IMG/VR virus record: IMGVR_UViG_3300007512_000085
Location: 1-40,600 of that record
Reading direction: 5' to 3' (one strand)
Source: a virus
DNA: 40,600 bases
This document shows, piece by piece, positions 1 to 40,600 of this stretch (positions are counted from its first letter, which is position 1; each line of letters starts with the position of its first letter). The notes below the pieces were generated by a model, which was given only the letters and a program-made list of their open reading frames with translations, ran no database searches and had not been told where the DNA came from. The translations under genes were made by a program, and so were the position numbers.

Positions 1-1509
1 TCCACCGAGTCCGCCACCGAGTCCCCCGCCGACCTCTCCACCAAGACCACCGGCAGCACCTTCCATGGCGGCGGCGACCTGTTCAAGTTCAGCATCAAGG
101 CGTCTATCAAAAAACATCTCTCGCTGATTGCGTATAAATTCTTCTTCAGATAAGTTGAAAATATTATCCGCAACCCAGCGACGACTAAAGAACCCTTCAG
201 TTGCGGATGCGGCAATGTCAAACTTAGTTTTCCAATGTTCAAGTTCCTGAAGTTCTGCAATCTTAGAAGGGTTGCTTAAGGAAAGTTTGAAACTAATAAG
301 ATCTGCGCCCCTATATCCAAGTGTATAGAGATGAATAATGCCAACTTTTTCTAATTCAGTTATAACAGATCTTTGTAGTCTTTGAATCGTTCTTGCAAAC
401 CTAATATCCTTTTGGGCAAGAGTTGTTTTATCTTCCTCTGCCCCATCACCACGAGACAAATACGAAGCAGGAATTTTAAGAGCAGAAAATAACTTATCCC
501 TTAAATATTTAACATCATCAATATCTCCAGTATATGAGCCTCCTGGTAACGTTTCGATCTTAGAGGATACTCCTCCACGAACGGGGATAAAATAATCCTC
601 TTCAGTGCTCATTGGATTATAGCGCAAATCAATACGTCCCGTATCGGCATCAACAACTTGGTTGCGTTTCATTTGCGTCATAACTCTTTGCATATATTGC
701 TCGACATCATTGGGTGCAACGTTGCCAACATCAATATAGAATACACGACGCTCAGGAGAACGAACAATACGATACGCCATCATTGCATCTTCAAGAAGAA
801 TCAATTGGCGGAAAATTCTTCGAGCGGGCTCAAGAATCGAAGTTCCATATGGAGCGTATTTGTCGTTGCCTAAAATTCTAAAATGTGCAATCTGCCAATT
901 TTCAAAAGTTAAACCGCCCGAATTCCATTGAAATTGAATATATTTAGGGTTGTCTTTATCTTCGCCTTCCAATCTTTCAATCTCGTGTGTCGGCAATCCA
1001 ACAATAGACTGAACTCCGAGTCTTTCATCGATATCCAAATATAAGAAAAAATCTCCATATTTGCACATTGTGCGCGACCAGCCGAAAAGATTAAAGTCAA
1101 TATTCAAAACGGTATGATATAGCTCATGCAGTACTGCTTTGATTTCTTCGTTGTGGCACTTAATGCCTAAGAGTGGTTGCAAATCCGACGAAGTTGTCAT
1201 CTCATCTGCATAGATATCTAGACCAGATGCAATTTCGGGAGTATACTCCATTTGTTCAAAATCTTGGTATCTTTCAGCACGAAGCTGGTTTGCCATGATA
1301 GCGGTGCTTAACTGCTCGAAAGGATTATAAGATGACTTTTTAAAATTCAATCCACCGGCTGATTGAAATTTAAACTTGTCTAATTGTACTCTGCGAAGTT
1401 TTCTACTTGTCTGTGTACGGTAATTAATGAGTGGACCAGAAAGCAAACGAGTTAGCTGTCTAAAGAGAGCAGACTCATTGTTTTTAGGATTTTTATTATT
1501 TTTTGCCAT
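1..1509 (-). CDS. Portal protein, T4 gp20-like (C-terminus cut by window edge)
   Basis: I translated this by hand; it stays open to base 1, giving 503 residues without a stop. The start is ATG at 1509-1507, preceded by a GGGATAAG purine stretch and 5 bases after the terminase stop. The order of features fits T4-type portals: a basic Asn-rich N-terminus, a segment beginning EYTPEIASGLDIYADEMT, the stretch RRIFRQLILLEDAMMAYRIV, then RSPERRVFYIDVGN, a segment with KIETLPGG, and KIPASYLSRGDG. These are classic portal core motifs. The visible C-terminus becomes a Gly-rich tail (GGLGGEVGGGLGGGLGG), so the true end should be close to the edge. Portals form the dodecameric head vertex through which terminase pumps DNA and to which the tail attaches. 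The gene follows large terminase directly, which supports the call. Only the final residues are missing. Confidence 0.93.
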   Translation of the reverse strand, partial: MAKNNKNPKNNESALFRQLTRLLSGPLINYRTQTSRKLRRVQLDKFKFQSAGGLNFKKSSYNPFEQLSTAIMANQLRAERYQDFEQMEYTPEIASGLDIYADEMTTSSDLQPLLGIKCHNEEIKAVLHELYHTVLNIDFNLFGWSRTMCKYGDFFLYLDIDERLGVQSIVGLPTHEIERLEGEDKDNPKYIQFQWNSGGLTFENWQIAHFRILGNDKYAPYGTSILEPARRIFRQLILLEDAMMAYRIVRSPERRVFYIDVGNVAPNDVEQYMQRVMTQMKRNQVVDADTGRIDLRYNPMSTEEDYFIPVRGGVSSKIETLPGGSYTGDIDDVKYLRDKLFSALKIPASYLSRGDGAEEDKTTLAQKDIRFARTIQRLQRSVITELEKVGIIHLYTLGYRGADLISFKLSLSNPSKIAELQELEHWKTKFDIAASATEGFFSRRWVADNIFNLSEEEFIRNQREMFFDRRLDAELEQVAAAMEGAAGGLGGEVGGGLGGGLGG

Positions 1510-1514
1510 TTATC

Positions 1515-3104
1515 TTATCCCTTATATAACCAACCAAATTGTTTGTGTGTATCTCTTGCCTGTTGCTCTTTGCCTTTAAGATCCATTTCGCTTCGATATC
1601 CTTCCTGTCCCTTAATTTGATTGTTTATTTTTGTAGATGCCACGAACATGGAATTCGCAAACGCATCTCTGTATTCTTGATCTAACTTACCTGCCTCAAA
1701 AGCCGTATCTCTTACCCAACAACCAATTGCCAAAGCCATAGTTAAATCGTCATTATAGCTTCTCATCGCCTCGGGGCGACCGTGGTTCCAGATAAAGGTT
1801 TTTAGCTCATTTAGCATTCTAGAAGAATATACGGTAATTAGTTTATTTCTAATGAATTCTTCCATTTTTGCAATAATCAAAGGACGGGTCTTAGAAGTGG
1901 TCGAGAAACCGGCAATAGCATTAGACATATTTTCGCCCCTCAACTGTTCAACATATTCATGTGTTGATTTGATAGAGAAATATATATTATTATATCTTAG
2001 TTCCTGCAACTTTGTTAATACTGCAATCCCAACGGAATTGTTTTCTACAACAACCATGGCATTATTAAATTCTCGCCCAATACTGTTAATCATATCAGAA
2101 TATACATCAAGAGTGGGTTTTCCTTGATATTCAGCAACTATTTCCATAGTTTCTAGCTTTATGACGTGAAGTGTAGAATTGTCTTTACCATCTCCTCGCG
2201 CTACATCTGCCGACAACAGGTAGTTGTAGCCATCTTGTGCCTTTTCCCAAATCCAAAAATTTCTATCAAACCCTGTTCTATATTGAGGTTCTTTGATTAA
2301 TGTGTGCATCCAATCCAAATCATCTGGGTGGATAACCGTTTCTCCAGACATATTGAAATTACATTCAAGCTCTTGCGCTATTTGTCTGCGAGACATGTTT
2401 TTAGTTTCTTTTTCAAACCATTCCTTGTCTCTATTGGGATGCACATCCCAGGGTAGAACAGTGGGGTAAAAATCATTCTGCTCTTGTGCTGAATCAGCGT
2501 ATATTTGATGAAACCAATTTCCGACACCGTTAGGAGTGGATAGAGCGATGCACCGCCCACCTGTTGATAGAGTGGGATAAAGACCGGTCCATAGCTCGTC
2601 TAAGCCTTCGACGTGTGCTGCCTCATCAATAACTAATAATGATAGTGCTTCGGAACGTCCAGCATCAGAAGAAGTAGATGATGCTTTAATTTCGGAGCCG
2701 TTTGATAGCACAAATGACGCCCGATTGTCTATGTCTATGCTTGCTATCTGCATCCAAGGAGGCAAGTTTTTAATAATGTGCTTTACTTTCTTTACAAGAT
2801 TTCCTGCCGTCTGAAACTTGGTCGCAATAACTAGAATATTCTTATTTCTATGAAATAACATCATCCAGGCAATGTAGGCAGCAGTTGTGGTGGAAATACC
2901 TAGCTGTCTTGCCTTCAGTATGACATTAAAGCGATGAGCATTAAAGTCCTTAAGCAATTCTTTTTGGAAGTCATATAGTTTAAAAGGAATCAGCCCGTCT
3001 ATGGGGTGAGCAATTCGTGCGTAATTATCAATAAAATAAACCGGATCTTTGCCGCTTTTTAATATTTCCTTTAAAATTTCATTTTTTGTAAGTTCAAACG
3101 ACAT
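1515..3104 (-). CDS. Terminase large subunit (packaging ATPase and headful nuclease)
   Basis: This is the motor that translocates DNA into the prohead and cuts concatemers. It has 529 residues; T4 gp17 is about 610, so it is somewhat short at the N-terminus. The ATPase comes first: adenine-side region around residues 40-60 (LYDFQKELLKDF), then a deviant P-loop KARQLGIST at residues 64-72. This lacks the GKT lysine of T4 and may use K64 or R66 instead. Walker B is LLVIDEAAHVE with D160/E161, and LSTPNG is the coupling motif. The C-terminal RNase H-fold nuclease has three acidic sites: D300 in SADVARGDG, E354 in VVVENNSVG, and D452/D453 in YNDDLTMA. The start is ATG at 3104, four bases after the TGA of the preceding gene. 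The portal follows after 5 bases. All motifs expected of an active enzyme are present. Confidence 0.97.
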   Translation of the reverse strand: MSFELTKNEILKEILKSGKDPVYFIDNYARIAHPIDGLIPFKLYDFQKELLKDFNAHRFNVILKARQLGISTTTAAYIAWMMLFHRNKNILVIATKFQTAGNLVKKVKHIIKNLPPWMQIASIDIDNRASFVLSNGSEIKASSTSSDAGRSEALSLLVIDEAAHVEGLDELWTGLYPTLSTGGRCIALSTPNGVGNWFHQIYADSAQEQNDFYPTVLPWDVHPNRDKEWFEKETKNMSRRQIAQELECNFNMSGETVIHPDDLDWMHTLIKEPQYRTGFDRNFWIWEKAQDGYNYLLSADVARGDGKDNSTLHVIKLETMEIVAEYQGKPTLDVYSDMINSIGREFNNAMVVVENNSVGIAVLTKLQELRYNNIYFSIKSTHEYVEQLRGENMSNAIAGFSTTSKTRPLIIAKMEEFIRNKLITVYSSRMLNELKTFIWNHGRPEAMRSYNDDLTMALAIGCWVRDTAFEAGKLDQEYRDAFANSMFVASTKINNQIKGQEGYRSEMDLKGKEQQARDTHKQFGWLYKG

Positions 3105-3108
3105 CTAA

Positions 3109-3636
3109 TCATTTTTTATTTGCTTTTTTCCACTTGCCAAGAGCCAGGAAATCACGAATAGACTTGTCCAACCTATCCTCAGAAGGTTCGGCTACTGGTA
3201 GTACTCCGTCGAGATTACCAATTTTATAGTGGCGTTTTCCAGTAACAAATACGCGAACTCTTGAAGTATTTTGAACTACGACACTGACTTCGCCTTCAGG
3301 GGTTAGTGAAAGAGAGTCGCCAGTAATCTTTTTGTATTCTTTCTTTAAGAAGTTGGCAACGTTCTGAATCATATCTTCTACGTCTGCCTCAATATCGCCC
3401 GCATAAACCTCTTTAAGTTTAATGTCGCTTTGATAACTAATACATAAAAGGTTGCCGTGGAATGTTACACCGAAACCATCAACAACACGAGAGTCGGTAA
3501 TGGGGTCACCTTCTTCCCTCTTTAGCCCTATCTTTCTTGCCTCACCGTCAAAAGAATACTTTTCATCTTGTGAGCCATCATAGCCATTTGCGGCTGCTTG
3601 TGAAATTCCTCTTACAATGTCTAAAACTGTTGCCAT
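3109..3636 (-). CDS. Conserved phage protein of unknown function, terminase-adjacent
   Basis: I do not recognise a named family. It has 175 residues, is soluble, and shows no membrane segment or Cys pair. The N-terminus (VLDIVRGISQAAANGYDGSQDE) looks helical. The middle alternates strand-like segments (GFGVTFHGNLLCISYQS) with an acidic helix (GDIEADVEDMIQNVANFLKKEYKKI), then strands (EVSVVVQNTSRVRVFVTGKRHY). The C-terminus is basic (GKWKKANKK). The start is ATG at 3636, immediately after the upstream TAA, with a GGAG ribosome site inside the end of the previous gene. It sits where a small terminase subunit would be expected, just before large terminase. However, it lacks the obvious helix-turn-helix plus coiled-coil plan of most TerS proteins, so a virion or packaging accessory role is equally possible. 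Confidence 0.75.
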   Translation of the reverse strand: MATVLDIVRGISQAAANGYDGSQDEKYSFDGEARKIGLKREEGDPITDSRVVDGFGVTFHGNLLCISYQSDIKLKEVYAGDIEADVEDMIQNVANFLKKEYKKITGDSLSLTPEGEVSVVVQNTSRVRVFVTGKRHYKIGNLDGVLPVAEPSEDRLDKSIRDFLALGKWKKANKK

Positions 3637-4035
3637 TTATTTATTTTCTCCTTTATTGGGACGCCATCCGGTCGCCCAACGCTCTTCTCTATTTTCAACC
3701 CACTGGATATAGCACTGAAAACAACAATCATATTTGTTCATGTAGATATCATCCTTAGAATTGAAAGAATAAGTTTCACAAGTGGAACAGACTCTGTTGC
3801 TATCTTTATTAAGTAGTTTTTTTGATATTAAAACTCCCTGAACTTCTACTTTTTCAGTCTTTTCGGATAATTTCCTAAGTTTTTTATTAAAAAGCCCAAG
3901 TTGTTCTATGTATGCCTGCTCTTTTTCCGGTGTCCAGTCTTTTGCGGGATGCTGCACGGTGTCTGCGCCATATTTATCTGCGATTGCTTTTTCCACTTTT
4001 ATCACGTAATTTGGATCTTGTTTGGGCTTTGTCAT
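3637..4035 (-). CDS. Zinc-ribbon-like small protein of unknown function
   Basis: It has 132 residues from ATG at 4035. A longer reading from GTG at 4110 is possible, but it would overlap the previous gene by about 79 bases and adds a basic low-quality stretch. The ATG shares an ATGA with the preceding stop codon, the usual translational-coupling arrangement, so I chose it. The N-terminal two thirds are charged and helical (WTPEKEQAYIEQLGLFNKKL). The C-terminus holds a Cys cluster: C83-x2-C86, then C104-C105-x2-C108 in YDCCFQCYIQWVE, followed by REERWATGWRPNKG. The four-Cys spacing fits a treble-clef or zinc-ribbon metal site. I associate similar C-termini with unnamed proteins near terminase in large marine phages, but from memory only. 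A packaging or regulatory role is inferred from position. Confidence 0.8.
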   Translation of the reverse strand: MTKPKQDPNYVIKVEKAIADKYGADTVQHPAKDWTPEKEQAYIEQLGLFNKKLRKLSEKTEKVEVQGVLISKKLLNKDSNRVCSTCETYSFNSKDDIYMNKYDCCFQCYIQWVENREERWATGWRPNKGENK

Positions 4036-4490
4036 TGTGCAATGTTTGCTGCGGCATAAAACACTCCCAGGGACAGCCCTATGCCCGCGATGGCTCCTCC
4101 TGCGAACCACCAGTGATTGTTTTTGTTCGGTTGTGCAAGTGCCAACTCTCTATATCTTCCAATTTCTTGATTTTTAATTCCAAGTAACAGATCTGTTCTT
4201 TCACTCTGTGCATCATAACTTATCTGAAGGGTGTCGAGTTGCAATTGCATCTCAGAACGTGCTTTTAACACCTCATATTCTACCAACAGATCACATTCGG
4301 TTAACGAATATTGGTGTGACGTAATCAACTGTGCTGTGGCAGGTGGATTAAACAGAGTGCCAGCAAAAGGGGCTGCATCGCCTTGCTCCAGATGCGTGAA
4401 CATCGGCTCTTCATCTGCGTCTTGAGCGTAGGCAGGTGTACCCAATAATAGAGCAAAGCTTAATATTTGTGCGATAATCTTATTCAACAT
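4032..4490 (-). CDS. Exported/membrane protein with signal peptide and C-terminal TM (spanin-like candidate)
   Basis: It has 152 residues from ATG at 4490. A TTG 12 bases upstream is in frame, but starting at the ATG gives a textbook signal peptide: MLNK, a hydrophobic core IIAQILSFALLLG, then a signal peptidase I site after AYA. A short motif GDAAPFAGTLF follows, then a charged helical middle likely to be coiled coil (YEVLKARSEMQLQLDTLQIS), and near the end a transmembrane segment (WWFAGGAIAGIGLSLGVFYAA). This topology recalls u-spanins, which join an outer-membrane N-terminus to a C-terminal inner-membrane anchor. There is no lipobox Cys after the signal, however, so it is not a standard one. 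The start overlaps the end of the upstream coiled-coil gene by 11 bases. Lysis function is inferred from topology and neighbours. Confidence 0.75.
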   Translation of the reverse strand: MLNKIIAQILSFALLLGTPAYAQDADEEPMFTHLEQGDAAPFAGTLFNPPATAQLITSHQYSLTECDLLVEYEVLKARSEMQLQLDTLQISYDAQSERTDLLLGIKNQEIGRYRELALAQPNKNNHWWFAGGAIAGIGLSLGVFYAAANIAQ

Positions 4491-4884
4491 ATTTAAATCC
4501 AAATTCTTCTATGATTGTTTGATTGACGAGTTCTGGATCCTGATCGAACATTGTCACTAGATCTAAATATCTTGCTCTTTTTTCGATAGTTAAATCATCC
4601 AGGGATCTTTCATAGTGCTCTTCCAATTTTGCAAGTGCCTCATTGTGTTTGCGAATGACTTCATTTCTTTTTTCTATTTCGGCACTATGGGTGCTCTCTA
4701 AGACCTCTACTTCCTTTTTGTAGCTCTCAATGGTTGTATCGAGTACTTTGGAATATGCACCAACATTTTTTTTCGCTACGAGCCAAATAATAAGAGTCCA
4801 CGCAGCAACCGCTGCAATCTTCCAGTGATGCTTGCACCAAAGCCACGCTTTTTTAAAATATAGTTGTATTGTCAACCAAGTCAT
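4480..4884 (-). CDS. Single-TM coiled-coil protein, i-spanin (Rz)-like
   Basis: It has 134 residues. The N-terminus is basic with aromatic residues, then there is one transmembrane helix (IAAVAAWTLIIWLVA, about residues 22-36). A long heptad-like periplasmic helix follows (residues 45-110; SYKKEVEVLESTHSAEIEKR and onward), ending in a short acidic tail. An N-terminal anchor with a coiled-coil ectodomain is the architecture of inner-membrane spanins, which fuse or disrupt the outer membrane in the last step of lysis of Gram-negative hosts. The start is ATG at 4884, immediately after the TAA of the holin-like gene. The next gene overlaps its end by 11 bases, as spanin pairs often do. The class is inferred from architecture, as spanins are too divergent for sequence identity. 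Another membrane-anchored coiled-coil function cannot be excluded. Confidence 0.7.
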   Translation of the reverse strand: MTWLTIQLYFKKAWLWCKHHWKIAAVAAWTLIIWLVAKKNVGAYSKVLDTTIESYKKEVEVLESTHSAEIEKRNEVIRKHNEALAKLEEHYERSLDDLTIEKRARYLDLVTMFDQDPELVNQTIIEEFGFKYVE

Positions 4885-5073
4885 TTATTCTCCATACTTA
4901 TATGCCTTCATGACATCGACAGCCCCTTGGGTGCCAATATAAACCATTGCAATCATACCCCACGTTTCCGAAGCCAAATCAGACCAAACCATAAGTCCAG
5001 TTGCGGTCAGAAATGTAAGTAATTTGCGAGAAACTAATTTCTGCAATACCGTGTCTAATAAACCATTATTCAT
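4885..5073 (-). CDS. Small membrane protein, putative holin
   Basis: It has 62 residues. An amphipathic N-terminus (NNGLLDTVLQKLVSRK) is followed by a hydrophobic segment (LLTFLTATGLMVW), a short hydrophilic break (SDLASE), a second hydrophobic segment (WGMIAMVYIGTQGAVDVM), and a basic tail (KAYKYGE). Size, two short hydrophobic stretches and charged tail suit a class II holin, which opens the inner membrane at a set time. It is followed directly by an i-spanin-like gene, which supports a lysis role. The start is ATG at 5073 with a clear AGGAGA ribosome site 9 bases upstream. No endolysin gene is present in the window, so the partner must be encoded elsewhere or lysis works differently. Confidence 0.7.
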   Translation of the reverse strand: MNNGLLDTVLQKLVSRKLLTFLTATGLMVWSDLASETWGMIAMVYIGTQGAVDVMKAYKYGE

Positions 5074-5082
5074 TTTCTTGTA

Positions 5083-5088
5083 TCTCCT
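5083..5088 (-). promoter_or_regulatory. Ribosome binding site of the holin-like gene
   Basis: AGGAGA reads on the minus strand 9 bases before ATG 5073, inside the 38-base gap after the Mre11-Rad50 gene. It is one of the stronger sites in the window and fixes the start of this very small gene. Confidence 0.8.
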
Positions 5089-5111
5089 GTTATATAAATA
5101 GTTAAAAAAAA

Positions 5112-8100
5112 TTATTGACTTACGTGTGCATATCCATTTTTCTTCTCAATATTCACGACGTGATCAACACAATCCTTTAATGAGTCCAAGTGAGATATTA
5201 AAATGACTGTCTTAAAATATGATTTAACCATATCTAATATTCGAACAAATCCTTCTAAATTCTCTGCGTCAAGAGCCGTTCCTGGCTCGTCAAGGATAAA
5301 CATATTTGACTTCGGCAAATTGCTAACGTGTAATAACGAAAGTCTGATTGCCATTGAAGCGATTGTCTTCTCTGCTCCAGAACCCATTTCAATGGGGCGA
5401 GGTTCATGCTTCGGATGTTTAATGTAAACGTTTAAGCGCCTCCCATCATCTTCAAAAAAGACTTCGAAGTTAACAATGTTTGCTAATACCTTTGCAATCT
5501 CTTCATTGATAGCTGGCAGCTTCTTCTTAATAATATCATAAGAAATTCCACTGGTGTGCATACATCGCATAAACAAATCATAAGCAGAATACTCTTCTCT
5601 CAATTCTGATAGTTCGTTCTTTTGTTCAATTAAGCTTTGTAGTTTTTGTTCACAAGAGCCGTGAGAGATATATAAATCATTTAACTCCTGCTGGCATTCG
5701 TCACAATTTTTCTCTATTTTCTCAAGGGAAGTGTTGTATTTCTTTTTCTTTGTGACAAGCTGCTCCAGATTTTCAATTGCGTCTTTATTTTCTTCATATA
5801 TTGCGATTTGTTTTTCAGTATTTTCAATTTCGTGTTTAAAGATTTCTAGCTTGGATAAGTTGTTTTGCATCTCCAAGTTAGAAACAGATATCTTGTGTTG
5901 CACCTCTTTTTGTTTTTCCACCAATAGATCATATTTGTTTAGATAATCATCCAATTTGTCAACATCAAGATTGTGAATATCTTCCAAAAGCTGTACGCTT
6001 TGTTTGCGGATATCACTAATTTCCGTTATCATATTCGGCAATGCATCTTTTGCTGTGTGAGCATCACAAATAAACTTACAAGTTGGAAATGATTCGCCGC
6101 ATGGCACTTCCTTAAGGAGATTTACCTTTTTTCGATAGGCGTTAATATCTTTGTTCTTGTTTATTAAAAGCTGTAAGAAATCTTCATATTCCTCGTTTTT
6201 GTTCTCGACGCTCTTCTTTTTGTTTCGTAAATTTTCAATATCATATTCTTGCAGAAAATGGCTTAATTTCTCCGCTATTTTACTGTTATCGTTATTGCTT
6301 TCTGTAAGTTGTGTGTTTTGCTTTAACAGGGTGCGAACTTCATTCTTCTTTGTTTTTAGCGTATTTGTCGTCTCTTCAATGTCAATAATTTCTAGCGGAA
6401 TAGATGTAATCTTGTTTTCTAATTCAGCGATCAACGACTTAATGTCTATCATTTGTTGCTGATATTCTTCACACTTCTGTTTATGTTCTTCGATACTAGC
6501 TTCGCTCTGATGTATTTGTTCTTGTGCCTCTTCAAGATCTTCATCATATTCTCTGCCCTCAAGTCGCTTAAGCGCTCCTCGTAAATCCGAAGCGTCTTCT
6601 TTCGCCATCTTGAATTTCTTATCAAAAATTTCCAAATCAAGAAATTTGGCAAGGATCTCTTTGCGACGAGTTGAACCTTCTTTGATAAAGGTTAAGCTAT
6701 CCAACTGAGATGCCATGGAGGTAAGCAAAAAGTCATCAAGAGTTCCGAGCATCTTTCGGATATTTTTATCAGTATCGTTACGGGTCATTCCATTGTGACT
6801 TACAACCTGTTCCAAGGAAGCATCAACCTCGTTAAATTCTACTGTTGTCTTAGCTTCAAGCGTCTCTTCACCCTTTAACTTCTTAACGTATTTTTCGCTT
6901 TCTCGCTCAATTACAAACTGTTTATCGCCAATAGAAATTCCCACTCTACCGACGCCTCTCTCCCTGTTTTGATTAATCACGTTAAGGTTCTTCCTCTCAT
7001 TTTTGGAGGTAGAGTTAAACAGCGTATATAGGGCAGCATCAATGATGCTAGACTTACCTGAGTAGTTTTTTCCGAAGATTCCAACAATTCCAGATAGGTT
7101 GGCAAATTCTATAGAATTCGTTTCACCATAATTGAATAAGTTATCCCATTCAAAAGAGTCAAATTTCCAATTAATATTTCGAGCAACCTCTTCAGTTTCT
7201 TCTACTGCTCTATTGTATTTTGCGTTAAGTGTTAAGACTCTATCTAAAACGTCATCTTCGACTTCATATTCTTTTAAAAATTCTTTAATCAATCTTTTTT
7301 GAACTGTTAAGTCGCGGAGGTTTTCTTTTATAAAGTCATCACTTGTCAGACCAACATCGGCTCTATTGCCCAATGCACGATTCAAAAATGTAATACTTTC
7401 TGGCTTGAAGCGATGCTTCGCAACATCAACTGCTCTTTTCATTTTATCAAGCGACAGATTATTGTTAGATACTAAGCGAATACGAGCACCTTGTGGAACA
7501 TCTATGCCCTTTGGCATTCTGCCTTTTGGAGTCAGTTCGATTGTAGTAAACGGCTTGGGGTTTTGTAGTTCAACGTGACGAACAGTAAAAGAATCTTTGT
7601 CATCAATTTCCCAAAGTAAAAATCCTTTATCGTTAGTTTCACCGTGATTTTGCTGTACAGTAGAGCCGCAATAGCGCACTCGCCCCTCAAAATCAAGTGA
7701 TTGGCACTTATGAATATCGCCAAGCATAGCAAAATCGAACTTCTTAAAAATGCCCAATTCGTGTTCGCCGTGTTCCATGACCCACCCAATATCGGTCTTA
7801 CAGTTGCTAATAGCACCATGATAAAGAGCAATGTTGATCTTATCTGGTTTGGTTGGATCAATCCAGTTATCCTCATCAAATACAGACAAGATGTTAAAAC
7901 AAACCTTGTCGCTTGCATGGAATTCGCCGGAATCCTTAAAGAAATGTACCTCTGGATGTTCTAGTGCTTGAACAATCGGCGTAATAGCATCCTGGCGGCT
8001 GCTATTTTTTAAGTTACCATCATGATTACCCGGAACCATTACCAGCGGGGCAATATCCGCTAAGTTTTTTATAAAGCCTGTGGCAAGCTCAAAATATTCT

Positions 8101-8264
8101 GGTGATAATTGCGTCTTTGTGTGAGCCAAGTCTCCACAGTGAACAATATAATCTGGCTTTTCATCTCGAAGTACCTTATATAATTCCTCGAATATAATCT
8201 TATATTCGTAATGATACTTCAGATTTTTGATATGCGTGTCCGCAATATGTGCAATTTTAATCAT
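5112..8264 (-). CDS. Single-chain Mre11/SbcD nuclease - Rad50/SbcC ATPase fusion (gp47+gp46-like)
   Basis: It has 1050 residues in one frame. Residues 1-340 are a calcineurin-type phosphoesterase of the Mre11/SbcD/gp47 family: D9-T-H11, G44-D45, G79-N80-H81-D82, then YHGAIS and LGDIHKC. From about residue 363 it becomes a Rad50/SbcC/gp46 ATPase: Walker A GKNYSGKS at 398-405, two long coiled-coil arms (about 560-715 and 740-900), an apex Cys cluster C722-x6-C729 with C733, ABC signature EMGSGAEKT near 960, Walker B MFILDEPGTALD near 990, and H-loop LISHLD near 1020. The proteins are normally separate and form a heterotetramer that resects DNA ends for recombination-dependent replication. Combined T4 length is about 900, so neither half looks degraded. 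I found no internal Met near the junction that would give a free Rad50. The start is ATG 8264 after AGGA, 9 bases past the primase stop. Confidence 0.96.
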   Translation of the reverse strand: MIKIAHIADTHIKNLKYHYEYKIIFEELYKVLRDEKPDYIVHCGDLAHTKTQLSPEYFELATGFIKNLADIAPLVMVPGNHDGNLKNSSRQDAITPIVQALEHPEVHFFKDSGEFHASDKVCFNILSVFDEDNWIDPTKPDKINIALYHGAISNCKTDIGWVMEHGEHELGIFKKFDFAMLGDIHKCQSLDFEGRVRYCGSTVQQNHGETNDKGFLLWEIDDKDSFTVRHVELQNPKPFTTIELTPKGRMPKGIDVPQGARIRLVSNNNLSLDKMKRAVDVAKHRFKPESITFLNRALGNRADVGLTSDDFIKENLRDLTVQKRLIKEFLKEYEVEDDVLDRVLTLNAKYNRAVEETEEVARNINWKFDSFEWDNLFNYGETNSIEFANLSGIVGIFGKNYSGKSSIIDAALYTLFNSTSKNERKNLNVINQNRERGVGRVGISIGDKQFVIERESEKYVKKLKGEETLEAKTTVEFNEVDASLEQVVSHNGMTRNDTDKNIRKMLGTLDDFLLTSMASQLDSLTFIKEGSTRRKEILAKFLDLEIFDKKFKMAKEDASDLRGALKRLEGREYDEDLEEAQEQIHQSEASIEEHKQKCEEYQQQMIDIKSLIAELENKITSIPLEIIDIEETTNTLKTKKNEVRTLLKQNTQLTESNNDNSKIAEKLSHFLQEYDIENLRNKKKSVENKNEEYEDFLQLLINKNKDINAYRKKVNLLKEVPCGESFPTCKFICDAHTAKDALPNMITEISDIRKQSVQLLEDIHNLDVDKLDDYLNKYDLLVEKQKEVQHKISVSNLEMQNNLSKLEIFKHEIENTEKQIAIYEENKDAIENLEQLVTKKKKYNTSLEKIEKNCDECQQELNDLYISHGSCEQKLQSLIEQKNELSELREEYSAYDLFMRCMHTSGISYDIIKKKLPAINEEIAKVLANIVNFEVFFEDDGRRLNVYIKHPKHEPRPIEMGSGAEKTIASMAIRLSLLHVSNLPKSNMFILDEPGTALDAENLEGFVRILDMVKSYFKTVILISHLDSLKDCVDHVVNIEKKNGYAHVSQ

Positions 8265-8273
8265 ATGATCCTA

Positions 8274-9209
8274 TTAAATGCTAGCGATAGCGCTCTCTAA
8301 CAGATAATCTGTTTCCTGAACGAGCACTGCATTTTGCTTTCTTTGTAAAAACTCTTCTCTTCCCATGTCGGATACATCTTCATATCCGCTTATGTCTATT
8401 TTATACACTTCCAGACCATAATTCAAGAAAAGTTTTATAATTCTTTTTTCTTTATTGTCGGCATCTGGGTCTAGTGCAAGGAAAACTGGCGTGTCATTTT
8501 GCACAATTTTCATAAACAACTTGGAGCTTGGACGCAGGGTGGAGCCGAGCAATGGCACTGCATTTGGTCCCGCAACGATTGCATCGAATATTCCCTCTGT
8601 TATAACTAAATCAGTATCCCATTCAAGGTAAAGCTCATTGAACACCACATCCTTCGACACAGGAGGGTTGAGGTATTTGCGAGGATCCGAACAAAAGCTT
8701 CTTGCTACAAAATAGTTCAGATCTCCCCCCTCATTAAACGAAGGAACAATGATACGGTTGGCATATCTACCATCCATACAATATCCCATCTTCCAGTATA
8801 AGATGTCTTTATCTAATATATCACGTTTTTTAAGATAATTCAAGGCAGGAGATGCAGATAATGAAGGTTCATTGTTTAAAGAAATAAAGCCGCTTGGCAT
8901 CCCAAGATATCCAGAAGCCTTTACATCTTTTTTTTCTTCGACAAATAAATCATCAAACTCGTTGATATTGATACGATTTGTTAATTTATCCCACTCTTGA
9001 AGCTGATTAAAATCTCCGAACCGCCTTACAAGGCGACGAATGTCTCTACCGAGGGTTTCACATATCCAGCACTTATATACGTTTTTTTCGATATTAACTG
9101 ATAATTTCTTTTTATAGTGCTTGCAATACGGACACGCGAATAAATACTCGTCATTTGATCTGTAGCTATCGCCAAGAATGGCGGATATAATCTTAAACTT
9201 CTTCTGCAC
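8274..9209 (-). CDS. DNA primase, DnaG/T4 gp61-like (zinc-binding + Toprim)
   Basis: It makes RNA primers for lagging-strand synthesis. It has 311 residues. The N-terminal zinc site is C26-x2-C29 (FACPYCK) with C47-x2-C50 (YKCWIC). The catalytic core starts with the basic RNA-polymerase-like motif (NRIIVPSFNEGGDLNYFVAR, then PRKYLNPP, residues 151-183). The Toprim fold follows: E205 in LVITEGIFDA, and D247-x-D249 in FLALDPDADN. A short C-terminal end (DVSDMGREEFLQRKQ) closes the protein, with no helicase domain. The start is GTG at 9209; no ATG, GTG or TTG follows before the zinc site, so it cannot be moved downstream. There is no Shine-Dalgarno sequence. A consensus promoter lies directly upstream and its expected +1 is this GTG. 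It lies between the RuvC-like and Mre11-Rad50 genes. Confidence 0.93.
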   Translation of the reverse strand: MQKKFKIISAILGDSYRSNDEYLFACPYCKHYKKKLSVNIEKNVYKCWICETLGRDIRRLVRRFGDFNQLQEWDKLTNRININEFDDLFVEEKKDVKASGYLGMPSGFISLNNEPSLSASPALNYLKKRDILDKDILYWKMGYCMDGRYANRIIVPSFNEGGDLNYFVARSFCSDPRKYLNPPVSKDVVFNELYLEWDTDLVITEGIFDAIVAGPNAVPLLGSTLRPSSKLFMKIVQNDTPVFLALDPDADNKEKRIIKLFLNYGLEVYKIDISGYEDVSDMGREEFLQRKQNAVLVQETDYLLESAIASI

Positions 9210-9215
9210 AGATAT

Positions 9216-9244
9216 ATTATAACCGACGCAAAACTATCTGTCAA
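9216..9244 (-). promoter_or_regulatory. Exact consensus sigma-70 promoter upstream of primase
   Basis: On the minus strand TTGACA lies at 9244-9239, followed by exactly 17 bases and TATAAT at 9221-9216. Both hexamers and the spacing match the bacterial housekeeping consensus without a mismatch. The -35 overlaps the last codons of the RuvC-like gene and the spacer covers its TAG stop. Seven bases past the -10 is G9209, the first base of the primase GTG, so a transcript from here would have no leader. I checked the other TGTCAA sites I could find on the plus strand and none has a partner -10 at the right spacing. Confidence 0.85.
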
Positions 9245-9761
9245 GTAATAAAGGTCCAGCGAGAGCAACAACAAGAGCGTCTGCCCTATCATCTGTTCCT
9301 GGTTGTGGATTTCCTTGTCTTGTTAAATTATATTGAAACTGCTCTCCGAACCTCTCTGATATATTTTCAATGATTGCTTTTTTCTTTTCTTTGCCTGGAA
9401 CTTTTCTAGGTACCTTAATTCCGAGAACAGAACGGGCAGAGTTTGGATTAACAAGCGAAGCTTCTATTTCAAATATCTGATTCAAAATATAACAACACAT
9501 ACCATTAAATCGTTGAAGTGTTGCCATTGTAAATGCAGTTGTTTTGCCGCCACGAAACATTATCGCAGGCTGTTCGACGTATACATCATAAACAACATGA
9601 TGTGCATCGATCTCACGCATGCGCCTTTCAAATTGTACAGCACGCTCCTCCAAAGATAGGTTTGATTTAAACTTTAGCACATCACTTATTACGACTTTTT
9701 CTTTGTCTAGTAGTGCAATGCCGATTTTGGAGGAACTTATATCAAGTCCCAGTGTTTTCAT
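9234..9761 (-). CDS. RuvC-like Holliday junction resolvase
   Basis: It has 175 residues with the RNase H-like nuclease fold of RuvC-type resolvases. The first strand carries the catalytic Asp at residue 7 (TLGLDISSSKIGIALLDK). The second acidic residue is E63 in VYVEQPAIMF. The third acidic site is D157/D158/D161 in GTDDRADALVVALAG. SLVNPNSARSVLGIKVP with a following Lys cluster (GKEKKKAI) matches the DNA-binding region of the family. The enzyme cuts four-way junctions, which in large phages clears branches before packaging. T4 uses an unrelated enzyme, endonuclease VII (gp49), for this. The start ATG 9761 shares a TAATG with the stop of the 395-residue gene. The gene's end carries the -35 of the primase promoter. 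Confidence 0.92.
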   Translation of the reverse strand: MKTLGLDISSSKIGIALLDKEKVVISDVLKFKSNLSLEERAVQFERRMREIDAHHVVYDVYVEQPAIMFRGGKTTAFTMATLQRFNGMCCYILNQIFEIEASLVNPNSARSVLGIKVPRKVPGKEKKKAIIENISERFGEQFQYNLTRQGNPQPGTDDRADALVVALAGPLLLDR

Positions 9762-10948
9762 TATATATCTAATTTTAACTTAAATGTGAGTTCTCTATCT
9801 TCAGTTTTCTTAACTGGTGTTGCAACTTTAGCAATGGCAATTAAATTTTTATCTTCATCATAAATTCCTATTGAAGAAATATACGTGGTCTTTTGAAAGC
9901 TTCCTGTAGGATCTGGATATGATGATGAAACTATGTTTTTAATGCCTAAATTATTATTCTCTTTATATGATGATGTGGTGGCAAATGAAGCTGTATTTTG
10001 ATTGTATGTTTTAAAAGTGGGATTGTTTGAATGATTTAGATCGCCTTTTTCTGCATGGGCAAGCATCGTAACAGTTTGTGTTCTAGTGGTGCCCTTAAAT
10101 GTAAGTCCGAAACTAGATGAAGGGAGCTTCGCGCTAGCGATTCCATCTCCCGCACCTGCTCCAAAATAAATCCACTTGGGCTTAAAATTAGTAGTGCCAC
10201 CAGTATATTTTTCACCAGCAAAGCCAGCGTAATCCCCGGTTGCCATATCCCAATTGCCTGTTAATATTACGAACCCTTCATTATACAATACAACGCCAGC
10301 GACGGTGCCGGAATTTGTACTATCAGTTGGTCCAACTTGGATAAGTTCTCCGTCTTTGTTTTCATCTTTTAGTTGCCCAACGATGGTGCCACTAACATAA
10401 AATTTTAAATCAACTGTTCCTTTTTTAATTTGTGAGCCGAAAATAATTGATGGAATACTTATGAGGTTGACATTTTGTGTTCCTTTATCCCCAAGTGGTC
10501 CGTTAAAAGCATAGTGATTGCTCATTGGCTGGTAGTAATTTAAAGTATTTATTAGAGATGTTAGACGACCAGCAGATGATGTTCTCTGTGTTGCAGTTGA
10601 AGCGAAGAACTCTCGGACAATACTGGCAGACATTGGATAGCTGCCGGATAATACATCACTGTAGACAAATGCATTAAAGTCTGAAGATGAAATTGTTTTA
10701 AATGAACTTAGCGAGCTATTTTTGGTAATAAATGGATATATTTTATTGGCGCTTGTACGATCAACGTTAAGCTCGTATAAGCTAACGAATCCTGCTGGGG
10801 TGTCGCCAATGTTTGAAACATTAGAACCTACAATCTTGCCCCGACTATTTAGATAGATTTGGCTATCATATATCACGAAGCTACACTCTGGATGCATCTC
10901 TAGAGTGTTTCTAAATATATCATTACTTTTGAATTTTTTATAAGCCAT
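9761..10948 (-). CDS. Virion structural protein, paralogue of the upstream 378-residue protein
   Basis: It has 395 residues rich in Ser, Thr, Asn and Gly with alternating strands, typical of tail or fibre proteins; no named family is recognised. The N-terminus has NDIFRNTLEMHPECSFVIYD. It aligns with the neighbouring 10969-12105 protein at several points: IKKG near residue 175, a YNEGFVILTGNW strand, SNNPT, YISSIGIYDEDKNLIAIAKV, then PVKK and a final ELTFKLKLD. D195-E-N197-K-D199-G resembles a calcium-binding loop. The paralogous pair suggests duplication, perhaps with the two occupying related positions in one fibre or collar. The start is ATG 10948 with only a weak ribosome site; the gap to the previous gene is 20 bases. 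Confidence 0.82.
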   Translation of the reverse strand: MAYKKFKSNDIFRNTLEMHPECSFVIYDSQIYLNSRGKIVGSNVSNIGDTPAGFVSLYELNVDRTSANKIYPFITKNSSLSSFKTISSSDFNAFVYSDVLSGSYPMSASIVREFFASTATQRTSSAGRLTSLINTLNYYQPMSNHYAFNGPLGDKGTQNVNLISIPSIIFGSQIKKGTVDLKFYVSGTIVGQLKDENKDGELIQVGPTDSTNSGTVAGVVLYNEGFVILTGNWDMATGDYAGFAGEKYTGGTTNFKPKWIYFGAGAGDGIASAKLPSSSFGLTFKGTTRTQTVTMLAHAEKGDLNHSNNPTFKTYNQNTASFATTSSYKENNNLGIKNIVSSSYPDPTGSFQKTTYISSIGIYDEDKNLIAIAKVATPVKKTEDRELTFKLKLDI

Positions 10949-10968
10949 TATATTAAATAGCTTTTAAC

Positions 10969-12105
10969 TTAATAATCTAATCGGACGCGAAGAGTTAATT
11001 CTGTATTTGGATCCTTCTTCAGCGGCTCGCTCAATTTCGCAACCGCTAACAATTCATTGTCAGAAGAATAAAGTCCAACGGTAGTAATATAAGATACTGG
11101 CTGATCTGAGGTGCTGTTTTTAACTCTAATTTGGCTGCTGCTCAAATAAGTGGGGTTAGAACTATAGTTAAACTCATTGTGATTAGCTCGACAGAAATAT
11201 ATTGTTGAGTTTAACTCTACTGTATTGTTGAAAGAAATATTCTGAATTCTGTTTCTAATCGTATCACAAATAAAGTCCATAGTACCGGCGCTGCTGGTTA
11301 ATAGTTGCCCAAATGATGCCGAGAGAGGTTGGTCACCGAGTCCCATCATAGTAGAAGCTGTCGGTAACCCTTGTCCAGCCGAGGGGATGTGAGCGTTGTC
11401 GCGTATTTGATTTTGAGTTACCGGGTTATTCCAAATTCCACCAGTAACCATAGCAACTCCAGCTTGATAAAACAGTAGCCCATATCCAGAGCCTGCATTG
11501 GGCTGTCCCGAGGATGTATATAGTATACCATATTCTCCAGCGGGTGAGTTAACATAATAACTACTTGTGGCAGAATAATCTCCTAGAGTAAGAACACCGC
11601 CGATTGCGTTGGAATATTGTGCGCCTGCGGGCTGTCCTCTTCCTCCACCGGTAACAAAGGCGACAGCGAAGCTGCCTTTTTTAATTTCATCTTTTGTTAA
11701 AAGACGCGCAAAGTTTAGAAAGAAGACTTCTCTATGTTTGGTGCCACCCGTAGCAAGATTGCCATCTTGATCGAATTCTTGGATTTCTCCGAGTGAATTA
11801 TGCCCCATCAGTACCTGAGCCATTTGAGAATAAATATTAATCTTCTTGGCGTTTTGTGGCACAGAAGAAGCAGATAGTGTAGAACCTGAAGAATATCCTA
11901 CTGCAATATCGTAAATGTGATTTGCTGAAGAACTTAAATATGGATAATCATAGACGGACTCGAACATACCATGAGAATACTTCTTGATATTATTATCTGA
12001 ATAAGTTCCAGAGCTTATTGTTCCTGTTAGCGGGAGCGCTTCGTGAAGTAGTGTTCTCGTATTTGCAGTATCGTTTGCAGTTAGAGTTTTATAAGTGGTT
12101 GCCAT
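10969..12105 (-). CDS. Virion structural protein, paralogue of the 395-residue protein
   Basis: It has 378 residues of low-charge, Ser/Thr/Gly-rich beta-type sequence with no named family. Matches to the next gene downstream are clear: DEIKKGSFAVAF, LFYQAGVAMVTGGIW, SSNPTYLSS, YITTVGLYSSDNELLAVAKL, EPLKK, and terminal ELTLRVRLDY. FDQDGNL in the middle is a possible cation loop. The start is ATG 12105 with AGGAC 8 bases before it. It stands between the 296-residue structural protein and its paralogue, so it is probably expressed with the late tail proteins. A fibre, tip or decoration role would fit but is not shown by any motif. Confidence 0.82.
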   Translation of the reverse strand: MATTYKTLTANDTANTRTLLHEALPLTGTISSGTYSDNNIKKYSHGMFESVYDYPYLSSSANHIYDIAVGYSSGSTLSASSVPQNAKKINIYSQMAQVLMGHNSLGEIQEFDQDGNLATGGTKHREVFFLNFARLLTKDEIKKGSFAVAFVTGGGRGQPAGAQYSNAIGGVLTLGDYSATSSYYVNSPAGEYGILYTSSGQPNAGSGYGLLFYQAGVAMVTGGIWNNPVTQNQIRDNAHIPSAGQGLPTASTMMGLGDQPLSASFGQLLTSSAGTMDFICDTIRNRIQNISFNNTVELNSTIYFCRANHNEFNYSSNPTYLSSSQIRVKNSTSDQPVSYITTVGLYSSDNELLAVAKLSEPLKKDPNTELTLRVRLDY

Positions 12106-12125
12106 GTATAAGTCCTATTATATAA

Positions 12126-13016
12126 TTATTGTTTCTTAACAAACCTGATTGGTATATCGACTCTATATCCGGTTGTTGCACCGGTAATACGAATTGTGGT
12201 ATCTATATGATATACAGCCGAACCCAAAGTGCTTGTGCCACCAAGTTGTGTAAATAGAAACGCACTTGATACCAAATCGACAGAAGGTCCGACTAAAAGC
12301 TTAAGTCGTGTTCCGCGAGGTCCGAGAATAACATCACCGCTCATATTTCTTCCAGCATTGCCAAAAAAGTTTGAATTTGTTGTTGTGGACACATAGTAAG
12401 ATGCGATATTGTCATCATCAATAAAAGATGGTGTTGCTTGCACACCCCCGTCGTCAGCTAAAAATCCCAAGCGATTATCAATTTCAACAATGTATTGTGT
12501 TTCAACAAGATCGGCATCTAAATCAATATCGTTTCCATTACCGATGGCATTAGATTCGATTCCCTGGTCAAAAACAAGAGGGGTCGCAGTCTGAGCGAGA
12601 TTATATCCGTTAATATAAGCGCCCGTATCAGTGATTGCGGTAGTGTCTACCGTATTTTGATCTACGAGGATAGTTGGAACCAAAGTTGTCGCGTTGTTTG
12701 CAACACCTACTGTAGTGTTTCTTCGTACTACCGGAAGATAAAGAAGATTGGTTCTTGAGATTGAAAGAAGCTTTGACTTCAATGAAGAAAAGTTATTTGT
12801 GAAAGCTTCCAAAACGGGGGTCTGTAAGATTTCAACATCATAATATGCAGAACCACTTGCGTGATTCAGATTATAAGTCGAATAGTTAATTTCGTCGTCT
12901 CCAAAGGCAAATTTTGCGATGCTAAAAGAGCCATCGCCTTTTGCCAATCTTAATCTGCCTGTATCTGTTAATACAGCATCAAGGATAATGTCGCCCGAGT
13001 TGTCAAGAAATGCCAT
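12126..13016 (-). CDS. Conserved virion structural protein with LT-x2-G / F-x-DD-x-I-x-Y N-terminal domain
   Basis: It has 296 residues. The N-terminus (GDIILDAVLTDTGRLRLAKG, then IAKFAFGDDEINYSTYN) is a pattern I recognise from large-phage virion proteins without an assigned function. Conserved positions are LT at 16-17, G20, L24, G27, and F-x-DD-x-I-x-Y near 38-45, then an I-x-x-TP-x-L strand. The same series occurs in the 365-residue protein at 18751-19848. The remainder is Thr/Asn-rich beta sequence ending in a strand pair (YHIDTTIRITGATTGYRVDIPIRF). The start is ATG 13016 after GGAGAA, following a 57-base gap. A tail or baseplate-periphery component is the best guess from the neighbours. 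Confidence 0.82.
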   Translation of the reverse strand: MAFLDNSGDIILDAVLTDTGRLRLAKGDGSFSIAKFAFGDDEINYSTYNLNHASGSAYYDVEILQTPVLEAFTNNFSSLKSKLLSISRTNLLYLPVVRRNTTVGVANNATTLVPTILVDQNTVDTTAITDTGAYINGYNLAQTATPLVFDQGIESNAIGNGNDIDLDADLVETQYIVEIDNRLGFLADDGGVQATPSFIDDDNIASYYVSTTTNSNFFGNAGRNMSGDVILGPRGTRLKLLVGPSVDLVSSAFLFTQLGGTSTLGSAVYHIDTTIRITGATTGYRVDIPIRFVKKQ

Positions 13017-13073
13017 TTATATATTCTCCATATCGTTATAATTAGTATTTGTTAAGATTAAAATGCCAAAATT

Positions 13074-15851
13074 TTAGGTATTACCATTGTTAGTTTGATT
13101 TGGGTCTGCCAAGCTTGTATATTCAACTTTGCAAGTAAGGTTCAAATCAATTTTCTTTCCAGAATTTTTAGACGTAATTCGTATCTTAAACCTTTGTGGG
13201 TTTGTGTTAGACGACCAGACCGATTCTCCTGCTTGCCCAAGCACAACTGTTGGTGTATTATATGCCGTATTACTTTCTCCTTCACCAAAAGTTACCCCGT
13301 CCGCTGTTGTTCTATCCGGGAATGTTTGCTTATAGTTAATTAGAGATTGAATTAAATTTGGACTAATTTTTAGATATCTTCTAAATTCTTTTGATGGGGC
13401 TATATTGTTATTCTTTTTTAAGGGATCCTCAAATTCATAAATGCTTGTATAAAAGAATGACATGCCATCGAACTCAATCATTTCGACTTGATATACCTCA
13501 GTTGGATTTGATCGATTTTGATGTACATCGACGCTTCTAAACATATAATAGTATTTTTGATTAGGTGATATTTTATCAACATACGAAGCTGCTGTTGCGA
13601 CATCAGAAGTGAGACTCACCAATAAGTTTCCAGCAAAGTCCTGGCAAGAGGTCGGAGGAGTGTCCATTTTATATATTTCAAATGTCTTTGTTGGATCGTC
13701 CGATTTAAATGTGATGGGGTCGGTTGGCAGAAGATCCCGAGCCTGTCTATAATTATCTGCAAATGTGGCATCGCTTTGGTTTATGAGTACTGGCTGTAAC
13801 TCATAGTTTCCAACATTGGAGCTTAAATTAATTAATATCTCATCTACCACACCCTTGTAGGGAATAATATCTACATTTGGCCAAACTGGGGCTGCATCAA
13901 GAATTTTGACTGCCCGCGATTCAAAGATCGGGATTCTAACAATTTTGAGAGACGGTCCATATTCGACACCAAATTCAACCAATCGGGTGTTGCCATACGT
14001 AGTCGCAGCGTCACCGGGCTGCCACGTACCGGTTTTTACATATCTATATTGTGTTCCCACGATCAGTCGATGGACAAATATCTCATATGAGTATTCTTTA
14101 TTATATTTAACTTGCGTATCAATATACTTTATAATATCCAGTTCTGTAACATTTGGAACAAAAAATCTTTGAAGTATGCCGGTACCGTTTTTCTTGACAA
14201 TTTCATATGCTATAGCCTCATTGTGTGCCTCTTTACCTTCCAGCATTTGTTCAAAGGTTCTGAATCGGGATGTCGCAATTTGCTTAATTTTCGCAACCAA
14301 GATAAGCGACTGTAAGGTTTTAAGAAAAGTGCTGCACTCATCAGTTTGCCCTTCGGTTTGCTGAGTCTGTCCCAGAAACATTGTATTATCGGGAAAATTG
14401 GTCAACACTTCATAGGGATGTTGTGATTCTTCATCGAGATAGTTCGATAGCCACTTTCCAAAATCCATAGTTCTGAGTTGCTCCTGTGGCATAATTTCAG
14501 AGTTAATAGTGTATTTTGCTATACGATCTGGGTTGGCTGCGGACGTATCTTCTGTCTCGAAATCGGAAGTAACGATTTTTTCTCTAAATATAGCGAAATC
14601 CTCCCAATCGGCATATGCAGTGTTTGAGTGTGCGGTATCCGCTATACGATAAACCTCATTCATAACAAATTTTAAAATATCATCTGTCATACCAGTTTCT
14701 TCGACAGCGCCGAGGAAATCGCCAGTTATGTCGGTTTTTAGTTCTAAAGTGTTATTCATTGGGTGAACATCATCAAAATCAGATCCTCGCTGTAATGTCG
14801 GGATGAATTCTTTTGTAATTCCAATATATTTCAAATGTCTTAAAGCGCTTGTGACAGAGGCTGCTTGTCCCTCAGACGACTTAGTTTTTCTATTTCTAAC
14901 ATATTCCATTCCAATGCCAAGCTCTTTAATTAAGGTTGTGGCTGCGCTGGGGGTTTCTGATTTGTCATTTAACACATAAAGGTTTGGAAGCTCTTTCTCG
15001 GAATAGGTGTTTGCTGCACTGTCCGCAATTTCATCTTCATAGCCTGAAATGAAAAAGTTATAATCTGAATCTACTCCTGCATAAGAAGGATTGTTAATAT
15101 TATTCACATATCGCTCTAACTCTGTCTTCGAATATGGAATAGTAATATCAGTAAAGTGATCGGAATAAAAATGATTGAATCTTATTAGTGGAGATGTTCG
15201 GGAAAACCCACCGGTTTGTACCTCACCTCCATTAAGAAATTTATCAAAATATCCATCTAAAACAGTGGGATTGGGCTGAAACGAACCGAGTCGTCTGGGT
15301 ACAAATAAATTGCTTCTGACTCGCATGTCCTGTGTATAAATCTCGGATCCATAAGAATAGGCAGTAGTTGTTGCGGGTCCGATAGTGGGTGTCCCTAATA
15401 CTTGTATGGTGATGGGAGATTTGCCATAAGCTCTGTTGAATTCAGTTGTCGGATCGTTGTCGCTGGCTTCTCCTAAGTTATTATTGACATACACCATTCG
15501 TCCATTTTCATCATCAATTGGGCTATATGCGAAGAATTTTCTTGCCTCTAATCGCAATTGATCGTGGGTGTTCGCCTCGTCATTCCCAGGGCGTGTCTGG
15601 GAGATATCATCATTTCCCCAACTGGGTACAAGGGATACCCGAGCTTGAGAATCAGCGGTGAGAAGCTCATTATAAAGTGGATATTCAACAATTTTTTGAG
15701 TTTTACCAAGATAGGTTAAATACGCAATTGTGGACGGGGCACCTTGTGTGGTTTCGTCTGTTGTTTCGGTAGTCGTAGGTTGTACAACTGCTTCTTCCTC
15801 TTCGGTAACCGGAGCATCGGGGGTGGTATCATCACATTTTTTAATTGCCAT
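13074..15851 (-). CDS. Large virion structural protein, unidentified, with a possible FN3-like region
   Basis: It has 925 residues. Residues 8-45 are a Thr/Glu-rich low-complexity stretch (TEEEEAVVQPTTTETTDETT) that looks like a flexible linker. The body is mixed: strand-rich segments, a helical section (TFLKTLQSLILVAKIKQIAT near residue 510), and near residue 730-800 a segment resembling an FN3 domain (KISPNQKYYYMFRSVDVHQN, then SNPTEVYQVEMI). The C-terminus ends with a strand pair (FKIRITSKNSGKKIDLNLTCKVEY has this character over its length). No enzyme motif was found. The start is ATG 15851 with a full AGGAGG site 10 bases upstream, the strongest in the window, suggesting high expression. 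It lies between the 959- and 296-residue virion genes. Confidence 0.82.
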   Translation of the reverse strand: MAIKKCDDTTPDAPVTEEEEAVVQPTTTETTDETTQGAPSTIAYLTYLGKTQKIVEYPLYNELLTADSQARVSLVPSWGNDDISQTRPGNDEANTHDQLRLEARKFFAYSPIDDENGRMVYVNNNLGEASDNDPTTEFNRAYGKSPITIQVLGTPTIGPATTTAYSYGSEIYTQDMRVRSNLFVPRRLGSFQPNPTVLDGYFDKFLNGGEVQTGGFSRTSPLIRFNHFYSDHFTDITIPYSKTELERYVNNINNPSYAGVDSDYNFFISGYEDEIADSAANTYSEKELPNLYVLNDKSETPSAATTLIKELGIGMEYVRNRKTKSSEGQAASVTSALRHLKYIGITKEFIPTLQRGSDFDDVHPMNNTLELKTDITGDFLGAVEETGMTDDILKFVMNEVYRIADTAHSNTAYADWEDFAIFREKIVTSDFETEDTSAANPDRIAKYTINSEIMPQEQLRTMDFGKWLSNYLDEESQHPYEVLTNFPDNTMFLGQTQQTEGQTDECSTFLKTLQSLILVAKIKQIATSRFRTFEQMLEGKEAHNEAIAYEIVKKNGTGILQRFFVPNVTELDIIKYIDTQVKYNKEYSYEIFVHRLIVGTQYRYVKTGTWQPGDAATTYGNTRLVEFGVEYGPSLKIVRIPIFESRAVKILDAAPVWPNVDIIPYKGVVDEILINLSSNVGNYELQPVLINQSDATFADNYRQARDLLPTDPITFKSDDPTKTFEIYKMDTPPTSCQDFAGNLLVSLTSDVATAASYVDKISPNQKYYYMFRSVDVHQNRSNPTEVYQVEMIEFDGMSFFYTSIYEFEDPLKKNNNIAPSKEFRRYLKISPNLIQSLINYKQTFPDRTTADGVTFGEGESNTAYNTPTVVLGQAGESVWSSNTNPQRFKIRITSKNSGKKIDLNLTCKVEYTSLADPNQTNNGNT

Positions 15852-15861
15852 AAATTATATA

Positions 15862-15867
15862 CCTCCT
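15862..15867 (-). promoter_or_regulatory. Strong Shine-Dalgarno site of the 925-residue structural gene
   Basis: AGGAGG reads on the minus strand 10 bases before ATG 15851 and overlaps the TAG stop of the 959-residue gene (TAGGAGG). It is a full anti-16S match, so terminating and initiating ribosomes can be coupled here and strong translation is likely. Confidence 0.85.
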
Positions 15868-18745
15868 ATGCGCTTTGACCTTGAACGGGCGGTCTTACCA
15901 AAAAATAACGATCAAGAGTCTCTTTGTTTCTTTTGTCATCGCCTATACCTACGCGAACTCTATTGTAACAAAGATAATAACGATTTGCGGCTGGAGTCGT
16001 TGTCACAATCAAATCATCAAGAGTCCTAGAATCCCACAGCATCTCTCGTGTCGGATCTCCCTGGGATGTTGTTCGAAATCCGTTAAAAACCAAAACTCGA
16101 TTCTGTAAATTGGATGCATTTCCGCTTTTCGTTCGGTTTGCATAACGAGTAGTAACCATCACAGTAAGATCAAGAAAGCTGGTGAGATCAAAATCATACG
16201 TTGTATTTTCCAGCGCGGTAGGGGATAGGGCGTCTGCATTGAGGTTGTCGGTCAGTCCTGGACTTTGGCCTAAGAAAGAACCCACTCCAACGGTGCTTTG
16301 TGGTGTTTGATAAGTGGTTGCTGGGAGTTTGATATTTGCAGAAATACCAGAATCGCCCAACATATCTTGATACGTTCTAGAGGCGCGAGTTTCGTTAAGA
16401 TCGACTTCTGTTATTGTGGCATTCTGTAAGGTTCCCATATTATAAACAGACAAGAGGCGACCTGTTGGAGCGTTAGTCGTTATGTTATCAATATATTTTT
16501 CATTTGTGAATCGAGCATTAATGGTGTTGTCAAAATATTCTTTTAGAGTCATTGTTTGTATCTTAAAAGCAGAGATTGAATTAGATGGTGAGTTCTGAAC
16601 TGTATCTTCTACACCTCCACTACTGTGTCCCGTACTCATAAACCTATTGATTTGTTCTAATAACAATTCTAAAAGATTCTCAAACAACAATACACCATCC
16701 GGTCCTGCTGGTTTATAGTGTGGTCCGGTAGTGGAATCGCCGCGTGTCCATGCTGTAATAAGATCCATTATTTTATTTTTATATTCCCCCGGATCCGAAT
16801 GCTGTGACAAATCAACAAAATATCCCAAAGAATCCAAGTATATACCAACAATCCTAGAAAGAGTTTCATATCGCTCCAAGCGTTGGTTTTCTGTGGCTCC
16901 TGCCATTATGTGTTGCCCTGACATCGTTTGAGGTGGTGTTGCAGTAGCAGTGAACTTTCTACTTAATCTATCGTATACGCCGGGTATTTGTATTAAATTA
17001 ACATATTTTCTATATTTAGCGAGTGCCGTTGAAAGATTATTATATATGGTATTTATTAGTGGAATAAAGCCGTCGAGAACCTCAACATCGATTGCATATT
17101 GAAATTGTCCATCGGTTTCTCTACGCATTAACCAATCTATGCCAGTAAAGTATCTCATTAAGGACGAGCTATTAGATGGCATGTCTCCATTCATTAATTC
17201 TATTTCTTGTATATCAACCTTCTGGGTCCACCACGGCTGTGTGCCGCCCTGAGTTTCAGGTCTTGGACCTGAGCGTAGATCCAATAGCGCTACCGGAATT
17301 TCTAGAGGATCGTTTTTTGTTACTTGATTATGTATTGGGGATCCTAAAATATTGCGTGCCGGGTTTTCTTCCACTTGTCGCCTGCTTAATATAAATTTTG
17401 TTATTTCTGAATTGTCGGCCACTTGTTGCCTTGCGGCAGGGCTCATTTTTTTTATAATACTTGAATATTTGGAATTATCAATTACATATTTTCCGTAGTC
17501 AAAGCCAAAAAGATATCTTACGCGCCTTTCACTGTCTTTTGATAATAACAGTTCAGTAAAATAAGAATTTTTGTTGTTTAGTTGGTTTAAGATATCTCGC
17601 TGCTCTGGAAATTCAAGTTGAGTTTGTGTTACCCTGTTTAGCTCTGCTACTAAAACATCAATTTCATTTCTAATTCTAAAATCTTGAACATTAAATACGG
17701 GAGTAAAGACTGGTGTTAATTCGTGATTGTGTGGACCAGCACCTGGGTTTCCATATAGAAAAAGACAACTTTGTTCGCTTACAGGTATATGCTGTTCGGG
17801 TTGGCCGTCGATGTGTTGACCTGTGAGTGTCGCGGAGTCCTCTTTGACCCAACATTCGCTCTGTGCCTCTTGTACAATACCGTTAACTATTTTATGTCGG
17901 TGTCTAATATTTGGCTCTTGTGGATCGGCAGCATATGATGTATACCCGTTTCCATTAGAGTCAAGATCTTCATACGCATGTACATGTGCTGGCACTCTAA
18001 GAGGATTTTTATAGAAGTCCACGTAGGGGCTTCCGTAGCGAGGATTGATCGACACATATGTACCCACTGTTTCGCCTTGGGCTTCTTGTATCCTAAGTTG
18101 CGACACAACTTGGGAATTTTGAAGAACCAGTTCTTGCGCGATTGGAGAAGACAAAAACAACACATTGCTAGGCAATGTAACTCCCCAATCTTGTTCAAGT
18201 TGTACAGTACGAACACGCAAAAACGTAAACACAGTTAAGTGGTTCAAAACACTCATTGATGGATGTTCTAATTTAAATGTATAAGACTTAATCAATTCTG
18301 TTGTTCCGTCACTATTGACATATGTTGCTCCACTTGGAGGCTGAAAATCAGAAAAAACTTTATTTTGAACTATGGAATTTTTCTCCGTGCTGACTGCGTT
18401 GATACTATATGTATCGGCAATAATGCCATCTGGCATATGACGACCACCAGCAAAATACTGTTGCCAATATTCTGTAGCTTCAGGAGTGGCAGAGATTAGA
18501 CAGCAAATTTCAAAGTATTGTTTAAGATCGAGAGATGTTCCAGGAAGGCTCAGTGCATCACCCAGAAGAGAAAAAGTTCCAGTTTCTCCGGGCTGATCTA
18601 CCAATTTCACATTTACAGTAATCATAGGTGTTTCTAAGTCCACCTTTCCATCCTGATCTATATCCTGCCTTGATTCTTCCAGAAAGATCTGATCTATGTA
18701 AACGCTGGGAACAATGCCACCAAATAATGAACAACCGTTAGCCAT
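15866..18745 (-). CDS. Large virion structural protein with histidine/NGNG metal-site-like module
   Basis: It has 959 residues and no named family. Near the N-terminus D28-x-D30-x-D32-G-x-x-D36 forms a calcium-type loop. Residues 254-341 hold a striking series: H254-V-H256, then D-x-NGNG (262-267), H282-x-H284-x-I, and GPHNH at 337-341. The same elements occur in order in the 2055-residue protein. A helical region (about 360-400) and many beta segments follow; the C-terminus has TSFLDLTVMVTTRYANR and RYYLCYNRVRVGIGDD. HxH motifs coordinate metal ions in trimeric tail-fibre tips such as T4 gp37, but similarity here is only at motif level. The start is ATG 18745 with GGGAG upstream; the gap to the previous stop is 5 bases. 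Tail, baseplate or fibre membership is inferred from position. Confidence 0.84.
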   Translation of the reverse strand: MANGCSLFGGIVPSVYIDQIFLEESRQDIDQDGKVDLETPMITVNVKLVDQPGETGTFSLLGDALSLPGTSLDLKQYFEICCLISATPEATEYWQQYFAGGRHMPDGIIADTYSINAVSTEKNSIVQNKVFSDFQPPSGATYVNSDGTTELIKSYTFKLEHPSMSVLNHLTVFTFLRVRTVQLEQDWGVTLPSNVLFLSSPIAQELVLQNSQVVSQLRIQEAQGETVGTYVSINPRYGSPYVDFYKNPLRVPAHVHAYEDLDSNGNGYTSYAADPQEPNIRHRHKIVNGIVQEAQSECWVKEDSATLTGQHIDGQPEQHIPVSEQSCLFLYGNPGAGPHNHELTPVFTPVFNVQDFRIRNEIDVLVAELNRVTQTQLEFPEQRDILNQLNNKNSYFTELLLSKDSERRVRYLFGFDYGKYVIDNSKYSSIIKKMSPAARQQVADNSEITKFILSRRQVEENPARNILGSPIHNQVTKNDPLEIPVALLDLRSGPRPETQGGTQPWWTQKVDIQEIELMNGDMPSNSSSLMRYFTGIDWLMRRETDGQFQYAIDVEVLDGFIPLINTIYNNLSTALAKYRKYVNLIQIPGVYDRLSRKFTATATPPQTMSGQHIMAGATENQRLERYETLSRIVGIYLDSLGYFVDLSQHSDPGEYKNKIMDLITAWTRGDSTTGPHYKPAGPDGVLLFENLLELLLEQINRFMSTGHSSGGVEDTVQNSPSNSISAFKIQTMTLKEYFDNTINARFTNEKYIDNITTNAPTGRLLSVYNMGTLQNATITEVDLNETRASRTYQDMLGDSGISANIKLPATTYQTPQSTVGVGSFLGQSPGLTDNLNADALSPTALENTTYDFDLTSFLDLTVMVTTRYANRTKSGNASNLQNRVLVFNGFRTTSQGDPTREMLWDSRTLDDLIVTTTPAANRYYLCYNRVRVGIGDDKRNKETLDRYFLVRPPVQGQSA
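17723..17986 (-). other. His/NGNG module inside the 959-residue virion protein
   Basis: It codes for residues 254-341: HVH-AYED-L-DSNGNG, then RHRHKI, and GPHNHEL at the end. The order and spacing pattern match residues 972-1017 of the 2055-residue protein, where HVH-EFTV-DANGNG, HWHQI and GPHNHVI are found in 46 residues instead of 88. Three His pairs plus an Asp/Asn-Gly turn suggest a metal-stabilised fold. Metal binding is inferred. Confidence 0.7.
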
Positions 18746-18750
18746 TTGCT

Positions 18751-19848
18751 TTATTCACTCCCACATTGATCGTCAGCAGATTTTGCAGCATAAGGATCAA
18801 GAAATTGATAATTTGATTTTGTATCAGGACACTCAAAGTCGCGGCGGGCAAATCGATATAAATCATATTCGCCATTTTTGATTTTATTGCAAATTAGCGA
18901 TGCTTCTATTTCATCGTCTGCTTCAAAATCAAAATAATAATCAACAAAACTACTGTCTATGTCGGGTATTGGAGAGCGATTTATTTCTTCTTCATCATAT
19001 AATATATCGTCTATAATCAAATCTGGCTCTGTTAAAAATCTAAGTGGCAGCACTTCTGTAACGGTTGTAGTTTCGGTGCCCTGTTGAAGTTCATTGTCTC
19101 TTATGCCGTATACTTCTATATCAAAATTATCATTTGCATATGGCACATTTTCTTCTATAACTTGAACAATCAGATCGTTTGTAGTGATGTTAAAAGAGGT
19201 GCCGTCTTCAAATGTTTTTACATCATAATTGATATCGTCAAATCCTGCTAATTGTTGTTCTAAAAGAGATTGAGGTATTCCATCAATCTCACCGTTCATA
19301 ACAGCAGCAGTATATGTCTGAGTTGTACTGCCCCCTAGTTCATTAACTACAACTTTATAATTAATTTGTACTTCGATTTGAGGAATATCTAATACAACAC
19401 CTGAGCTAGATAAGGCTAGTGTTGCTGTTGTACTTCCGGGAAGCATCTTTCCATCTAATAGTGTTATGTTCCATGCTGGTATTTTGTCATTGCCCAAATC
19501 CGATTTGGCGAGCGGGGCGATAAGAATTTGAGATTTTTCCGGTGTTGCTTCGATTAATTGTTGGGCAAGTCCTGAATCACCGGAATTTTTCGCTTCAATG
19601 GCTTTTTTCATTTCATCTTCAATACTATGAAAATTGTGAAATGGTTTTAAATTTGGTGTATTCTCTTGAATACGAAGCTCTGCTTCATATTGTGGCTCGT
19701 TAAAACTTAAATAATTTGAATCGTAAATTATGCCATCGTCATAAAATGCATAATACACTGGCTTAAGCTTACCCAAAGACAATAGGTGTTTGCCGTATTG
19801 AGTAAGCTGTAAGTCGATTACCTCTTCTTTTTTATTAAAAAATTCCAT
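18751..19848 (-). CDS. Conserved virion structural protein (FFNKKEEVIDLQLTQYG family)
   Basis: It has 365 acidic residues. The N-terminus MEFFNKKEEVIDLQLTQYG, then LLSLGKLKPVYYAFYDDGIIYDSNY, is a highly recognisable element of unassigned structural proteins in large phages. Its LT-x2-G-x3-L-x2-G ... F-x-DD-x-I-x-Y series and following I-Q-x2-TP-x-L are shared with the 296-residue protein at 12126. The middle (150-270) is beta-rich, and the C-terminus is very acidic (DDILYDEEEINRSPIPDIDS) and ends with Cys-containing segments. There is no enzyme motif. The start is ATG 19848; the nearest Shine-Dalgarno sequence (GGAG) is about 35 bases upstream, which is too far to serve it, so initiation may be weak or coupled. 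It lies between the giant protein and the 959-residue protein. Confidence 0.83.
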   Translation of the reverse strand: MEFFNKKEEVIDLQLTQYGKHLLSLGKLKPVYYAFYDDGIIYDSNYLSFNEPQYEAELRIQENTPNLKPFHNFHSIEDEMKKAIEAKNSGDSGLAQQLIEATPEKSQILIAPLAKSDLGNDKIPAWNITLLDGKMLPGSTTATLALSSSGVVLDIPQIEVQINYKVVVNELGGSTTQTYTAAVMNGEIDGIPQSLLEQQLAGFDDINYDVKTFEDGTSFNITTNDLIVQVIEENVPYANDNFDIEVYGIRDNELQQGTETTTVTEVLPLRFLTEPDLIIDDILYDEEEINRSPIPDIDSSFVDYYFDFEADDEIEASLICNKIKNGEYDLYRFARRDFECPDTKSNYQFLDPYAAKSADDQCGSE

Positions 19849-19910
19849 TATTGTATAAAGCCTATATTAATTATCGTGAACTCTCCTTTATTGCATTGCG
19901 ATTATAAATT
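19849..19910 (-). other. Longest intergenic gap, with an orphan Shine-Dalgarno-like site
   Basis: This is a 62-base AT-rich gap between the giant protein's TAA and ATG 19848. It holds AAAGGAG at about 19889-19884 with no ATG, GTG or TTG at a usable distance. It also holds a TATAAT at 19906-19901 with no recognisable -35. No hairpin with a T-run is visible, so I do not call a terminator. Confidence 0.4.
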
Positions 19911-22900
19911 TTATGTCGATCCATAGCCGCCGGGGCCAAATCCTCCACCACCAGTGAAGCCTCCAGGCATGCCTCCACCTCCGGTGCCACCGGGTGGCGG
20001 ACCTGTTTGTCCGCTGGTGCCTCCCATTCCAGCAGTCCCGCCAGTTCCTCCTCCACCATTAGGTGGTGGTCCTGTTTGTCCGCCGGTACCGCCCATTCCA
20101 GCAGTCCCGCCATTTCCACCAGTGCCTCCATTCGTTGCGTCATCTAGAGAAGCATCCTCACCAAGTTCAGTGGTGGCGGCAGTCTGAAGCTCTCCCAACT
20201 CTGTTAATACATCAGATCTTCTGCTGTCTGGATAGAACGAAACATCGTCTTCGATCTTAACAAGCTCTACCAAAGAGAAGAAGTCATATGGCCAATTGTA
20301 GCTTTGAACATAGTCCTCTCCTTTTTCGATTGCACCCTGACCTGCGCCTTGTGCAACATATTGAGTAGGGGCAAGGGTGGCAGCTACGAAAGAAGTATTA
20401 AAAGCAGTTGATGGTGAAATATTTGCGTTATTAGTTACTGTCTTGTTAAAATAGTTGCGAGCGGCTCTTTGCTTAACTTTGAACACCATCCATTGTAATT
20501 TTGGATCGATTGCTGTTAATAGTTCACCTTCTTGCAAAAAGTGTGTTATGGTTTTAGATTGTACAATATCTTCTGTAATTAATGGAGTATCTGGGTCGAA
20601 CGCTCGTCCAATGCGAGGAGGAAGATTCTGCCAAATATCAACCAAATCTTGCCGATCAAGGCTGTGTTCAAATTCAAATATATACATTGAGATTGCGGGG
20701 ACTTGATCTGGGTATGTAATAAAATCCATACTGGGCGGGAATACATATCTCTTCATTGCATCAATCTGGGTTTTAACGGACGGTCTTACGCCTTGAATTG
20801 CGGATCCTTCCGGTGCTTCAATGGCGGCTTTTACTTGAGCAAGGTTGCTGCCGGGTCTATAAAATTGTCGGGCTCCATTTTGTTCAACAAACGGAACAGC
20901 AACAACGGCTTCTCGAATCACCTTCTTTGGAGCTACCTGACCGAGAGGCTGCGGTCTTTTCGAAAATCCGACTAGATCAGCTAGCGAACCGGTTGCCCTC
21001 CCTTTTGGACTCACGCCGCCTGGCCATGGCACCACACCACCGGCACCTTGGAGTGGAAGAACATCGTCAACATCGAAGGGGGTGTCAGCGACTTCTAAGA
21101 ATATACCTTCCGAACCGGATGGGAGTCGCCCGTATTGATGCCACATCCCAATTGGGCGAGTTGCCGCGCCGCCTGACATATAAGTTGGGGATGAGTGAGA
21201 GCCTGTGTTTTCTGCCATTGTAGTGACGCCTGGGGGTGTTGCACCGGTAGAACTGCTGCACTCGATAAAGTTTAGTATTGGCGTTTCAAACTTCGCTTGA
21301 ATTACCCATTGTCCCTGATCGTCAGCAGTATAGCCTGAATATCTTAGCAGTTCTTTAAGACCCTTTGTTGTGCCAAATATATTAATTGAACTTGTAACTT
21401 GATTAGAATTTGTATTACACTGATCGGGACCATACATTGGACCGCCCTTCCCGGCGCTGCCTTCACCCTTCGATGTTATTGCCGTGCTGGGGGCATTTCC
21501 CATCCCTTCAGCCCAGGGAATGCTGCCCGCGCCTGCGGTGATCCTGGGTCCGCCAAATCTCATATAAGATGCTGTTAGTCTAGATAAGAAAGTTTCTAAT
21601 TCGATGCCAATTCCTTTATCAGCATACAAACCAGGATTATATTCCAAATCTGCCCAGGCTTCTCCATCATAGTAACAAGGCGTAACGTGCGGATAATATC
21701 CATGGCGGGAGTCTCCATAAAAACCACGGTTGATATCCGACTTGGTATAGACAGTGCTAGCAGAAAGGTTTGGACCGCCTCCAATGGGTGGACCAAAAGC
21801 AGATGGTCTACTATACATACATATTGTTTCTGATCCAGAAATAACTTGAGGGAAAGAGCTGCCGGTAATCGTCAGGTTTTTGTAATAGAGGGGTGCGGAG
21901 CGGGAGTCGAACCTCAAGCTGTTAACGCCGGGTTTCTCTTCATAAGATTTTCGAACCTTTATTCTCATTCTATAAGTTTTGTTTGGATCTGGCACCTTCC
22001 ATTGAGATTGAGGTGCTGAGAAAAACGAGGTAAATGTGCCGTTCTCTAAGAAAAATTCTGGAGTTTCTGCTAAGAAATTGTGCGCTGCTCGCTTATATCT
22101 TTCATCGCCGTCTCCTTTCCAAACCGCATGGGCATTGTCCTCCGGTGCCCAGGAGCCCGAGAAAGAACAAGAAGGATGAGGCTCCATGTCATATATTTTT
22201 TTACCGGCTATGTGAGCTTCCGGCTCTACGAGCGCTTCAAATGGCACACGTTCATCAAACGTCTCCTGTACAATTACATAAGAAGGCACTTGGTGGAAAT
22301 TTTGCGGTCCCAGACCGTTATCATAAGCACCGGTCCAAGGAGATTGTGCTGTGCATATCGGAAAATCAACGGCTAATCCAGATTTAATAGTGTTAAACAT
22401 TATTCCTGGTGCAAACATCGGGGTCAAAAATGATCTCCAAAATGCTTCTCGCGGTGTGTTATCCAAAAACTTCTCCGTGCTGCTCACAACGTGAGTCGCA
22501 TTACCAGTTAAGTGAACATACTGACCATACGATTGGGAAAATAACTGGGCTAACTGCAATGTTCTTTGGGCTGGGTAAAAGCCCTCATAGGGCAAAAGTT
22601 TCATTAGCCCCTTACATGTAACTGAAAATTCGGTGGCAACGCTATTTAGCAGAACACTTGAAGATTGTTGCATAACATCAAAATATTTCATAAAATCGCT
22701 GTGGCTGTAGGTCTTATAAAAGTTGTCTTGTAAGCTTGATGTTATAGTGGGTGCTGCACCTGTTAAACTAAAGAGTGCCGGGTCTGTAAACGGATCGATA
22801 CCCTGAACAAGATAGTCCTCCATATGATCGCTCATTCTATATTCTGGGATAATTGAATAGTCTTTTCCGTGCAATCGCATATGTTCTGTATAATCATTAT

Positions 22901-25900
22901 ACGAATCATAAAATGGGAACTTGCCGGATTGATTGCCAGCATCCCATGGGGCATCACCTGCAAAGGGAATAACTGTGGTGGGGAGTGTTTGCTGGCGCTC
23001 AATACAATTTGCGCCCCATCTTGAAGACCATGGTAAAACACTTGTGCCTGTCAACAACGTGTGTCTTCTGGCATACATGGCAGATGCAGTAATTGCATAT
23101 CGATTGGGGTTCATTGCAGCAAGAAGATTCGTGCCACCACCAGCCTTGTTCCACGGATGAGCAGGGGAATACGGTGTATGAACCGTGGTTAAACTGTTCA
23201 TAAGTTCGCCTTCTCCACCTCCGCGACGACGCTGGGTGGTGGGACTGTGCGCGAGGTCGCCGTTCGAGCCCGAAGCAACCCAAACATAGGGAGCATCTTC
23301 GGTGGTAGTCCTGAGTGTGTTGGTGCCATCACTTGTCATATCAAATTCAAGTCTTGCATCCAGTGGCCATATACTTGATGTTGGGATCACGGAGCCCTGC
23401 GAGCTTGAGATAGGTGGCTGATCTAGGACTTTTAAAGTGTCAGCAGGGAGACTGCGGGGTAGCGTTGGAACTCCAGCGGCTCTAGCAATTCGATTATCCC
23501 GCCAGAAAGACTTGTAGGTTGTTCTACCACGGACATATGGGCGATAAAGATTAATTGATTTTGGAAACACTGATTCAGAATATGTATGTCCAGTATAATC
23601 ACCATCAATCATTGTTCGCCCAAGAGACATAAAGCCCATTAGATAATCGGCTCCAGCAGGCGTGGTTGAGTTTCCTGCAAAATCAAGTTGCGGTGGAACA
23701 AGATTTAAGTTAGCATTTAATTGGTCATTGACAAAATACTCTTTTTCATTTTTATATGTTGCCTTCCACTCGACCACGGGCATATATGTCGATGCATTCG
23801 CTGTCGGAGAAAAGGTTTGTATGCTAACATCTGTTGTAAAGACCACCGGTTTATTAAACGACACAACCGGTTCGTGGAACTGTAGCACTCTTTGTGCAGG
23901 TCCGTGAATATAAGTCGGAGATAGTCCATATATCTTTGAAATATTTGTTGCGTCTTTTTTCTTTCCATTGCTCCAATGAGCCTGTAATTGTGAATTGTTA
24001 ACCCAATCGTACCCTCGATATCCGTTTTGTGCTCCAAGAGTCTCGCGGGTTGTGGCAGGATCCAGCATTGATATTGTATTATTTTTTCTCATTAATCGGA
24101 CAAGAGGGTGGTATTCGTTTCTTACCTGTCTCCAAGAAGTATAACCATACGGTCCCTGTCGGTGGAGTATAAGTGCGTTAAGAGCACTACCGGTTGTTAC
24201 GATGGAAAGGTCGTTGGAGAAGGTGCCGGGGGAACCGCCGTCGCTCCACAATGCAAAGGGGGATATCCCCGATTTGATCGCTCCCCCCAGGCAAGCAATT
24301 GAAAGGTTTCGGTAGGCACTTGCACTCTGTGGATGTGTCACATAGTTTGTAATTGGCTCTACTGGTGCTTCTAAAATATTAAATGCCGAACCCGTTGGAT
24401 CATACATTACTGTGTTCAAGCCAACAAAGTCCACTGGAATGCCCAGATTACCCGGATCCGGGTTTGAGCCACCTGCATATCGAGAGATCGACGCCGAATA
24501 TTGGCTAGCAGATAAGAACGTGATAGCCGGGACAAGTTGACCGGGGGTATCAAGTCGTGTTGAGACGGTACCGGATATCATTCCAGAAGGGGGAGCGTGC
24601 CCAATTCCGCTGCCAGCTATCAGATTACCGGTTAAAATAGCAGGTCCAATCGAAGAATATTGATAATCATTTTGTGGGATTGGGTGCTGAATCCACCAGT
24701 TGTCATATACAGAACCCGATGTAAATCTGCTACGACCACCATGGAAACCAAAGTGCAATTGACTTCCTGAAGCATATGGGTCTAAGAGACGACCTGGGAA
24801 CGGACGTTGTGCGGCGAACCCGCTTACACCAAAGGTGTTGCCGTCCCAATAGTCGCGGGAACCCGAGTGTTGCATACATTCACGTAACTGAATCACGTTA
24901 TAAAGTTGAGAATCCATTGTAACTGTCGAATTTCCGTATGGCCAGGATCCTTTTACGACCTGTTGGACATAAACATTCCAGGTGTCCGGGGCGAGAGCGT
25001 TGACCCTGTAATCGGCATTCCAAAGTGGGTTTGCAACGGGATCGGACGCCCACCACCACCAGATCGAATTGCGAATCTGTATTACTACTTCCTTGTGGGT
25101 TGTATCGCCACTGATTCCTATTGTTCCGTTTGCGTAGGCGGCGGTAGTTTTGTCAAACGTAAATGTTTTTTGAGTTCCATTTTGGGCTCTAAGAGTGAAA
25201 CTATATCCATGATAGTTATCCAGGTTAAAAACATTGTTAACAACGTGGATCGCCAAGGTACCAGGGCGGGGCTCCGCTTCGGTGACTTGTACTTTTGCAT
25301 TTCTATTAACTTTGTGATATGATGGTTCTGCTATAAAAGAAGCCGATACGATGGGGTTATCCGTCATACCGTCAGAACCCGCCTGTCCACAGTGAAGGGT
25401 TAAAAGAGTTCGAAGTCCACGGTTGCGACCCAAATGATCCGTGACGCCTATCGTTGCTGTTCGTTCTTTGGGGCTTCCCGCTGCTAAGGTGGCTGCTGGC
25501 TCGCCCGAGCCAGAGCCGCGCACCATTAGGTTTCTCCAAGGCAGCGCGTTATACGCCGAATATTCTGCTGCCATAACGTCTAAGAAACCCAACGAGTTGA
25601 CCTCTGGTCCGCCAGGGGCTGAGAATCTTTCAACTATAACCGCTGATTGTGTTGCCCTGTTTGGAACCTGAAGCACTGTGCCGGAAGTGCTCACAGTGTT
25701 GGCATCAACTGCTTGTGGATGATATAAGTTAGATACTCTGCTAAGATTTTTTGTTTGTTCATTGGTCCCGCCCACATTGGGACCGGCAAGAAAACCATTT
25801 CCACGGTTCCAGCCAGCTTCCGAAACGGGTCGCACCCCAACTAATGTATGAACATTTGTAGTTTTAGGTTTATCAATAGCATATCTTGCCGGAAGTAGGG

Positions 25901-28900
25901 ATCCAGACGTTGCGACATCTCTAAACCAGAAATTGTTTGTGCTTCTTCCAGAGCTTTGCACTATCTGATATGTTTTCTCGTAGTTGCCAATTGGTCCGTG
26001 TTCTAACACGCCAGAAAGCACAGTATCTACTGATGCCGTGGTTTGAAGAATGTTTTTAATATTAACAGGGCGTTTTGCTGTTTCTTCTCTGAAAAACCAC
26101 GCTCTATATCTCTGCTGATCGGGATATGGACCACCATAATCGGGACCGGTTAGTCCGAGGGTGCCTGAGTCGCCAACGTCGACATCTGTGAGGTGCTCTC
26201 GACCACCACCGAGAAGAAGTCTGAAAGCTTCCGGGCGTGTATATTGACTATCTAGATTATTTATTGTAGTGTCTGTTTCATCACCAACCGGGCGCTCACC
26301 GGAATCCACGCCGCCGACTGCGTGGTAATTAAGTCTAACATGCCTAGATTGGTGACCTCCCACATATTTCTCGGCAAACGGTCCTTGCATTGGCACTTCA
26401 TTATACACGCCATATCCATCTTGATGTAAGTTGGTCAATAATGAACTGGAAAGAAATTCGTTCTGGATAAGGGAGTTGTAGCCCATTGGGTGAAGAACAC
26501 CGTCGATGTCTTTGTACCACCCAACAGTACCATAAGCGGCACTCATTATGTTAAATGGCATTGCGATATGACCTTTGACGCCATCAAATGTACCGGAGGG
26601 GGTTGTGACGCGACCAGTGTGGGTGCCAAAATTAAGCTTTCTTTTCATATTTGGCTTTATTTCATCATCGCAATCGACCAACATTTGATCTTGGTTGCGG
26701 AACACAAGCAAGATATTTAATGGAAGACCTACGCTACTTTTGGGTCCGTGAGGAAATGTCATTCCTCTATAGTAATTTATTTTTTTATTGGCATTATAGT
26801 TAATGCCGCCATGGAGTTGCAGCGACTTGTCAACAGTATAACGATATGGTGTTGACCATTGCCGTTCGAGCACCTGTTTGGAGGCTGTTAAAATAAGATT
26901 TCTAGCTACGCGGACGCTGCCTGTTACAGATAGACTGCTTGTTTGGTTGAGAGGAGATGTGTCACGTTCAGCAAGATGTTTCCAATAAAAACATTGATCA
27001 GATTGTAATCCCGATAGGGGTCTGCGGGCTCTATTCCAATTAAAAAGTAATCTGTTTATTCCATATGCACCCGTTTCAGGTGTTTTCGCACTAAACTCAA
27101 GAGTTGGGAATTTGCTCCAATACTTGCTTCGTTCTAAAATATGGCTCTCGACAACATTGTCGATTCCATCGCTTACTTGTGCCGAGGCGGGCACAAACTG
27201 CATAAGCATCGTTTCAAGCGTTGCGTCAATCCACTTATAAAAATCGATAAATTTATCTAAATCTGGGGTGTTTTTGACACGCTCAAAGAAGAATTGGCGT
27301 AAATATTTAAGACTCTTATATTCTGGACGATAACGGTGGACCGGTTCTCCAATTAAATTGTTGAATTCGGCTATCGATCCAAAATAATTAATAATCTCAT
27401 CTGAAATAACTTGGTACATGCTTTTTTCAAAAGCATAATAGGTTCGTGTGGGTCTTGTTTCTCTGGTAAACACCTCAGTTTCTGCCTGTGAGAGCACCCG
27501 AATATTATCTTCTCCGTACACAACTTCGGGAAGCTGTTGGATTCCGGCATACAAAAATTGTGGTTCAACAGAACCAGTGGAGCTTGCCTGGAAAGAGAAC
27601 CCCCTTCCGGTGTGCTGGTATTTAACTATATTTCCAAGCCAATCATATCGCTTTGCTTCAGCGACGGAGCCTGAAGATACATCTTGGACAGTAAAGCGCC
27701 CATTAGCATTAGACCCTGTGACGGTTTCAAAATCCCAGTAAAGAGCTAGAGACTCAATTTCTGGCACTTGTACATTTGCCAAATCCGATTCTAACAAATA
27801 AGAATCTCTGGCTGGATTCCTACGTCCAAAGTTACCGGGATCTATAGCATGTGCTTGTATCGCAGCATCGCCTATATAATCAAACCAATATCGGAAAGAA
27901 GTTACTTTGACATCGGAATATTGTACTGTTGAACCAGTAAAGTCTGTACGATGAGCACCAACATACACTCTCTTCGAAGATGTTAAGAATGCTTCTGCTT
28001 GTGATGCAGGGACCGATGCTGTAACTTTAAATTGATTTACCTGCCTGTCAGCAATATAATTAACGCCATAAAATTCTACATCATAACGTGAAGCTGCTCC
28101 ACTGGCAAAAGAATGTGGGTATCCATATGGTAATAGTCTGACTGCAAAGTTCCATTTTGAATCATCATATACATTCGTAAACACACTACTAGTAATGCCG
28201 CTGTCGAATGCCATGTCTTCGCCAAGAACGAGCCCCCCTATTGAAGAGGTTAGTTTAAAGTATACATCTCCTGAATCGGCTCCATTTTTTATTGCGTAAA
28301 CTTGCAAGTTGGCTGCATCGGGAGTGTTCCAAGTTAAATCTGTCTCTGTTCTATCCATTGAGGCGGAAGCTATCGCCGTATGTATTCCGAATAGTGATAC
28401 TGTAGTATACGAAAAGTCTTCGATAGCCTTGTTTAAGCTATAATAGCCCTTTTTGGCAGGGAACATAACTTCTGCTTCCAATGTAATTGGAAATGTATCC
28501 TCATACGTTTTGCCTTCGGCTGCGCTACCAGAAATATAGGACACACTATTAGGGTTGGAAGTATCGGCATATTGATGGACCGTAGCGGCAAATCTATCAA
28601 TGTGATTAAAATCAACTGCTTTGGTCTTATATGATGAAGCTCTGCGTTTAGTTTCGAGTTTATATGTTTGGTTGTCTGCATAAGCATTAAGTCTTATTAA
28701 GCTTTCGTCCACGCCAAAGCAACGAACAAGATTTCTAAAAGCATTTTCTGTGCCTTTGGTTTTATACAGGGTAGCTAAATTGTTATAAATGTTGTTGTAT
28801 ACAAAACTCTTAATAGTTTGTAAGTCTTCGCCGTATTCTTTGTCTTCATTGCGATTTGCATAATATTCAAACAAATTGGCGTTAGAAAATAGTTCAGGTG

Positions 28901-30578
28901 CGTTTAACCCATGGGATCGAACTGCTCTATATGCATATGGATATGGCTTATAGAGATTTCCTTGAGCGCTACTACTAGGATAATAGGCAGTATTTAGTTT
29001 AGACAATTCGCCTATCTGTAACTGCAAATTATCAAAATAGCTACCCAACACTTGAGTTAGCTTCTTTAGATCGCCCGAAACGCCATTGCCTTCATCTTCA
29101 TCTATAATCCATGACGGCATTGAGTAATATAAGGATGAATTATTTTCATAATCCCATATAGTACCACTAAGTTCTAGTTCTGAATCCAAATTATAAATCT
29201 TTGGATGTTGGGGTCTAATAATAGGATCTGGGTTTTCCCAGCCTGCGCTAGCTGACACCATTGCTGAACCAGTGTTTCTTGATACAGTGCTATATCCGGT
29301 CCAGGTACCATTTGTAACTCTTCCTGAATAATCTAAAACGGTTTTATCAACAGTTGTATTTTCTGTTATGCCTTCGTTGAATTTATAATAGACCCCAAGT
29401 GTAGTATTAGCAAAATCTGTGTTTGTTCCACCGCCAATTTTGCCAGTGAACCAATATCGTCCAATATCTTGGGAGCTTCTTTTTGTTTTCCAGAATCTGA
29501 ATTCATCAATAGAACCGGAAAGTTTACCCCAGCCCAAATCTGCGCCGCTGCCTGCCACATTGGTGCTGTAAGTACCCGTCAAAAGCGCACCAATATTGGC
29601 TTGCAATGGGTTTACAATTTCTCCGATATTTGAACCAGTGGTTATTGTTTCACTCAGGTCGCCATTCACATACAGTTTTGTCGTTATGTTGCTACCGTTG
29701 TTTATGAAAGTAAACGCATAATGTTTCCAATCAGAAAAAGAATTTAGATTTAAGCCGCTTCCAATGTTAAGGGATGAGGTACTAAGCCCAACTGCTCCAG
29801 ATAATATTGTCAGGCGAAAAGGCGATGTGGACGGTGCCGAGCCACCACCTTCTATTTCAATTCTAACTCGACCATACGAATTGCTTCCAGAAGCTTCGCC
29901 ATTCCATAGGTCGAAAACGACTTGCTTTTGAGTTTTGGAAGTAAAAGCTCCTGAATCATTTGCTGCGGATCCAGTTTTTAACCAAAATTCAACCGAAACT
30001 CCAACATCTAAATCTGTTTTTAAATTAGACTCTCTTGTGCCCGAACCAGTTACATCAGTGTCCCATACGTTAGCTCTAGAGTTAAAAACATCTTTTAAAG
30101 ACGATGTACCCAGATTATTGCCATATGGAGTATTGGGACCGCCTTGAAAATTAATATATTCGTTATCTGTAACAGCGGGAGCACCATAGCCAGAGACGAT
30201 ACTGCCGGTTCTTGTGCCCCACCCTGCTCCTGAAGTGTTGTCAGCCGAAAAGATACCATAACCAGTGGTCTTTGGGTATTTGTTATCAAATATATAAAGA
30301 TCAAGAAGGGTTGACTTGTTTCTCCACTCAAGCCTTTCTTTTAACGAGCCGTCATATGGATACTCTCCGTAAACCCATCTAATGGCTTGATCATAATATT
30401 CTTGAGCAGATCCATATTTTGCGAAATTAGCAGGATCTCCAAAATCTATATGTGGCTCTAGCCTTTGTTGATCTTCTAGATACGGACTAATGTATCCCGG
30501 AGATTCAACATTTTTTAGGGAATCTAAGGTGGAAGACGCTATAATTTGAGAACTTCGAAAAAAGTCTTTAACAGCCAT
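19911..30578 (-). CDS. Giant tail/adhesin protein, 3555 residues, with two lectin-like regions and Gly-rich tail
   Basis: It is about 390 kDa in one frame. Residues 190-402 form a LamG/concanavalin-like jellyroll: VSVEFWLKTG, WKHYAFTF, KLYVNGDL, GSIDEFRFWKTKRSSQDI. Residues 690-950 look like a second: DSKWNFAVRLLP, RYDVEFYGV, RVYVGAHRTDF, VTSFRYWFDYI. Between them, about 505-632, is a helical segment with YKTKGTENAFRNLVRCFGVD, a pattern I associate with phage baseplate or tail-connecting proteins. Near 1770-1840 is FTLRAQNGTQKTFTFDKT, a small beta unit common in phage proteins. The remaining long centre is Gly/Ser/Pro/aromatic-rich without a recognised domain. The last 80 residues are Gly/Thr/Pro repeats. 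The start is ATG 30578 after GAGGAG, one base past the previous TGA. Receptor binding or a baseplate-attached fibre is the inferred role; the wedge genes lie just upstream. Confidence 0.88.
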   Translation of the reverse strand: MAVKDFFRSSQIIASSTLDSLKNVESPGYISPYLEDQQRLEPHIDFGDPANFAKYGSAQEYYDQAIRWVYGEYPYDGSLKERLEWRNKSTLLDLYIFDNKYPKTTGYGIFSADNTSGAGWGTRTGSIVSGYGAPAVTDNEYINFQGGPNTPYGNNLGTSSLKDVFNSRANVWDTDVTGSGTRESNLKTDLDVGVSVEFWLKTGSAANDSGAFTSKTQKQVVFDLWNGEASGSNSYGRVRIEIEGGGSAPSTSPFRLTILSGAVGLSTSSLNIGSGLNLNSFSDWKHYAFTFINNGSNITTKLYVNGDLSETITTGSNIGEIVNPLQANIGALLTGTYSTNVAGSGADLGWGKLSGSIDEFRFWKTKRSSQDIGRYWFTGKIGGGTNTDFANTTLGVYYKFNEGITENTTVDKTVLDYSGRVTNGTWTGYSTVSRNTGSAMVSASAGWENPDPIIRPQHPKIYNLDSELELSGTIWDYENNSSLYYSMPSWIIDEDEGNGVSGDLKKLTQVLGSYFDNLQLQIGELSKLNTAYYPSSSAQGNLYKPYPYAYRAVRSHGLNAPELFSNANLFEYYANRNEDKEYGEDLQTIKSFVYNNIYNNLATLYKTKGTENAFRNLVRCFGVDESLIRLNAYADNQTYKLETKRRASSYKTKAVDFNHIDRFAATVHQYADTSNPNSVSYISGSAAEGKTYEDTFPITLEAEVMFPAKKGYYSLNKAIEDFSYTTVSLFGIHTAIASASMDRTETDLTWNTPDAANLQVYAIKNGADSGDVYFKLTSSIGGLVLGEDMAFDSGITSSVFTNVYDDSKWNFAVRLLPYGYPHSFASGAASRYDVEFYGVNYIADRQVNQFKVTASVPASQAEAFLTSSKRVYVGAHRTDFTGSTVQYSDVKVTSFRYWFDYIGDAAIQAHAIDPGNFGRRNPARDSYLLESDLANVQVPEIESLALYWDFETVTGSNANGRFTVQDVSSGSVAEAKRYDWLGNIVKYQHTGRGFSFQASSTGSVEPQFLYAGIQQLPEVVYGEDNIRVLSQAETEVFTRETRPTRTYYAFEKSMYQVISDEIINYFGSIAEFNNLIGEPVHRYRPEYKSLKYLRQFFFERVKNTPDLDKFIDFYKWIDATLETMLMQFVPASAQVSDGIDNVVESHILERSKYWSKFPTLEFSAKTPETGAYGINRLLFNWNRARRPLSGLQSDQCFYWKHLAERDTSPLNQTSSLSVTGSVRVARNLILTASKQVLERQWSTPYRYTVDKSLQLHGGINYNANKKINYYRGMTFPHGPKSSVGLPLNILLVFRNQDQMLVDCDDEIKPNMKRKLNFGTHTGRVTTPSGTFDGVKGHIAMPFNIMSAAYGTVGWYKDIDGVLHPMGYNSLIQNEFLSSSLLTNLHQDGYGVYNEVPMQGPFAEKYVGGHQSRHVRLNYHAVGGVDSGERPVGDETDTTINNLDSQYTRPEAFRLLLGGGREHLTDVDVGDSGTLGLTGPDYGGPYPDQQRYRAWFFREETAKRPVNIKNILQTTASVDTVLSGVLEHGPIGNYEKTYQIVQSSGRSTNNFWFRDVATSGSLLPARYAIDKPKTTNVHTLVGVRPVSEAGWNRGNGFLAGPNVGGTNEQTKNLSRVSNLYHPQAVDANTVSTSGTVLQVPNRATQSAVIVERFSAPGGPEVNSLGFLDVMAAEYSAYNALPWRNLMVRGSGSGEPAATLAAGSPKERTATIGVTDHLGRNRGLRTLLTLHCGQAGSDGMTDNPIVSASFIAEPSYHKVNRNAKVQVTEAEPRPGTLAIHVVNNVFNLDNYHGYSFTLRAQNGTQKTFTFDKTTAAYANGTIGISGDTTHKEVVIQIRNSIWWWWASDPVANPLWNADYRVNALAPDTWNVYVQQVVKGSWPYGNSTVTMDSQLYNVIQLRECMQHSGSRDYWDGNTFGVSGFAAQRPFPGRLLDPYASGSQLHFGFHGGRSRFTSGSVYDNWWIQHPIPQNDYQYSSIGPAILTGNLIAGSGIGHAPPSGMISGTVSTRLDTPGQLVPAITFLSASQYSASISRYAGGSNPDPGNLGIPVDFVGLNTVMYDPTGSAFNILEAPVEPITNYVTHPQSASAYRNLSIACLGGAIKSGISPFALWSDGGSPGTFSNDLSIVTTGSALNALILHRQGPYGYTSWRQVRNEYHPLVRLMRKNNTISMLDPATTRETLGAQNGYRGYDWVNNSQLQAHWSNGKKKDATNISKIYGLSPTYIHGPAQRVLQFHEPVVSFNKPVVFTTDVSIQTFSPTANASTYMPVVEWKATYKNEKEYFVNDQLNANLNLVPPQLDFAGNSTTPAGADYLMGFMSLGRTMIDGDYTGHTYSESVFPKSINLYRPYVRGRTTYKSFWRDNRIARAAGVPTLPRSLPADTLKVLDQPPISSSQGSVIPTSSIWPLDARLEFDMTSDGTNTLRTTTEDAPYVWVASGSNGDLAHSPTTQRRRGGGEGELMNSLTTVHTPYSPAHPWNKAGGGTNLLAAMNPNRYAITASAMYARRHTLLTGTSVLPWSSRWGANCIERQQTLPTTVIPFAGDAPWDAGNQSGKFPFYDSYNDYTEHMRLHGKDYSIIPEYRMSDHMEDYLVQGIDPFTDPALFSLTGAAPTITSSLQDNFYKTYSHSDFMKYFDVMQQSSSVLLNSVATEFSVTCKGLMKLLPYEGFYPAQRTLQLAQLFSQSYGQYVHLTGNATHVVSSTEKFLDNTPREAFWRSFLTPMFAPGIMFNTIKSGLAVDFPICTAQSPWTGAYDNGLGPQNFHQVPSYVIVQETFDERVPFEALVEPEAHIAGKKIYDMEPHPSCSFSGSWAPEDNAHAVWKGDGDERYKRAAHNFLAETPEFFLENGTFTSFFSAPQSQWKVPDPNKTYRMRIKVRKSYEEKPGVNSLRFDSRSAPLYYKNLTITGSSFPQVISGSETICMYSRPSAFGPPIGGGPNLSASTVYTKSDINRGFYGDSRHGYYPHVTPCYYDGEAWADLEYNPGLYADKGIGIELETFLSRLTASYMRFGGPRITAGAGSIPWAEGMGNAPSTAITSKGEGSAGKGGPMYGPDQCNTNSNQVTSSINIFGTTKGLKELLRYSGYTADDQGQWVIQAKFETPILNFIECSSSTGATPPGVTTMAENTGSHSSPTYMSGGAATRPIGMWHQYGRLPSGSEGIFLEVADTPFDVDDVLPLQGAGGVVPWPGGVSPKGRATGSLADLVGFSKRPQPLGQVAPKKVIREAVVAVPFVEQNGARQFYRPGSNLAQVKAAIEAPEGSAIQGVRPSVKTQIDAMKRYVFPPSMDFITYPDQVPAISMYIFEFEHSLDRQDLVDIWQNLPPRIGRAFDPDTPLITEDIVQSKTITHFLQEGELLTAIDPKLQWMVFKVKQRAARNYFNKTVTNNANISPSTAFNTSFVAATLAPTQYVAQGAGQGAIEKGEDYVQSYNWPYDFFSLVELVKIEDDVSFYPDSRRSDVLTELGELQTAATTELGEDASLDDATNGGTGGNGGTAGMGGTGGQTGPPPNGGGGTGGTAGMGGTSGQTGPPPGGTGGGGMPGGFTGGGGFGPGGYGST
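19984..20121 (-). repeat. 69-base tandem repeat encoding Gly/Thr/Pro tail of the giant protein
   Basis: There are two imperfect copies with a 69-base (23-codon) period. The plus-strand string CCCATTCCAGCAGTCCCG starts at 20023 and again at 20092, and CCTGTTTGTCCG also recurs at that offset. The protein units are GGTAGMGGTGGQTGPPP and GGTAGMGGTSGQTGPPP. It looks like recent duplication in a flexible C-terminal tail. Confidence 0.85.
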
Positions 30579-30579
30579 A

Positions 30580-32148
30580 TCACTCCTCTACTCTAAACTT
30601 GAATACATCTGGATATTCATTCCAAGTGGATACAGCGGGATCGTAGAATGCGAATTTAATTCCATATGCATATCCTGGCTGTAATAGTGCCATATCCAAG
30701 TCAAAATAGCTACCGGACAAATCATAAGATAAGTGTGTATGTCTATCGCTGCCGGTGCCAAAAGCTATCACATCAAGCTCGTCAACAATTCTTATAACCT
30801 TAAACGAGGCACTGTCAATATAATTAGCGACCGGGGTGGCCACTGCTTTGCTATATATGTTTGGATTCCAGTCCCGTTCTCTGGTGTAGACTCTAAACTG
30901 TACCGTTTCATCTTTATAATAGGCGTGTCGCAAGTTAGTAATATTACAGGCATATCGTTTGTATGGCTTAATATCAGAAGAGTGTAATACTACCGGTGTT
31001 ATCGCTCCGGTATGATAGATGGTGCCGCCACGAGTTTTTACATCGACATCCACACCATCGCTTGATGTGTGCCAAATATCAAAAATCTTTGTAAGAGTTG
31101 TTTCTCCATGTGTACTAGCAGCAGTCAAAGCCAGGGAACAAGAATAAATGCCAGTTGACACTTTGCTACCCGTGGCATTAATATCGAGATTTGTAACGGT
31201 GCCGCCACCTTTTGACAACCTAAGAGCAGATCCTGTTGGTACAGTATTGTCTCCCGAGCCAGAATACAAGCTCACATAAATCTTGTTGTCGCCGCCGAGG
31301 CCAGGAATGTCTCGCAGCCTTCCTCTCACATAGTTATAAAGATATAAAATATTTAAATTATCTGCTGCGGGTGCCAAGGAGCTACTATAATAAAAATTTC
31401 CTCTATTATCTTTCTTAGCCGACTCCCAGCGGGCTTCTATCACAGGACGTTTAAAGAAAAATTCAGAATCTCTTGCAAAATATTTCTTAGTATAAGAAGA
31501 TGAATAAGCCGATTCGTTTGTCAAATAAATCCCGACGCCATCATTTTCTTTCCCCAAGGTAGAGCCTCCAGCGCCAGCGGTGGACCCAGAAATCCATTCT
31601 TCTACCAGCCACGTTATTTCGACTTCGAGATCGTCTGGACCTTTATCAACATAAGCACTAAACTTTGGAGTGGTGTGAAAATCGCCACCTGCTGTGCCCC
31701 AGTGAACAACTCCAGAGGACGAGCTTACAGCAGAACTCCAATTGGCGCTCCCGCTATCAGAATATGCCTCCATATCCAATCCAGTACCTTCGTCCCAAGA
31801 GCGGGAGACTGCGGCGATTGTCAAGTTATAGTCACGCGGAAGAGTAAAGGGATGGGGGGCATTAAATAAACGAAGATAAAAGCTTACGCTCCCACTTGCT
31901 GGTATAACACCATTATCACGATCTGTCTTTATGGAATATCCAGAGCCACCATTTGCACCAGTCACGGGGAATTTTATTAATACTCTCGAAAGCTCAGCAG
32001 AAGAGGAGGATTCTTGTCCGTAAATTCTAAATACTTCGAGAGAATCAGACAAGCCCATATTCGATCCCGTAGCTCTGGAAGTCAAATTGGGCTTGAAAGC
32101 ATTTGTAATTGTAGTGTCTGCGATTGCTGTATATCTTTTAATACCCAT
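30580..32148 (-). CDS. Virion protein with DNRLRE/CBM96-like N-terminal domain
   Basis: It has 522 residues. The N-terminus follows the pattern ADTTITNAF, N-x-G at about 30-32, SLEVFRIYG, SRVLIKFPV, and later FYLRLFNA and AVSRSWDEGTG. This resembles the DNRLRE/CBM96 beta-jellyroll (ADT-x-I ... N-x-G ... L-x-V ... R-x-L-x-F), which occurs in carbohydrate-binding surface proteins. The remainder (residues 170-522) is beta-rich, with an acidic strand repeat (VEITWLVEEWISG) and Ser/Thr-rich loops. No enzyme site was seen. ATG 32148 shares TAATG with the gp6-like gene, and its stop is one base from the giant protein's start, so the three are translationally linked. A baseplate-attached or fibre-network component is inferred from position after gp6. 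Confidence 0.78.
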   Translation of the reverse strand: MGIKRYTAIADTTITNAFKPNLTSRATGSNMGLSDSLEVFRIYGQESSSSAELSRVLIKFPVTGANGGSGYSIKTDRDNGVIPASGSVSFYLRLFNAPHPFTLPRDYNLTIAAVSRSWDEGTGLDMEAYSDSGSANWSSAVSSSSGVVHWGTAGGDFHTTPKFSAYVDKGPDDLEVEITWLVEEWISGSTAGAGGSTLGKENDGVGIYLTNESAYSSSYTKKYFARDSEFFFKRPVIEARWESAKKDNRGNFYYSSSLAPAADNLNILYLYNYVRGRLRDIPGLGGDNKIYVSLYSGSGDNTVPTGSALRLSKGGGTVTNLDINATGSKVSTGIYSCSLALTAASTHGETTLTKIFDIWHTSSDGVDVDVKTRGGTIYHTGAITPVVLHSSDIKPYKRYACNITNLRHAYYKDETVQFRVYTRERDWNPNIYSKAVATPVANYIDSASFKVIRIVDELDVIAFGTGSDRHTHLSYDLSGSYFDLDMALLQPGYAYGIKFAFYDPAVSTWNEYPDVFKFRVEE

Positions 32149-33953
32149 TATTTAATAGTACCTTGTATATCAGAGTTGGGAAATTTCACTTCAAAAATTA
32201 CATTTTTGGGCGCTTTGAGAAATCTTCCATCTGTCGTCGTTCGATTTTTAACATTAAAATATGTAGTTGAGTAGCCTACTCCAGTTTTTTGAGATACTTT
32301 GACGCTGGTTGTGTCTACAACGCCTGAAACAGAATTCAAAATAGTATACATGTCTGTGATGGCAAAATCTTCTCCTATTTCGAATAATCCACTAAAATAT
32401 GCACCTATTGCTTCTACGGCTCGATTTAATATAGCCGTCTTGCTAGCACCCTGTGCGGCTATAACTTCGAATGTTACACCTAGGTTTACAATCTTAGCAT
32501 CTAGCAGATCTACAGAATCATTGATCATCTTCTTCGAAGAAATATAGGTTTTAATATTTTGTTTTACAGTTTGATTTGTTGTCTCTAGCTGCCCATTTGC
32601 CGAACGTGAAATGACATATATATTTATATTTCTTAAGTTAGAGTCCACATCTTGCATCACAGTGCAGCGACTAATACCTCCAAATCTACTGGGCATTGAA
32701 TAAATAAATGCTTTGTAATCTTCGATAGTGACAACTCTATTTTGTGTTGCATAAGTTGCTTGAATGCGCTCTTTTAGTTCTGTAATGTTTGGAGGTGATA
32801 TATCTCCCTGTATTGGTGTTTCGTTGGTAACCTCCAATGATGTTCTGACTGCCTGCGCTTTGGTTCCGACAAGGTTACTGCTATTTGGAAAAGTCATAAT
32901 AATTTGCCCGAGCCTGTTAACCGAAGATGCAGCGGCGTTTGAATTAGCAGAAGTGTTCGCACGATAATTTACAATTATATCTGTATTCGAAGGTCCGACA
33001 CCAAATTTATCAGTTTTTATAAGCACTGATGGATCTATAGCGGTATCCGTGACATAGGTTTTGGAGTGAAGATTCATTACCACATCTCGCGGTTCAGCTA
33101 ATGAAACACTGGAAAGCTCCGAATCCGAGCCATATCCAAATACAATATCTGTGGTGAGGCGCGTTCTCTCGATCCTATAGCGTCTTGGGACAACCATTGG
33201 TTTAAGAATATTTGGGGCTTGAACATTTGTGGTTACATCATTGTTGGTGACGGGCACATAGATAATGTTTTGTGATAAATTCTCGACTTCGTAATATCTG
33301 TGCCCTTCTGCATCTGCTACTGAAATAACTTCTGTTATATTATTACCTTGTAATGATAACCTTCTGAACTTGACAAAGCTTCCGATGTTTTCAAATATTT
33401 TTACTCTATTCTCGCCAGAGACAACGGAACCAAACGCTTTAATCGCAAAAAAAGTAGGTGCGCCGGTTGAGCTATTTTGCTTCGCAATTACAACCTCGTT
33501 TGCTGCATCGGAAAAATTAATGTCTTCCAGTAAAGTAAATTGTGCGCTGTTCGTAGAAACGAATGTTGATCCCGCTTTAAGCACCGGCATATAACTAGTA
33601 TCAGGTCCGGTTCCAGATGAGTTAGCCGGTATCATGATATATACGGTAACGTTACCATATGTTGCACGGGCTCCTTGGTGTACATATCCCATGGTCGCAC
33701 CGTGTCTAAGAACGTTTTCATATTCTATGGCAGTTGATAGAAAGCTTTCGTTTGCTTGATAGTCTAGATAAAACGATACAATGTCTCCTATGTAGGAAAC
33801 TGCATCTATCATAAGAGCACCAAAGCCTGCATCTGTAAAATCCTGAAAAGTGTCTGGATAATATCTTCTTGCGTAATCTAGCAGATCTGCCTTAATAGAT
33901 TGGAAGTCTCTGCTTAGATAATTTATTTTAATGTTGTCTCTTTTTAATGCCAC
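32148..33953 (-). CDS. Baseplate wedge protein, gp6/baseplate-J-like
   Basis: It has 601 residues; T4 gp6 has 660. The N-terminus is diagnostic: INYLSRDFQSIKADLLDYAR, then FTDAGFGALMIDAVSYIGDI, FYLDYQANESFLSTA, and RHGATMGYV. This is the family's way of opening the wedge subunit. The middle is beta-rich with a V-x-R-RY-R-I-ER strand. Residues about 395-430 (ELKERIQATYATQNRVVTIE, then DYKAFI and MPSRFGGI) are the conserved baseplate-J core, and the C-terminal domain has KKMINDSVDLLDAKIVNLGV. In T4 gp6 dimers form the inner ring that ties wedges together and drives sheath contraction. The start is GTG 33953 with GAGGG 7 bases before it. It follows the gp25-like gene. Confidence 0.95.
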   Translation of the reverse strand: MALKRDNIKINYLSRDFQSIKADLLDYARRYYPDTFQDFTDAGFGALMIDAVSYIGDIVSFYLDYQANESFLSTAIEYENVLRHGATMGYVHQGARATYGNVTVYIMIPANSSGTGPDTSYMPVLKAGSTFVSTNSAQFTLLEDINFSDAANEVVIAKQNSSTGAPTFFAIKAFGSVVSGENRVKIFENIGSFVKFRRLSLQGNNITEVISVADAEGHRYYEVENLSQNIIYVPVTNNDVTTNVQAPNILKPMVVPRRYRIERTRLTTDIVFGYGSDSELSSVSLAEPRDVVMNLHSKTYVTDTAIDPSVLIKTDKFGVGPSNTDIIVNYRANTSANSNAAASSVNRLGQIIMTFPNSSNLVGTKAQAVRTSLEVTNETPIQGDISPPNITELKERIQATYATQNRVVTIEDYKAFIYSMPSRFGGISRCTVMQDVDSNLRNINIYVISRSANGQLETTNQTVKQNIKTYISSKKMINDSVDLLDAKIVNLGVTFEVIAAQGASKTAILNRAVEAIGAYFSGLFEIGEDFAITDMYTILNSVSGVVDTTSVKVSQKTGVGYSTTYFNVKNRTTTDGRFLKAPKNVIFEVKFPNSDIQGTIK

Positions 33954-33960
33954 AAAATAT

Positions 33961-33965
33961 CCCTC
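33961..33965 (-). promoter_or_regulatory. Ribosome binding site supporting the GTG start of the gp6-like gene
   Basis: GAGGG on the minus strand lies 7 bases before GTG 33953, within the 28-base gap after the gp25-like gene. Its spacing decides the GTG, which also gives the family's usual N-terminus (MALKRDNIKINYLSRDF). Confidence 0.75.
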
Positions 33966-33981
33966 ATATTAATTATTACGA

Positions 33982-34383
33982 TCACAAATTAATAATCAGC
34001 GTTTCTGATGTAATCTCAGAATCAATTGAGAAATTAATAACCAAATTAAGGTAGTGTGATGTTGATGATGGCTCCAATGACAATCCCTGTGTGTCGGGAC
34101 TTTCTTGTCGAAAGGTGACAGAGCTTATTGTGATGTAGGGAAAATATGTCTCAGCTTGAGAAATAATTTCACTTTTTAAGTCAAAAAATACATCACTAGA
34201 CATATTTTCAAATAAATAATTTCTTATACCAACTCCAAACTCAGGAATCATTATTCTTTCTCCTGGTGCAGTTAATACTAACATTTTTAAATTTTGACGC
34301 GCCACCTCTTTGAGTGTTTTGTTTAATTTATATCCATCATCGGGATCTAAACTTAGCGGTAATTTTATTGATATGCCTGCCAT
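33982..34383 (-). CDS. Baseplate wedge protein, gp25-like (GPW/gp25 family)
   Basis: It has 133 residues, the usual size (T4 gp25 is 132). The family core is intact: a helical segment LNKTLKEVARQNLKMLVLTA, then PGERIMIPEFGVGIRNYLFE, the signature lysozyme-like-fold loop, and the helix DVFFDLKSEIISQAETYFPY followed by ITISSVTF. gp25 is the small conserved wedge subunit that starts sheath polymerisation in contractile tails and injection systems. The start is ATG 34383 with AAGGA 9 bases upstream. It precedes the gp6-like gene, as in many contractile-tail loci. Confidence 0.95.
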   Translation of the reverse strand: MAGISIKLPLSLDPDDGYKLNKTLKEVARQNLKMLVLTAPGERIMIPEFGVGIRNYLFENMSSDVFFDLKSEIISQAETYFPYITISSVTFRQESPDTQGLSLEPSSTSHYLNLVINFSIDSEITSETLIINL

Positions 34384-34410
34384 TCTTTGTCCTTCAATAT
34401 GTAACTAGTT

Positions 34411-37400
34411 TTAAAAGGTAGTATTGAGCCCTGCTTCTGCAAGAAACGGATCTTTATAAACTGTTTTTCCACCACCATAAATAGAACTGGCTAGTGTTTG
34501 TAGTATAGCAAGTTTTGTTTTACTTAACATATCGCCCAATTTGATTCCGGCTACTTCTCCTGGGAATACAGCAGTGTCTGTTAGTGCTGCATGTTGATAG
34601 ATGCTCATTGAAGCTACCATTTCTTTTATGGGATATAAGCCATAAAATAGAGCCTTGTATTCGTCTGTACTCCACATCTCTTCTAAAAGTTTTGCCCAGA
34701 TCTCGTCTTCTTCTTCTGCGGTGGGTTGTACATATTTGTCACCCCCCTGGGGCATTATTGTCTTGATAAGATCGTGTTCACATCGAACTTTAAATATTTC
34801 CTGTACATTGCCCGCTTGTATGGTAGTGAAGAGTTCGCCGGTTCCGCCACCCATATCTGGACTTATTGAAAGGAGAGGTTTGACCAAATATAACCGGATT
34901 TCATAGACATTGCTTTTTTGGGTCGATCCACGGTTATTAGAATCGTCTTCTTGATAATCTTCGTGCTTTACTTTACCAAACACAAATGCTGGTCGAGCTT
35001 TCCTTTGTGGGTGGAAATATGGCAACTTGTCTATTTCTGGTTGTATTTCTGTCGCCCAATCGCCCACAATGTTTATGAAGGGCATTCCGACAATGGTGTC
35101 TTTTTGTAGGAGTTGCGAGGGGGTGGATGGAGTGTCCGCAAGGGAGTGCCCAAATGGATGGACATCTAAATTTACTAATCCAAATACTTGTTCAGTTAAA
35201 AAATAATCCCACGGATATTTTCGAGCAAGAAGGGGAATTGGGCGGGGAGTCATACTTAAACCCCCTTGGAGGCGGAAGACAGCCCCCGCGCTGCCTCGGC
35301 GCGGGCTCCACTCCGTGAGTTTTAAACCTGATTCGATTGGACTCTTTAAGTTCTCTATTTCTTCTGCAATAAGTGATAATAATGCAGATTTGCCATTCTC
35401 TGTATCAGTACCACCTGTAAACGTTTTTGTATCGTCGCCCGTAGATTCTAATATTTTATAATAATGTAATGCAACGTCTTGAACATCCTCTAATATGCTA
35501 CCACCATATGTCGGGAAGCTGTCTCGCCATTTTTCTAATTCTGACTCTATTGCGCTATAAACAGAATTTATAAACATTTCACTGTCCATGAACGATCTAT
35601 CGAAAGAGTCAAATACTTGGATGCAAAGAAGGGCTCTTTCTACTATAAAAGTACGTACTAATAAGAGCACACTTGTAATACTTGTTGCTCTGCGACTGGC
35701 ACTTAGATCGTCGCAATATGGCTCCTGCTGTTTCTGCCCTTCTATATCAGCCATAGTAGCATCTTCCGGTAGAAGCTCCACGTCAACAGAGCCGCCTCCA
35801 AGCTCAAAGGGGCTTGGTTTTGATTCCATTTCGCTTTTTACTGACAAAGAAAGAGCGGTTGATGCCAGATTTGCTGTATCTTGTGCAAGATTTTCGAAGC
35901 CCAGAAGATCTGCCAAAGGCAGATCTAACATATCAAACTTGGAAGAAGCCTCCCAGTGTCCTCTTTTCCCGAATTGAACTTCTGGTGTAGCATATTGTCC
36001 CAAGCCGAAACTTCCGCTAAAAAAGTCACTGTTGGCAACATGGTGACCAAGCCACTGCATAATGTCATCGAATAACAAATCCGCAGTAAGGTTTTCTGCT
36101 GTCACCCCTTGATCATAGCTAGGAAACGCATACGCCTTAAGCGCATTCCCGTCAGCATCTGTGACCCCTATGTCTTCTGAATATTCATATCTTTGGTTGC
36201 TTGCGTCTCCTGATGGATTTAATCCTGGGGGGGATCCCCATGTGCTCTTGTCGTAACCAAGATAACTTTGGTCAATGAAACCACCAAAGTCGTTTTTACA
36301 TATATTTTGGATTTTGGTTTGTAGCGAGGAGTACACACCTTCATCTATGGTATGTGAAGTAGGTATATCTGCATCAACGCTGCCGTCGCCGTCGCTGTCC
36401 TGGTTAACAAGGCTTGGAAATATAAATTTTCCTTGATCATATGCCGTAAATATAGATCCTTGAAGTATCTCTTTGTCTATCGAAGTTGAAAATTCTGTTG
36501 AAAGCATGGATGCTCCGTCTCCAACCATATGGTCAGCTATATTAGTTGCTCTACTTCCTATAACATAATCCGATTGTTGTATAACCACTCGTTCTTCGGC
36601 ATCTGCGAGGCGACCGCTCATATTATTGTATACTTGCACTAGATTTTGTGTCCAACCTGGGGGTCGAGTTGGTCCCTCTACGGGCTCGCCGTATTTAGTG
36701 AGTTCGAATCGCATCAATGTCGGGGTATTTGAGCCCCTGGCCCACCACATCGTAAGGTATTCGTCGGGATCGCCGTTCCAAGGATACCACTCAGTTACGA
36801 GGGGCTCAAAGAATCTCTCATTTGCGTCGTAGTCGAATCCGCGCCCCGTGTCGCCAATTGCTTTTGGGGATTTTTTATTAGCCCTGGATTTAGAGTCGGC
36901 AATCTTCATAAACTTAATCTTAAGCCACTCGGCTGGAGTCCAGGCGTTATCCACCTCGGGCAATTCTCGATGTTCGATCCAGTTTTTTCCTAGTTTTCCC
37001 TCGTCGTCGTAATAAATCGGAACAAACGATTCAAACGACGTATTTTCGGTATCGTATGCCCCGAGCATCAGATCCTGTAATATGTCCCCCACCACCCAGT
37101 CATCATCACCATCCTTCCAGGGACCGACCCATTCCCAATTCTTGTGGCTGAAGATATTTCCCGATCCATCATAGACATAATGGTTCGTAATCCCTCCTAC
37201 ATCGAAGAAAACGTTTTTTTCTTGCCCGAAGCTTTTGAATTCGCGGCCTCTGAATTTGTACTCCCCGCCGCCACTTGCTACGCCGTAGCCCTTGTTGTCG
37301 TCTTGCAACTTGGCAAGAACTCCACCGGGCGCGAGTGGCCAGTCCCCCGGAGAAGGCTCGTCTGGGGTAAATATAGGGTACCCTTCTGCCAATGTTTGTA

Positions 37401-40400
37401 TCGAGGAAATATCTTCCACTCCAGGGAGTATGTATCCCAATTTCCAACCAGGATCGGTGCCGCGACCAAACGAAGATGCTGGTGGTGCACCTATGTTCTC
37501 TCCTGATATCACCTCTTCTCCGATCACATGATTGTGAGGTCCGTAACCATACGGATCTGTGTGGTCCCCAACTACAGAATTGGTTATCTGATGCCAGTGT
37601 GAGTCTGCGCCGCCGACAGTTGTGGAACCATTTCCATTTGCATCAACAGTAAATTCGTGAACATGATTATATACTGCTGAGATGGAGGCGGGTCTGATGT
37701 TTGAAGTGGTATCAGTGTAGGTCACGGTCACGCTACCATTGGTGCCATTGGTGGTAGCGGTGGAGGTAGTACTACCGTATAACCTATTTGTTGAAGGATA
37801 AGGGTTGGCGAAAATCCAGATTGCAGACGCTGGAAATAAATTAAATAGATTTGAAGGAGTTTGAATTGTATCTGCTGGCCAGTGAGAGTCTTCAAGGAGC
37901 GCACTAGTGGAATCTTGAGGGTCTATAGTATCTGTATAACCTCGTAGAAAACCTCCTACCACCCAATTTTCGGGACCCACTAATCGGCCGCCTCTGGAAT
38001 CTAAATAATTCACGGACCTATCAGGATTTGGAAATTGCCACAAATATTGATTCCAAAGTTGTCCGTAATACCGACCAACATGATCGAAATTAAACTTCAC
38101 TGGGCCGAACACACCCTGGGCTGCTGCTCGAATAGTGTCATCTATTACCTTTGGTGTAGAAGGGATTAGTGAATTCTTAGTACCAAATATAGGTGGCATA
38201 TCGGGAGCTAATTTACCATTTAAAACCGCATTTAGTTGCTGTCTAATTTCAATGAGTTTCTTTGTATTGTGTTCTACCTCTTTATTGATAATCTCATTTA
38301 TAGCCTCATTATCAAGTTCTGGATCTTTTTCTGCTAATATCGAACTCCTTAAAGCTTTAGCGTCTGAGCCGTCGCCTAATTTACAAAAATCTGGAGGTGT
38401 GGATTGTGTGGGTTCAGGCACTAACTCTAAGAATTTAGGATCTACCATTCTGCCTATTGCTTCCAAAAGATCGGCAAACTCGTATTTATTACGAAACAAA
38501 GAAGCATAATCTGGATTTCGTATTTGTATACATTTAAATGCTATTTCTTTGGTTTCCTCTGAAGCTGTGCCTTTAGCCAAAGCCATTTGCTCCGTTGCTG
38601 ATGTAACCGCGTTAACGTCTTCTGTTGCCGCTCTGGTCCACGCTAAAAAGTCCCTGATTGCTTCTGGTGTAACATATTTTTCTTCGACCTTCCATCCATC
38701 CTGATAGTTTTCAATATTTGGCGGGATCGGCAGGTTAAGCGAAACGCCCGTATCTTGCCAAGCTGCATATCCCGAAGCCACCATACGAGACACGTAGTTT
38801 CCAATTGCGCCCACGAAACCAGAGCCACCGGCACCGGTTAAAGCGTTCTTCCATGCTTCGGCTTCACATATCTCCCGTTCAGCATCATCTAGATCGGCAC
38901 AGCCGCTAAGATCTATTCCTACACTCTCGCTTATCCAATCTTGGAAACCATCTTTGATCGATGCAGAGGCTGTTCCTTCTCCTAATATATCATCAAATAT
39001 TAATTGACAAGAATTAGTTAGAATCCTTAATATTGCAGACGAAAGCGCTTGAACCAAAGCGGCATATAATTGTTCCAATGCTTGGTTCATAGCATCTGCC
39101 AAAAAATCTAAAGTTGGAAAATAATCCGGTATTCTTATACCTTGAAAAACGGGCAAACCAAGTGCCACATCTACATCTGGACTTCCGTTACATTTATTAA
39201 ATCCGCACTGTGCATCGACCATTTTACCCAACGTTACTGAAGCATTGATTACTTCTCCCAGATCGGAATCGCCATCAGTGACCTGCTCACCGACTAATTG
39301 TATAGTTCTTTCAAGATAGCACTGTAAAGCTTCGTTGATAGTACAGCCAAGATCTATTTTCGCCAAGACATCATTGTATAATACTTTCAACGCTGCTTTG
39401 CCGGGATTGTCGGTTCCAGCATATTCACGATAAGCAGCCAACTCAGATCTTAATATAAGGGGTTCTTCTGGTACACCTGGATCGTTATATTCTGGATCTT
39501 CCGGGTCAAGGGGCTTTCCGAATGCCACTCCGGGTGCCGATCCCTCACGTTCTTCTGTGTCAACATGTGTCCATAGTTTCCCCATTTCATCTATCCACAA
39601 GCTGTCTATTCCTATATTTTTCTTTTTACGGTCTGATGCCGGTTCAATCACTGGAAAAGCAGCACGACCTCCAGCGCTTAAAACTTTAAATTTGGTTCTT
39701 AAGGCTTGAACATTGGGCGCGGAAAGACGATTATCTCCCTTGAAGGTCTGGATCTGTTCTTGGGAGCGTTTTAGGTTTGCTCTTGTTTCGGCATCAAATA
39801 TGCGCCCCTCTTCCTCTGCCAATTCCTCGCTAGATTTACAAAGATTAATATTTAGTTCAAGTGACAAGATCTTTGCTAGATCGGCAAACCCAGCCGTTGT
39901 TCCATCTTCGCTGTATATTGCTGTCCCGTCCGACATGATAGACTTTGTTCCCATCACAACGGTTGGCAGCGTATATTTGGCTAAAAAGGCAAAAATATCA
40001 AAATTATTAGTATCTCTGTTTGATAGTTCGTTGAACATCTTTTCAAGATTAATCAAATAGTTTGCTGTTGTCAGGTGACTCAAAACTTCGTGATTTATAA
40101 AACAGTCATATCCTATTGTATGCTGTTCATCATCGACTAGTGCAAATGCAACTGTATAATCGTAGGCATACCCTATTAGTAATATTTTATCTATAACAGG
40201 ATCGCAGTCATTGTATCTGGATGGATCCTGATTAATATAGTTGATGGACAAATATCTATTAATAACATCTGCTACGAGTTTTAGTCTTTTTAATTCAGCG
40301 GCAATATTAATATTAGTGATAAATGTAGAAGACCGTGACATGAACGTGGTATACGATTCGATTGCATCCACAATAAAATCTATTTGTTGTTGATACGTGT

Positions 40401-40578
40401 AAATCGAAATGGGTGCTTTGAAAAATCCCTCTGCTGGTTTATTAATGTCGCAAGAGTCCAAATCGTCTGGAAGGGCAGCGAAGGCATATATCGGTATCTT
40501 GACCAAAACCTTCATTTTGACCGTAGGCTTTAAACTTACAAAGTAATCTGGTGTTTCCGATACTGCAACCAAATCCAT
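34411..40578 (-). CDS. Very large virion protein upstream of gp25, N-terminus probably beyond the window
   Basis: It has at least 2055 residues. ATG 40578 is the first Met, but the frame stays open through the last 22 bases (KYDLIAI precedes it) and no ribosome site is visible, so the gene probably begins outside the window. The N-terminal third is helical with Cys residues (ALEQLYAALVQALSSAILRI near 495-515). Residues 972-1017 hold the His/NGNG module shared with the 959-residue protein, in a GC-richer segment around 930-1330. Near 1392 is a thrombospondin-3-like calcium loop (DSDGDGSVDAD). The C-terminus resumes an alpha/beta style and ends with a conserved-looking segment (YGLYPIKEMVASMSIYQHAA). 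I do not recognise the family. Position before gp25/gp6 suggests a baseplate or tail-end protein. Confidence 0.83.
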   Translation of the reverse strand: MDLVAVSETPDYFVSLKPTVKMKVLVKIPIYAFAALPDDLDSCDINKPAEGFFKAPISIYTYQQQIDFIVDAIESYTTFMSRSSTFITNINIAAELKRLKLVADVINRYLSINYINQDPSRYNDCDPVIDKILLIGYAYDYTVAFALVDDEQHTIGYDCFINHEVLSHLTTANYLINLEKMFNELSNRDTNNFDIFAFLAKYTLPTVVMGTKSIMSDGTAIYSEDGTTAGFADLAKILSLELNINLCKSSEELAEEEGRIFDAETRANLKRSQEQIQTFKGDNRLSAPNVQALRTKFKVLSAGGRAAFPVIEPASDRKKKNIGIDSLWIDEMGKLWTHVDTEEREGSAPGVAFGKPLDPEDPEYNDPGVPEEPLILRSELAAYREYAGTDNPGKAALKVLYNDVLAKIDLGCTINEALQCYLERTIQLVGEQVTDGDSDLGEVINASVTLGKMVDAQCGFNKCNGSPDVDVALGLPVFQGIRIPDYFPTLDFLADAMNQALEQLYAALVQALSSAILRILTNSCQLIFDDILGEGTASASIKDGFQDWISESVGIDLSGCADLDDAEREICEAEAWKNALTGAGGSGFVGAIGNYVSRMVASGYAAWQDTGVSLNLPIPPNIENYQDGWKVEEKYVTPEAIRDFLAWTRAATEDVNAVTSATEQMALAKGTASEETKEIAFKCIQIRNPDYASLFRNKYEFADLLEAIGRMVDPKFLELVPEPTQSTPPDFCKLGDGSDAKALRSSILAEKDPELDNEAINEIINKEVEHNTKKLIEIRQQLNAVLNGKLAPDMPPIFGTKNSLIPSTPKVIDDTIRAAAQGVFGPVKFNFDHVGRYYGQLWNQYLWQFPNPDRSVNYLDSRGGRLVGPENWVVGGFLRGYTDTIDPQDSTSALLEDSHWPADTIQTPSNLFNLFPASAIWIFANPYPSTNRLYGSTTSTATTNGTNGSVTVTYTDTTSNIRPASISAVYNHVHEFTVDANGNGSTTVGGADSHWHQITNSVVGDHTDPYGYGPHNHVIGEEVISGENIGAPPASSFGRGTDPGWKLGYILPGVEDISSIQTLAEGYPIFTPDEPSPGDWPLAPGGVLAKLQDDNKGYGVASGGGEYKFRGREFKSFGQEKNVFFDVGGITNHYVYDGSGNIFSHKNWEWVGPWKDGDDDWVVGDILQDLMLGAYDTENTSFESFVPIYYDDEGKLGKNWIEHRELPEVDNAWTPAEWLKIKFMKIADSKSRANKKSPKAIGDTGRGFDYDANERFFEPLVTEWYPWNGDPDEYLTMWWARGSNTPTLMRFELTKYGEPVEGPTRPPGWTQNLVQVYNNMSGRLADAEERVVIQQSDYVIGSRATNIADHMVGDGASMLSTEFSTSIDKEILQGSIFTAYDQGKFIFPSLVNQDSDGDGSVDADIPTSHTIDEGVYSSLQTKIQNICKNDFGGFIDQSYLGYDKSTWGSPPGLNPSGDASNQRYEYSEDIGVTDADGNALKAYAFPSYDQGVTAENLTADLLFDDIMQWLGHHVANSDFFSGSFGLGQYATPEVQFGKRGHWEASSKFDMLDLPLADLLGFENLAQDTANLASTALSLSVKSEMESKPSPFELGGGSVDVELLPEDATMADIEGQKQQEPYCDDLSASRRATSITSVLLLVRTFIVERALLCIQVFDSFDRSFMDSEMFINSVYSAIESELEKWRDSFPTYGGSILEDVQDVALHYYKILESTGDDTKTFTGGTDTENGKSALLSLIAEEIENLKSPIESGLKLTEWSPRRGSAGAVFRLQGGLSMTPRPIPLLARKYPWDYFLTEQVFGLVNLDVHPFGHSLADTPSTPSQLLQKDTIVGMPFINIVGDWATEIQPEIDKLPYFHPQRKARPAFVFGKVKHEDYQEDDSNNRGSTQKSNVYEIRLYLVKPLLSISPDMGGGTGELFTTIQAGNVQEIFKVRCEHDLIKTIMPQGGDKYVQPTAEEEDEIWAKLLEEMWSTDEYKALFYGLYPIKEMVASMSIYQHAALTDTAVFPGEVAGIKLGDMLSKTKLAILQTLASSIYGGGKTVYKDPFLAEAGLNTTF
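37528..37665 (-). other. His/NGNG module inside the 2055-residue virion protein
   Basis: It codes for residues 972-1017: H972-V-H974, DANGNG at 979-984, HWHQI, and GPHNH ending at residue 1017. It has the same order of elements as residues 254-341 of the 959-residue protein, but is more compact (46 against 88 residues). It lies in a locally GC-richer part of the gene. Confidence 0.7.
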
Positions 40579-40600
40579 AATGGCAATAAGATCATATTTT

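Follow-up and report, generated by a model that had tools for sequence, protein, structure and literature searches.

A single-gene Mre11-Rad50 of an aquatic phage family, with a CX6C hook and a sister group that has split the fused gene again

Background

As separate chains, Mre11 (SbcD) and Rad50 (SbcC) form a 2:2 (1:1) complex. Their fusion into one polypeptide was described by Yoshida, Claverie and Ogata in 2011 for Mimivirus R555 and twelve more proteins, other hosts being bacteria, plasmids, eukaryotes and a Bacillus phage (PMC3175470). In aquatic metagenomes, the viral size fractions were rich in R555 homologues, R555-like scaffolds carried phage genes including primases, and many of these fusions were proposed to be phage-owned (PMC3175470). 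R555 shows two active-site changes: in GDxxD the third Asp is replaced by His, and in motif V the first His is replaced by Asp (PMC3175470). The motif at the apex of the Rad50 coiled coil has been described as a highly conserved CXXC (PMC9569753). Furthermore, phage genes split by homing endonucleases are known, for instance Aeh1 nrdA/mobE, T4 60/39 (topoisomerase) with mobA, and gene 43 (PMC2988022).

Here we analyse a fusion gene in a 40.6-kb fragment of an IMG/VR virus record, hereafter the window. The gene is a member of the R555-like viral Mre11-Rad50 fusions, an already described kind common in aquatic phages, as follows from its adjoining primase, from the presence of both R555 substitutions (H48 and D183, shared with its aquatic relatives) and from giant-virus homologues as its best fold matches. 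The original prediction, which could not tell whether such fusions had been catalogued, was thus preceded by the catalogue of 2011 (PMC3175470); the parts worth following are the hook variant and the re-split relatives, and to the known group we add longer phage contexts.

Results

As the original prediction had read it, both halves lie in a single frame, and the 1050-aa protein matches Metallophos at residues 2-186 (E 1.6e-13) and AAA_23 at residues 375-604 (E 2.2e-11) in Pfam, as well as the SbcC-like phrog_77 over residues 209-1048 (E 2.6e-63; Table 1). The AlphaFold2 model, built with 85 homologues (mean pLDDT 83.9, pTM 0.55), describes the monomer only, and its domain arrangement, as taken from secondary structure, runs from the phosphoesterase through the capping region and helices 319-333 and 337-357 to a seven-residue linker and the Rad50 head from residue 365. 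The helix-loop-helix is expected to dock on the Rad50 coiled-coil base. Foldseek against solved structures, run on a first AlphaFold2 model (19 sequences, weak in the ATPase lobes), gave matches including Mre11, SbcD, Mre11:Rad50 and MRN, with the capping region falling on 7dog, an SbcD nuclease and capping domain. Among viral models, the best matches were giant-virus proteins of about 970-1390 aa (Tupanvirus, Harvfovirus, Yasminevirus, Terrestrivirus, Catovirus), followed by those of the Tenacibaculum phages PTm1 and pT24. A BFVD match, the 1009-aa "recombination exonuclease" of Listeria phage LMTA-57 (A0A068CB47), aligned over most of the fusion; it may be a further fusion, although phages of that type mostly keep the two genes apart, or it may be an artefact of annotation.

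Table 1. Features of the fusion gene and its conserved neighbours, in window coordinates
Feature	Positions	Strand	Evidence
Mre11-Rad50 fusion gene (single ORF, ATG start, 1050 aa)	5112..8264	minus	Pfam; phrog_77; 89 further distinct full-length homologues
Mre11-like phosphoesterase domain, residues 1-243	7536..8264	minus	Pfam, 90-homologue alignment, Foldseek, AlphaFold2
Loop, residues 186-195, split site in sister phages	7680..7709	minus	split relatives
Capping region, residues 244-318 (approximate limits)	7311..7535	minus	AlphaFold2 secondary structure; Foldseek to 7dog
Helix-loop-helix, residues 319-333 and 337-357	7194..7310	minus	AlphaFold2; same position in PMC3175470
Inter-domain linker, residues 358-364	7173..7193	minus	AlphaFold2; alignment; dN/dS
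Rad50 N-lobe, residues 365-541	6642..7172	minus	Pfam, AlphaFold2
Walker A GKNYSGKSS, residues 398-406	7047..7073	minus	90-homologue alignment
Ascending coiled coil, residues 545-720	6105..6632	minus	AlphaFold2
Zinc-hook apex, residues 720-737 (C722-X6-C729 plus C733 replacing CXXC)	6054..6107	minus	alignment
Descending coiled coil, residues 730-902	5559..6077	minus	AlphaFold2
Rad50 C-lobe, residues 903-1050	5115..5558	minus	AlphaFold2
ABC signature region GSGAEKT, residues 961-967 (SGAE, not SGGE)	5364..5384	minus	alignment
Walker B region ending DEP, residues 988-994	5283..5303	minus	alignment
H-loop H1025	5190..5192	minus	alignment
DnaG-like primase, directly upstream of the fusion	8274..9209	minus	phrog_47 E 5.5e-39; synteny
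RuvC-like Holliday junction resolvase	9234..9761	minus	phrog_159 E 4.9e-13; synteny
Terminase large subunit, T4-type, downstream end of the conserved block	1515..3104	minus	PF03237 E 9.2e-16; synteny

The gene order RuvC, primase, fusion, small ORFs and terminase is widespread in the family, a primase being present in 67 of the 69 loci that have at least 1.5 kb upstream. Relatives also keep, immediately upstream of the RuvC-primase-fusion block, a pair of adjacent ORFs with similar C-termini (9761-10948 and 10969-12105, minus), which are probable paralogous structural proteins. Two large minus-strand ORFs near the baseplate genes, of 3555 aa (19911-30578) and 2055 aa (34411-40578), have no Pfam match and probably encode some type of tail or fibre protein. 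As the window is a fragment, the lack of a second Mre11-Rad50 pair in its source genome is judged from relatives: all 11 related contigs of 131-204 kb have the fusion as their sole Rad50-type ATPase and contain neither a second, separate SbcC/SbcD pair nor a second Metallophos ORF of SbcD size, the other Metallophos ORFs (in 4 of the 11) measuring 220-258 aa. A UvsX/RecA-type recombinase (phrog_97) accompanies the fusion in 10 of these 11 large relatives, and also in Microcystis phage Mel-JY01.

This co-occurrence, together with the primase and resolvase neighbours, points to a role in end resection like that of T4 gp46/gp47. The fusion is very probably the phage's own Mre11-Rad50 DNA-end nuclease (of the SbcD-SbcC, T4 gp47-gp46 type) in one polypeptide of the R555-like family, serving resection for recombination-dependent replication. 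That its main role would instead lie in phage conflict, by degradation of host DNA or attack on rival genomes, finds some backing in T4 gp46/47 mutants, which fail at host DNA degradation according to a passage quoted in PMC5105663, but we regard this as quite improbable, since the conserved linkage to primase and RuvC-like resolvase and the co-occurrence with RecA/UvsX indicate replication and recombination, and since both roles can coexist.

The motif residues named by the original prediction were all correct, in the phosphoesterase (D9, H11, D45 and N80-H81-D82) as in the ATPase (Walker A G398-S405, signature S962-G963-A-E-K, Walker B D992-E993 and H-loop H1025); what its reading had missed were the GDIH form of motif V, the SGAE signature and the CX6C hook, and it had given no strand. 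All five phosphoesterase motifs are present with their metal ligands (D9, H11, D45, N80, H149, D183 and H185), D183 replacing the first His of motif V, a position at which most Mre11 proteins have His. Homologues were collected by two viral-contig scans, one bacterial/archaeal genome scan and from phage records; the 103 loci with an ORF spanning both halves amount, with the window, to 90 distinct proteins. D45, N80, H81, H149, D183 and H185 are invariant in these 90, and D9, H11 and D82 are kept in 89. Motif II is GDxxH in place of the SbcD-type GDxxD (H48 in 89/90), and motif V is GDIH in place of GHxH, the latter in 216 of 217 distinct family members; as ABC signature, each of the 217 members scored has SGAE, SGME or SGSE. 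From 16 close pairs we computed a dN/dS of 0.049 for the Mre11 core, 0.031 for the Rad50 N-lobe, 0.072 for the coiled coil and 0.015 for the Rad50 C-lobe.

Given D183 in motif V and a hook that is not CXXC, the protein may depart from the textbook enzyme in its activity or in tethering. The same two features would suit a protein whose nuclease function has been lost and which acts as a structural, SMC-like DNA tether, its Mre11 part being kept for docking. Such a loss is very improbable, however, as all seven metal-ligand positions hold metal-binding residues that are nearly invariant, the nuclease core has the low dN/dS given above, and Asp is able to ligate Mn.

The Mre11-Rad50 junction is under strong purifying selection, with a dN/dS of 0.034 over residues 330-375 and of 0.032 over residues 345-365, and residues 309-358 are free of gaps in 90/90 fused homologues. 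With an ungapped junction and so low a dN/dS, the gene is translated as a single chain and the fusion is no sequencing error, the case (an error at residues 330-370) that the original prediction had named against itself. Its statement that no internal ATG near residue 363 would restore a free Rad50 also stands: the sole candidate start in codons 300-400 is TTG325, which has no Shine-Dalgarno-like sequence, and relatives of the fusion share no conserved internal start, so that a free Rad50 made in this way was rejected. As a general explanation of the fusion, a hidden stop-start or sequencing error is thus excluded. Although some relatives encode two ORFs, it is hardly credible that sequencing or assembly produced the fusion, or that two proteins arise from the gene by cleavage or by a second initiation, because the identical ungapped junction recurs in 90 distinct proteins from many metagenomes, the fusion is found in the complete genome of phage Mel-JY01, the junction evolves as slowly as stated with no conserved start inside, and the two-ORF relatives break at residue about 190, away from the Mre11-Rad50 border.

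These split relatives, first found by a DNA-pattern scan for the CX6C hook, form a sister group in which an upstream ORF of 215-220 aa with all metal-ligand motifs is followed by an ORF of 860-877 aa beginning at window residue about 196. The two usually overlap by a few nucleotides (often 4), or leave a gap of up to about 180 nt. Scans with both pieces, followed by classification, gave 26 distinct split loci (among them L138, L157, L195, L226, L250, L290 and L333, and, with an insert, L254, L233, L330 and L003), all cut in the same loop after GDIH, that is, inside the nuclease domain and not at the border of Mre11 and Rad50. In fused relatives this loop reads, for example, YRETSDGEKKPWIAYPG, and in split ones the first piece typically ends with VEIEIDEDDLxKYPGxxxIE before its stop codon and the second restarts M[SG]KKIKIKVKKPWIAYPG. 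The gap in L254, L233, L330 and LR756508 (L003, a 484-kb phage) holds a gene whose 300-aa product has a zinc ribbon and weakly matches Vsr, DUF559, PvuRts1I-like or TnsA-like nucleases, as a homing endonuclease would be expected to do. On the tree, the fused and split states have changed at least 11 times, and the split L253 adjoins L190 and L229, both fused. By analogy with the phage genes cited above, the split likely reflects invasion of the fused gene by a homing endonuclease and later loss of the endonuclease. A limited literature search found no description of re-split fusion genes.

The unit kept joined in the split relatives is cap, helix-loop-helix and Rad50. The nuclease core may come as a separate piece, and the exact chain connectivity is dispensable, since sister phages cut inside the nuclease domain with the Mre11 cap and helix-loop-helix still joined to Rad50. 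The same phages weaken the original idea that the covalent link constrains docking, and the companion idea that it fixes stoichiometry adds little, because the complex of separate chains already has one Mre11 per Rad50.

A GIY-YIG/NUMOD3 endonuclease ORF follows a complete fusion gene in L026 (9198-10180) and also in L025 (6959-7896), and after it comes a second copy of the last 60 or so Rad50 codons, 81% identical, which looks like a duplication of the 3' end on either side of a homing gene. A group I intron behind the split or behind the L025/L026 insert was unsupported, with no Rfam match at the gathering threshold in L003, L025 and L026.

The apex of the window protein reads VPCGESFPTCKFIC and carries C722-X6-C729 plus C733, with no CXXC at the coil apex; the separate-chain comparators, T4 and E. 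coli included, have a CPxC hook. Among 174 distinct family members chosen independently of their hook, 142 have CX6-7C, 16 CXXC and 16 neither, some of the last being cut by contig ends. CXXC is probably the older state, since the outgroups Mel-JY01, LR756501, pT24 and PTm1 all possess it. On a tree made from the heads alone, CX6C and CXXC interchanged at least 8 times, and comparison of close pairs gave an identity over the 25-residue apex of 36-44% between hook types versus 79-96% within a type, the latter even where the adjoining coil is at 20-50%. This pattern looks like the exchange of a small cassette; that the cassette sets dimer compatibility is only a guess. No description of a CX6C hook in this family was found in a limited literature search. 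A far-reaching combination of these observations, in which CX6C would be a new kind of hook, CX6C and CXXC would be exchangeable yet mutually incompatible cassettes that block pairing with the enzyme of a co-infecting relative, and the fused gene would also be a recurrent homing site whose nuclease domain is repeatedly cut into two reassembling pieces, seems to us rather unlikely as a whole.

Trees of the Mre11 and Rad50 halves, deep and with long branches, combined representatives of the fused proteins with eight pairs of separate chains (T4, S-SKS1, Cr30, LysYB1, a T5-like phage, E. coli and two MAGs), R555 being left out. The aquatic fusions, Mel-JY01, the 735-kb phage LR756501, pT24 and PTm1 form one group (98/96 in the Mre11 tree, 91/93 in the Rad50 tree), and the window fusion, a single chain unlike T4 gp46/gp47, lies outside the T4-like clade in both. 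In the fused protein of Xanthomonas phage phiXF1, the Mre11 half clusters with the fusions (93/87), and the test does not reject a single clade for the Rad50 half (AU p 0.455); an independent origin of the phiXF1 fusion, first hinted by LG trees, was withdrawn on these two results. A single origin of the phage fusions is thus allowed by the trees, not proven. A cellular origin was rejected: the genome scan gave phage-like contigs in MAGs (L114, L115), a scaffold with N runs (L116) and the MAG loci L117 and L118, where SbcD and SbcC are separate; a Vibrio campbellii plasmid match also proved to be a separate pair. L116 is CP070664.1, a WOR-3 MAG chromosome with phage pieces bounded by N runs; its phage-like part also carries primase and RuvC genes, and it looks like a scaffolding error.

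Discussion

We infer for the fusion an M2R2 assembly, nuclease activity and the biological role given above. Two fused chains would pair via their Mre11 domains, their Rad50 heads (on ATP) and the hook into the usual M2R2 machine, in which helix-loop-helix 319-357 would clamp each nuclease to its own coiled-coil base. ATP binding and hydrolysis would then open the nuclease to DNA ends, and resection would provide 3' single strands for a UvsX/RecA-type recombinase; strands loaded in this way would feed recombination-dependent replication, and perhaps host DNA degradation too.

The fusion amounts to a compact single-gene Mre11-Rad50, expressible and solvable as one chain, with the pairing of nuclease and ATPase fixed. 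Furthermore, one family holds a natural series, from fused genes to genes split inside the nuclease, either with a homing-endonuclease-like gene or lacking it, and in addition two hook types; such a series would make it possible to ask what covalent links and what hook chemistry the machine really requires. As the hook has been described as a highly conserved CXXC (PMC9569753), a conserved CX6C would offer a direct test of how far tethering depends on CXXC geometry.

In comparison with the invaded phage genes (PMC2988022), where an essential gene was entered and a two-piece enzyme remains, as would also hold for the sister group, the target is here an Mre11-Rad50 fusion cut within its phosphoesterase domain, and the inserted gene is of a zinc-ribbon and Vsr/PvuRts1I-like type instead of HNH or GIY-YIG. 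With the R555-like fusions (PMC3175470), our protein shares the domain order, the helix-loop-helix and short linker (358-364 here, about 9-12 residues as proposed there), GDxxH and GDxH, the aquatic viral habitat and the scaffold primases. It differs in its length (1050 aa, versus 1351 aa in R555), and neither a CX6C hook nor re-split relatives are mentioned in that paper.

The complete genome of Microcystis phage Mel-JY01 encodes one 1066-aa fusion (WWT39521.1, 31% identity over 99%), annotated merely as "AAA domain containing protein", with a DNA primase-like gene upstream as in the window, but with a CXXC hook and an SGME signature. Tenacibaculum phages pT24 and PTm1 likewise carry both halves in a single ORF of 1310-1318 aa in the same clade, but at about 23% identity, with a longer coil, a CXXC hook and no adjoining primase match. 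Finally, T4 gp46/gp47, cyanophage S-SKS1 and other T4-like pairs have homologous parts and presumably do the same job, but with two genes, GHxH in gp47, and a CPTC hook on a short coil in gp46.
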